A DNA stretch of 64,000 nucleotides from Scilla litardierei (lineage: Eukaryota; Streptophyta; Magnoliopsida; Asparagales; Asparagaceae). The notes beneath the pieces are model-generated. The model saw only the letters and a program-made list of their open reading frames with translations, ran no database searches and was not told the DNA's origin. The stretch spans positions 356,165,486 to 356,229,485 of the forward strand of contig CM061142.1 in NCBI GenBank assembly GCA_030789695.1. Direction: 5' to 3'. How positions within the stretch are numbered: the stretch's first letter is position 1; each line of letters starts with the position of its first letter. The position numbers and the translations under genes were made by a program. Shown piece by piece: positions 1 through 64,000 of the stretch.

Positions 1-230
1 TCACCGGGAACAAGTCGGAGAGACTTGGGTGGATCCGAACCCAGTAACATCTCTTGTTAGCATTGTTAATTTTGTGTTGTCATTCAATTTAAGCTTCCGC
101 AAATTGATTTGGTAGTTGTTTGCATTATAATTAGGAATTATACTCCTTGTTATTTTTAAAGTACTATTCAACCCCCCCCCCCCCCCCCCTCTAGTACTTG
201 TGCAGTAGCTTGTAGGGCATTACAGAAACA
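1..230 (+). mobile_element. 3' end of a copia B-family LTR
   Basis: This stretch aligns with the last ~210 bases of the copia B LTRs (compare 51729-51940), including the C-rich tract, the 'ctagtacttgtgcagtagctt' region and the terminal TTACA. It is the right-hand end of another copy of the same SIRE-like family whose body lies left of the window. It abuts a different copia LTR end at 231, suggesting insertion into that element. The other end, and so the target duplication, cannot be checked here. Confidence 0.85.
172..189. repeat. Poly-C tract in LTR
   Basis: A run of 18 C residues interrupts the LTR terminus. The equivalent positions in the copia B LTRs hold about 12 C (near 41125) and 6 C (near 51900), so the tract is length-variable within the family. 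Confidence 0.95.
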
Positions 231-383
231 TCCTTACCTTTGCATTTGTTTCATTTTGGGTTTATTTCTATTCCGCACTATTTTGTTGGTTAGGAATTTA
301 AATTGGTGTAACTACCTTTTTAAATTGCTTAAACACTATTCAACCCCCCTTCTAGTGTTTTCTCCATAGTCAGTGTCCTTACA
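231..383 (+). mobile_element. 3' LTR end of a second copia element
   Basis: The segment ends in CCTTACA and contains 'cactattcaacccccc', a layout like the LTR termini of SIRE-type copia elements. On its right, the reverse strand resumes the reverse transcriptase of chromovirus G1 at 384, so this LTR end marks an insertion into G1 pol. The rest of the element and the other half of G1 are expected left of the window. Lineage is inferred from the terminal pattern only. Confidence 0.6.
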
Positions 384-1751
384 TCAAAGTCCCAAATTCC
401 TGCTCACAAGAGTCTGACCAAACAAACTTGACGTCATTCCTCGTCAGTCGAGTCATGGGCTCTGCTATCTTCGAGAAATCCTAAATGAATCGACGGTAGT
501 AACCCGCTAATCCTAAGAAACTCCTGATGTCTGATGCCGACCGAGGGGTATGCCAATCTCTGACTGAAGCAACTTTCTCTGGGTCGACAGAGATACCATC
601 GCCCGATACCACATGTCCAAGGAATGCGATACGGTCCAGCCAAAATTTGCACTTGTTGTACTTGGCATATAACTGATGACGACGAAGCGTCTCCAAAACA
701 ATCCACATGTGTTTGGCATGCTCCTCCTCACTCTTCGAGTAGACCAATATGTCGTCAATAAATATCACTACGAATTTATCCAGAAACTCGTAGAATATAA
801 GATTCATGAGATTCATGAATATTGCAGGAGCGTTGGTCACACCGAATGGCATCACAACAAACTCGTAGTGTCCATACTTGGTCCGGAAGGACGTCTTGTA
901 GGTATCTTCGTTCTTGACCTTCACCTGATGGTTTTCACTCCTGAGATCCAGCTTCAAGAAAACTTGTGATCCACCGAGTTGATCAAAGATGTCATCGATA
1001 CGAGGTAACATGTACTTATTCTTCACAGTGACATTGTACAGCTCCCGATTATTCAAGCACATTCTCCTCGATCCATCCTTCTTCTTGGCCAGTAGTACAG
1101 GGGCACCCCAGGGAGACACGCTGGGATGAATGAATCCTTTCTGCAACAGGTCATCCAACTGCTTACGTAGCTCTTCAAGTTCTGTTGGAGCCATACGGTA
1201 AGGCGCCTTCGAGATCGGTTGAGTATTCAGCATCAGGTCGATACTGAATTCCAGAGCTCGGTCAGGCAGCAATCCAGAAATATATTTACATCTTCGAAGT
1301 CTTAAACCACTGCAGGCTTCTCCGGTTCGACTTGCATAGATGCGATGATCGCTTCGTTCGGCTGGGCCCAAAATCTGATGGGTCTGAGCGAACGACTACC
1401 ACTGATGAATTTGAACACTAGATGGTCAGGAATCTCAAATACTACTTTATTCTTGTGACAGTCGATGTAGCATAGAAGGTCCCTAACCAGTCCATGCCGA
1501 GAATACAATCAAAGTTGGGTATGTACATGACCATGAAGTCTGCATAGAGCTCATGTCAGCAAATCACTAAAGGACATGATTTGCATCCCATGATAACACT
1601 CACTATGCCACTTCCTGTAGTGATATTCCATCTCCTAGGAAGTGGGTAGATATGAATCGAGTGCTGGACTACGAACTTCTGGGATATAATACACAGAGAA
1701 GCTCCGGAATCAAATAAAATCAGAGCTGGGTTGGAGGCCACTAAATAACAC
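384..1751 (-). pseudogene. G1 pol fragment: protease and reverse transcriptase
   Basis: Read leftwards, the frame shows an aspartic protease motif LFDSGAS (~1700), then a decayed linker, then a Ty3/gypsy reverse transcriptase (about 1300-384). The RT has the SPWGAPVL motif, the R-M-C motif, MPFGVTNAP, the catalytic FIDD box, [17 protein letters not shown] and [17 protein letters not shown] follows YYRRFI near 476, and the frame then continues through the [10 protein letters not shown] motif until the copia junction. Further breaks lie between protease and RT (about 1300-1560). The protein would have copied element RNA into DNA; this copy cannot encode it. Confidence 0.92.
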
Positions 1752-1845
1752 CTAAGATGATAATAATAATAATAAACTTAGCAAGGGAATATAACTAACA
1801 AGCATGATTATAAGATAAATAAGAAATACTAGATATAAATGTTAC
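1752..1845 (-). other. Intron-like segment at gag/protease boundary (G1)
   Basis: On the minus strand this 94-base segment begins GTAAC and ends CTTAG, at the same place as the 114-base segment in G2 (35477-35590) and the 88-base one in G4 (19593-19680). Upstream is the end of gag (DEVITG), downstream the protease. In this decayed copy the joined frame is off by one base. Splicing is inferred, not shown. Confidence 0.6.
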
Positions 1846-3290
1846 CTGTAATCACTTCATCCTCAGCCTCAGCTTCTGCAGCTGTCATCGTGAATGTCTG
1901 GCGCTTTGGCTGATTGGCCTGCTGATTGGCCTGCTGATTGGCCCAGTTCTGTGGAATCAGAGGCGGTCCACGCTGAGCAGGTCCGAGTGCTCCTCGCTGA
2001 ACAGGTGCATGCACTGCTTGATGTGTAGGTCCAGGTACTCCAATAGGTACTCGACGGTCCTTGCTGTGGGGGTAGTATCTCGCAACATGTGCAGATGATT
2101 CGCAGATCAGGCATTGGTTCAGCATCCTCCTACAATCCTTCTGCTGGTGTTCGGTCTTGCCACAGAAGTAGCAGGTCAACTGTGATCGATCGACAGGAGC
2201 AACTGGCCTCTTGAATTGTGTGGTATGGGGAGGCCGGAAATTTCCTCTGGGCACCATCCTAGGCGGCTCCATGGGATGCTTGCTTACCCCAGCTGGAGGT
2301 CCCACTGGAAGTCTCACCACAACTTCATGACTCTGTGTAGCATCCAAAACATCCTAAAGATTCGTCAGCTTCGTTGAGGTCATCAAGACTTGAACTTTGG
2401 GATTCAGACCTTGGCAAAACTGAAAGTCACAGTCTTCTGGATCTTCAACCATATGTGGTGCAAAGCGGCTGAGCATAGCAAACATGGCCGTATACTTGTC
2501 AACAGTCATCTCTCCTTGGACCAGATTGGAGAAGCATTGCTAAAGTTCTCTCTTGGCAGTCTTGGGAAAATATTTGGCGTTGAACCGTTCCTAAAACATG
2601 CCCCAAGAGATCGGTCTGACTAAACGTCGCTCTTCCAGTTGCCACCAGCTTCTAGCATCAGTCAACTAGAGCTTCACTACAACAACCCATCCAGCTTCAT
2701 TAAAAACTAGTTAATCCTATCAACTAGTTGAGTCCTAAAATTCGAAATTATTAGGATTGGTTAATAACTTTTATTAATGTATGTATCAACTATAAGGAAT
2801 GAATTTTAGGGTGCTATTCTAATCATGAACTAGGCATTTAAACAAGTTTAAATCATAGCATGTCCATCAAAAATTATCTTATAATTTTCAGAAAACTTTT
2901 AAAAGCTAACCAAATAGTTCTTCTTAATGTCCATCCTTGCACCAAGTGTTTAGTCTCCAAAAGTGATATTCTTGAAATGTTAACTATGAGACTAAAACAA
3001 GAGAGTCTACGTGTAGCATTCAGCTTATCTTCATTCCCTTGGACCCATTCCTCAGCATCCAATGGTCCTTCCTTTCCAGAGAAGCTCTTGGTTTGCAACT
3101 CATGGAATTGCTTCACTTCAGGTTCAGCTCGGGGTGGTGGTGGTGCTATCGGAGCCGGTTGCTGGCCCTAATGAATCAGTTGCTGCTAGATCTCCAGCAT
3201 TCTTCTCATAATTCCAAGGAGTTCATTGATGTCAGCAGTACCACTACCACTGGCTCCATTCCCGTACCGGGTGTGGTGTCCTCCTGCCAT
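1846..3290 (-). pseudogene. G1 gag pseudogene
   Basis: The start is the ATG at 3290-3288, which encodes MAGGHH, like the MAG starts of G2 and G4. Recognisable parts are the KQFHELQTKSFSGKEGPL block (~3115-3060), a CCHC knuckle CYFCGKTEHQQKDC (~2175-2135), and a second, altered knuckle CLICESSAHVARYY that lacks its last cysteine. In-frame stops, an AT-rich insertion near 2694-3012 and frameshifts disrupt it. Gag would form the capsid and bind element RNA. The end at ~1846 is set by the putative intron donor. Confidence 0.85.
2694..3012. other. AT-rich insertion in G1 gag, unidentified
   Basis: Homology to Tekay gag stops near 3012 (after the LNATR residues) and resumes near 2690 (GWV region). 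The ~320 intervening bases are AT-rich and show no coding similarity or element ends that I recognise. A short non-autonomous transposon, filler DNA or an unrelated insertion are all possible. Boundaries are approximate. Confidence 0.5.
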
Positions 3291-3392
3291 GTTGAAACAA
3301 GAAAACGTGGGTAAATTTTTGTGTGCAAGTTAAATCCAGACGTTTTGGCTAATATTAGTATTTCCATTTTTCTGAGTTTTGCATAATGCACG

Positions 3393-3410
3393 GACCTGCA
3401 TGGGCCACCA
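3393..3410 (-). promoter_or_regulatory. Primer-binding site of G1
   Basis: The minus strand reads TGGTGGCCCATGCAGGTC next to the LTR. The same sequence follows the LTR in G2, G3 and G4. It is not the initiator-Met site TGGTATCAGAGC seen in copia B, and I cannot assign the tRNA. Confidence 0.75.
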
Positions 3411-3418
3411 CAAAAACC

Positions 3419-6400
3419 TTCACGCCCCGCTTCCCATAATACTTGTGAACGAGGACGTGAGCGGGTCCGCATGGGCTGAAGCGGTGAAGTTTAAGCCCAA
3501 TAAGCGTCTAAAAATAACAACCAAACACAGATTCTTTCATGCAATCAGAACAACAGATATAATTATAAATTAAACCAACGTCCAGAAAGAAAGTACACAA
3601 AGAAATAAGGCCACAAGCATAGCCAACAATAACAAAGACTACAAAAGTGGGTACACTCCCAACAGAAAAGAAGAATAAAAACTCTAAGCAGCAGCAGCAG
3701 AATCTCGGTAACTAGTCCTCTGTGGGAAGAATCTCTGGGTCGGCATACTCCTGGTCCAACAAATCAGTCTGTTCAAGCAACTCGTCCTCATGATACTCTA
3801 TCTCATGACCTGACATACATTTCAAACAACATGGAATGTAAGTCAGCAAGGGCCCTTGGCAAGTTATGGGTACGAGTGGAACCCTTGGCAAGATATGCAA
3901 AAGCTTATACATGGCAGTTAAAGCAATTATAAAGTTTACACTAGCATGGCAGTTCTATTATGAATGGAAACATGGTAGTTCTAGTTTAAGCAGAAACAAC
4001 ATCAGTTCTATGAGTTAACATGTTTATTTTAACATTTTCAAGTTGTTCAATTGTGTGTGCAATTCTGTGACTACAGTTCCCGTCTTTAGACGGCTAGTAA
4101 GTGAATCCACCTTCAAGTGCCCCCGAAGGCGACCCTTTTACTACCGGCTAGTGCCTGCGAACCCAACCCCTCCCACGTGTTCTTTCTGGACCACGAGCCA
4201 GAATCAGCCAACTGGCCACCATGAGTTATATACTGGACATGAGCCAGACTAGCCAACCGGCCCACGGGAATAGCCAAATATTGGTATACATGTCTATGAT
4301 TTAGCCAAACTGATTATCATGTTCTATGATTATCAAATTGTTCACGTTTTTCATGTACTTTCTGCAGGTTTTGCATTTCATGTCGTAACAAGGCGTTATC
4401 ATTCTACTTAATGATGTCCACAAACATGCATGTGGGTTCTAGTTTAGCAATTCACATAAGTGCATTTAAGGGGCTTTAGTGTCATTGTGTCATATGGCAT
4501 TTTCGTGTGCAAGATATCACGGTTTAAGTCATAAAGAACTAGTTAAGTGTAAAACGTCTAAATGAGCAACATTTAAAAGCATGTATTAAATTGCACGCTT
4601 GCATGTTTCCGATGATTTTGGTGTCGATGAGTTCGTACGAAGGCACGGGCATTTTCCGCGTCATTAGGTTCTAAACATTGAGTTAATGGATTTGACTGAT
4701 TAAAACATTGTAGTAATAAATAACTTGAATATACTGTTTTCATAAATACTATGCGGTTTTTATAAAATAGTGAGCTGTTAATGGGTTCTTAAGTCTAACT
4801 ACATCTGATATTATAAAACTAATATATATACTAATATACTGATATATAAAAACTAGTATACTGTTATTATATATATATAGACTAACATATTATTAACAGC
4901 ATATAATATTAACTGCATGTAATTTATTATATGATTACTTTACTACTAACTTCCTAAAAACATACAACACTAACTTAATTCACTAGTTACTATATATTAC
5001 ACTAACATAAACTAATATACTGATTCCTATATACTACAGTAACATAAACTAATACACTGACTACTAAATATAAATTAATATCAAAACTAATATACTAATA
5101 TTATACCATACATATTATCATTTTTACATAGTTATATGTATATAATTAACCCTAACTACCAAACTGCATACTAACCTTATTGCGTTTCTTCCTCCTAGGG
5201 TTTGTTGCAGGTGAAGCAGTGACGGTGCAGCGATGCAGCGGTGGTGACTGGCAGCACTGGTGGCTGGGCGAGTGGATCGCAGGGTGGCCGTGGGTTGCAA
5301 GGAGAGAGAAAAGGATGCGCTGCTTAGTGGAGGCTGTCGAGGATGGGAACTAGCAGTGCTCGGTAGATCTGGGCGGCAATGAACGAGGCAGCGGTAACGA
5401 ATGAAGAGGGAGAGTAAGCTTGTAGGGTGGTCGGAGTCCGGTGGCAACATGGGTGGTTGAAGGTGACTGATGGGCATCGGAGTGGATAGGGGTTGCGGCA
5501 ATGTAGGGCTCTGCTGGTGGAAGCGGGCATGGGGAGTCTGTCGGAGGCTTGAGGGATCGGAGAAAGGTTATGTGGGGTTGTGTGCGGCGTGCAGGCTTGG
5601 ATTAAGGGAGGAGGTAGAGGTGCAGCATGGTGGTCGAACGTGGAGGGTGGTGGCCTGGTGGTGGTTTGGTCGAAATGAAGGGAAGGGCTGAGCGTGAGGG
5701 GTGGCGGTGTTTCAGGTGGCAGGGTTTGTAAGTGGAGGAAGGAGGTGGCCTCCGACGAAGGGCAGTTCTCCTGAGGGTGGTCGGAGATATTACGGTTTGA
5801 GGGGAGTAGGGAGGTGTGGCGTGCTGGCTTGGCTGGACGAAGGGAGGTCGGAGGTCGAAGACTGGCAGTGCGGTCTGCGACGGGCTGAAGAGAGGGCTAG
5901 GGTTTAGAGAGGTAGGGGGCTCTGGTTAGCGTAGGGTTTATGTTTAGAGTGCTTCTCTTAGGGTTTTACGAGAGAGAATAGGGTTTAAATGGTTGTATGG
6001 TTTTTTTGTAGGGTGGGGTTTGGTTTTGTTTTTAAAAAGAAGGGGTGCGTTGATGTGTGCGTGAGTCCTCATAGGTTAGATTTAGGGTTTAATTAAAATA
6101 GGAAAGAGCTTTAAATTAAAAGATTTGTTTTAATAATTTTTATTAAGGGAATTAAAAACAATGAATTGGGAAAGTTTTTGAAAAGAAGGAGTTTAATTAG
6201 AATTGATTTTGTTTTATTAGTTTTGATTAGGGAATTTAAAACTAAAATAATTAGGAAGGTTTGAATAATAATAATAATTCGGAGAGAATAATGGGTTTTA
6301 ATGGGAGATTATTACCAAAATAGTCATAATTTTAGTTGGGATTTAAATAGGAAAGTTTTTCTTTTAAATGATTCGAATTTGAATTTTAAAACATTTGAAT

Positions 6401-6548
6401 TTGACAATGTAAAAATAATACTAACAGATTTAAACAAGCTAACTTAATGTAAGTATATTAATTAGATCAACACATCAAAAGTATAATAATGAAAGACATT
6501 CATAAATAGAACTCAGCTCCAATGTATCAGAAAATACAGGTCGTTACA
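3419..6548 (-). mobile_element. G1 5' LTR (3.1 kb)
   Basis: The minus strand starts TGTAACGA at 6548 and ends with a slightly mutated GGGGCGTGA at 3419, matching the termini of the G2, G3 and G4 LTRs. It contains a GC-rich block (about 5200-5940) comparable to those in the other long LTRs, an AT-rich region (about 4780-5160), and text near 4170-4260 related to 'tctggaacacgagccag' in G2 and G3. It carries no TAGTCGGTC array. Open frames in the GC-rich block are not supported as genes. Confidence 0.85.
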
Positions 6549-7030
6549 CTTTGCAATCTGCACATAGTTCTGCATAGTTTCCTTACGAGCTTCATAACCT
6601 CCATTCAGCTGATGGACTATCAAGTTGGAGCCAGTGTGGAGATGGACGATCTTTACCCCGAGTGCACGAACCAGTCTGAGCCTATTGATGGAGACTTCAT
6701 ATTCCGCCCCATTGTTCGTGGTTTGGAAGTTGAACTGAAGGGCGTATTCGGGTATATTGCCTTCTAGTATTTGGACAATTATACCTGCTCCGCTCCCGGT
6801 TCGAGTCGTTGAGCCATCAACTTACAAGATCCATGTGCCCTCTCCTGCATGGGTGACCATTGAAAAATCGACACCTATCAAGGAAGAAGGGGGTATATTG
6901 AACTGTATGTTAGCAACTTGTACCTCTTTTAGCGGGTTATCGTCGTATGTGAGTTCGACAAAGAAGTCGATGATGGCTTGCCCTTTGATGGCGATTCTCG
7001 ACTTATATCGAATGTCGAACTCACTCAATT
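6549..7030 (-). pseudogene. Tat second RNase H (aRNH) fragment
   Basis: The minus strand encodes SEFDIRYKSRIAIKGQA (end of the first RNase H region), then WILYVDGSTTRTGSGAGI, NNGAEYE and a following ALGVK segment. This is the layout of the additional archaeal-type RNase H of Tat elements (established for the lineage). Small frame breaks are present, and the domain is cut by insertion of G1 at 6549. Confidence 0.8.
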
Positions 7031-8497
7031 GGACCTCCTACTTAGTCATTATTCCTGATCGATCTAGTCTCTTCAGAGTTTGCTCCAAGGGGGTGTCGGT
7101 GAGCACCAAGATGGTGTGCACTTGGAAGTATGGTAGTAGCCTCCTTGCGAAATGGACCAGTGAAAATGCAATCTTCTCTATCCTCGAGTAGTTGATTTAT
7201 GCACCTCGAAAGACTTGTCTGACATAGTAGATAAGTTGTTGCACTCTTGAGTCCCCCCTTGACGAGTGCCAAGCTCACAGCCTCCATGGTAGCAGCCAGA
7301 TAGATGATGAGTTGGTCATCCTTATCCAACTTAGTTAAGAGCGTCGGGCTGCGGCGATCAGCTTGGAGAAAGCTTTCTTGCAATCCGTGTCCCACTCGAT
7401 GATCTTCTTGTCCTTTGCGGTAGATGCTATTGCCTTCCTTAGCACTTTGAAGAAAGGTTGAGATCTCTCAGCCAATTTGGACAAGAATCGACCCAGAGCC
7501 GCTATTCTGCCGTTCAATCTCTGAAGCTCTCTGATGGTTGAGGGCTCCTTCATTGCCACAACTGTCATGATTTTGTCAGGATTAGCCTCGATTCCTCGAT
7601 TCATTAACATGAACCCGAGGAATTTTCCAGATTGAACCCCAAATGTACACTTGGCGGGGTTCAGCCAAAGGTTGTAATGTCGGACATGTGCAAATGTCTC
7701 TCAGAGATCTGCAATGTAATCCGTCGGCTTCTTCGACTTGACCAGCATATCATCAACATAAACCTCCAAGTTTCACCCAATTTGAGCCTCGAAGACCCTG
7801 TCCACCATGCGCTGGTACATGGCTCTGGCATTCTTTAAACCAAATGGCATCATTTTATAACAGAAAATACCTCGATCCGTGATGAAGGAAGTCTTTTCTT
7901 CGTCCTCTGGTGCCATTTGGATCTGGTTGTAGCCTAAAAAAGTGTCCATGATGCATAAGAGTTCATAGCCTGAGGCATTATCGACAAGATGGTCGATTCG
8001 ATGCAAAGGGTAGCTGTCCTTTGGACAGGCTTTGTTGAGGATGGTGAAGTCGATACACATCCTCCATTTATTGTTCACCTTCTTTACCATCATAACATTC
8101 GAGAGCCATTCGGGATATTGGACATCCCAAATGAAGCCTGCTGTCAGAAGTTGATCCACTTCTTCGATCGCAGCCTTCATCTTTTTGCCCCCATGTTCCT
8201 CTTCTTCTACTTCATTGGCTTGGAAGTCGAGTTGACCTCCAAATTATGGGATATTATCTGAGGGTCGATACCTGGCATATCCTTTGGGGACCAGGCGAAG
8301 ACATCAGCATGCTCTCTTAGGAGGGCAATCAACTGTTCCTTTAGGTCAAAGGGGAGCATCGACCCAATGGAGACAGTCTTTCCTTCTTCTTCAGAGATAT
8401 GGATGCTCTCCGTCTCTTCGACTGCTGCAGGTCGCCGATCCTCGTGTGTGCCTTCACTGCCAGGGTCAGCTGGGTCTTTTTGCTCAACTCTTCTCAT
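7031..8497 (-). pseudogene. Tat reverse transcriptase and first RNase H
   Basis: From 8497 leftwards: the pro-RT linker with FAWSPKDMPGIDP, the RT core (8180-7773: VKKVNNKWRMCIDFT, LNKACPKDSYPL, D-x-FLGYNQI, EKTSFITDRG, MMPFGLKNARAMYQRM), the thumb (7610-7335: RGIEANPDKI, LNGRIAALGRFLSK), then remnants of RNase H (YLAATMEAVSLALVKG). The equivalent of the YxDD loop falls in the broken stretch near 7770-7740. Several shifts and stops make it nonfunctional. Confidence 0.85.
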
Positions 8498-8559
8498 GGT
8501 GGTGGAAAAAAGGTAGCAAGATCGAGCCTACTTCTGATTCTCTTTTGTCTTTCTAACTC

Positions 8560-8960
8560 CCTCAGGAGTCTGGAATTTGATCATCTATGGAACGTTAACA
8601 CCACCACCTCCACATCCTTGAGCAGTGGTCTACCGATTATTTCGTTATACGCCGAGTTGATTTTCACCAAGATAAAGTTGGTCAACCAAGTGACCTGTCA
8701 TGTGTACGTTCCAAGGGTCACTGGCAGCTTAATGATGCCAGCCACCAGTGTGAAATGTTTAGTGAAGCCTATGAGAGGCCGTGGGCATTCTCTCAACTCC
8801 GACGAAGCCAGCATCATCTTCTCCAAAGTGGTAAAGAAAAGGACAACACATGAACTTCCTGTGTCAATGAGCAATCTCTTTATCGACACATCGTTAATGG
8901 TGGCGCTAATGAAAATGGCATCGTCATGGGGCAGCTCCACACCCTACAGATCTTCAATGG
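8560..8960 (-). pseudogene. Tat aspartic protease remnant
   Basis: The minus strand encodes ELPHDDAIFISATIND, KRLLIDTGSSCVVLF (D-T-G catalytic motif) and a trailing LGTYT. This is the usual protease arrangement of Tat elements, directly upstream of RT. The region is short and decayed. Confidence 0.75.
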
Positions 8961-9192
8961 AGAAAGATATTTGGGGTGTAGAATTTCTAGGGTGCTTCTG
9001 CCCCCACCGAGATGGTCATCAACCTCCCTATGTATGTGCTTGGAGCGAGGTTGATAACTCTGGGTGTGGCAGACCTCACATTATCATGTCGAGGACATTA
9101 ACACCAGGAGGTGTAACAGTGTTCTCACTAAGTGTAGTTGGGCAAGTCAACATGGTCAAAGTACTTGGATGATAGGGATGTTGACTCGGTAT

Positions 9193-9210
9193 TTCCCACA
9201 GACGGCGCCA
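9193..9210 (-). promoter_or_regulatory. Primer-binding site of the Tat element
   Basis: The minus strand reads TGGCGCCGTCTGTGGGAA, two bases from an LTR end reading CCTTAACA. It begins with the TGGCGCCG shared with Athila/Tat primer sites (an Asp-tRNA-type site in the family). Confidence 0.75.
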
Positions 9211-9212
9211 GC

Positions 9213-9280
9213 TGTTAAGGACAAAAATGGCATTAATGGTATTGAGACTAACGTGGACTCTTCTGTCGAGGTGGAGCCTC
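9213..9280 (-). mobile_element. Tat 5' LTR, terminal piece
   Basis: This is the LTR end next to the Tat primer site. It is interrupted by copia A at 9280/9281, and the sequence from 63174 onward should be its continuation. Confidence 0.65.
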
Positions 9281-10764
9281 TGTTGGTAGCAACGATCTAT
9301 GAACTTCATGTTTGATGATAAAAAACGTGTGTGAACTTTTTTAACGTGTGTGTGCTAAGTGTTTTTAGGAGTGGCAAGAGAGTAAATTCGCAAGATGAGA
9401 CTTGGTCAATGTGATGGAGATAAATGGATACTCATATTCAATTTGGACTTGTCAAATGCAAGAGGGATAAGGAAAATCTTCTTTGATTGAGCCATATCAA
9501 TTAGTGAACAAATTCAAACCTCAATCAAATATTTCCAAATCTCATATCCATTGCAATTCCTCTTAGCATTAGGAATCTTTCATGCAGCAATTTCCCCCTA
9601 CTCTCTCCTATATAAGCTAGCATCCAAAGAGGGGGAAAAGGAGTCGGCCAAAACCCCAAGAAACCCTAGCTTCCTCATCAAGCCACAAGCTCTATACCTT
9701 CAATCTTCAAGTCGCAACTTCGCCTCATTGTCGAGAGTTCCTCACGCCAAAACTAACATGCCCTATCTCTCCAAAGCCTAAAGAAAGTTCCCATCATCTT
9801 CATCAAACTTTGGAGAGCCATTGAAGAAGTTCTAAGAGGAGGAGAAGCATGGAGTCGAGAGCTTTTCTTGTCAACACATCTCACGATAGCATCATCAGAA
9901 GTCCTCTTTACCAATCGCTCGCTGTAAGTGCCGCAAATAGCTGCTGATCTGCACGCCATCTACTTTGCCGACCGGTCGCTTGTTGTGCCAAAGACCCTTG
10001 CCGACCTGCATCAAGCCCAAGCACCGACCGAGTGTTCTGTTGTGCCAAAGCTGTTGCCGACTGACTGCTGATCCTATGCCGATGTTGCTTACTAACCGAG
10101 GGGTCCACTATGCCAGATCTTTTGCTGACCTACCACTTAGTCACATCATCCAAAGCTGCAACTTCAAAGCCGTGTGCCTTCTAAGCTTCCAAGCTGCAAC
10201 ATCAATACTTCATCAACATCTGAGGCCGCAACTTTCAGAGCTTCATCCAATGGTTTGGGACCAGAGACGAGTGACTACTCCATGTCAGATTGTTTCTGAC
10301 CATGTGCTGAATGACAGAGACACGAATGCCATCACAACTGAGCAATTCTAAACTTTATACTCTATTATATTTGTGATTATGGCATTGTGATCTTTGTAGA
10401 ATTATTTTATTATCTTTTGTGGACTTGACTAGTTGGGACTATCCAAGAGAGAGCTTTACTAGGATTGTTATTGTTTAGGCACTTTGGTGAGTGTAAGTAC
10501 TGAGAGCAGGTGAGTGTAGAGTTGGTGCTCTAGCTACAGGTTGTACAAGTTAACTTTAATAAACTAGTACTGCTTTGGGCTGGACATAGGTCATTAGGAC
10601 AACTGAACCAGGGTATATCGCATGTGTATGATGTGACTGCTATTCTTTGCTCTGAGTCTGTTTATCTATGCTATATCTGCCTTTGATTTCATGTGGGTTG
10701 CACGAATATTTTTATAAGCCTATTCACCCACACCCTCCCCCCAGGCTTAGATCAAGATCCAACA
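9281..10764 (+). mobile_element. Copia A 5' LTR
   Basis: It runs from TGTTGG to CCAACA and is followed by a primer site. A TATATAAG box lies at 9609-9616. The matching 3' LTR is 61639-63168. Small frames inside (for example near 9965-10351) recur in both LTRs and are not supported as genes. Confidence 0.92.
9609..9616 (+). promoter_or_regulatory. TATA box of copia A 5' LTR
   Basis: TATATAAG follows a pyrimidine-rich stretch and is conserved in the 3' LTR at 61966-61973. Confidence 0.65.
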
Positions 10765-10766
10765 AG

Positions 10767-10782
10767 TGGTATTAGAGCCAGG
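10767..10782 (+). promoter_or_regulatory. Primer-binding site of copia A
   Basis: TGGTATTAGAGCCAGG lies two bases after the LTR. It is one base different from the initiator-Met site TGGTATCAGAGCC. Confidence 0.88.
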
Positions 10783-10806
10783 TTAGAGGATCTAGCCTAG
10801 TTGACC

Positions 10807-12654
10807 ATGTTTATGAATATATTTGATTCTGCTTTTACTGAGGGTCGGTCTATTTCTCGTCCTCCTAAGTTTAACGGTGTTGATTTTTCTTATTGGAAAA
10901 CTAGGATGAGGATATACTTAGCTGCTGTTGATTATGATGTGTGGAGTATTGTAGAAAAAGGCTATAAACATCCCACCATTAAAATTGAAGATAATGAAAT
11001 CCCAAAACCAGCAGATAAGTGAGATGATGCTGATAAGAAACGTTTTTCTTTGAATAATAAAGCTAGGAATGCTCTAATTTGTTCTTTAGATAAAGCTGAG
11101 TTTAACCGTATATCTCAATGTCAAACTACGCAGGAAATCTGGCATACTCTGGAGGTGACTCATGAGGGTACATCGCATGTGAAGGAGTCTAGAATTGCGC
11201 TACTTCCACCAGTGTCAATTAAGGAGATGTGTGCGAGGTTCATAGACATCGTCTACAAATCTACCTCTCTTGGAAAGCTGTATTCGAGTCTGGGACAAAT
11301 CAGAAAGATCTTGAGAGCGCTGCCTAGCTCCTTCCGTCCCAAAATTACAGCTATTGAGTAAGTAAAGGATTTATCGCAGATGAAAGTGGAAGACCTGATA
11401 GGGAACCTGATGTCCCATGAGAAGGAGCTACAGAGCATTAAACTTCGAGAGAAAGATGAAATCAAAACTTCAAATGCACTAGCCCTTCAGGCTAAGGAGG
11501 ATGAAGATGGAGATGAGGAGGAGGCATTTTTGGTGAGAAGCTTCAAGAAATATATTAGAACAGGCCATGGAGATCAGAGATGCTAAAAAGGTTTAATCGC
11601 TCTAACAAGTTCAATTCTGCAAATAAATCTTCTGAGCATACTACTACTGATCATGTTATATGTTTTAAATGTAAAAAGCAGGGACACTTCATGAAGCAAT
11701 GCCCTCAATCAAAGAACAATCATGCAGAGCAAAAAGGGAAATCTCTAGTGCTAACATGGGACATTGACAGCAAGGATGAATCTCAAGAGGAAGTAGTTGC
11801 ACACTCCTCCCTTTACTTGATGGGAGAACTAGATGAGGTAAAATCTCTAATCAAAGCTCAACTGGTGACTACTTTTAAAGAAATACAAGATGAAATTCAA
11901 AAATTGGAATCAACTATTGAGTTACTTGAATCCCATGTAAAGAAGTTTAAAAATGCTAACTTTGAACTACGGCAAACAACTATAACATGTCATTAGAAGT
12001 TGATGAAATAAAAGAAAAGCTTGCTGATTGTAATTCTACAATTAGTTCATTGAAAAGGGGAAATTCTAGCATGCCTGCTGAAATTGAATGTCTTAATTAC
12101 TCTACTTTGCTTAAAGATATTAGCATGTTTAAACAAAATATGATAAGGCTAGAAACTGAAAATGATTTGCTAAATAAGAAGATTTGCATGCTAATCAATG
12201 AAAATAAAGAGCTAGAAAAGAAGATGATTAATCTAAAAAAGAGTGAGGAAGAGAACAAAAGGCCTTTTATCAGTAAATGTAACATACTTGTTAATGAGAA
12301 CATGTACTTGAAATCTAAAATATCTGATTTTAAGTTGTCTATTAAAAATTTGGTGTTGGAAAGCATTCATTGGACATGATTCTAGGAAATCAGATACATG
12401 GTAATAATAGGCATGGTTTGGGCTATGGAAATAAAATTTATGAAAGGCCAAGAATTGACAGAAAGAATCAAAAAGAAACTGTTGTAGGAAGAAGCGTGTT
12501 TGCTAAATGTTATACATGTGGTGGTGTTGGTCATGCTTATTATAATTGCAAGTATAAATTTAAACAAATTTGGGTTCCAAAAGGTACAATGTCTAACAAC
12601 AGTGGACCAATTTGGATACCTAGGTCACACATATCATGTTCTTCTTATGTGTAG
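10807..12654 (+). pseudogene. Copia A gag pseudogene
   Basis: The ATG at 10807 follows the primer site. The product starts with a SIRE/Tork-type Gag block (SISRPPKFNGVDFSYWKTRM), then CQTTQEIWHTLEVTHEGTS, a CCHC knuckle CFKCKKQGHFMKQC (~11662-11703), a long coiled-coil-prone Lys/Glu-rich region (~11980-12380) and a second knuckle CYTCGGVGHAYYNC (~12509-12550). The frame is broken by a TGA near 11020, a TAA near 11360 and several shifts. Gag would assemble particles in the cytoplasm; this copy cannot. Confidence 0.88.
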
Positions 12655-13990
12655 GTACATGGCACTGCTAAGGGACAACGGTGTGAGTGGTACTTAGATT
12701 CTGACTGCTCAAGACATATGACAGGTTATAGCGAAAAGTTCCTTAGCCTTGTGAAGCATGAATGAGGGTGTGTTCCTTTAGGTGACAATGGAAAATGCAA
12801 GATAATTGGTAAATGTGTTGTAGGTAACGACACTTTTCAGCTTACAGATGTCCTTTGGGTTGACAAGCTTAAACACAACCTCATTTCTGTTAGTCAGTTG
12901 TGCGACAAAGGTATGAAAGTAAAATTTGATGCAAAATTTTGTAGAATTATTGATGGTTCCATAGGTGACACTCTTATTACAGCTAGTAGAAGAGATAATG
13001 TTTATACTCTTACGATTAAAGAAATGACTCTTTTCTAAATGCTTACTTGTAGGTGAAGAAGAGGCCATGCTATGGCATAGACGACTAGCACATGCAAGCA
13101 TAAGATTGCTAAAGAAGCTTGACAGTAAAAATCTGGTAAGAGGACTACCGCATCAGACATATGAGAATGGTAAGTTGTGCGTGGCATGCACAAAAGGTAA
13201 GAAAACTAGATCTAAATTTTCTATCATTAATGAAGTTGCCACCACACGCATATTGGAATTAGTGCACATGGATTTATTTGGTCCCACAGACATTGCTAGC
13301 CTAAGAGGTAAAAAGTATTGTTTAGTATTGGTTGATGATTTCTCTAGATACATATGGGTTTACTTCCTAGCCAAAAAATTAGACTCATTTGACAATTTTC
13401 AAAACTTTTGCATACAAGTTTCTAATGAGAAAAATTCTTCCATTATAAAAATTAGAAGCAATCATGGAGGTGAGTATGAAAATGATATGTTTGAAAAATT
13501 TTATCTTGAAAAAGGTATCTTACATGAGTTCTCTTCACCTAGAACACCTCAACAAAATGGGGTGGTCGAAAGAAAGAACCATACATTAAAAGAGTTGGCT
13601 AGGAGTATGCTAAATGAATACAGTTTGCCTATGTCTTTTTGGGCTGAGGCCATTAATACTGCTTTCTATGTGTGTAATAGAGTCATGCTTAGACATTTAT
13701 TAAATAAGACTTCGTATAAACTATGGCATGGCAACACTCCGAATATTTCTTACTTTAGAGTTTTTGGATGCAGGTGCTATATACTAAATACTGGAGGTCA
13801 ACTTAGCACATTCGAGTCCAAATCAGATGAGGAAGTGTTCGTGGGATATTCAATGAGGAGCAGAGCATAGAGGATATGTAATAGACGCATTCTGACTATT
13901 ATTGAATCTATACATGTTAAATTTGATGAATCTGATATAAATTCTTTGGATTGCAGGCAGAACGATGAAGAGGAAAATGTAGTACAACAA
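12655..13990 (+). pseudogene. Copia A protease and integrase pseudogene
   Basis: The protease motif WYLDSDCSRHMTG (~12700) has D-S-D in place of D-S-G. KLKHNLISVSQLCDKG follows. Integrase starts with LWHRRLAHAS (~13070), then CVACTKGKKTRSKF, DLFGPT, VLVDDFSRYIWVYFL, IRSNHGGEYEN (Asn in place of the usual Asp) and [10 protein letters not shown], ending near a TAG at 13868 after VGYSMRSRA. Stops near 12764 and 13036 break the polyprotein. Two catalytic positions look substituted, in line with long decay. Confidence 0.87.
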
Positions 13991-14149
13991 AGCATTCCAA
14001 TGAATAATGAGGAGCAACCTGAAAGAGAAGAGAAAACCGAACCTGAGACGGCAGAAATACAAGATGAAGCAGTTACCAGAGGAGAGCTGAGATTCAATCC
14101 AAACCACCCATCAGACTTGATTATAGGTGAGCCTACGGCAGGTATTCGC

Positions 14150-15153
14150 ACACGTTTCACTTTTAGAGATCTTTGTGATCTATGTATTTATGGTGATTTT
14201 ATCTCTGAAATAGACACTAAGAATATAGAAATTGCTTTAGAAGAGGAAAGTTGGGTTTTGGCCATGCAAGATGAATTGAATCAATTTGTTAGAAATAATG
14301 TTTAGAAACTTGTACCAAGACCCACTGATTATCCTGTAGTTGGTAGTAAATGGGTGTTTAAAAATAAGCATGATGAATCTGGTAATGTTATTAGAAACAA
14401 TGTTAGGTTGGTAGCTACAGGTTATAATCAAATTGAAGGAATTGATGTGGATGAAACTTTTACGCCAGTTGCAAGGCTTGAGTCCATTAGAATCTTGCTA
14501 GCTTTTCAAGTTATAAAGGGCTCAAACTGAAACAAATGGATGTAAAAAGTGCCTTTCTTAATGGCTACCTAAAAGAAGAAGTATTTGTTGAGCAACCCCT
14601 AGGTTTTGAGAGCCATATTTTTCCAAACCATGTTTATAAATTAGAACAGCTTTGTATGGTCTTAAGCAAGCTCCATGAGTTTGGTATGACCGTCTAAGCA
14701 CATATTTGTTGGAAAATGATTTTAAAAATGGGAGTGCTGACAATACATTATTCTTGATGCATGAATCTGATGATTTTCTCATTGTGAAAATATATGTTGT
14801 TGATATTATTTATTGTACTACTAACGATCTTTTATGCCAAAAGTTTGAGAAAGTCATGTTGGATCAGTTTGAGATAAGCCTTATGGGAGAGTTGAAATAT
14901 TTTCTTGGGTTCCAAGTAAAGCAATGAAAAGAAGGCATATTTCTATCTCAAACCAAATACATCAAGGAGCTTCTAAAAAAGTTTGGGATGGAGAAGTCTA
15001 AATGGATTGGAACGTCTATGTGTCCTAATACAAAAATGGACAAGGATGAACAAGGAGTCGCCGTGGACCAAAAGCTATATCGATGTATGATTGGTTCATT
15101 GTTGTACCTTACTGCTTCTAGGCCTGATATAATGTTTGTTATATGCTTGTGTG
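14150..15153 (+). pseudogene. Copia A reverse transcriptase pseudogene, 5' part
   Basis: Ty1/copia RT signatures are [54 protein letters not shown], a YVVD variant of the YVDD box near 14790, and MIGSLLYLTASRPDIMF at the end. A TAG near 14305 and several frameshifts interrupt it. The frame stops at 15153, where a solo LTR inserted. It resumes at 28294, and removing the insert plus one GTGTG restores the frame. Confidence 0.88.
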
Positions 15154-16935
15154 TGTAAGGACCCGCTCCCGAGGGGCCCGTTACTTATTTAATATTTGCG
15201 CAGGTCCTGCAGGTTACCAGTGAAAACAAAATAACCACGATGCAGAGATGTACAAAAATACCCAAATAGTGTCCAATTATTACAATCCATACTGTACAAG
15301 ATTTCCCAACAATTATACATGAAAGAAGAAAAGTACATAAGTGAAAATAACTCTGGAAGCTGCGGTCAAACTTTGGCGCTATTAGCTCAGGAGCATCTAC
15401 CTCTATATGTACGTCGTCTGCGGTGACATGGAGTTGGAACCGTAGGTAAGTCACAACAATTCTAAATATAGAAAAGAAGCAGTGCACAAGTATGACAAGA
15501 GTAACTACGTACGAGCAGACCAGAGTGAAAAGTAAAGTACTGAGCAACAACTGTACACATCTGAGTAGTAAAAGTAAACAGAACTGAAAGGAAAGAACAA
15601 CTGTATTGTGGTGGTGCGAGTGTAAAGCAGGCTAAGTGAAACATGCTACTGCTGTAACTAAAAGTACGACAAGTAAAGTACTGGTGACTGTACAAGTGTA
15701 GCAAGTAACGTGCATGGAACACGTAAAGTAAAGGTGATTGTAGTGCGTAAAGTAAAAGTGACTGTGCAACAGTAACTACACTACGTGACTCAAGTCGGAG
15801 AGTACAATATGTGACCATCAAGTCCATCTCTTGCCTGGGCGCGACCCAGACGAATGCCGAAACACAGGCAGCGGGACATGTATTTTGCCAAAACCCAGGC
15901 GACAGGACGGGATGCCAAAACTCAAGTGACGGGACGGGAAGATCGAACTCCAGTCACTCCAGTACTCTCTCAAACTATGAGTTACCCCAAAAACCCCAGT
16001 GAAGTGTCAAGTGTTCTATGTACATGTTTCTTTTCATGATGTTCCACGAGATGTTCCACAAGAAATTCCACATGTTAATAGTCAGGTCAAGGCAACTGGT
16101 TGACTTTCTTATTGAAAATCAGAGAGTAGTAACTCAAAGCAGACTGTGCCAAAGCGAACTGAGGATAAAGACAAGTCCAACATTCGGGGTGTCTAGTATT
16201 GTTTAGCACACAATTTATCCAAGTTGATGATTGTGTGCTTCAACCACCAAAGTTGAAAGTTGGCAAAGTAATCTGTAGTTGATTACTTCCCTATTAGATT
16301 AGGTTTCTAGTTCGGTTCAAGTCAAGTAGCAGTTCTAAGGTTGTAGTGATGTCCTAAGTTCATACGAGGACACTAATCTAATTTTCTAATTTTAGAATTA
16401 GTCGTGACTTACGGTTTCGAGATCGTTGGGAGAAAAGGAGACTGGAGCTAAAGCTATCAGAGGTGCTCATGCACGAGAAACGGAACCTGCAAACATAAGA
16501 AAACACCCATTACAAGTTATACTATTTTCTATTAATTTATCTTAATATTTGTATTTTTTTTATTATAGCTTAAAACGGGTCAAAACACGCACTAATAATT
16601 GAAGCTAAGAACGTGTCATTATTGCATGCAAAACATATCCTGAATATTCTCTTAATACTCAACTCCTCCGATTAACGCCTAACAATACTAATACCTTGGG
16701 ACTCATTACATAAATATATCTTTCATAGTGGACCATTTTTAAGTAAGTTCAATACCATAGCGCTACAATGTCCAACCACGCATATTTATGGAGGCTATCC
16801 CATAGGCAAAAGTAACATCAATCACACAAAAACTTGCAGTAAGTGGATAATGATAGTACTAGGGTATAATAGTGCTAATCTAGTAGTTAAATAAAACTTG
16901 AGAGTGTATGAAAGGGATAAATGAAGCTTGAGAGG

Positions 16936-18343
16936 TGTAACGGCCTGTTTTCTAGTCGCATTTTGATTGTTGTTTGCCTATATTTTACCTTGTCGATTCT
17001 GTTACTTTCGTCCGAGTAGATGTTCGTTCGCACGTCGACGCGAGCGCGTCGTCTTTTTCAGTTTACCGTAGCGTAATTTTCATCTACGTATCGTAATTAT
17101 TTTTAGGTTAATTATTAATTACTTTTAATTAAGAGTTAATCTCTAATTAACTAATTGCTAGTAAATGTTTAAATCACTAATTACTTTTAAAGTTAAATTA
17201 ACTTATTATTTTTAACTAAATTATTTTACTTATTACTTTTTACTTTTCCTATATTACTTTTAACATCTACAATTACCCTTACCCTAACTAACCCTACCCG
17301 ATTCAATTCTCAACCGTATGTTGGTGAGATCCAACATTAGCCATCAAGTTTCCCCTACCATCAACAACCCCTATTCATTCTGTCTCCTCTCCCCTCTCTT
17401 TCTTAAACCCCCTACAGGAAATCATAGCAGCAAACCAACAGCAATCATCAACAATCCAAGCCAACAACCAGCAGCCTCATCGTCATCGTCGCATCCTCCA
17501 CCACCACCCTCCACCAACAGCACCATCTCCTCCACCTACAGCAACCCAGCAACACCATCGACCCCTTCCACCATACAAACAACAATCATCCACCCCCACA
17601 AACAACAATCATAGCAGCAAACCAAGCAGCTTGACCATATTCCAGGTTGGAATGGCAAGAAGCGGCACGGTAAGCCCCCGATGATAGGGTGTATCGAGAA
17701 CATTACTTTCTCAGACATGGACTTATCACGAGCACAAATACTCAATTTACAACTACCTTACTTTTAAAACTGCAAAACTCATGCATGCTTGTACTTTACT
17801 TTCTGCACTTATTACTCATAACTGTGTACTAACGCTTTTTGTCCCTTATAGTTGTTCTTCATTCATTGCTTTAAAATATCTTGCCGAGCTTATCGCTGAC
17901 ATATATTTCAACGTGTTTTGAAATATATGTTAGGTTTAGAGACAGAGTACCCAAAGGACACTACTCTTGAGGATCCCATCTTAGAGGTAGACCCCGCTGA
18001 CCAGAGTTACGAGGACGTCGAGATACTCCCCGCGGAAGACTAGAGCAGGACTTTTATATTTCAGTATTGTTGTATTTTATTTTCAGGTGTGTTTGCTTCA
18101 GCAGTTTGTACGGCCATGATAGGCCTAAATTATCTGTGTGTTTGCTTTGGACGCTGGTGTTGTAATGTAATGAATAATTGTGCTGCTTGTGAAGATTCGC
18201 GTGCAGGGACCTGCCTTCGCTAAAATCACGCTTTATGTGCTTAAGTCAAAGAAGAAGGAAAAAAAGTACATCTTCTTTGCTTTAAGCACATGCGGACCCG
18301 CTCATGTCCTCGCCCCAAGTATAATGGGAAGCGGGGCGTGACA
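16936..18343 (+). mobile_element. G4 5' LTR with internal deletion
   Basis: It is 1408 bases long against 2745 for the 3' LTR. The two agree from TGTAACGG to about 17601 and again from about 17624 to the GTGACA end. Bases matching 23785-25141 are missing and replaced by about 22 bases of filler. Confidence 0.95.
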
Positions 18344-18351
18344 GGTTTTAG

Positions 18352-18369
18352 TGGTGGCCCATGCAGGTC
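18352..18369 (+). promoter_or_regulatory. Primer-binding site of G4
   Basis: TGGTGGCCCATGCAGGTC lies eight bases (GGTTTTAG) after the LTR end, with the same sequence and spacing as in G2 and almost the same as in G1 and G3. Confidence 0.75.
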
Positions 18370-18478
18370 TCTGCTCTCCTTTCTGCGAAATACTTCAGAA
18401 GCAATGTGAACATCATTACTGACCAGATGGTTTGAATAACTTTGTACAAAAAAATGTTTAACTTGTTTATCTTGCAGC

Positions 18479-19592
18479 ATGGCAGGAAGACCGAACACTC
18501 GCAACGGGAATGGGACTAGCGGGAATGATACTCCCGACCTCCTTGGACTCATGAATATCATGAGGGGAATGTTGGAGACTCAACAACAGCTGATTCGGCA
18601 GGGTCAGCAGCTTTCACCCCCTGCACCACCTGCACCACCCCCACCTCGAGCTGAGCCCGGAGCGAAGCAATTTCGGGAGCTGTTCCCGAAGAGCTTCTCT
18701 GGGAGGGAAGGCCCGTTAGCAGCAGAAGAACGGGCCCGAACCACAGCAGAAGACCTGAGTCTTGCCCGCATTGACCAGGCAGGCTGGGTAGAGATTGCCA
18801 AGAAACAGCTGACTGGAAATGCCCGAAACTGGTGGGACAATGAGGAAGCTCGTCTTATCAAGCCTATCAACTGGACCATGTTTCGAGAGCGTTTTGACGC
18901 TCAGTATTTTCCTCGATCAGCCAAGAGGGAACTACATCAACGTTTCATCAACCTGGAACAAGGCAACATGTCTGTTGACGAATACGAGGCAGAATTTTCG
19001 ATGCTTAGTCGATTTGCCCCACATCTGGTGGAAGATCCCGAAGACTATGCTTATCAGTTCCTCCAGGGGCTAGACCTGGACATTCAAGGATCAATGTCTT
19101 CGGTAAATCTGACTACACATCAGGAAGTGTTAGATGCTGCTAAGAAGCATGAAATTAATGTGAATCGCAAGAAGGCACTTCAGATTGGAGGAAGTAGGTG
19201 TCCACTGGAGCCACCCATGGGAAACCTCCGACCTACTCAAACTGCACAGTTCAAGAGGCCTGCTGCCCTTACCAACAATCGACCCCAGCTAGTGTGCTTC
19301 CACTGCAAGCGCACGGGTCATGTCAAGAAAGACTGCAGAGAGCTGCTGAATCTATGCATGATATGTGGAGCATCTGCACATGCTACCAGAGACTGCCCTC
19401 GCCGCACCAACAAGCTGATGACGGCTGGACCTTCTGGGACCGTTCAGCGTGGAGCTCCTGGACCTACTCAGCACGGACCACCTTTGACCCCACAACAGAA
19501 GGCTTTTGCACAGGCGAGGCAGAACCAGCTGAGACGTCAGATCTTCACCATGACAGCCGCGGAGGCTGAGACGGATGAGCAAGTGATATCAG
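18479..19592 (+). CDS. gag: G4 Gag (first exon of Gag-Pol)
   Basis: The ATG at 18479 begins MAGRPNTRNG, one base after a CTTGCAG that looks like a splice acceptor. Domains are a Pro-rich stretch (~residues 41-58), the Tekay gag core (KQFRELFPKSFSGREGPL, then NARNWWDNEEARL, and a region like retrotransposon-gag folds to ~residue 225), then two CCHC knuckles, CFHCKRTGHVKKDC and CMICGASAHATRDC. It would form particles and bind genomic RNA. If the following segment is not spliced, translation ends a few codons later (TGA at 19601-19603). If spliced, it continues in frame into protease. Confidence 0.9.
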
Positions 19593-19680
19593 GTATTACT
19601 TGAACCCTTCGTTTATAATGCTTATATTATATGCATGTGTTACTTGTTTATCTTTTGCTAAGATATTTCCTATGCACTAG
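19593..19680 (+). other. Putative intron between gag and protease (G4)
   Basis: The 88 bases start GTATTACTTG, end GCACTAG and are T-rich. Joining the flanks (…ATATCAG + GTGTTG…) keeps the frame and gives the V-I-S-G-V-V-L junction before LFDSGA. The equivalent segments in G1 and G2 have the same borders but different sequence. Splicing is inferred from frame and conservation. Confidence 0.7.
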
Positions 19681-22106
19681 GTGTTGTATTGATAGCCTCC
19701 CATCCAGCCCTATCCCTTTTTGATTCGGGAGCCACTCACTGCTTCGTATCCCGAGGATTTGTAAAGAGACATTCTATTCATGTCGACCCTCTACCGAATC
19801 ACTTGAGCATCACTACTGCGAGTGGAGTAGTGAGGACTTCTTCTGGCTGTCGATCTTGCTCTATTGTGATTTGTGGACACGAGTTGTTCGCAGATTTTAT
19901 GATAGTCGACATGCCCAACTTCGATGCAATATTCGGCATGGATTGGTTAGGAAATTTCTACGCTACTATCGATTGTCACAACAAGAAAGTAGTGTTTGAA
20001 ATCTCTCATCACCCTGTGTTTGAATTCATGAGCGGAGACCGTTCACTTGGGCCTACCAAGTTTCGGGCCAAGCCGAACAAACTAATCATTGCATCGATGC
20101 AGGTTGAGCCTGAGAGACCTAGAGTGGTTCGAGACTTTGCAGACGTATTTCCGGAAGATATTTCAGGATTACCGCCTGATCGAGCTCTGGAATTTACTAT
20201 CGACCTTAAGTCGAACACACAACCTATTTCGAAGGCTCCTTATCGCATGGCTCCTACGGAACTGGAGGAACTTCGGAAACAACTCGACGACCTGTTGCAG
20301 AAAAGATTGATTCATCCCAGCGTATCTCCTTGGGGTGCGCCAGTTCTTTTGGTCAAGAAGAAGGATGGTTCGAGAAGGATGTGCGTAGACTATAGAGAAC
20401 TGAACAAGGTAACCATAAAGAACAGGTACCCGCTGCCGTGAATTGACGACATCTTCGATCAACTTGGTGGATCGCGAGTATTCTCGAAGCTGGATCTCCG
20501 AAGTGGTTATCATCAAGTGAAGGTCAGAAGCGGAGACATCCCAAAGACGGCATTCAAGACTAAGTATGGGCACTATGAGTTTGTAGTTATGCCATTCGGT
20601 GTAACTAACGCCCCGGCAGTATTCATGAACCTCATGAACTTGATCTTCTATGAGTTCTTGGATAAGTTCGTGGTGATCTTCATCGACGACATCTTAGTCT
20701 ACTCGAAGGATGAAGAAGCGCATGCCGAGCATCTGCGAATTGTGCTGGAGACATTGCGACATCATCGGTTGTATGCCAAGTTCAGCAAGTGTGATTTCTG
20801 GCTAGACCGAGTCGCCTTTCTTGGGCATGTGGTATCAGGAGACGGTATCTCTGTTGATCCGGAGAAGGTCATTTCAGTCAAGAACTGGCCGACTCCCCGA
20901 TCAGCTACTGACATCAAGAGTTTCTTAGGATTGGCGGGTTATTACCGTCGATTCATCAAGGACTTCTCGAAGATTGCCGAGCCTATGACTCGCCTGACGA
21001 GGAAGGATGTCAAGTATGTATGGTCAGACTCTTGTGAGTAGGCATTTGGAATATTGAAGGCCAAACTGACGAATGCACCAGTGTTAGCTATACCGGACAG
21101 GCCTGGAGGATTTGAAGTCTTCTGTGACGCATCTGGCAAGGGACTTGGATGTGTCCTGCATCAGCATGGCCATGTGGTCACCTATGCTTCTCGACAGTTG
21201 AAGACTCACGAGAAGAATTATCTGACTCACGACCTGGAGTTGGCTGCTGTCATCTTTGCTCTGAAGATTTGGAGGCATTTTCTTTTGAGCGAGCAAGTCA
21301 AGATCTACACCGACCATAAGAGCCTGAAGTATATTTTCTCTCAGAAGGAGCTCAATATGAGACAACGCAGATGGTTAGAGCTTATGGCTGATTACGACAT
21401 CGACCTCCAGTATCATCCAGGGAAGGTGAATGTCGTACCTGACGCATTGAGCAGATTACCAGCGATCATGACTCTTTCAGCTCAATGGAGACTTCAACAG
21501 ACTATCCGTGAGATGGAGGTTGAAGTTATTTTACCTGGGACTTCTGCATCATTGATGAATATGCAAGTTCAGTCTACTATTGTTGATCAAATCAAAGCTG
21601 CTCAGACTGGAGATGCGAAGTTACGAAAGATCCGGGAGCAAGTCATTGCTGGACTACGGACGGATTTTCTGATTCATGAGGATGGTTCCCTGAGATATGG
21701 CAGTAGGATCTGCATACCTTCAGGTGATATCAGAGAGGAGTTGATGAAGGAAGCTCATAGCTCTTCCTACTCTATTCATCCTAGTGGAACCAAAATGTAC
21801 AAAGATCTTCGTCTAAACTTTTGGTGGCATGGAATGAAGAGAAGTGTGGCTCGAAGTGTTGCTAAGTGCATTGTGTGTCAGCAAGTGAAGGCTGAACATC
21901 ATCGCATAGCTGGACTACTTCAACCCCTGCCGATTCCAAAGTGGAAATGGCAGCACATCACTATGGATTTCGTGACTGGACTACCTCGGAGTACTAAGCA
22001 GAATGATGCGATTTGGGTGATCGTTGACAGATTAACCAAATCAGCACATTTCATACCTTTCCGAGTGGGACAATCTACGGAAATACTTGCTAAGAAGTAT
22101 ATGGAG
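19681..22106 (+). pseudogene. pol: G4 Pol: protease, RT, RNase H, integrase N-terminus
   Basis: Protease: [12 protein letters not shown] (~19719). [29 protein letters not shown], catalytic FIDD (~20680), [17 protein letters not shown]. RNase [16 protein letters not shown] (~21115) and [11 protein letters not shown]. Integrase zinc finger H-H-C-C in the segment from HSSSYSIHPSGTKM to CIVCQQ, then the first catalytic Asp in MDFVTG (~21965). Two stops interrupt an otherwise open frame: TGA at 20439-20441 where CGA (Arg) is expected, and TAG at 21039-21041 where CAG is expected. Both fit C-to-T change. The segment ends at a putative splice donor after YMEE. Confidence 0.93.
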
Positions 22107-22177
22107 GTAATGATCTATCATTTACCTTTAAAACTTCTTCTGGTATGCGCGTTGTGATGTGATCGATAATCGTGCAG
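22107..22177 (+). other. Putative intron inside integrase (G4)
   Basis: The 71 bases start GTAATG and end CGTGCAG. Removal joins ATGGAG to GAGATTGTTCGA in frame, restoring the continuous integrase motif [13 protein letters not shown]2 has a 72-base segment at exactly the same place with matching borders. Confidence 0.75.
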
Positions 22178-23080
22178 GAGATTGTTCGATTGCATGGAGT
22201 TCCAGTGAGCATCGTCTCTGACCGGGACACTAGATTCACTTCCCAGTTTTGGAAGAGTCTGCAATCCAATTTGGATACCAGTCTGAGTTTCAGCACTGCG
22301 TATCACCCGCAGACGGATGGCCAATCAGATCGTACCATACAGATATTAGAGGACATGCTGCGAGCTTGTATGCTGGATTTCAAAGGTTCATGGGAAGACC
22401 ATCTACACCTGGTGGAGTTTTCCTACAACAATAGCTACCAAGCCAGCATTGGCATGGCCCCATTCGCAGCCCTCTACGGAAGGAAGTGTCGATCCCCGCT
22501 GAGTTGGGATGACACTGGTGATCGAGAATTATTGGGCCCGGAGATGATTGTTGACACAGTGGGTGTAGTGCGTAACGTCAGGGACAAGTTACGTGTTGCG
22601 CAAGACCGGTACAAGCATTGGGCTGATGCCAAGCGTCGCCACTTGGAGTTTCAACCAGGAGATCATGTTTTCCTGAAGATATCCCCGAACCGAGGAGTGA
22701 TACGCTTTGGGAGACGAGGCAAGCTCAGTCCAAGGTTTGTTGGACCCTTTGATGTGTTAGAGCGAGTTGGAGAAGTGGCTTATCGTCTAGCTCTACCACC
22801 ATCATCGGAGGGAGTACATAATGTTTTTCATGTCTCCCAGCTGCGTTGTTACATCAGTGATCCTACTCATGTAGTCGATCATTCCAAGATCACGGTGCGA
22901 CCAGACCTTACATATGAGCAGCTGCCTGTTCAGATTCTTGATCGACGTCAGAAAGCGCTCAGGAATAAGGACGTTGAACTCGTGCGAGTGATGTGGCGAC
23001 ATGACTCGCCAGGAGAATCCACCTGGGAGCGAGAGGATGAGATGCGAGGACGTTACCCCTACCTCTTTCCTGCTCTGTAG
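22178..23080 (+). CDS. pol: G4 Pol last exon: integrase core and chromodomain
   Basis: It continues integrase with [19 protein letters not shown] (second catalytic Asp), [14 protein letters not shown] (region before the catalytic Glu in ILEDML), the GPF/Y-type module ([21 protein letters not shown]) and a C-terminal chromodomain (from about LPVQILDR to [13 protein letters not shown]). The chromodomain is the hallmark of chromoviruses and is thought to direct integration into chromatin. The exon itself has no lesion. Confidence 0.9.
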
Positions 23081-23102
23081 AGAATTCCGGGGGCGGAATT
23101 AT

Positions 23103-23118
23103 TCTAAGGAGGGTAGGA
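23103..23118 (+). promoter_or_regulatory. Polypurine tract of G4
   Basis: TCTAAGGAGGGTAGGA directly precedes the 3' LTR. G3 has nearly the same sequence before its 3' LTR, and G2 a shorter version. Confidence 0.8.
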
Positions 23119-24349
23119 TGTAACGGCATGTTTTCTAGTCGCAATTTGATTGTTGTTTGCCTATATTTTACCTTGTCGATTCTGTTACTTTCGTCCGAGT
23201 AGATGTTCGTTCGCACGTCGACGCGAGCGCGTCGTCTTTTTTAGTTTACCGTAGCGTAATTTTCATCTACGTATCGTAATTATTTTTAGGTTAATTATTA
23301 ATTACTTTTAATTAAGAGTTAATCTCTAATTAACTAATTGCTAGTAAATGTTTAAATCACTAATTACTTTTAAAGTTAAATTAACTTATTATTTTTAACT
23401 AAATTATTTTACTTATTACTTTTTACTTTTCCTATATTACTTTTAACATCTACAATTACCCTTACCCTAACTAACCCTACCCGATTCAATTCTCAACCGT
23501 ATGTTGGTGAGATCCAACATTAGCCATCAAGTTTCCCCTACCATCAACAACCCCTATTCATTCTGTCTCCTCTCCCCTCTCTTTCTTAAACCCCCTACAG
23601 GAAATCATAGCAGCAAACCAACAGCAATCATCAACAATCCAAGCCAACAACCAGCAGCCTCATCGTCATCGTCGCATCCTCCACCACCACCCTCCACCAA
23701 CAGCACCATCTCCTCCACCTACAGCAACCCAGCAACACCATCGACCCCTTCCACCATACAAACAACAATCATCCACCCCCACAATCTCCATACAATCCAA
23801 AATCAAACCAAAACAAAGATTGAAACCACAAATCTGAACCCTAAATCAACCCAAATCCCAAATTCAACCCACAAGTTTCAATACAATCCCCTCGAAGCCT
23901 CAGATCGCTCGCGCACCGTCGTTCTCAGGCCACCCTCCGATCTGCGCCGTGGAACCACCATCGCCGCCACCTCGAGACCGCCGGATCGCGCCCCGCCGTA
24001 CGCCGCAGCACGCCGCCGCCGATCTCGCCTGCCCCGCGCCCCCGCCGTGAAACCGCCGCGTCGCCGTGCCCGGATCTCGCGTCGAAGCCGCTGCCCCGAA
24101 GCCCGATCCGCTGTCTCCGGAGCCGATCCATGCCGCCCACCGCCATCGATCAAGCGCCGCCGCCCGATCTACCGCCCCCGACCGCCGGAAGCCCCGATCC
24201 GCCGTCAGAAGCGCCGATCGCCCGCCCTCTTCCCGCCGTAAGCCCCTGCAGAGAACGAAACAAAAAAAAGAAAAACGAAGAAGGGGAAGAAAGAACGAGA
24301 CTGAGGGAGAGAAAGTGAGAGGGTGAGGGTTTAATAAAGTAAGTTATTA

Positions 24350-24400
<51 letters not shown>

Positions 24401-25863
24401 GTTCATTATTATAAGCTTACAGTATTATAACTTAGGTTAAAGTATTATAACTTATTAGTTAAGTAATAAAAGTTAACTTGTTAATAAATTTGTTTAAATA
24501 AGTTTGGTTAAGTAAGTTAAGATTATTATTAACCTAGTTTCCTTATAAAGTTTTACTATTTAGTCTTGTTAAGTTACTGTTGTAAAAGTGACATATAAGT
24601 TAGTTAGTGAATGATTTGTATATGTTAACAACCAATAAGTTTAGTTGATTATTGTAAAAGTAGCTAGGTGAACTTAAGCTAGTATCGCCTTTTAGTAAGT
24701 TAGTGTAAATTAGCTTACTATTTGATGACCTCTAGTTGTTGACCACTAGTCTATTCATGCAGATAAAACGTACCTCGCGTCACCACCACCTGGACACCCA
24801 CACCCGCATCAAGGCAAGTATTTGGAGTAAATGAACTGCAAAACTAACCGTTGAAACTTATTTGTTGTGTTTGTCAAACTCTCGTAGCCAGATATCATAT
24901 TTCACTTTGCTCAATGTTTTTACTTAACTGTACTGTTTCTACCACTCGCATGCTAACAAGATAAACAAATTGGAAAAGATAGGTTTGTTGCAAACACATA
25001 TGGGATAACCATCGAATACAGATGGGGTGAAACTTGGTCAATGACTAAACAGAACACTTGGGTGGGGTTGGTTCTTGTAGTAGAGTCTGTAATTGTTGCT
25101 TGAACACCTTACGGCTACCCCCAAACCCACGCTAACGGAGGCAAGTAGTTTGACCATATTCCATGTTGGAATGGCAAGAAGCGTCACGGTAAGCCCCCGA
25201 TGATAGGGTGTATCGAGAACATTACTTTCTCAGACATGGACTTATCACGAGCACAAATACTCAATTTACAACTACCTTACTTTTAAAACTGCAAAACTCA
25301 TGCATGCTTGTACTTTACTTTCTGCACTTATTACTCATAATTGTGTACTGACGCTTTTTGTCCCTTATAGTTGTTCTTCATTCATTGCTTTAAAATATCT
25401 TGCCGAGCTTATCGCTGACATATATTTCAACGTGTTTTGAAATATATGTTAGGTTTAGAGACATAGTACCCAGAGGACACTACTCTTGAGGATCCCATCT
25501 TAGAGGTAGACCCCGCTGACCAGAGTTACGAGGACGTCGAGATACTCCCCGCGGAAGACTAGAGCGGGACTTTTATATTTCAGTATTGTTGTATTTTATT
25601 TTCAGGTGTGTTTGCTTCAGCAGTTTGTACGGCCATGCTAGGCCTAAATTATCTGTGTGTTTGCTTTGGACGCTGGTGTTGTAATGTAATGAATAATTGT
25701 GCTGCTTATGAAGATTCGTGTGCAGTGACCTGCCTTCGCTAAAATCACGCTTAGTGTGCTTAAGTCAAAGAAGAAGGAAAAAAAAGTACATCTTCTTTGC
25801 TTTAAGCACATGCGGACCCGCTCATGGCCTCACCCCAAGTATAATGGGAAGCGGGGCGTGACA
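23119..25863 (+). mobile_element. G4 3' LTR (full length)
   Basis: It is 2745 bases, from TGTAACGGC to GGGGCGTGACA. It holds a GC-rich block (about 23890-24240), a TTA microsatellite and a long AT-rich part. A Pro-rich open frame (23501-24241) begins in the stretch shared with the 5' LTR and is not supported as a gene. Confidence 0.95.
24344..24399. repeat. TTA/ATT microsatellite
   Basis: About 17 uninterrupted TTA triplets lie in the G4 3' LTR. The counterpart in the 5' LTR was deleted. Confidence 0.95.
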
Positions 25864-28288
25864 AGAGGGTATAAAAGCACTCAGTTTATAATAAATTAAA
25901 GCTTAGTTATATACATAGTTAAAATTTACTGACAACATCAAGGAGTAATTGTACCTGATTATGACAAACAAAAATTAAAAGTGATCTCAGAAGACACAAC
26001 ATCATCCGCAACACTTTTGAATGAGGAACTTACATGGCCTAACTCAATATTATTTAAAACTTCTTGCTTGTCATAGTATATGTTTAAATAATGGTTATGT
26101 TTTAAGCACCACTCACATAGGGAAGCAAAGAGCACATGGATGGTTAATTATTTCATTAGATTCATGGATGTACATGGATGTTTAGGTCCACAACTGAAAA
26201 ATGAAACAAATAATAAATAGATGAAGACTAATTCCATATCATTACAGGTTCTGGGAATTATATTCATCCATTTGAATATAACATGAAATTAACCCCAGTT
26301 CCTCCCCACGGATAATTAATATTTCTACTAGCCATTTAGCAATAACACTGATATGTAAGTAATGTGATATCTAATAATACCGGGTTAATAATTGATTCGT
26401 TAAATGTGACATAATCATTATGGCTATAAATATACATTATATAAGTAACATATAAGAGGTACCAGCAACAGGTTATGGGACATATTATTCATGTTATTAA
26501 GTTAAAACTAGCATATGAAATATAAATAGGAATATAATCTCACAGCATAACCCATAACATATCGCACTAACCCAATCTCACAACTTAAACCCATAATTAA
26601 CAATGAATTAGATGCATACCTTGCAAACTGCAGTAACCCACACTTAATTTAATTACAGACGTAAACTATTGCATTTTTAATCAAACTTTCAGCTTAGGAA
26701 CTTACCGCTTCGAACGTGTTTTTCGCAGGTTAACGTCGTGGTGGAAGAGTGTGTCGACTTCGGCCGGGGGTGGCAGTCGTCGGAGGTGGTGGCAGAGCTC
26801 GGGGAGAGAGCTTCAACATTGGGGCATTTCATCGAACGGTTGGAGGCTCGGGGATGCTCGCGGAGGAAGAGTCACGAGGGTGCTCGTAGCTCACCAGAAC
26901 CAGATGGAGAAACAGGGGAGCATTGCGCCATGGTGCTCAGAGGGTGGTCGAAGTTAGAAGGAGGAAGGTGGATGCTGCTTGTGCTCAGAAGAAGGGCAGC
27001 AAGAGTGGATGTCGTGGGGTCGTGGTGGTGGCTGGAGCATGGAGGAGCTCCTTGAGGAGACTCAAACGGACGACTGTGGCTTGTAGCATGCGGCGGTTTT
27101 CGACAGAGGACGAGGCACCGGAGGAGGGGGTGTTCGGTCCGGTGGCTTCTGTCAGAGGGTGGCGGTGCTCGGAGCGTGAGCTCGTTGGGGTTGGCAGTGC
27201 GGGCGAGGTGAGGAGTGGACAAGCTGCGATGGGCAGCGTCGGGCTCTCGGAGGAGCGGGCGGCGGCTCGAGCTGCTTCGCGGAGAGAGGGAAGGCGAAGG
27301 GTCGAACGACGGGGGTTGCCTCACGACGGTGGTCGGAGTGAAGCGACGGCGAGCTTGGGTGGCGTACGAGCGGCAGAGGGAAAACGAAAGCACACCACTT
27401 TGAATGGGGCTGGGTTGTTTCGAACAAAAATGAGAGAGGGGGGAGTTCGTTTCGAGAGGAGAAGGAGCTTGTGGTTCGGGGTGTTTGGCCTGGGAGTTTG
27501 TCTGCGGGAGAGAGATAGTAGGGAGAAGAGATTAGAGGGGTTTATATAGTTTAATTATATAATTAAAAATTATCTTGATATTTAATACTTAGTCAAAAAA
27601 ATATTTATTATGTTAGGTAGAGTTTAGACTAAGGGTAGAAATTAGGGTGTGGCATGAAACTCATGGTGGCATACGTGTAGGGGTTAGGTAGGTGATTAGG
27701 TAATTTAATGAATTAGGTTTGGTTAATTAGGGTAAGTAGTAAAAAGTAAAACCCCATTAGTGAAAGTATTTTGTAAAATACAAAAAATGAAATTACGATT
27801 TTGCCCCTACTAGTAAACGTGTCCGAAAAATTACGAAAACATACCCACGGGACCGTATCGAAGCGAGGATCGCGAATACGAGATACGTTTCAGGGTTTAA
27901 GCTACGGAGATACGTGTTTTAGGCCAAAACGTTTAGGAAGCGGGTTTGCGGGTTCTCTATTGACTTGACTTCAGAAAATTACGAAATTAATGTAGGGAGC
28001 TCTAAATGATCATAGAATATTACCGTAGAAGTTTGAAAATGTTTTGATGGTGTTTGTATAGAAAATAAATTCATTAAGTCAAAACGGTAATAACTAAAAA
28101 TGAATTTTTATCAGAATTGTTTTGAGTATTTGATGAAACTCGAACTTACTAAAATACTCCATGACTAGTCTGATATCTCAAAATATTTTTATAAGAAATC
28201 GTAAAACTCCTGACAACCCATTATAAAATAGTTTTAAAAAAATTTGAAAATACGTGAATAGTTGCATTGCAAAATACGGATCGTTACA

Positions 28289-28775
28289 GTGTGCACGCTT
28301 TCAATCAAACCCAAAAGAGTCGCATTTAAAAGCCATTAAAAGGATCTTTATGTACCTAATTAGTACACCTACTTTAGGCCTCTGTTATCCTTCTAGTGGT
28401 AATTTTGATTCGTTGGGTAATTCTGATGCTGATTATGTGGGAAGTTTCACTGATAGAAAGAGCACTAGTCGTACTTGTTTTATGCTAGGACACTCTTTAG
28501 TTTCATGGTCTAGCCGTAAGCAAAATAGTGTTGCATTATCCACTACTAAAGCAGAGTACATTGCCTTAGGCAGTTTCTATGCTCAAGTATTGTGGATGAT
28601 ACAAATATTATTTGACTACGGACTAGCTCTTAAAAGAGTCCCTCTTAGATGTGATGGCAAGAGTTCCATATATCTTTCTAATAATCACGTACACTACTCT
28701 CGTACTAAACATATTGATGTAAGACACCATTTTCTTAGAGATCGCATCACTAAAGAGGTTGTGTCTGTTGAGTTC
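28289..28775 (+). pseudogene. Copia A RT end and RNase H, middle piece
   Basis: The frame continues from 15153: FQSNPKESHLKAIKRIF, SDADYVGSFTDRKSTS, SRKQNSVALSTTKAEYIALG and HYSRTKHIDVRHHFLRD. These are the classic Ty1/copia RNase H motifs, well preserved. It ends at VSVEF where G3 inserted (duplication AGTTC at 28771-28775). The last part lies at 60324-60425. Confidence 0.92.
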
Positions 28776-31296
28776 TGTCACGCCCCGCTTCCCAAAAATG
28801 TGGAGGCGAGACGTGAGAAGGTCCACTCAGACTTGAAGCTGTGAAACTCCAAGTCTGATAAGCGTATAAATTATCATATGGCAGGTCCTTGCAACGCGAA
28901 ACGAAACAACAATAATAATAAAGGAAAGAGACAAAAGAGAAATCCCTGAACATCCATTGAATGAATTACAATATCACAGAAAAGCCACCAGGCTAAAAGG
29001 AAAAGAGTCTAAGGCCTAAACTTGGCCAACAAGGTATAACATACATACAAAGGTGCCATGCACCAACAACTAACGGCAAACCTAAACAAAGAAGTGAACA
29101 CGAGCGGTCTTCAAGACAGGCCCCTGGTGTCCACTCATCGCCACAGCAAACATCACCATCAGCAACACCATATCCCCTGCAACAAATCTCTGGCTCTAGG
29201 TCTAACATGTGACACCCAAAAGAGAGAGGGGCACATGTCAGCAAGTCTGGAAAGACTTGTGCAAGGAAACTGAAAGAAAGGTAAACTAGCAACCTAGCAG
29301 TTATAGTATGATGCATGGCATGGCAAGTATAGTATGGAAGTGACAAGTAAAGTACAAGTAGCAAGTAACAAGTATGTCATGGATAACAAGTTTTACAAGT
29401 AAAACACAGACAAGTACAAGTGGTAAGTGTGACAAGTATAGTCAAGTAACAAGTACAAGGGATCACCCACACATGGATGTCCTATTGCACGCAGGCTGTA
29501 CTCATGTACAAGGGATCACTCAGAGAGTGCCTGTCACGCCCCGCTTCCCTAAAATGGAGGCGAGTACGTGAAAAGGTCCGCACGAGAGTGGAGCTGTGAA
29601 GCCCCAAACCCGATAAGCGTCCACAATGCAAAAACAGGTCCCTGTAACCACAACAGAATAGCAATAATAACACAAGGAGAGACTGAAATAAAATTCACAT
29701 CTCACAAATATTGTCCAACATCACAAATAAGTTCAACATCCAGAAAAGCCACCAGGCTAAAAGAAAAGAGTCTAAGGCCCAGAACAAGGCCAACAAAAGA
29801 AACGACAACAACAAAGCAAAGTATAGGTGCCACGCACCGATAACAGAACAACTGTCTAACAAAAGTAAAATACACGAAGACACTAGGACTGGTCCCCAGT
29901 GTCCACGTACTCCCCGTCAAACACAAGCTCGGGCTCGGCGTCAGCAAACACCTCGTCCTCAACGAGGTACTCGGGCTCAGGATCTAACATGTGTCACCCA
30001 AAAGAATAAAGGGGCACATGTCAGCATGTCTAAAAAGACTTGGGCAAGGAAACTGAAAGTGAGGCATCTAGCAACCTAGCAGTTTAGTATGCATGACATG
30101 GCAGTTATAACATGAGTGCACAATTAAAAACATGGCAAGACAATTTGTACAAGAGAACAATCATCGGGACAAGACAAGAGTAGCCAAGCTACTATCAATT
30201 CAATCAATTTACATTTTTGTAGGTGTTTACGCCATTCGCTGAATGGCATAGCATTTCAGACCGATCGGCACTAAACACTACCCAATATTCACACGATATG
30301 GAGCCTGGGGTCCCTGCACATTGAGCTCATCTAGTGAGCCTAGGGTTGCCCCGCCATTGAGCTCGCATTCTTAGTTCACAATTCAATGTATCGAGCGTTG
30401 GGGTTAGCAACTCATTATGCTCGCTTCTGGTCACGAGCCAGGAACACTAGTATGGCGTAGGGAACACCTAGCCGGAACACGCAATTCGGGCATTGGCTAT
30501 CAACCCACACATGGCCCGTTTCTGGAACACGAGCCAGGAACACAACATTGTAGCGAAGCTACGCAATCACAGCAATATCTAAAGAATGCGAGGTCATGAC
30601 ATTTTATTTGCGTACCGTTAATTAAATTAAACGTGACAGGCGAAATGCAATGACATGACATATTCGCGTACCGTTAATTGAAAGTAAACATGACATGGTA
30701 ATTGTGCAACATGCTAAAAGTCGGAATTAGCTTCGTTGTCAAGCTAATTCCCCAATTTGCGCCTAGGCGAGTATCATTTCGTCGCCTAGCCTCTTTTACG
30801 CCTACAACATGCAAATGGCCTAAAACATGGCCTAAACCCTAAGTGGCAAGTTTCACTTGCCTAGCACCGGGGATCGACGATCACTTCGTCACTCGGATGC
30901 TATCTACGGGGGTAATCGCTGTTTTGGGGGGGACAATCAACAAACAACATGAAATTAATTAGGGTTTCACCAAAATTATCAATAAGTTATGAAAACAACG
31001 GTAGAACGATTTCTTACCGAGAGGAGGCGGAAGAAACACTCCGGAGAACCCTAGGATCAAATCTGGAAGAGATTGGAGAAGTTTGGGGAAACTAGGGTTT
31101 TCGGGGATTTGGGGATTTGATGGATTTCGGTGAGATTTTTGGGGAAGATGAGAGGTAGATGGGGTAGATGGATGGTTTGGATGATGGATTTAGGGCTTGG
31201 AATGACGCAATGGAGCTTGGAGGAAGGTGGGGGATCAATGGGGGCGATTTTAGGGTTTAGGGTCGAGTTGGAGGGGAAGAAAACGTTTGGGTTGGG

Positions 31297-31304
31297 TATT
31301 TATA
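31297..31304 (-). promoter_or_regulatory. TATA box, G2 3' LTR
   Basis: TATAAATA on the minus strand lies 45 bases downstream of the TAGTCGGTC array in transcription direction. The copy in the 5' LTR is at 38634-38641. Confidence 0.75.
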
Positions 31305-31349
31305 GGCTAAGCTGGCGGCTAGGGCAAAACTAGGGTTTACCGCACTAGT

Positions 31350-31765
31350 TAGTCGGTCAAAGAACAACCACTGACCGACTAGTTTGACAACTAGTCGGTC
31401 GGTCGACCAACGCAGACCGACTAAGTGTAAACAGTAGCTACAGGTGAAATTAGGATTCTATAGTTAGTCGGTCCATGAACAAATACTGACCGACTAGTTT
31501 GGCATCTAGTCGGTCGATGAACGTTCTTAGACCGACTAAGAGTAAACAGTAACTGATACAAAAATAATATGATGAGTTAGTCGGTTCAAGAAGCATTGCT
31601 GACCGACTAGTTTGCAACCTAGTCGTTCACCCAACGTTCTTAGACCGACTAACGATAAACAGTAACTCCTGAGAAATTTAGAAAGCAAACTAGTCGGTCC
31701 AAGAAGGATTGCCGACCGACTGGATCGTCATCTAGTCGGTCGGTGGCCCTTCTTACACCGGCTAA
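31350..31765. repeat. TAGTCGGTC palindrome array, G2 3' LTR
   Basis: Four units, each with the motif order TAGTCGGTC, GACCGACTA, TAGTCGGTC, GACCGACTA over ~75 bases, are separated by ~35-base spacers containing GTAAACAGTA. Some sites are degenerate. It is the same array as 38687-39102. Confidence 0.95.
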
Positions 31766-32035
31766 TGAGCACAGAAAAGTGCCGATACGGAGCGCGGGGC
31801 CCCGGGATCGATTCCTAAGACTCCTAGGCTTGATCTAATAGTTAGATACGACCGTTATGAAGTCCGTCACGAGTGACACACTTCGAAATCGACAATCCTA
31901 AGGAAGAAGCGAGAAAATACGACGAATCGATCGAAAATGAAATCTACGGAGACGAAAACCACACAAGAGGAGAAAATCCACTAAAACATATATTATATTA
32001 TATTATAATCAGATACAAGAAAAGCAGTCGTTACA

Positions 32036-32051
32036 TCCTCCCCAACTTAAG
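32036..32051 (-). promoter_or_regulatory. Polypurine tract of G2
   Basis: CTTAAGTTGGGGAGGA on the minus strand directly precedes the 3' LTR. Confidence 0.75.
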
Positions 32052-32081
32052 AAAAATTCCGTCCTCGGAATTTCCAAAAAC

Positions 32082-32984
32082 TCACGAGTCCGGAAACAAA
32101 AGTGGGAAACGCTCTCGCATCTCATCCTCATTCTCCCAAGTAGACTCTCCAGGTGAACCGTGTCGCCACATCACCCTCACAAGATTGACAATCTTGTTCC
32201 GAAGCGATTTCTGACACCTGTCCAGAATCTGCACGGGACGCTGGTCATACGTCATATCGGGGCGAACGGTAATCTCCGAAAAATCCACCGCATGAGACGG
32301 ATCGCTAATGTATCGACGAAGCTGCGACACATGGAAAACATTGTGAACTCCTTCCAAAGATGGCGGCAAGGCCAAGCGATAAGCTACCTCGCCAACCCTC
32401 TCCAAAATGTCAAATGGTCCAATGTATCGCGGGCTCAACTTCCCACGCTTCCCGAAACGAATCACACCACGATTCGGGGAAATCTTCAAGAACACATCGT
32501 CGCCCGGCTGAAACTCCAAAGGACGACGTTTAGCATCCGCCCAATGCTTAAAACGGTCCTGAGCAATCCTCAACCTCTCCCGAATATTCCTGACGATATC
32601 CACGGCCTCCACGATCATCTCAGGTCCCAACAACTCCCGATTACCAACGTCATCCCAACTCAATGGCGATCGACATTTCCTCCCATAAAGAGCGGCGAAT
32701 GGCGCCATGCCAATACTCGCCTGGAAGCTGTTGTTGTAGGAAAACTCCACCAAATGTAGATGGTCCTCCCACGAACCCTTGAAATCCAACATGCACGCCC
32801 TCAGCATGTCTTCCAAAATCTGAATCGTCCTCTCGGACTGGCCATCCGTCTGCGGATGGTACGCCGTGCTGAAACTCAGACGCGTACCCAAGCTCTTCTG
32901 CAAACTCTGCCAGAACTGAGATGTGAACCTCGTGTCTCTGTCAGACACGATACTCACGGGGACTCCATGAAGTCGCACAACCTC
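32082..32984 (-). CDS. pol: G2 Pol last exon: integrase core and chromodomain
   Basis: The frame is open from the putative acceptor at 32984 to the TAG/TGA-type end at 32082. It carries [16 protein letters not shown] (second catalytic Asp), [16 protein letters not shown] and LEDML (catalytic Glu region), the [15 protein letters not shown] module and a chromodomain ending [13 protein letters not shown]. Length (903 bases) equals the G4 counterpart exactly. Integrase inserts element DNA into chromosomes in the nucleus. Confidence 0.93.
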
Positions 32985-33056
32985 CTGCACGATTCACGAT
33001 ACATCACTATCCAAACTAGGAAAAGGAAATAAAAACGGAGAGTAAAAGAATTTTAC
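32985..33056 (-). other. Putative intron inside integrase (G2)
   Basis: The minus strand has 72 bases from GTAAAATTC to ATCGTGCAG. Removal joins ATATGGAG to GAGGTTGTGCGAC in frame (YMEE-VVRLHG). If retained, translation stops shortly after the first catalytic Asp domain. Confidence 0.75.
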
Positions 33057-35476
33057 CTCCATATATCTCCTTGCTAGCGCCTCAGTGGACTGTCCCACTC
33101 GGAATGGAATAAAGTGCGCGGATTTGGTCAATCGATCTACGATCACCCAAATCGCGTCATTCTGCTTCGGACTCCGAGGTAGTCCAGTCACGAAATCCAT
33201 AGTGATGTGTTGCCACTTCCACTCCGGAATCGGAAGCGGTTGTAGCAACCCGGCCGAACGCTGATGCTCCGCCTTCACTTGCTGGCAAACCAAGCACTTG
33301 GCTACACTCCGAGCCACGCTCCTCTTCATACCATGCCACCAATAATTCAGACGAAGATCCTGATACATCTTGGTGCCACCAGGATGCACAGAATACGGCG
33401 AGCTGTGTGCCTCCACCATCAGCTCCTCTCTGATATCCCCAGCAGGCACACACAACCTGGCTCCAAACCTCAGCGAGCCATCCTCATGAATCAAAAAGTC
33501 AGTCCGCAGACCGGCTTCCACCATCTCCCGAATCCTCACCAGCTTCGGATCCTCAGCCTGGCCAGCCTTAATCCGATCCACGATCGTCGACTGTACCTGC
33601 ATGTACATCAACGAAGAAGCCTCCCCAGGAAGAACAATTTCCACTCCAGACTCGCAAAAATCCTGCTGCAATCTCCACTGCGAGGTCAAAATCATCACCG
33701 CTGGCAGCCTACTCAAAGCATCTGGAACCACATTCACCTTGCCAGGGTGATACTGCAAATCAATATCATAATCCGCCATAAGCTCCAACCATCGACGCTG
33801 TCGCATGTTGAGCTCCTTCTGAGTGAAAATATACTTCAAGCTTTTGTGATCGGTGAAAATCTTCACTTTCTCACTCAGCAAGAAGTGCCTCCAAATCTTA
33901 AGAGCAAACACAACGGCAGCCAACTCCAAATCATGCGTCGGATAATTCTTCTCATGAACCTTAAGCTGACAAGACGCATACGCCATAACATGCCCATGTT
34001 GATGCAACACACAACCGAGACCCTTGCCAGAAGCATCGCAAAAGATCTCAAATCCACCGCTGCGATCAGGCACAACAAGAATAGGGGCAGTCGTCAACCT
34101 CTCCTTCAGAATACTAAAAGCACTCTCACAATCACCCGACCAAACAAAAGCAACATCCTTCCGCGTCAACCTGGTCATCGGCTCAGCAATACGGGAAAAG
34201 TCCTTGATGAATCGTCGATAATAACCAGCAAGTCCAAGAAAACTCTGAATCTCAGACGCAGACGACGGAACAGGCCACTCCCTGATGGCCCGAATCTTCT
34301 CGGGATCCACTGAAATACCATCTCCAGTCACCACGTGCCCGAGAAAAGCAACTCGATCCAGCCAAAACTCGCACTTTGAAAACTTAGCATACAACCGATG
34401 CTTCCTCAAAATCTCCAACACCGTCCTTAAGTGCGAGGCATGCTATTTCTCCGACTTCGAATAGATCAGAATGTCGTCAATAAAGATAACGACAAACTTA
34501 TCCAAAAAGTCATAGAAAATCAGGTTCATCAGATTCATGAAAACTACGGGCGCGTTAGTTACGCCGAAAGGCATAACCACAAACTCATAGTGTCCATACT
34601 TCGTCCTGAACGCTGTCTTCGGAACATCTCCCTTCTTCACCTTCAACTGATGGTAACCACTCCTCAAATCCAATTTAGAAAACACCCTCGAACCTCCAAG
34701 CTGATCAAAAATATCATCGATGCGAGGCAACGGGTATTTATTCTTAATGGTCACCGCATTCAACTCCCGATAGTCCACGCACATTCGACACGAACCATCC
34801 TTCTTCTTAACCAACAACACCGGTGCTCCCCACGGAGACACACTAGGATTAATATAACCCTTCTGCAAAAGCTCATCCAACTGCTTCCGCAACTCTTCCA
34901 ACTCTGCAGGTGCCATACGATACGGCGCCTTCGAAATCGGCTGCGCACCTGGGACAAGATCGATAGAAAATTCCAAAGCTCGATCAGGCGGCAAACCAGA
35001 CATCTCCTCGGGGAAGACGTCGCCAAAATCTCGCACCACAGCTGGCCACTCCAGCTCCATCTGCATAGCCACAGCCTCCACCGGCCTGGCCCGAAATCTG
35101 ACAGGACCAAGCGAACTGCTACCACGACTGAACTCAAATACTGGATGTCCGGGAATCTCGAACACCACCTTCTTCCTCCTGCAGTCAATCGTAGCATAGA
35201 AGCTCGCAAGCCAATCCATCCCAAGAACTGCATCATAGTTGATGATGTCGTGGACAATGAAATCAGCAAAAAGCTCATGTCCACAGACCACCAACGAGCA
35301 AGAATTGCAACCACGATGCACCGAGACCACACCATTCCCTGTAACGATATTCCATATCTTGGGGAGAGGGGACGTCGACAAGGAATGCCTCTCCACGAAG
35401 CTCCGAGAAATAATGCACATCGATGCACCAGAGTCAAAGAGGACTCGTGCAGGAAATATGCAAACCAAAATCACAC
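33057..35476 (-). pseudogene. pol: G2 Pol: protease, RT, RNase H, integrase N-terminus
   Basis: Protease [12 protein letters not shown] (~35440). RT with [34 protein letters not shown] and catalytic FIDD (~34470). RNase H with [15 protein letters not shown] and [11 protein letters not shown]. Integrase H-H-C-C ([11 protein letters not shown] to CLVCQQ) and [10 protein letters not shown]. The only lesion is a TAG at 34443-34445, just after the FIDD segment, where relatives have Glu. The frame is otherwise continuous over 2420 bases between the two putative introns. Confidence 0.94.
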
Positions 35477-35590
35477 CTAATCAAGCAATTAACAATCAAA
35501 CCCTAGTCTAGCAAACAACCATGTTCAAGCAAACAACAAAATCTAACAATCAAAACCAGCTGGGAAAGTAATAGCTAGAATGAGTATTAC
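35477..35590 (-). other. Putative intron between gag and protease (G2)
   Basis: The minus strand has 114 bases from GTAATACTC to TTGATTAG. Splicing joins …GTTATCGCAG to GTGTGATT… in frame (V-I-A-G-V-I-L). Unspliced reading adds about 12 codons to gag, then stops at 35550. Confidence 0.75.
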
Positions 35591-36722
35591 CTGCGATAAC
35601 CTCATCCACAGCCGCGCTCTCCGCAGCGGTCATCAGAAAAGCCTGCCTCCTCGGCGGAACAGCCTGCCGAAAAGCCTGCCTCTGCGGAACAAGAGCTGCT
35701 CTACGTCCAGCAGGAACAGGCGCTCGCTGCTGCAATGGCTGAGCTGCAACAGGAGCCCTCCGCAGCGGATCCGCATGCCGACAATCCTTCGCGACATGAG
35801 AAGCGTCACCGCAAATCAAACACTGGCCCAGAAACTTCCGACACTGATCCTTGACGTGACCAGGCCTGCCGCAGAAATGGCAGATCTTCGGAATAGACCC
35901 TCCTGGCCTCTTAAACTGAGCGGACTGATTAGGCCTGAATCCAGGTCTAACCACAGCTCTTGCCTGCTCCACAGGCCTCTTTCCAGCACCAACAACCGAT
36001 CCCTTCCTCTGGTTCACGAGCAGCTCCTGCCTCTTAGCTGCTACCAGAACCTTCTGATAAGATTCCCGATCAGAGGAGGTCACAAAACTCTGGAGCTCCG
36101 AAGCGAGCCCCTGCAGAAACCTCTGTGCTCTCTCCTCAGCGTCTTGCACCATCTTCGGCGCAAACCGACTAAGCCTCATGAACTCTTGGTGATACATGTC
36201 CACCGACGAGTTCCCTTGCTTCAAATCGATAAAACGCTGCAGCATCTCCTCCTTGGCAGCCTTCGGAAAGAACTCACCCTCAAATCTGGCTTTGAAGGTA
36301 GCCCAAGCTATCGGCTCCACCAACAACTTCTCTTCAGCATCCCACCAATTCCTGGCGTTATCCTTGAGCTGCCTCTTCGCCAAATCAACCCATCCAGCCG
36401 GGGTGATCTTGGCCATCTTCAGATTGTCCTCGACGTTCCGAATCCACTCATCGGCCGCCAGAGGACCCTCAGAACCATCAAAATATGCGGGACCCAGCTC
36501 CCGAAATTGCTTCGCTCCTGGCTCAGAGCGAGGAACATCCGGAAGAGCCCGGGCAGCTCGAGCAGGTGGAGCATTCTGGACTTGCAAAAGCACGCCCTGC
36601 TGCACTTGCATCATCTGCAACATCATCCGTATCATCTCACCGCTGGTGGGTTCCCGCTCAGGCTCCTCATCATGAGGGAGCGCACCACTACCCCCACCAC
36701 GGGTGAAACGCCTTCCTGCCAT
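35591..36722 (-). CDS. gag: G2 Gag (first exon of Gag-Pol)
   Basis: The ATG at 36722 (MAGRRFTRGG) directly follows a minus-strand CATTAG that could be a splice acceptor. It contains KQFRELGPAYFDGSEGPL, ARNWWDAEEKLLV, RFIDLKQGNSSVD (capsid core) and two CCHC knuckles, CHFCGRPGHVKDQC and CLICGDASHVAKDC, for RNA binding. It has no lesion. With the next exons it forms a 1485-codon frame (1132 + 2420 + 903 bases). Confidence 0.93.
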
Positions 36723-36842
36723 CTAATGACACGGAAAACAAATCAGATTAGACTCATAGCTTATGACATCGGACGTCGAACTTAGTTTATTGGACATTCA
36801 AATATTATTATTGCTATTCCAAAAATCGCAGTTACAGAAGGA

Positions 36843-36860
36843 GACCTGCATGGGCCACCA
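36843..36860 (-). promoter_or_regulatory. Primer-binding site of G2
   Basis: The minus strand reads TGGTGGCCCATGCAGGTC, eight bases (GGTTTTAG) from the LTR. Confidence 0.75.
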
Positions 36861-38633
36861 CTAAAACCTGTCACGCCCCGCTTCCCTAAAATGGAGGCGA
36901 GTACGTGAAAAGGTCCACACGAGAGTGGAGCTGTGAAGCCCCAAACCCGATAAGCGTCCATAATGCAAAAACAGGTCCCTGTAACCACAACAGAATAGCA
37001 ATAATAACACAAGGAGAGACTGAAATAAAATTCACATCTCACAAATATTGTCCAACATCACAAATAAGTTCAACATCCAGAAAAGCCACCAGGCTAAAAG
37101 AAAAGAGTCTAAGGCCCAGAACAAGGCCAACAAAAGAAACGACAACAACAAAGCAAAGTATAGGTGCCACGCACCGATAACAGAACAACTGTCTAACAAA
37201 AGTAAAACACACGAAGACACTAGGACTGGTCCCCAGTGTCCACGTACTCCCCGTCAAACACAAGCTCGGGCTCGGCGTCAGCAAACACCTCGTCCTCAAC
37301 GAGGTACTCGGGCTCAGGATCTAACATGTGTCACCCAAAAGAGTAAAGGGGCACATGTCAGCAAGTCTAAAAAGACTTGGGCAAGGAAACTGAAAGTGAG
37401 GCATCTAGCAACCTAGCAGTTTAGTATGCATGACATGGCAGTTATAACATGAGTGCACAATTAAAAACATGGCAAGACAATTTGTACAAGAGAACAATCA
37501 TCGGGACAAGACAAGAGTAGCCAAGCTACTATCAATTCAATCAATTTACATTTTTGTAGGTGTTTACGCCATTCGCTGAATGGCATAGCATTTCAGACCG
37601 ATCGGCACTAAACACTACCCAATATTCACACGATATGGAGCCTGGGGTCCCTGCACATTGAGCTCATCTAGTGAGCCTAGGGTTGCCCCGCCATTGAGCT
37701 CGCATTCTTAGTTCACAATTCAATGTATCGAGCGTTGGGGTTAGCAACTCATTATGCTCGCTTCTGGTCACGAGCCAGGAACACTAGTATGGCGTAGGGA
37801 ACACCTAGCCGGAACACGCAATTCGGGCATTGGCTATCAACCAACACATGGCCCGCTTCTGGAACACGAGCCAGGAACACAACATTGTAGCGAAGCTACG
37901 CAATCACAGCAATATCTAAAGAATGCGAGGTCATGACATTTTATTTGCGTACCGTTAATTAAATTAAACGTGACAGGCGAAATGCAATGACATGACATAT
38001 TCGCGTACCGTTAATTGAAAGTAAACATGACATGGTAATTGTGCAACATGCTAAAAGTCGGAATTAGCTTCGTTGTCAAGCTAATTCCCCAATTTGCGCC
38101 TAGGCGAGTATCATTTCGTCGCCTAGCCTCTTTTACGCCTACAACATGCAAATGGCCTAAAACATGGCCTAAACCCTAAGTGGCAAGTTTCACTTGCTTA
38201 GCACCGGGGATCGACGATCACTTCGTCACTCGGATGCTATCTACGGGGGTAATCGCTGTTTTGGGGGGGACAATCAACAAACAACATGAAATTAATTAGG
38301 GTTTCACCAAAATTATCAATAAGTTATGAAAACAACGGTAGAACGATTTCTTACCGAGAGGAGGCGGAAGAAACACTCCGGAGAACCCTAGGATCAAATC
38401 TGGAAGAGATTGGAGAAGTTTGGGGAAACTAGGGTTTTCGGGGATTTGGGGATTTGATGGATTTCGGTGAGATTTTTGGGGAAGATGAGAGGTAGATGGG
38501 GTAGATGGATGGTTTGGATGATGGATTTAGGGCTTGGAATGAAGCAATGGAGCTTGGAGGAAGGTGGGGGATCAATGGGGGTGATTTTAGGGTTTAGGGT
38601 CGAGTTGGAGGGGAAGAAAACGTTTGGGTTGGG

Positions 38634-38641
38634 TATTTATA
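38634..38641 (-). promoter_or_regulatory. TATA box, G2 5' LTR
   Basis: TATAAATA on the minus strand lies 45 bases from the end of the array. It is expected to position transcription of G2. Confidence 0.78.
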
Positions 38642-38686
38642 GGCTAAGCTGGCGGCTAGGGCAAAACTAGGGTTTACCGCACTAGT

Positions 38687-39102
38687 TAGTCGGTCAAAGA
38701 ACAACCACTGACCGACTAGTTTGACAACTAGTCGGTCGGTCGACCAACGCAGACCGACTAAGTGTAAACAGTAGCTACAGGTGAAATTAGGATTCTATAG
38801 TTAGTCGGTCCATGAACAAATACTGACCGACTAGTTTGGCATCTAGTCGGTCGATGAACGTTCTTAGACCGACTAAGAGTAAACAGTAACTGATACAAAA
38901 ATAATATGATGAGTTAGTCGGTTCAAGAAGCATTGCTGACCGACTAGTTTGCAACCTAGTCGTTCACCCAACGTTCTTAGACCGACTAACGATAAACAGT
39001 AACTCCTGAGAAATTTAGAAAGCAAACTAGTCGGTCCAAGAAGGATTGCCGACCGACTGGATCGTCATCTAGTCGGTCGGTGGCCCTTCTTACACCGGCT
39101 AA
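38687..39102. repeat. TAGTCGGTC palindrome array, G2 5' LTR
   Basis: Four F-R-F-R units (F = TAGTCGGTC, R = its complement) are present. The central pair of each unit is a dyad of the form GACCGACTAGTT, short loop, AACTAGTCGGTC. Bases 38687-38721 are the exact reverse complement of 40320-40354 in copia B (35 of 35). Confidence 0.96.
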
Positions 39103-39828
39103 TGAGCACAGAAAAGTACCGATACGGAGCGCGGGGCCCCAGGATCGATTCCTAAGACTCCTAGGCTTGATCTAATAGTTAGATACGACCGTTATGAAGT
39201 CCGTCACGAGCGACACACTTCGAAATCGACAATCCTAAGGAAGAAGCGAGAAAATACGACGAATCGATCGAAAATGAAATCTACGGAGACGAAAACCACA
39301 CAAGAGGAGAAAATCCACTAAAACATATATTATATTATATTATAATCAGATACAAGAAAAGCAGTCGTTACAGTGCCCTATTGCCCGCAGGCTGTGGTCA
39401 CACATCAAGTACAAGGTGTTGAATATTGGACTCCCCGGATTTGGTTTTGATGATGAGCAAACATAAATAATTCATGAACTAACAATTTGTGAGCGCAGTA
39501 TTGGAGATCGTCGCCAAATTCAAGAGAACAATCAAAGCGACATCTCAAGACTTCTCAAAGCTCGTATTCATGCCTAAAGCTTCGTTGAAGCTCTTGCGCC
39601 GTTTTGGAAGTCATGAAGAATTAATCGAAGCTTTCGAAGACCGTTCATTAAGGTTTTATTTATAGTCTTTTAGCTTCAATCTATAGAATGTTAAGCCTTG
39701 AGTATATCTTGCGATTCTATCTTCATAACACTCATATCGTAGCTCTAGGATCTTAGTACAAGTTCATTCTAACTTCCTCGAGGCGTCGCGCTTCGATTCG
39801 GACTTGTTTGTGCATATTAGTTGGTACA

Positions 39829-40356
39829 AGAAGAAGTACTGACCGACTAGATGGTGATCTAGTCGGTCAGCAGAGCTTCTTGGACCAACTAGTTTGCTTC
39901 CTTAATTTCTTGCACCTTACTGTTTACAGTTAGTCGGTCTACGTTGACTCACCGACCGACTAGTTTGTGAACTAGTCGGTCAGTGATGCTTCTTTGACCG
40001 ACTAGTTGTGATTTACTGTACATGCTAAATTTCTCCTAAGCTACTGTTTATCGTTAGTCGGTCTAAGAACGTTTGGTGACCAACTAGTTGACAATCTAGT
40101 CGGTCAACTTTTGTTCTTGGACCGACTAAGTCAATTTGTATTCAGACTATTTCACTTTGCCTCTTAGTCGGTCTACGTTCACTGACTGACCGACTAGTTG
40201 TGAAACTAGTCGGTCAGAATGTCTTCTTGGACCGACTAGATTTCTAGGTCTGAATTTCTATCTCTTCTCAGTTCCTCTCTTAGTCGGTCCATGTTGGTTG
40301 ACTGACCGACTAGTTGATGAACTAGTCGGTCAGTGGTTGTTCTTTGACCGACTAGT
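39829..40356. repeat. TAGTCGGTC palindrome array, copia B 5' LTR
   Basis: Five F-R-F-R units give about 20 motif sites, 17 of them exact. The first unit begins with a degenerate site (TTAGTTGGTAC at ~39819-39830). Spacers repeat ACTGTTTA(C/T) before the forward site, as in the G2 array. Confidence 0.96.
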
Positions 40357-40405
40357 TGCCTCAGATTTCTATCCGTTGGGAATTGACCTAGTTTTTATGG
40401 GACCC

Positions 40406-40413
40406 TATAAATA
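40406..40413 (+). promoter_or_regulatory. TATA box, copia B 5' LTR
   Basis: TATAAATA lies about 50 bases after the array. The copy in the 3' LTR is at 51182-51189. Confidence 0.8.
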
Positions 40414-41171
40414 CGAACCTAGGTCATTTCTCTCTAGGTTAGAGCTGCCGTTAAGAGATTCATTGAGATAGAAAGAGATAGCCATTCTCACTCATTTCTA
40501 AAGCTCTCTTCCTCACAAGAAATCCATTCTCTCACATTCTAGATCTAGAATCCATCTTGAGAGAAGTTTGTTCTTGGTGAGCCCTTCAAGCTCTAGCTTG
40601 ATTCAAGTCTCCAAATCACTCCTAGGCACCTATTGCTGGTCATTTCCTTGGTGCTAGGTCTTGGTGACTTCATCTTCCTCAAATCCTTCCTTTCACCTAT
40701 TTGGTAAGAAAAACTCAAGGTATAGGATTTTGTGGTAAGATTGTTTATTTCAATATAAACTCATTTATATTGCTTATTGATTCTCTCGGTTGTGAGAGAA
40801 GGTTGTGATCCCGGGTTGTGGGATTCACTATTGCCATTGCATGTATGATTTGATCTTGTGAAGGTTTTTCACAAGATATTCATAGTGGAAATCTTGGGTT
40901 AGGATTTCTAACCTAAGTATCCGGAGGGGATCCGGGTGGTTGGGACGTAGGATCACCGGGAACAAATCGGGGAGACTTGGGTGGATCCGAACCCATTAAC
41001 ATCTTTTGTTAGCATTGTTAATTTTGTTGTTGTCATTCAATTTAAGCTTCCGCAAATTGTTTTGGTAGTTGTTTGCACTATAATTTGGAATTATACTCCT
41101 TGTTATTTTTAAAGTACTATTCACCCCCCCCCCCTCTAGTACTTGTGCAGTAGCTTATAGGGCATTACATT

Positions 41172-41184
41172 TGGTATCAGAGCC
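41172..41184 (+). promoter_or_regulatory. Primer-binding site of copia B
   Basis: TGGTATCAGAGCC, the standard initiator-Met tRNA site, lies two bases after the LTR. Confidence 0.93.
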
Positions 41185-41196
41185 AGATACTTAGCT

Positions 41197-43431
41197 ATGT
41201 CTTCCAACGACAATAAGACCGTGCGTCCACCTTCCAACTATGACACCTTCAGGAACCGTGAAGGAGCATCTTCGGTGATGGAAGGACATTCCTCTACGAG
41301 GCCTCCATTCTTCAACGGTACCAACTACGGGTACTGGAAATGCCGGATGGAAACCTTCCTCCGGAGTGCATCTTTATGGAGGACTACAATGAAGGAATAC
41401 ATCGAGCCCGAAGAAGAAGACTTTGAGAAATGGACTACCGCGGAGATCGCTGCGGAGGTAAGCAATGCCAAGGCAATGAACGCCTTGCAATGCGCATTGG
41501 AGCCCGAGGACTTCAATAAGATATGCACATGTAAGAGTGCATATCAAATTTGGAACTCCCTCCTCATACTTCATGAAGGGACGAGTAGGGTAAGAGACTC
41601 TAAACTCGTAGTCGTAAACAAAGATTATGAAATGTTTCATATGCAACAGGGCGAGAAGATGAAGGAATATTACGCTCGCTTCGTTGACATAATAAACGAG
41701 TTAGAGGCCCTCGGCAAGTCCTACACTCAAAAGGAGAAGTGCTCAAAGCTTATCGAAGGACTTCCTTCTTCTTGGGAGAAACGTACCTTCGCCATCGAGG
41801 AAGGTAATGATATGAATAAGTATACCGTAGTTCAATTGATGGGTACTTTGATGTCATACGAGGTACGTAAAGATAGCAAGGTGAAGTTACAAGAAAAGAT
41901 GAAGTCTTATTTGAACCAAGATGTGCCTAAGAAAAAGGAGATTGCATTCAAGGCAGCTTCATCCACCTCTACCGATGATGAGGACTCGGAAGAAGAAATG
42001 GACATGGAATCCATTGTACTCATGGCAAAGAAGTTCAATCGCTTCTTCTGAAAGGGTAACTTCAAACAAAAATCTAAATTTACTTCTACTAACACATCTC
42101 CACCTTTGTGCTTTAAATGCAATAAGCCAGGACACATCAAAGCGGATTGTCCTCAAAACAAGCAAAAGGAGAAGTGGAAGGCGTCGAAGTTCGACAAGTC
42201 GAAGAAGTACAAAAAGGGGTACAAAAAGGGACTTGTCGGAGCAACATTCACCGACTCCGAGGATTCCTCAAGCGGAGAGTCGGACGATGAGAAAGTGGAG
42301 TAAGCGGACATGTGCTTCATGGCAAGAGAGGAGCATGATCAAGGATCTTTCTCCTCCGATGATAGCGACGACGAAGGCGATGAGGTAACTATGGATGATC
42401 TTAGGGATGCTAACTCTCATTTATGGTCTAAATACACTAAATTAGTAAATAGATATACTAAAGTAAAAGATGACCTAGCTAGCATTCAAACCTCGCCTAA
42501 GACTATCATCACCAACAACGACACCGTTGTTGAAGAGTTAAGAAATGAGATTGTTAATCTCAAATATAAACTTGAACATGTTAGCATTGATGATCCGGAA
42601 GAACATAGGATAGCGGATTTAACTTCTCAAAACTCGACTTTGAGTATTGAGAACGAGAATCTCAAATCTCGTGTTTATGTGCTCACATCACAAGTATCCA
42701 ACTTGGATACTTCTATGCGTTCTCTCAAAGAGAAATATGAGAACACATTAGGCCGAATTAATAAATTCAATAAGGGTAAGGACCATTTGGATAAAATCCT
42801 AAGTGACTTACTTCCGGCCAATCACCACATTGGTTTGGGGTATACGATGGGATGTCCATCCAAAGCGGCCACTACTTTTGTTAGGCCAACTTCCGGTGAC
42901 TCTACGAGTGGTAGCAAACACTCTATTGGTAGTTCATCTACCAATGGTGCTTCCACCTCGTCCACACCCTCTTTCGGAAAGAAACCCACTTTGGGTGGAC
43001 CTCCAAAGAAGGGACATGCTTATATGTACACAAATACCATGCCACGTAGGAACACACGTCCTACTCCACCGTCTCACACATATGATGATTTTTATGCAAC
43101 ACATTCTCGGGCACGTGCACACAATGTGAGACACCCTCACGCACGTGTTCCCACACATGCATATGTTCACCCACCTCATCATATGAATAATTCTTGTCGT
43201 GCACCATTCCATCATGTTCCGTATGCCTATCCACAACATGCATCACGTAGAAATCAACGTCGCATGCATGCACCCAATAGGATGATGGCTCCCAAAATTT
43301 TCACAATTTGGAGCCCAAAGGACACAAGCATGGATGAAAAACAAGTGTATATGAATGCTTATTTTTCGGATGTTGTGCATAGTAGAAATTATGTGGGGAA
43401 GTCTAAGTCCAATTGGACTTGGCTTCCAAAG
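41197..43431 (+). pseudogene. gag: Copia B gag region
   Basis: The ATG at 41197 opens a SIRE-type Gag: RPPFFNGTNYGYWKCRM (~residue 36), the YQIWNSLLILHEGTSRV block, YYARFVDIINELEALGK and a CCHC knuckle CFKCNKPGHIKADC (42109-42150). A Lys-rich stretch, an acidic DDSDDEGDE stretch and a coiled-coil-like segment (~42510-42770) follow, then a His-rich tail. TGA at 42049-42051 (probably from CGA) and TAA at 42301-42303 split an otherwise single frame. The 43431 end is the putative splice donor. Confidence 0.9.
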
Positions 43432-43490
43432 GTCTAATCTCTTGGACCCAATGACCTTGGGTACCATGATATGAAAGTTTCTATCTTTAG
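43432..43490 (+). other. Possible short intron upstream of copia B protease
   Basis: GTCTAATC … CTATCTTTAG, 59 bases. Unspliced, the frame stops at once (V then TAA, 43435-43437). Removal joins CCAAAG to GTACTCAAG and restores an open frame into [11 protein letters not shown]. It is short for a plant intron, so a deletion or frameshift is an alternative. Confidence 0.45.
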
Positions 43491-46400
43491 GTACTCAAGG
43501 AAAAGAAAAAGAAAAGGAGCAACAAATTTAAATTTAGCTCCAAAGGGAATTGGATACTCGATAGCGGGTGTTCAAAACACATGACGGGTGACGCTCAATT
43601 GCTCTCCGGAGTGGTTCCCATTGCAAATGGAAATCGCGTCGTATTTGGAGGCAACGAGAGCGGAACAATCGTCGGTGTTGGTAAAGTGGGTAACACATCT
43701 AAACCTTTAATTAGTGATGTTTATCAAGTTAATGGTTTAAATCATAATCTTATTTCAATAAGCCAACTTTGTGACAAAGGTTACAAAGTTAGCTTTACGA
43801 AAGGATTGTGTCATATTTCAAATGATAATAATAAATTATTATTTTCCGGCACACGCCATAAAGATATTTATATTTTGGATCTTCCTAAGTCATATGAACA
43901 ATGTCTCGTTGCCAACACAAGTGAACAACACTTATGGCATCGACGCTTTGGACATGTGAACTTTGGAACACTTTATAAGCTTTCGAAATTAAATTCCATT
44001 AAATGTTTTCTGAAACTCGTTTTCGAAAAGAAAAGTTTTTGTGATTCTTGTCAACGTGGCAAGCTTCATAAATCTTCATTTAAACCTAAGAAAAGCATTT
44101 CTACTAAACGGCCACTAGAGCTATTACATCTAGATTTATTTGGGCCAACTAGAGTTGCTTCCTTAGGAAATGCAAGATATGGACTAGTCATCGTTGATGA
44201 TTATTCAAGATTTACATGGGTATTTTTCTTATGTAATAAAAATGAAGCTTTTGAAAACTTCACAATATTTGTGAAGAAAGTACAAAATCTCATCGGAACC
44301 ACCATTGTCACTATTCGTAGTGATCATGGGGGTGAATTTGAGAATGAGTCTTTCTCAAATTTTTGTGATGATCTTGGAATTACTCACACGTTTTCTTTCC
44401 CTCACGCACCTCCTCAAAATGGTGTTGTTGAGAGGAAGAATAGAACGCTTGTGGAGTGTGCTCGCACTATGCTCAAAGATAGTCAACTTGGTTATAAATT
44501 TTGGGCGGAAGCGGTACACACCGCTTGTTATGTGTTTAATAGAATACTTTTGAGGCCCGGCACCAAACAAACTTGCTATGAATTGTTGTTTGGTAGATTG
44601 CCTCAAGTTAAACATTTTCGTGTTTTCGGCGCAAAATGTTTTATTAAAAACACATATGATAATTTGGACAAGTTTGATCCGAGATCGGATGAGGGGATAT
44701 TTGTTGGGTATTCCTCACGTAGCAAAGCCTACCGGATATACAACAAAAGATCCTCTACGATCGAGGAATCACTTCATGTCTCTTTTAATGAGAATTTTAC
44801 TAATTCTAGAATGTCAAATAATGATGATTCTATGGATGTTTTATGTGATTCGTTTGAAAATTCTAAGTCAATTGATTCTATTGATACTAACCCGACTAAT
44901 GAAGTTGTTGAGAATGTGCCTAGTGATCAAGGTATTCCCAAGCGGCTTCATACCGTCCGCGACCATCCCCATGAGCAAGTCATTGGCAATATTCTTGATA
45001 GTGTCAAGACGAGATCTCAAGTCCACCACTTCGCCAATTGTGCCTTTGCCTCATCGATAGAGCCAAAGAATATAGTTGAAGCGTGCGAAGATAGTGCTTG
45101 GATCCTTGCCATGGAGGAGGAACTCATTCAATTCGAGAGGAATGAGGTATGGGAGCTTGTTCCTTTGCCATCGAAGAACCACACCATCATAGGGACAAAG
45201 TGGATCTTCAAGAACAAAACCGACGAAAACCAAGTCGTCGTCCGGAACAAAGCTCGGTTACTTGCTCAAGGCTATCGCCAAGAGGAAGGTATCAATTTCG
45301 AAGAATCCTTCGCTCCGGTAGCTAAATTAGAATCAATTAGACTATTATTGTCTTATGCATGCCATAAAAATTTTAAGTTATTTCAAATGGATGTTAAAAG
45401 TGCATTTTTAAACGGAGATGTTGTTGAGGAAGTTTACGTTTCTCAACCTCCGGGCTTCATAAATGAAAAATTTCCAAATCATGTTTTTAAACTAAAGAAA
45501 GCTCTTTATGGTTTGAGACAAGCTCCTCGAGCTTGGTATGATCGCCTAAAGAATTTTCTTTTGGATTTGAATTTTAAAATGGGCGAAGCCGATTCTACAC
45601 TTTTTGTTAAGCATGCGAATAATGATATTTTATTAGTTCAAATTTATGTTGATGATATCATTTTCGGTGCTACTGACTTCACTCTTTGCAAAGAGTTTTT
45701 CTAATGTTATGAAGGAACAATTTGAGATGAGCCACATGGGCGAGCTCAAATATTTCTTAGGTCTCCAAATTCGCCAATTGAACGATGCAATCTTCATCCA
45801 CCAAACGAAGTACACGGTGGAGTTGCTTAAGCGATTTGGAATGGAGAGTGCTTCCGGGAAAAAGACTCCAATGAGCACGACTACGCATCTTGACAAGGAT
45901 ACGGGCGGTAAGGATGTAGACATTCGTCTATATCGAGGTTGATAGGTAGTTTACTTTATCTTACCGCAAGTAGGCCCGATATTATGTTTACCGTATGCAT
46001 ATGTGCTCGTTATCAGTCTCAACCTAAGGAGTCTCACTTAGTAGCGGTAAAACGTATTTTCCGTTATCTAAGTTATACACTTGATTTTGGATTACTTTAT
46101 CCAAAATCTAGCACGTATGAGTTAGTCTCATATAGTGATGCCGATTATGCGGGATGCAAATCCGACAGAAAAAGTACTAGTGGCACTTGCCATTTTCTAG
46201 GAAATTCTCTTGTCTCTTGGTTTTCCAAGAAGCAAAATTCCGTATCACTTTCAACCACCGAGGCAGAATATATTGCCGCCGGTGCCGCTTGTGCCCAGGT
46301 TCTTTGGATGAGACACACACTGAAGGATTTTGGTATTCATTGTGATACTAGCCCTATCATGGTGGATAACCAAAGTGCTATTTGTCTTTCGAAGAATCCG

Positions 46401-46595
46401 GTGCACCATTCCCGATCTAAACACATAGATGTCCGACACCACTTTTTAGATGATCATGTTGCTAAAAAGGACATCATTTTAGTGTACGTTGAAACCCAAA
46501 AGCAAATCGCCGATATTTTCACGAAACCCCTAAAGGAGGACTCCTTTGTGCGGTTGCGTCGAGAATTGGGGATTATGGGTGAATCCGAGATATAG
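43491..46595 (+). pseudogene. pol: Copia B Pol: protease, integrase, RT, RNase H
   Basis: Protease [14 protein letters not shown] (~43546). Integrase [50 protein letters not shown] and [13 protein letters not shown] (intact D, D, E). [42 protein letters not shown] and catalytic YVDDIIF (~45645). RNase H SDADYAGCKSDRKST, SLSTTEAEYIAAG and SRSKHIDVRHHF. There are two frameshifts: one extra T in the run at 45696-45700, and one lost base near 45937-45942 before MIGSLLYL. These two small lesions are the only breaks. Confidence 0.94.
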
Positions 46596-46840
46596 GATTC
46601 ATGTTTCATTCAATTATCTTGCATGCTATTATATTTCGCGATATTTCGTTCATGTTAGATTTATTGAATTTTTGGGGATTTTATGTGATATGTTTGAATT
46701 TGTGCTCGAATTCGTATTTGAATGTCGTATTTAAGATTTCGACGTTTTATGGGGTAATTTAGATGACTAATGAGAGTGTTAAGATGTTCCATCCAAGTAG
46801 TTTTTTGAAGAGAACTCATTTATCAATTTTTGGACTCTTC

Positions 46841-47221
46841 TAGTCGGTTTCAGTTCATCAGCCAACCGACTAGATGCTCATCTAGTCGGTCAGCTAGTGA
46901 ACTCAGACCGACTAGTTCAAGCTTTAACTATCTCCTGTCATTGACTTCTTTTAGTCGGTCATAGTACACTTACCGACCGACTAGATTGAAAATTAGTCGG
47001 TCAGTGAGTATACTGCGACCGACTAACTCTAGCCTTAGAAATTTCTGTTTGCCTCTGTTTCGACTTAGTCGGTTCAATCTCATTGACCGACCGACTAGAT
47101 CGTAATCTAGTCGGTCAGTGCTTGAACTGTGACCGACTAAGTGTGTTAGGGCAAACGTGTCTTTTCGCATTCCCGACCGACTTAACTCATTTTTATCCGA
47201 CTAAACTTTGTTTTAGTCGGT
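46841..47221. repeat. Internal TAGTCGGTC array upstream of the accessory ORF
   Basis: Three F-R-F-R units plus partial sites (GACCGACTTAA, TCCGACTAA, TTAGTCGGT) lie between the pol stop (46595) and the accessory ORF start (47526). Architecture matches the LTR arrays, but spacer sequence differs. A pyrimidine-rich stretch follows. No clear TATA box is seen. Confidence 0.93.
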
Positions 47222-47525
47222 ATTCTTCTCTTCTCCAGCCCGAAAAACTCCTAAACCCTCTCGAGACCTTTCGACTTCCGACGTCTTTCCGGCCAATTTT
47301 CCGGCCATCCCCGCCGTCCGTCGCCGTCGACCCTCTCTCCTAGGTATAACCCCCCTTCTAGATCTCGTTTTCCATTCCTAGGGTTTGATCTATTTAGTGT
47401 TTTCACTTCCTAGGGTTCTAGGGTTTCGGTTTTTCTCTCTTAGGGTTTGTTGTAGGATTCTAGGGTTTGAGCTAGGGTGTTTGATCCTATCTTCATCGCG
47501 TGATTGTACTCGTTGTGCCGCGATC

Positions 47526-49220
47526 ATGGCACGAACGAGGATCCCGATTACTTCATCTGGGGCATCCCCTATGACCGTAGAGGGTGCTACCGCTTTGACC
47601 CCTCCCAAACGTAGGGCCAAGACCACACGTCCCCCCTCTTCGTCTTCGACTCCGTTGAAGAGGAAGAGGACGTCCAAGCCTAAACCTACCGGCCAATCGT
47701 CCAAGCCCAAGCCTAAGCCTAAAAAGTTCCGTGCCCCCACACCTCCCGGTGAGCGTTCAGGTAGTGATTCCGAGGATTATACCTATGAGGAATACACCCC
47801 TGAACATCCCGAGAAGGCACCCACTCCACCCCCTCCTCCACCTCCTCCGAAGTCCCGTAAGGCTAAGGGTAAAGCTCCTATGCCAGTCGGCGGTGTAGAC
47901 ATATCGTTGTGCCGCGATGACCCTCAGTGTCTCGCAGCGTACAACTGTATAGAGCACTGCCCACTGCTGTTAGAGCATTACGTTCAGTTTTCTGATTTCC
48001 TTGGCCTTGCTGATCTTCTCTCCTATAGTGGCCTATTGGACTACCTTCGATTTGACGCTAAGGCGAACCCTAGACCATATCCTCGCCTGGTCAAATTATT
48101 CTATGCCAACCGTGTCCGGGGTCAGTACGGCGAGACCCACTCCATTGAGACTTCTGTTTTGGGGACTCCTATAGTCCTCACGGCAGAAATCTTGGGGGAG
48201 TTGATTGGTTGCTCATCGTGTGGCCTCCTCCCTTCTGACATCTCGGTCGATGATATCTCTTCCTTAGATCAGCGGACCCTAGGTAAAATCTTCCAGGTTA
48301 TCCCCCCCGCATTCATTGGTGTCCCTTCGAAATCATTCAAGCCGAATGCTTGGGTGATTAACCTGATCTTGAAATCCTGCCTTCTTCCCAAGTATGGATC
48401 TTCATCTCTTCCATCTCAGCCGTTTTTGAAACTGATATACGCTTTGTTCATGGGTAGCGAGATTAATTGGGCTCGCATTATACTCGATAAGATGGACTCT
48501 TTCGAGTGTATACGCAAGACCACTAAATCTGCGCATATCCCTTATCCATGTCTGTTGACCTTGGTTTTCTGTCGTTTCGGTGTTCCCCTCCCTCCTGATG
48601 ATGAGCGTCCTTTGGGTCCTCCTTTGAACGCGACGGCCGTTAAGAAATCTCTTGCGACACTTCGTCACGTGCAGAGGTCGACCAGATCTGCTTCCCAGGC
48701 CACTCCCTCAGCTGCTGCAGCCCCCACTCCTTCTGCCACATTAGATGATGTCGTACGCCTACTTCGTCGGCACGAGTTGCGTTTGGCTCGTACCGAGGAG
48801 GTAGTTTACCGTATGGCTCGTATGATGGGCATTGAGCTTCCTCCTTCCGTGTCTGAGGACGAGGAGATGGACGATGAGGATATTGACGATCTTGTCACTT
48901 CCTTGGCTCGTGGCGATGAGGCCACTGCTGCTGCTGCTGCTACCACATCTGCTCCTGGAGATGGCACCTCTTTCGGTGCTCCAGAGACTTCTGCACCAGT
49001 GGATCAGCCTTCTGAGGCTGCTGCTGCTCCTGGTGACGACCATGCTCCTGTCTTGCCTGCTGTTACTCCTGTTGAGACCCCTGCTGTTGAGCCCGACGTC
49101 GTCGTTTCTACACCTGCCCCGACGATCCCGTCTGTTGACACGCCTCTCCTCCCTGCAGAGCCTGAGTCCACTCTGTCGACTGGACCCACGGAGACTGCAG
49201 ATCCAGCCACTTCCTCGTGA
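47526..49220 (+). CDS. Copia B accessory ORF, 564 aa, nuclear-type protein
   Basis: The first ATG in the open frame is 47526, in a good context (atcATGG). Residues ~27-70 are very basic (KRRAK, KRKR, PKPKPKK), like nuclear-localisation signals. Residues 80-97 are acidic and ~98-118 Pro-rich with KSRKAKGK. A globular region (~135-355) has PYPRLVKLFYANRV, TPIVLTAEILGELIG and PYPCLLTLVFCRFGVPLP, which resembles, from memory, the 'putative plant transposon protein' domain family. An amphipathic helix (~405-432), an acidic patch (SEDEEMDDEDIDD) and an Ala/Pro/Thr-rich tail follow. I see no signal peptide or membrane segment, so it does not look like an envelope. It is intact although pol is broken. 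Function unknown. Confidence 0.85.
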   Translation: MARTRIPITSSGASPMTVEGATALTPPKRRAKTTRPPSSSSTPLKRKRTSKPKPTGQSSKPKPKPKKFRAPTPPGERSGSDSEDYTYEEYTPEHPEKAPTPPPPPPPPKSRKAKGKAPMPVGGVDISLCRDDPQCLAAYNCIEHCPLLLEHYVQFSDFLGLADLLSYSGLLDYLRFDAKANPRPYPRLVKLFYANRVRGQYGETHSIETSVLGTPIVLTAEILGELIGCSSCGLLPSDISVDDISSLDQRTLGKIFQVIPPAFIGVPSKSFKPNAWVINLILKSCLLPKYGSSSLPSQPFLKLIYALFMGSEINWARIILDKMDSFECIRKTTKSAHIPYPCLLTLVFCRFGVPLPPDDERPLGPPLNATAVKKSLATLRHVQRSTRSASQATPSAAAAPTPSATLDDVVRLLRRHELRLARTEEVVYRMARMMGIELPPSVSEDEEMDDEDIDDLVTSLARGDEATAAAAATTSAPGDGTSFGAPETSAPVDQPSEAAAAPGDDHAPVLPAVTPVETPAVEPDVVVSTPAPTIPSVDTPLLPAEPESTLSTGPTETADPATSS

Positions 49221-50188
49221 TTGTTTGTTTCGAGGACTCTCCACTGCTCTTTGGATGATATACCTGTTTGAGAGTGTTTTGGGTTAGGATGGGATGGAGT
49301 TTGGGTGTTGATTTGTTGTATTTTGATATGTTGGATGTCGGTGTATGTGTTGTATTTTTTGTTGTTGGACGTTGATGATGGTGTTCTGATGATGATGTTG
49401 AATCGATGATGTATGATGTATTTCTTTTTGATGGGTATGTTGCATTTGATGTAGTCGATATCTTTTTGGATGTACTCATGATGTTTTTATATATATACAT
49501 CGATCTTCTCTTTGTATTATTTCGTCGTGCACATTTTAATTCTCATTCAATGTCCATGATATGTGAAATCATCGCTCGACGATTGAAAAACTTGGTTAAA
49601 TAGATTGAAATTCTATAATTGTATAGAATTGTTTTCCATGCACCAATTTAACCAAGAATATTGAATATTGAAGAGTATGTTTCTTTATTCAAGAAATGAA
49701 TAAAAATTTGGTATTTTTGATGATTTTAATTATCTCTTTTTGATAATGGACAATTTGGCACACCTTGATTTGATTTCCACACTTTTCCCTTGGTGTCAAT
49801 TAGGTCCATCGTCATTGTCTACGACTCCCGATGTTGGATTTTCCATTTCCTAGTTGTTGTCGTTGTATGCCCCCCATTTTTGGGATAATGCCAAAGGGGG
49901 AGAGATAATGATAATAAATAGGTCAAATGAAAATTTAACTCATTTTCCAAGAATCTAATTTGATGTGTTAGATTCAGGGGGAGTTAAGAAATATATAAGG
50001 ATTTTCAAAATCTGATATTTCAAAAATCGATTCTCATTATATATCTTACTCGTCTGATTGATGCAATTTATAAATATTCATTTTGGAATTAACGTGTCAT
50101 CAATGCAGGGGGAGTAAGTATTTTACATTTGAATCATTATTTTTTATTATTATTTATGTTGGTTTGTCATCACCAAAAAGGGGGAGAA
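49221..50188 (+). other. Copia B 3' noncoding region with several polypurine tracts
   Basis: No gene is seen. GGGGGAG-type purine runs occur near 49896, 49976, 50106 and at 50175-50188 (AAAAAGGGGGAGAA). The last directly precedes the 3' LTR and is the expected primer for plus-strand synthesis. Extra tracts are a known habit of SIRE-like elements. Confidence 0.8.
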
Positions 50189-51940
50189 TGTTGAATATTG
50201 GACTCCCCGGATTTGGTTTTGATGATGAGCAAACATAAATAATTCATGAACTAACAATTTGTGAGCGCAATATTGGAGATCGTCGCCAAATTCACGAGAA
50301 CAATTAAAGAGACATCTCAAGACTTCTCAAAGCTCGTATTCATGCCTAAAGCTTCGTTGAAGCTCTTGCGCCGTTTTGGAAGTCATGAAGAATTAATCGA
50401 AGCTTTCGAAGACCGTTCATTAAGGTTTTATTTATAGTCTTTTAGCTTCGATCTATAGAATGTTAAGCCTTGAGTATATCTTACGATTCTATCTTCATAA
50501 CGCTCATATCGTAGCTCTAGGATCTTAGTACAAGTTCATTCTAACTTCCTCGAGGCGTCGCGCTTCGATTCGGACTTGTTTGTGCATATTAGTTGGTACA
50601 AGAAGAAGTATTGACCGACTAGATGGTGATCTAGTCGGTCAGCAGAGCTTCTTGGACCGACTAGTTTGCTTCCTTAATTTCTTGCACCTTACTGTTTACA
50701 GTTAGTCGGTCTACGTTGACTCACCGACCGACTAGTTTGTGAACTAGTCGGTCAGTGATGCTTCTTTGACCGACTAGTTGTGATTTACTGTACATGCTAA
50801 ATTTCTCCTAAGCTACTGTTTATCGTTAGTCGGTCTAAGAACGTTTGGTGACCGACTAGTTGACAATCTAGTCGGTCAACTTTTGTTCTTGGACCGACTA
50901 AGTCAATTTGTATTCAGACTATTTCACTTTGCCTCTTAGTCGGTCTACGTTCACTGACTGACCGACTAGTTGTGAAACTAGTCGGTCAGAATGTCTTCTT
51001 GGACCGACTAGATTTCTAGGTCTGAATTTCTATCTCTTCTCAGTTCCTCTCTTAGTCGGTCCATGATGTTTGACTGACCGACTAGTTGATGAACTAGTCG
51101 GTCAGTGGTTGTTCTTTGACCGACTAGTTGCCTCAGATTTCTATCCGTTGGGAATTGACCTAACTTGTTTTTATGGGACCCTATAAATACGAACCTAGGT
51201 CATTTCTCTCTAGGTTAGAGCTGCCATTAAGAGATTCATTGAGATAGAAAGAGATAGCCATTCTCACTCATTTCTAAAGCTCTCTTCCTCACAAGAAATC
51301 CATTCTCTCACATTCTAGATCTAGAATCCATCTTGAGAGAAGTTTGTTCTTGGTGAGCCCTTCAAGCTCTAGCTTGATTCAAGTCTCCAAATCACTCGTA
51401 GGCACCTATTGCTGGTCATTTCCTTGGTGCTAGGTCTTGGTGACTTCATCTTCCTCAAATCCTTCCTTTCACCTATTTGGTAAGAAAAACTAAATGTATA
51501 GGATTTTGTGGTAAGATTGTTTATTTCAATATAAACTCATTTATATTGCTTATTGATTCTCTCGGTTGTGAGAGAAGGTTGTGATCCCGGGTTGTGGGAT
51601 TCACTATTGCCATTGCATGTATGATTTGATCTTGTGAAGGTTTTTCACAAGATATTCATAGTAGAAATCTTGAGTTAGGGTTTCTAACCTAAGTATCCGG
51701 AGGGGATCCGGGTGGTTGGGACGTAGGATCACCGGGAACAAGTAGGGGAGACTTGGGTGGATCCGAACCCATTAACATCTTTTGTTAGCATTGTTAATTT
51801 TGTTGTTGTCATTCAATTTAAGCTTCCGCAAATTGTTTTGGTAGTTGTTTGCACTATAATTTGGAATTATACTCCTTGTTATTTTTAAAGTACTATTCAC
51901 CCCCCTCTAGTACTTGTGCAGTAGCTTGTAGGGCATTACA
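50189..51940 (+). mobile_element. Copia B 3' LTR
   Basis: It is 1752 bases with the array at 50613-51129, TATAAATA at 51182-51189, and a shorter C tract (~6) than the 5' LTR. Confidence 0.95.
50601..51129. repeat. TAGTCGGTC palindrome array, copia B 3' LTR
   Basis: Five units as in the 5' LTR. Here two sites that are degenerate in the 5' LTR (GACCAACTA) read as exact GACCGACTA, so the 5' copy has lost two sites by G-to-A-type change. Confidence 0.95.
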
Positions 51941-52077
51941 CAAGGGATCACTCAACGAGTGCCCTATTGCCCACAGGCTGTGTTGAGCTCGTCTTCTGGA
52001 ACACGAGCCAGAAAGTATATTTGACAAGTATGGCGTAGGGGTGCACCTAGCCGGAACAAGTAGCACTAGAATGTAGT

Positions 52078-52350
52078 GATGCTACTCAATCATGATGAGT
52101 ATTCAAGTATGCAATGACATGAGCAAATATTCGCGTACCGTTAATAGAAATTAAACGTGACAGGCAAAATGCAATGACATGAGCAGATATTTGCGTACCG
52201 TTTATTGAAATTAGACATGACAGGCAAAATGCAATGGCATGAACAGATATTCGCGTACCGTTTATTTAAATTAAACATGGCAGTTAAAGATGCATGGATG
52301 ACATGAACAGTTAATACGCGTACCGTTTTGGGAAAGTAAACGTGACATAC
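52078..52350. repeat. Tandem ~60-base repeats in G3 LTR
   Basis: Four imperfect copies of a unit containing GCGTACCGTT(T/A)A and GACAGGCAAAATGCAATG lie in the LTR. The same set occurs at 58668-58905 in the other LTR, and two related copies occur in each G2 LTR (near 30612-30700 and 37945-38035). Confidence 0.85.
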
Positions 52351-53040
52351 AAGCATGATGAAGGTGACGGACCAAGCTTCGTTGTCAAGCTAGGTCAATG
52401 GCGTCTAGATGGTTATCCTTTCAGCGTCTAGTCTCTTTTACGCTAAAGCAAGGTAATGGCCTAAGACATGGCCCAAACCAAGAGATGCAAGTTTCACTTG
52501 CCTGGCACCGAGGAGAACGATCAACGAAGGCACATCACACAAATTGTTATCTACGGGAATGGATCACTGTCAAGGAAAAACAACATTAGAATGGTAACAA
52601 ATCCGTATTCACAATCGAACCCTACGATTTCTAATGGTCCATTTTATTAGGGTTTCACAAATATCAAGTGTGGGTTATGAGATTATTAAAGGAAGAATAC
52701 TACCCGTGAAGAAGCGGAGGAACGATGCCGTGCAACCACGGCAACGGAAGAATGATCCGGCTCAGATCTGGAAATGAGGGAAAATCTGGAGAAATGGGTT
52801 TGGATGAGGCTTTTGGGGATTCGATGAGGGTTTGTTGTTGAGGAGAGGTAGGATATGTGAAATGAGGGTTTGGATGATGATGGATGAGCTTGGGATGAAG
52901 GATCAATGGTTTGGGGTAGAAGGGGGCTCAATGGGGGAGAAATTAGGGTTTGGGGTGATGAGGAAGAAGAAGAAAACGTTTGGGGCGTATTTATAGAAAA
53001 GTGTGGCGGCTAGGGCAAAACTAGGGTTTCCTGGGCTGAT

Positions 53041-53453
53041 TAGTCGGTCAAAGAAGGATGGCTGACCGACTAGTTTGGGAACTAGTCGGTCGGTTGATCA
53101 ACGCAGACCGACTAAGAGCAAACAGTAACTCGCTCAGGAAAACTGGTCTATGAGTTAGTCGGTCTGTGAAGGCTTGTCAACCGACTAGTTTGAGAACTAG
53201 TCGGTCGGTGAGTGTTCATTAACCGACTAAAGGATGAATTCTGAGAGAGATCATGGAAATGAGAGTTAGTCGGTCTGAGAAGGATTCCTGACCGACTAGT
53301 TTGGCATCTAGTCGGTCGATGGTTGTTCTTAGACCGACTAAGAGTAAACAGTAACTCCAGAATAATTGATTGAATGAACTAGTCGGTTCCAGCTGATTTC
53401 CTGACCGACTAGATTGCAACCTAGTCGGTCGGTTGATCTTCTTGAACCAACTA
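53041..53453. repeat. TAGTCGGTC palindrome array, G3 3' LTR
   Basis: Four F-R-F-R units, some sites degenerate, end 45 bases from the minus-strand TATAAATA at 52988-52995. They are closely related to the G2 array in unit order and spacers. Confidence 0.95.
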
Positions 53454-53755
53454 ACGTGCACGAAAAGTCTCGAAATGGAGCGCGAAGGTCCGGGATGAAT
53501 TCTAAGGTTTCTAGGATCAACCTATCGCTAAGATATGATCGATATGAAGCTCGTCACGAGTGACTTACTCCGAGTTCAATGATTCTAAGGAAGAAGCTAG
53601 AAGATCACATCAAAAGGAATGAAAACGAAAGCTAGGAAATCTCAACGAGATGAATGAAAGCGAGAACTATGGAAATGGAAACCACACAAGGAGAGAACCC
53701 ACTATCACAAGCAAAACACACTGATAATCCAATCATACAAAAACCAGTCGTTACA

Positions 53756-56700
53756 TCCTACCCACCTTAGAATAAAGTCCGTCCTCGGACTTTCTAACAT
53801 ATATATATAGTCGCTCGGGTAACTACCCTCAACCAATATCACATCATAATTTCAACCAAGTACTTTCATTTCGAGTGCTTATATATATGCACTAGAAATC
53901 AAATATTACTACCACTACACACATATTTTCACGCACATAGTACACTCATACTTATTATAGTCAATCAATTTCATACACGTATTTCAATCACATATATATA
54001 GTCAATATATTTATACAACAATAAACACTTATTACTTACTATAAGAAAATAACCAAGCCTCTCTTATTTGAAAATAATTTCACATTTATTTAGTCATTCA
54101 AATGCATGCAAATATTCCACCTCACATATAGTCCTATAACTATATATTGGTACAGCCACCCACAATCGTGTGCGTAACACAACCAAGCACAAACAACTTA
54201 AACACCATACCCACATCATCCATCACTATGCACCACCACATACAATTATACCAAAGTACATAGAGTATACCCACTCAAGCTTGAGTGAGACTCAAATCAT
54301 AGCAGGACATTTATATGCGTAACACAGTATCCATACATATACCAATACCACTCCAAGGCATACACATTCACGTATCACATATTTTCACACCATATCCATC
54401 CATTTATAATTACCATACCAACACATCAACTACATACAAGTTTAAGAGATGCAATAGTCGGGTATACCTCTTGATATACACGCATACGACATCTCATAAA
54501 ACAAGTAGTACCAATCAAAATTATCATTCTGTTATCATACGTATATCACATCATACTCAAGCAGAAAATTACCTACACACAACATACAAATGCCAACACC
54601 CATACCACTATATACACACCACAAAATCAACACTACGACGACATAACCACTTAACTAATGGGCCCACCAAACTATAACAAGGTTGACACAGGCAACGACA
54701 GGCTCTATGGGCTAGACAATAGGAAAGAACCGAACCTAGATCATGACGAATAGAAATATCGAAAAACATGGGTTCAGCTAGGACGAAGATAAGGAGCCAA
54801 ATTTGGTTAGGGGAATCAGGGTAAGACTGTGAATGTTTAGGTGGAAAGATGATGCAATGATACCCTTAAGGAATACGTAAAGAAGGTAGTGCAAACAACA
54901 TAAGTTAAAATACGTGAATTCGAAGACCGTTGTACTTCAAAAAGTCGGAGTCCTCGTTTGTATAAAATTATTTAGAGGTCGATAAACAAGTTGTTTGAAA
55001 ACGAGTTTGAGACGAATATACGTAATAAGAGGAAAAGTGGTTTATTGGCTTATATAAAACCATCATGAGGAAAAAGGAAATCATTTACTCGAACATTAAA
55101 ACATAGGTCAGAAATGTTATGCGGCAGCAATCTAAAAATTTTGGAAAAGTTTTGAGATTTGAAGATTGAAATCAGATCAAGTATAGTGTGGAGAATTTAA
55201 GCGCATGCTAAAGGTTTTCCAAATCTTAAAACTGAAGAGAAACCCCAAATAAACCATATCGAAAATACTTTTAGAGAAATCCGGATTTGCCAACAAAATT
55301 GGTTTATACAAGATCTTAATGTACGAGCAAACCGAACGTGGTACAGATATATAAAAGTAATTGAAGTCATATTTCAGAAATTATCTTAAAAGTGTGTATG
55401 GTGAATGGAAAGATAATATCTAGTAGTACGGAAAGAGAAAAGGATATTTAAACTCATCAAGTTAGTATTAAAACTTTTAAACCGTTTTATGAAGGGCCTA
55501 AGTAAGGAATGATTTCGAAATAGTAAAATTTTTTTTTTTAACAAAAATCTGAAATACGGAAATGTTGAGCATAAAATCGACTTGCTAAAAGCCGAAGTCC
55601 AAAGGGACTTGAAAAGTTTATTAAGAGTAAGCACGAGGTGTTTTCGAATAAAATTTTAATGGCACAAGTAAGAAAAGAAATTATGAATCGAGTTAGGAAA
55701 ATAGAAATACGGTTCAGAATGAAATTGGTATATGAAAAGGGATAAGACATTTATATCGATACGTAAGTATATGTTGAAAATATTATAAACTTCTAATCTA
55801 AAAATCTCAACACAAGTTTCGATATTTAAAAACATAAATAATTTAAGTCGGCGAAGGAGCATGAAACCTCACATATATCAAAAGTGTTTCGAACAAATTT
55901 AAACTTAACGAAAGAAGAAGATCGAAGATACTTTTAGGGAAATAAGGATTCACCAAAAGAACGTGTTGGTATAAAAACTTTTGAAGTACGAGTACGACGA
56001 ACCTATAATTGATACAAAAATTAGTTGAATTCCATTCAGTTTGGAAAAATACCCTTAAAGGTATGTAAGATAAGTGGTTAAAATAAATTTTTGTAGTTAG
56101 GAAAAAGGACGGTATATCGAACCATCAAGATAGTAATAAAGTTTAAAAAAAATCGAAATGCGAAAGATACATTGTTAGAAAAATAGTACAAGATAGTAAT
56201 TTTAAAATTACGACCAAAAGTATTCAAAATTCAAAACCGACTTTTAACTCCATCGAAATTTAGGGAGACATATTTGAAGAAGTTTAGAACAAAATTTAAA
56301 TTGAGTGAAACTTCAAATAAGAAAAGCAGTAGAAAATAACTTTGGAAGATTCAAGATTTACAACGGAAAACATTTGAAAGATCAAGGATAATTGTAATGA
56401 GGTGGTCATGTGAATTGAGGACAAGGGAAGTGGTTATGGAAACGTAATTTTCCAAAAATCTGTAGTCGGGAAAAGGTTTGAACATAACTTTGATTTGTTG
56501 AAAGCTGAAATCATCTGTGACTTGAAAAGTATATTAAGGGAGCGCGACGAGTCATTTGAATAGCATAAATAAGAAAGGAAAATTCATAAATCGAATTTGG
56601 AAAATAGAATTGCGGCTCAGAATTAAATCGATTTATGAAAAGGAACAAGATATTCAAATAGGTATGAAAGGTATAGGCTGTAAAACATTATAAAACAGTA

Positions 56701-57713
56701 ATCAAAATCTCGTCAAAACTTTCGAATTTCAAAAATTAATTTAAGTCAACGAAAGAATACGAGATAGGAGTATACATATAACAATTGAAATTCCATTTAG
56801 CTTGGAAAAGATTTTAAAGTATGTATGCTATGCGATTAAGATGGATCTCATAGTTAGAAAATGGTATATCGAATTTTCTCCAAAATAGTATTGGAGTCCT
56901 TAAACCAAAATGCGAAAATATAGACAAGAAATTGGTTACGAGATAGCAATTATAATTACAACCATTAGACTCCGAAATCTACAAGGAATTTTGACTCAAT
57001 CGAAAAGTGAGAAATTCAAGTATATACGTAGCGGGTTTAAAACAAAATTTAAACTTAGCGAAAACTTTAATAAGGGGAATAGAAAAATAACTTTAAAAGA
57101 AATTAAGCCTTGTGAATGGGGACATTCGAAGGATCAACGATTATAGAAACGTGGTGGTCATGGGATTCGAGGCAAGGGATTTGGTCGGATGATCAAACAT
57201 AGATACGCCTAGGATATGACTTAGGAAAATCTACGGGAATCTCCTACGGTCAACCAGCTAAAGATTATGGAACTAAGCGCTAAGACTCCCTAAGGGATAG
57301 ATAGCGATGAAATGAGTTCAGCTTGGTCCGAAATCGATGAACCCAAGCGAGAGACCAAAGAATTCTAGAAGTCTACCCTAGTTAAAGCTAGACAGGAACC
57401 ACTAAGGTAACTCTTAGGACAATCAAACAAATCACTAACATGGAGTCTAGCTAACAATCAAGGATTCCTAACTAGCAAGCACAACCGTCTATCTAAGTCT
57501 AGCTAGGATCCTGATCTAATGGGTTCCTACTAAGCTGAGACAGATGCCCTAACACGTCTACCAGCTACCTAAGGCATAGGAACGCTAAGGAAAACTAGAC
57601 TCGAGGCTTATAAATTGGATGTTCTAATTTATTTAATGGACATTCCATAGTTATTATCATTGTTCCGATAGTTCGCATTTGCAAATGGACCTGCATGGGC
57701 CACCAATAAAACC
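53756..57713 (-). other. G3 internal region without coding capacity
   Basis: It holds 3958 AT-rich bases. Next to the 3' LTR is a polypurine tract (minus TCTAAGGTGGGTAGGA, 53756-53771). Next to the 5' LTR is the primer site (57688-57705). No gag, protease, RT or integrase motif is seen in any frame. About 53850-54680 is rich in CAT/ATA. From about 55200 to 57110 the text shows diverged internal duplications (for example 55680-55860 resembles 56580-56760). Confidence 0.8.
57688..57705 (-). promoter_or_regulatory. Primer-binding site of G3
   Basis: The minus strand reads TGGTGGCCCATGCAGGTC, eight bases (GGTTTTAT) from the LTR. Confidence 0.75.
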
Positions 57714-58390
57714 TGTCACGCCCCGCTTCCCAAAAATGTGGAGGCGAGACGTGAGAAGGTCCGCTCAGACTTGAAGCTGTGAAACTCCAAGTCTGATAAG
57801 CGTATAAATTATCATATGGCAGGTCCTTGCAACGTGAAACGAAACAACAATAATAATAAAGGAAAGAGACAAAAGAGAAATCCCTGAACATCCATTGAAT
57901 GAATTACAATATCACAGAAAAGCCACCAGGCTAAAAGGAAAAGAGTCTAAGGCTCAAACATGGCCAACAAGGTATAACATACATACAAAGGTGCCACGCA
58001 CCAACAACTAATGGCAAACCTAAACAAAGAAGTGAACACGAGCGGTCTTCAAGATAGGCCCCTGGTGTCCACTCATCGCCACAGCAAACATCACCATCAG
58101 CAACACCATATCCCCTGCAACAAAGCTCTGGCTCTGGGTCTAACATGTGACACCCAAAAGAGAGAGGGGCACATGTCAGCAAGTCTGGAAAGACTTGTGC
58201 AAGGAAACTGAAAGAAAGGTAAACTAGCAACCTAGCAGTTATAGTATGATGCATGGCATGGCAAGTATAGTATGGAAGTGACAAGTAAAGTACAAGTAGC
58301 AAGTAACAAGTATGTCATGGATAACAAGTTTTACAAGTAAAACACGGACAAGTACAAGTGGTAAGTGTGACAAGTATAGTCAAGTAACAA

Positions 58391-58550
58391 GTACAAGGGA
58401 TCACCTACACATGGATGCCCTATTGCCTGCAGGCTGTAGTCATGTACAAGGGATCACTCAGAGAGTGCCCTATTGCCCGCAGGCTGTGGTCGCACATCAA
58501 GTACAAGGGATCACTCAACGAGTGCCCTATTGCCCGCAGGCTGTGTTGAG
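58391..58550. repeat. Tandem ~55-base repeats in G3 5' LTR
   Basis: Three copies of a unit containing GTACAAGGGATCAC and GCCCTATTGCC(C/T)GCAGGCTGT. In the 3' LTR the same repeats received both G2 and copia B. Confidence 0.9.
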
Positions 58551-59550
58551 CTCGTCTTCTGGAACACGAGCCAGAAAGTGTATTTGACAAGTATGGCGTA
58601 GGGGTGCACCTAGCCGGAACAAGTAGCACTAGAATGTAGCGATGCTACGCAATCACGATGAGTATTCAAGTATGCAATGACATGAGCAGATATTCGCGTA
58701 CCGTTAATAGAAATTAAATGTGACAGGCAAAATGCAATGACATGAACAGATATTCGCGTACCGTTTATTGAAATTAGACATGACAGGCAAAATGCAATGG
58801 CATGAACAGATATTCGCGTACCGTTTATTTAAATTAAACATGGCAGTTAAAGATGCATGGATGACATGAACAGTTAATACGCGTACCGTTTAGGGAAAGT
58901 AAACGTGACATACAAGCATGATGAAGGTGACGGACCAAGCTTCGTTGTCAAGCTAGGTCAATGGCGTCTAGACGGTTATCCTTTCACCGTCTAGTCTCTT
59001 TTACGCTAAAGCAAGGTAATGGCCTAAGACATGGCCCAAACCAAGAGATGCAAGTTTCACTTGCCTGGCACCGAGGAGAACGATCAACGAAGGCACATCA
59101 CACAAATTGTTATCTACATGAATGGATCACTGTCAAGGAAAAACAACATTAGAATGGTAACAAATCCGTATTCATAATCGAACCCTACGATTTCTAATGA
59201 TCCATTTTATTAGGGTTTCACAAATATCAAGTGTGGGTTATGAGATTATTAAAGGAAGAATACTACCCGTGAAGAAGCGGAGGAACGATGCCGTGCAACC
59301 ACGGCAACGGAAGAATGATCCGGCTCAGATCTGGAAATGAGGGAAAATCTGGAGAAATGGGTTTGGATGAGACTTTTGGGGATTCGATGAGGGTTTGTGG
59401 TTGAAGTGAGGTAGGATATGTGAAATGAGGGTTTGGATGATGATGGATGAGCTTGGGATGAAGGATCAATGGTTTGGGGAAGAAGGGGGCTCAATGGGGG
59501 AGAAATTAGGGTTTGGGGTGATGAGGAAGAAGAAGAAAACGTTTGGGGCG

Positions 59551-59558
59551 TATTTATA
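59551..59558 (-). promoter_or_regulatory. TATA box, G3 5' LTR
   Basis: TATAAATA on the minus strand lies 45 bases downstream of the array. Confidence 0.75.
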
Positions 59559-59603
59559 GAAAAGTGTGGCGGCTAAGGCAAAACTAGGGTTTCCTGGGCT
59601 GAT

Positions 59604-60016
59604 TAGTCGGTCAAAGAAGGATGGCTGACCGACTAGTTTGGGAACTAGTCGGTCGGTTGATCAACGCAGACCGACTAAGAGCAAACAGTAACTCGCTCAG
59701 GAAAAATGGACTATGAGTTAGTCGGTCTGTGAAGGCTTGTCAACCGACTAGTTTGAGAACTAGTCGGTCGGTGAGTGTTCATTGACCGACTAAAGGATGA
59801 ATTCTGAGAGAGATCATGGAAATGAGAGTTAGTCGGTCTGAGAAGGATTCCTGACCGACTAGTTTGGCATCTAGTCGATCGATGGTTGTTCTTAGACCGA
59901 CTAAGAGTAAACAGTAACTCCAAAATAATTGATTGAATGAACTAGTCGGTTCCAGCTTATTTCCTGACCGACTAGATTGCTACCTAGTCGGTCGGTTGAT
60001 CTTCTTGAACCAACTA
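59604..60016. repeat. TAGTCGGTC palindrome array, G3 5' LTR
   Basis: Four units, the counterpart of 53041-53453 with few differences. Confidence 0.95.
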
Positions 60017-60318
60017 ACGTGCACGAAAAGTCTCGAAATGGAGCGCGAAGGTCCTGGATGAATTCTAAGGTTTCTAGGATCAACCTATCGCTAAGATATG
60101 ATCGATATGAAGCTCGTCACAAGTGACTTACTCCGAGTTCAATGATTCTAAGGAAGAAGCTAGAAGATCACATCAAAAGGAATGAAAACGAAAGCTAGGA
60201 AATCTCAACGAGATGAATGAAAGCGAGAACTATGGAAATGGAAACCACACAAGGAGAGAACCCACCATCACAAGCAAAACACACTGATAATCCAATCATA
60301 CAAAAACCAGTCGTTACA

Positions 60319-60425
60319 AGTTCGTTCCCACGGAATCACAACTTGCAAACATATTCACTAAGCCTTTAGTTGAGCCTCACTTTTGTCGTCTTCATCTTGA
60401 GCTTGGTATTATTGATAAAAGTTAG
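60319..60425 (+). pseudogene. Copia A RNase H C-terminus
   Basis: After the AGTTC duplication the frame from 28775 continues: VPTESQLANIFTKPLVEPHFCRLHLELGII, ending at TAG 60423-60425. ANIFTKPL is the usual Ty1/copia RNase H end. Confidence 0.92.
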
Positions 60426-61638
60426 TACGAGATTGCATGCTGTCATATGTGCTTAAACTTTTTCTTGTTTTTGTGCTAGTAGTTGCATTGTTATGTGTGC
60501 ATGATTTTCTTTGTTTTGTGTGATAGCATCTCATGTTTGTTTTAGTACTTTATGCATAAAAACTAAAAAAATTTAAAAAATGGTGCTTAAATGTGTATCT
60601 TACTCTTTGATTCATTAAAGAAATATTCATGAATGTTTTTCATATGTATGTAGAAATTGGTGTATTATTGCTTTTACTATGTGTGTATGTTCATCTTTCT
60701 AAATATTCATAGCATGTTCAATGACTAAAACTAACTTGATTTCTACACCTCCATTTTCACTTCCACATGTATTATTATTGTTGCACATTTGGAGATATGT
60801 TTTATGAAGTTTGGAATGTGAATGTAGGAGGAAAACTTAACTGCAAATCTAAGGCATATGATATACCTTGCCATGGATAAAATTGAGCAAAAAAATTGAT
60901 ACTAACAGTGTAACAATGAAAAAGAAGTATAATTGCTCCGTATGAAAAATGGATACAATTCTTGGCAAAGGTATTATCCACGAGTATCCAATATAAGCTT
61001 TATGGGTAAACTTTAGCGTTGTTGTATTTACTCGTCAAGCAATGTCACCCCCACATCTAAGAGTCCTTACAGGCTATGCCTTGGTGTGTGGTATCTTGAA
61101 CTCATTTTCAATGAGATGGGGAAAATCAATCCTAGGTGATAGAATGTTATATGGAAAATGTGAATTGGTTTTGGTTGACTTTCGTAAATGATTCTCGTTC
61201 TGTACTTCAATTTTAATCATCACACTTACATGTTGGTGTTGAAGTCTAAGTTATTTAACATCACTGGATTTGACTTGATTATTCTATGGTAGTATACATA
61301 CAATTGTTGGTAATGGTTAATAATGCTCTCTTTTTGCATGCTATATGTTATGACTTCGTGTTTCAACGTTTGATGAAAACAAAGGGGCAGAAAAATTTAG
61401 GAAAGATTTGGTATTGTGGTGACTTGGTATCATGAGAATTGGTATATTAATGCTCATAAAAATATGAATGTTTGATTAAGGGGGAGCATGAATATGGGGG
61501 GAGCATGCATATTGTTAACTTTGCACATCATTATATATCATTGCATATCACCCTCTATCGTCACACTTTCACACACACTATTTGGAAATTTATTGCTCAA
61601 ATCTTATACTTAGTTTGTCATCATCAAAAGGGGGAGAC
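60426..61638 (+). other. Copia A 3' noncoding region and polypurine tracts
   Basis: No accessory ORF is present, unlike copia B. Purine tracts occur near 61479 (AAGGGGGAGC), 61497 (GGGGGGAGC) and 61626-61638 (AAAAGGGGGAGAC). The last directly precedes the 3' LTR. Confidence 0.8.
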
Positions 61639-63168
61639 TGTTGGTAGCAACGATCTATAAACTTCGTGTTTGATGATAACAAACGTGTTTGAACGTTTTT
61701 AACGTGTGTGCTAAGTGTTTTTAGGAGTGGCAAGAGAGTAAATTTGGAAGAGGAGACTTGGTAAGTGTGATGGAGATAAATGGCTACTCATATTCAATTT
61801 GGACTTAGTCAAATGCAAGAGTGATAAGGAAAATCTTCTTTGATTGAGCCATATCAATTAGTGAACAAATTCAAACCTCAATCAAATATTTCTAAATCAC
61901 ATATCCATTGCAATTCCTCTTAGCATTAGGAATCTCTTATGCCGTAATTTCCCCCTAGCCTCTCCTATATAAGCTAGCATCCAAAGAGGGGGAAAAGGAG
62001 TCGGCCAAAACCCCAATAAACCCTAGCTTCCTCATCAAGCCGCAAGCTTTATGCATTCAATCTTCAACAAGCCGCAACTTCTCCTCATTGCGACGAGTTC
62101 CTCAAGCCAAAACTAACATGCCCTATCTCTCCAAAGCCTAAAGAAAGTTCCCATCATCTTCATCAAATTTTGGAGAGCCATTGAAGAAGTTCTAAGAGGA
62201 GGAGAAGTGTGGAGTCGAGATATTTGCTTGTCAACACATCTCACGCAAGCATCATCAGAAGTCCTCTTTGTCGACCGCTCGCTGCAAGTGCCGTAAATAG
62301 CTGTTGATCCACATACCATCTACTTTGTTGACTGCTTGTTGCAAGTGCCGCAAACAGCTGCTGATCCGCACGCCATCTACGTTGCTGACCAATTGCTTGT
62401 TGTGCCAAAGACCCTTGCCGACCTGCATCAAGCCCAAGCACCGACCGAGTGTTCTGTTGTGCCAAAGCTGTTGTCGACTGACTGCTGATCCCATGCCGAT
62501 GTTGCTTACTAACCAAGGGCTCCACTATGCCAGATCTTTTACTGACCTACCACTTAGTCACATCATCCAAAGCTGCAACTTCAAAGGCGTGTGCCTTCTA
62601 AGCTTCCAAGCTGCAACATCGATACTTCATCAACATCTGAGGCCGCAGCTTTCAGAGCTTCATCTAATGGTTTGGGACCAGAGACGAGTGACTACTCCAT
62701 GTCAGATTGTTTCTGACCACGTGCTGAATGACAGAGACACGAATGCCATCACAACTGAGCAATTCTAAACATTATACTCTATTATATTTGTGATTGTGGC
62801 ATTGTGATCTTTGTAGAACTACTTTATTATCTTTTGTGGACTTAGCTAGTTGGGACTAGCCAAGAGAGAGCTTTACTAAGATTGTTATTGTTTGGGCATT
62901 TTGGTGAGTGCGGGTACTAAGAGCAGGTGAGTGTAGAGTTGGTGCTCTAGCTACATGGTGTACCAGTTAACTTTAATAATCTAGTACTGCTTTGGGGTTG
63001 GACGTAGGTCGTTGGGACGATCGAACCAGGGTATATCGCCTGTGCATGCTGTGACTTCTATACTTTGCTCTGAGTCTGTTTATCTGTGCTATATCTGCCT
63101 ATGATTTTGTGTGGGTTGAATATTTTTACAAGCCTATTCACCCCCAAGGCTTAGATCCAGATCCAACA
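61639..63168 (+). mobile_element. Copia A 3' LTR
   Basis: It is 1530 bases, from TGTTGGTAGC to ATCCAACA, with TATATAAG at 61966-61973. Compared with the 5' LTR it has a ~60-base extra stretch near 62320-62385 and many substitutions. Confidence 0.93.
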
Positions 63169-63173
63169 GCCTC

Positions 63174-64000
63174 GTCAACAGGATGCGTGGGACCCTGGTT
63201 AGTAGAACTGATCACGTCGGGATGTACTCCCAAAACAATGTAATTTTACCGCAAGGACATGGTTAAGTGGTGAGCGGGTATCGAATCAAGAGGAGGAACT
63301 GTTGGTATTATATTTTTACTCATCGAAGATAGAATAATGATTTAGGAATGTTTGGTGTCACAAGCGTATAAAATATCATTTGTAAATTCAATTAATAAAA
63401 GTGCCTAGGACAAGGGAATCCCCACTATAGATCTCAAGTATTAATGTGAAATTATATTCTTCCATATCAATAATCATGGTTTAGGGTGAAATTGTCGCAA
63501 ATATGTTATGAACCAATGCACACTCTCGCGTTACGCAAGTCTATAGTAATCTAAATTAGAGCCTCGCTCTCTCGCAAGCCTAGTTCAAACCACTAACATT
63601 AAGATCGACAATATAATTCAACTCAAACTCAAGTTCGCTCTTATGCAATGTGAGTTCGAATCTAGATCATGATGGTTCGTATTCATTTTACCGTCATACA
63701 AACGAATATAATTATACAAATATAATAAAGATGCTAGCTTTGGTCGCTCTCGCACACCATCTCAAGGGAATCTCGATTATAGATCTAAATCGAATATCTA
63801 GGGCTTCCCATAGATCAAGATCCTCACTCGAGCTCTCAAGATCCAATAGAAAGTCCTTGTTATCCAGTAAATCAATCATAATCTAACCTTTAACAAGTTT
63901 AGTAACATGAGTTTTCAATAGATTTTACATATCAAACCCTAGATCCATAGGGTTCATCTCTTTGTCCTAGAGCAAAGAGACTACTCACAATTCATCATAA
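63174..64000 (-). mobile_element. Continuation of the Tat element (LTR), no gene seen
   Basis: After the second GCCTC the sequence should continue the Tat LTR interrupted at 9280. I see no coding similarity and cannot identify the far LTR end within the window. Assignment rests on the duplication. Confidence 0.5.

What the first reader, a model, noticed from the sequence alone, without database searches (positions are those of the whole stretch)
38687..40356. The same palindromic motif array sits in the promoters of copia and gypsy elements
TAGTCGGTC and its complement recur in F-R-F-R units in the LTRs of copia B (39829-40356, 50601-51129), chromovirus G2 (38687-39102, 31350-31765) and non-autonomous G3 (53041-53453, 59604-60016). 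In every case the array lies on the upstream side of a TATAAATA box, 45-50 bases away, when read in that element's own direction. Promoters of two retrotransposon superfamilies thus share one elaborate control region. It may bind a host transcription factor, an element-encoded regulator, or act through DNA structure.
Basis: partly seen in the sequence, partly recalled or inferred. Interest (0 to 1): 0.88.

Follow-up and report, generated by a model that had tools for sequence, protein, structure and literature searches.

The report
Promoter array shared by unrelated retrotransposons
In this plant DNA the same palindromic array sits just before the TATA box of a copia retrotransposon and of gypsy retrotransposons, and the letters between its repeats match across that divide too, so a whole control module has likely passed between two groups of jumping genes and would let one host regulator switch on both.

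Summary

Copia B carries published Sirevirus marks, and such arrays before the Sirevirus TATA box and env-like gene are known ("RM boxes"). New is the array in Del/Tekay-like chromovirus G2 and its relative G3. It is homology, not convergence: non-motif letters align across superfamilies (B-G2 score 145, shuffle maximum 49; antisense 30), and two of five B units group with gypsy units. With G3 the match extends about 190 bp upstream; it stops at the last motif, and after the TATA box the B LTR resembles neither gypsy LTR beyond chance.

Best reading: an upstream control module exchanged between superfamilies, likely by template switching, predicted to bind a host factor (perhaps DREB-type; ACCGAC core). 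Binding, donor and genome-wide spread are untested; the genome search did not complete.

The parts
39417..41169 (+). 5' LTR of copia B (Sirevirus), TG...CA, TSD CAAGG
   Evidence: 98.2% identical to 50189-51940; flanks; ends
50189..51940 (+). 3' LTR of copia B
   Evidence: preceded by PPT AGGGGGAG at 50179
39629..40354 (+). shared module in B: upstream flank plus 5-unit array
   Evidence: flank aligns to the G3 LTR, score 85 vs shuffle maximum 43; module vs G2 score 437, vs G3 401, vs LTRs C, C_left, D4, D6 22-36, i.e. shuffle level
39818..40354 (+). 5-unit F-R-F-R array, B 5' LTR
50590..51126 (+). 5-unit array, B 3' LTR
40406..40413 (+). TATAAATA of the B 5' LTR, 51 bp after the last 9-mer
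46841..47139 (+). internal 3-unit array upstream of the extra ORF of B; decayed motifs on to 47222
47526..49217 (+). extra ORF of B in env position, 564 aa, Pfam PF20167 'putative plant transposon protein'
   Evidence: E 2.7e-15; no other Pfam match listed up to E 10
41161..42051 (+). gag reading frame of B (PF14223)
43491..45704 (+). pol reading frame of B (integrase, RVT_2)
49895..50186 (+). four polypurine tracts AGGGGGAG (49895, 49976, 50107, 50179), Sirevirus signature
41175..41183 (+). primer binding site TATCAGAGC, Sirevirus signature
   Evidence: only copy in the window
29532..32035 (-). 3' LTR of G2 (Del/Tekay-like chromovirus), TSD GTGCC
   Evidence: 99.5% identical to the 5' LTR; ends and flanks
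36869..39372 (-). 5' LTR of G2
38687..39101 (-). 4-unit array, G2 5' LTR (first motif decayed)
31350..31764 (-). 4-unit array, G2 3' LTR
32082..36722 (-). G2 gag, protease, RT, integrase with SH3_Tf2-1 and a weak chromodomain match
   Evidence: Chromo 19.9 bits, cut-off 25.1
57714..60318 (-). 5' LTR of G3, 2605 bp, TSD AGTTC
59604..60016 (-). 4-unit array, G3 5' LTR
51941..53755 (-). larger piece of the G3 3' LTR (other pieces 28776-29531 and 39373-39416), split by the G2 and B insertions
   Evidence: 98.2% identical to 58503-60318; flank comparison
53041..53453 (-). 4-unit array, G3 3' LTR

Best explanation
The array is part of one block of DNA upstream of the TATA box that a copia Sirevirus and gypsy Del/Tekay-like elements share by homology, likely passed between them by template switching during reverse transcription, and it would work as a rigid platform for one host transcription factor. 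Shown: unit geometry, position before TATAAATA, and homology of the letters between the motifs and, for G3, of the upstream flank, ending at the last motif. Inferred: template switching between co-packaged or co-expressed RNAs, or gene conversion among nested insertions, moved the block. Inferred: each 9-mer binds one factor, and the fixed 23/19/23 spacing places four copies per unit. The best guess for the factor is an AP2/ERF protein of the DREB type, because GACCGACTA contains ACCGAC (motif knowledge recalled, not from a call). The array before the env-like ORF would give that gene the same control. RNA that includes the upstream part of the 3' LTR would also carry 74-nt hairpins, probable sources of small RNAs, as reported for maize Sireviruses.
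For: Homology beyond the motif: non-motif letters of the arrays align in sense orientation, B-G2 score 145 (300 shuffles: mean 29.7, maximum 49), B-G3 64 (mean 25.8, maximum 45), against 30 and 33 for the antisense controls. Upstream flank B-G3 85 (maximum 43). One inner arm is identical, 14 of 14 letters, in B_5 and G2_4. Unit tree on non-motif letters: G2_2 with B_3 (UFBoot 92), B_1 with G3_1 (66), first units B_1, G2_1, G3_1 against the rest (79); best B-G2 identity 0.718, best within B 0.538. No similarity to LTRs C, C_left, D4, D6 (scores 22-36, z -1.8 to 1.2). Spacing: 0 of 16 units with an inner indel, 8 of 12 inter-unit gaps off the mode, Fisher p 1.6e-4. Promoter position in 6 of 6 LTRs. 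ACCGAC: 121 of 133 occurrences in the window lie in the arrays. Precedent for position and for copies before env: PMC2829016. Chimeric LTRs by template switching proposed for plant retrotransposons: PMC1950507 (passages).
Against: No binding, expression, methylation or small-RNA data. B-G2 upstream flank is weak (score 45, equal to the shuffle maximum). Unit order is only weakly colinear (2 of 24 and 3 of 24 permutations do as well, the observed order included). In the tree the other three B units group together (B_4 with B_5 80, with B_2 71), and several nodes are below 50. The donor is undecided: in array letters B-G2 (145) exceeds G2-G3 (114), in the upstream flank G2-G3 (163) exceeds B-G3 (85). 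Template switching between superfamilies would need two switches inside U3; a third donor is not excluded. The other DRE core, GCCGAC, is not enriched (2 of 16 in arrays), and a paper search for DREB/CBF with LTR retrotransposons (10 of 46 listed) gave no direct precedent in its listing. The Fisher test ignores shared ancestry, and the 16 units were extracted with the spacing as template.
Confidence: 0.6

Rival explanations
1. The array acts mainly through structure: transcripts fold each unit into a pre-miRNA-like hairpin that feeds small-RNA silencing or is used in the element's RNA cycle.
For: 8 of 8 folded units (of 16) form near full-length hairpins, -33 to -44 kcal/mol, z -6 to -10. With the partner slid by 1-3 columns the inner arms pair far less (30-40% against 57%). 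Maize Sirevirus palindromes are reported as structure and small-RNA hotspots (PMC10760457 and PMC5311732 passages).
Against: Stems follow from the repeated 9-mers. Inner arms are complementary in consensus (6.9 of 14 against 3.4 with letters shuffled), but arms of one unit pair no better than arms swapped between units (Watson-Crick p 0.11 over all, 0.056 within families; with G-U 0.15 and 0.32). Against shuffles, cells paired reach 63 of 500 and pairs changed on both sides 146 of 500 for the inner arms; for the full hairpin 36 and 29 of 500, which is weak. Function by structure would not need the letters TAGTCGGTC to be kept (inference).
Confidence: 0.15
2. An element-encoded protein, most plausibly the PF20167 ORF of B whose own gene lies behind an array, binds the motif and protects or activates B; Del-like elements acquired the operator and exploit it.
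For: Array upstream of that ORF. Precedent: VANC proteins bind short repeated motifs (VANC21: YAGTATTAY) in their own transposons, and VANC6 motifs also occur in the unrelated AT9TSD1, some copies of which are derepressed by VANC6 (PMC5735166 passages).
Against: No DUF1985 or other Pfam domain besides PF20167; one remote homologue in the protein search, none with a two-row alignment; structure prediction failed (pLDDT 36.5). Four of 13 Sireviruses with RMs lack env (table), so the LTR array does not need it in cis.
Confidence: 0.12
3. A third source, such as a host promoter or another transposon, gave the module to both lineages.
For: Not excluded without the genome; in maize the copia palindrome is also the commonest motif in structured Helitron regions (PMC10760457 passages).
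Against: Sireviruses already have this organisation in LTR and before env in other plants, so a Sirevirus source is simpler. No third carrier was seen in this window.
Confidence: 0.09
4. Convergence: both superfamilies independently amplified binding sites of the same factor.
For: Sireviruses in different plants have similar RM cores with otherwise divergent sequence.
Against: Unit-specific matches outside the motif, same strand sense, and a homologous upstream flank with G3.
Confidence: 0.04

Closest known systems
Sirevirus RM boxes (Bousios et al. 2010, BMC Genomics 11:89, PMC2829016; sections 6, 7, 9, 11, 12, 13, 19 and passages read)
   Same: High-copy symmetric CGG/CCG motif in the LTR, a short distance before a conserved TATA box, with extra copies upstream of the env-like gene; half-site CGGTC/GACCG as in Vitis (CGGTCGACCG) and Osr8 (CGGTCAGACCG).
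   Different: Here half-sites are 9 bp long and separated by 14 or 10 bp in fixed four-site units, where the 13 listed RM consensus sequences are compact palindromes of 10-20 bp; GC is 0.43-0.46; and the array also occurs in gypsy elements, while that study covered Ty1/copia elements.
Maize Sirevirus palindromes as structure and small-RNA hotspots (Bousios 2016, not held; known here as cited in PMC10760457 and PMC5311732, passages)
   Same: Palindrome-rich LTR region with strong hairpins.
   Different: PMC10760457 reports no obvious structure peak in Ty3/RLG elements, and the palindrome also in Helitrons; no copia-gypsy module in the passages seen.
Del/Tekay LTR CpG islands (Cruz et al. 2014, PMC4029996; abstract and passages read)
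   Same: Variable region in the 5' part of long Del LTRs; U5 att type A (GGG at -8 to -10) as in G2 and G3.
   Different: Described as CpG islands, absent from its eudicot Del group; the stem 'palindrom' does not occur in the text.
VANC operator repeats (Hosaka et al. 2017, PMC5735166; passages read)
   Same: Short motif repeated in non-coding parts of transposons, also found in an unrelated element.
   Different: VANDAL transposons; no fixed palindromic unit described in the passages seen; bound by an element-encoded protein with DUF1985.
Template switching making chimeric LTRs in plants (PMC1950507; passages read)
   Same: Chimeric LTRs by jumping between RNAs.
   Different: The passages seen describe switching between slightly different individual elements, not between superfamilies.

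Membership tests
Sirevirus (copia B) | PPT AGGGGGAG, several copies near the 3' LTR, mostly after env | tested here: met
   four copies at 49895-50179, last one 2 bp from the LTR (spacer AA, not the consensus AT)
Sirevirus (copia B) | PBS TATCAGAGC after CA/ATTGG | tested here: met
   TATCAGAGC at 41175, preceded by CA TTTGG (one letter off)
Sirevirus (copia B) | poly-C integrase signal near the LTR 3' end | tested here: met
   run of C about 35 bp from the end; the paper's average is 21 bp
Sirevirus (copia B) | RT phylogeny within the genus | not tested
   no tree with reference Sireviruses was made
Sirevirus RM boxes | symmetric motif with CGG-CCG core in high copy number (at least 8) | tested here: met
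   CGGTC/GACCG half-sites, 20 sites per B LTR with up to 2 mismatches; spaced by 14 or 10 bp, wider than the listed RMs
[quoted passage not shown]
Sirevirus RM boxes | forms a CpG island (not the case in every listed element) | tested here: not met
   GC 0.43-0.46, CpG o/e 0.88-1.25; o/e is higher than in the rest of each LTR, but GC is below the usual 0.5 (threshold recalled)
Del/Tekay chromovirus (G2, G3) | U5 att type A, GGG at -8 to -10 | tested here: met
   ...GGGGCGTGACA in both, rule
Del/Tekay chromovirus (G2) | chromodomain integrase | tested here: inconclusive
   Chromo 19.9 bits, cut-off 25.1
Del/Tekay chromovirus (G2) | RT-RNaseH phylogeny | not tested
   no reference tree made
DRE/CRT element (DREB/CBF) | core A/GCCGAC | tested here: met
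   ACCGAC in the motif; 121 of 133 in arrays; consensus recalled
DRE/CRT element (DREB/CBF) | binding and stress response | not testable with these tools
   no expression or binding data here
VANC-type anti-silencing system | regulator with DUF1985 | tested here: not met
   only PF20167 listed up to E 10

The most novel reading that the evidence does not exclude
The array is an operator for a Sirevirus-encoded regulator (the PF20167 protein, whose own gene lies behind a copy of it), and gypsy chromoviruses have stolen the whole operator to ride on a rival superfamily's activation or anti-silencing protein: trans-regulatory parasitism between retrotransposon superfamilies.
Probability: 0.1. Interest if true: 0.92.

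Novelty: new variant of a known kind. Interest (0 to 1): 0.62.

Why it matters
Copia and gypsy elements are normally treated as separate lineages whose control regions evolve alone. A control module that has crossed between them with its unit structure intact, in elements that inserted recently (LTR pairs 98.2-99.5% alike), would mean that activation signals can spread between transposon families like cassettes and that families can be induced or silenced together. It also gives a direct way to test what the long-known but unexplained Sirevirus RM boxes do: a sequence kept in two unrelated contexts suggests which letters and spacings matter (the 9-mer and the 23/19/23 spacing rather than the inner arms).

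Tried and rejected
Look-ups of the 9-mer and its complement in papers list 20 of 115 and 20 of 134 papers, with unrelated titles that look like primer or amplicon coincidences; none was opened. Scans of viral contigs and genome contigs for the F-R dyad gave one viral contig and two bacterial records, a few being what I would expect by chance for 18 fixed bases in that much DNA (own estimate, no call); not read further. PDB sequence search of the ORF: weak hits (E 0.016-0.028) to acetoacetyl-CoA reductases, taken as chance. AlphaFold of its central part failed (pLDDT 36.5), so no fold search was made. RNA-hairpin selection: tested, not supported beyond consensus symmetry. Conservation of the motif between LTR pairs: too few differences to tell (2 of 171, 0 of 135, 2 of 135 motif positions against 3 of 367, 0 of 281, 5 of 279 other array positions). 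The whole module, motif letters included, also matches G2 and G3 antisense (scores 225 and 244 against 437 and 401 sense), as a palindromic motif must; only the non-motif letters show the strand. Papers on copia-gypsy exchange: searches list none whose title or abstract start reports a shared promoter array; this concerns those searches only, and Bousios 2016 itself is not held.

Not done: genome-wide census of arrays, because the genome search was unreachable in nine of nine tries.

Full report
Observation. The 9-mer TAGTCGGTC (reverse complement GACCGACTA) occurs 117 times with at most one mismatch in the 64-kb window; 100 dinucleotide shuffles give a mean of 8.1 and a maximum of 15. 112 of the 117 lie in seven arrays, 5 are scattered singles. 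The arrays are built from 74-bp units F-R-F-R, start-to-start 23, 19, 23; this holds for every complete unit when motifs are found one by one. Decayed motifs at 47175-47222, behind the internal array, do not fit and were left out. In the 16 units of one LTR per family plus the internal array (extracted with the spacing as template) no inner indel occurs, while the gaps between units range from 36 to 50 bp and 8 of 12 differ from the mode (Fisher p 1.6e-4, not corrected for shared ancestry). The last 9-mer lies 45 (G2, G3), 51 and 55 (B) bases before TATAAATA in 6 of 6 LTRs, read in the element's direction.

Anatomy of the locus. The window holds nested plant LTR retrotransposons. Copia B (39417-51940, +; LTRs 98.2% alike) and chromovirus G2 (29532-39372, -; LTRs 99.5% alike) are both inserted into the 3' LTR of G3 (-; 5' LTR 57714-60318), whose pieces are 28776-29531, 39373-39416 and 51941-53755; the target-site duplications are CAAGG, GTGCC and AGTTC. 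So the G3 LTR is about 2605 bp, longer than simple repeat finding shows. G3 has no stop-free stretch over 124 codons inside, and its LTR is homologous to that of G2 (after the TATA box score 884 against at most 50 in 100 shuffles): G2 and G3 are one lineage, and the comparison is between two LTR types.

Copia B fits the Sirevirus marks given in Bousios et al. 2010 (PMC2829016, sections 6, 7, 12, 13 read): four AGGGGGAG tracts between the extra ORF and the 3' LTR, the last one 2 bp from it, the primer site TATCAGAGC, and a poly-C run near the LTR end; small departures are listed in the membership table, and no RT tree was made. It also has the extra ORF after pol (PF20167, E 2.7e-15), and a seventh array of three units lies 386 bp before its ATG. 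That paper (section 9) describes this layout: RM boxes with a CGG-CCG core in LTRs, upstream of the TATA box, and again upstream of env. The copia half of the finding is therefore a new version of a known feature. What differs is the geometry: half-sites 9 bp long, 14 or 10 bp apart, in fixed groups of four.

The gypsy half is new as far as my searches go (listings with abstract starts, except where passages are named). G2 has chromovirus domains (SH3_Tf2-1; a chromodomain match below cut-off) and the Del type A U5 end (GGG at -8 to -10; rule from PMC4029996 passages; sequence). [quoted passage not shown] One study of LTR models reports, at a far deeper level, that chromovirus LTRs cluster with those of Pseudoviridae in its LTR trees (PMC3601003, abstract and passages); it does not speak to this array.

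Homology, not convergence. With the motif letters removed, the B and G2 arrays still align in sense orientation with a score of 145 (300 shuffles: mean 29.7, maximum 49); B-G3 gives 64 (maximum 45) and G2-G3 114 (maximum 36); antisense controls give 30 and 33. The upstream flank aligns for B-G3 with 85 (maximum 43), 123 identical of 192 columns; for B-G2 the flank score of 45 only equals the shuffle maximum. Downstream of the last motif B shares with G2 and G3 little but the TATA box (15 of 17 and 11 of 11 letters), and after it nothing beyond chance (z 2.5 and -0.3). A tree of the 16 units on non-motif letters pairs G2_2 with B_3 (UFBoot 92) and B_1 with G3_1 (66), and sets the first units B_1, G2_1, G3_1 against the rest (79); the best B-G2 identity (0.718) exceeds the best within B (0.538). 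One inner arm is identical in B_5 and G2_4, 14 of 14. Against a neat block transfer, the other three B units group with each other (80 and 71), and unit order is only weakly better than permuted order (2 of 24 for B-G2, 3 of 24 for B-G3, the observed order included): the arrays have also turned over inside each family. The module shows no similarity to the other LTRs tested, C, C_left, D4 and D6, and those LTRs carry no such repeated 8-mer.

Direction. B units are on average closer to gypsy units than to the internal array of B itself (7 of 165 label sets do as well). This suits a Sirevirus that long had both arrays and passed the LTR one on, but the B-G2 array score above G2-G3 would also suit later exchange in either direction. 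I leave the donor open.

How it would work. The 9-mer is kept while inner letters vary, and spacing is kept while gaps between units vary: the pattern of a protein platform (inference). GACCGACTA contains ACCGAC, the DRE core of DREB factors (recalled); 121 of 133 ACCGAC in the window are in the arrays, but only 2 of 16 GCCGAC. Bousios et al. also found mainly stress-factor sites in RMs but no single common factor. Hairpins are strong (8 of 8 folded units, of 16; z -6 to -10), but arms of the same unit pair no better than swapped arms (Watson-Crick p 0.11, within families 0.056; with G-U 0.15 and 0.32), and pair counts exceed shuffles only weakly, so structure looks like a by-product, possibly with silencing consequences. 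An element-encoded regulator of the VANC kind (PMC5735166 passages) is the boldest alternative; the PF20167 ORF shows no DUF1985 and could not be folded with confidence.

Limits. The genome search did not complete, so the spread of the array, the species and the donor are unknown. All statements on function are inference.

Noticed in passing
46841-47222: Seventh array, inside copia B before the extra ORF, with no TATAAATA box; its last copies (47175, 47214) are decayed and out of register.
   Followed up: yes
61479-63168 and 9280-10764: A second Sirevirus-like family C: AGGGGGAG at 61479 and 61629, an LTR starting at 61639, and an 88% similar stretch at 9280-10764; it has no TAGTCGGTC array.
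   Followed up: partly
1-224: End of another B-type LTR (92% to 40953-41169) at the window's left edge.
   Followed up: no
16936-25863: Two overlapping repeat pairs (16936/23119 and 17623/25142), probably LTRs, around a + strand gypsy element; they lack the array.
   Followed up: no
just inside the 5' LTRs of G2 (below 36869) and G3 (below 57714): Both have nearly the same stretch right after the LTR (GGTTTTAGTGGTGGCCCATGCAGG in G2, one letter different in G3), a primer region unlike the TATCAGAGC of copia B.
   Followed up: no
unit upstream flanks, e.g. 39917-39926 in B: A second conserved string, TTACTGTTTA with small changes, starts about 14 bp before the first motif in 7 of 16 units (B_2, B_3, G2_2, G2_3, G2_4, G3_2, G3_4).
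   Followed up: no
55542-57185: Diverged internal repeats in the non-coding interior of G3 (67-72% alike).
   Followed up: no
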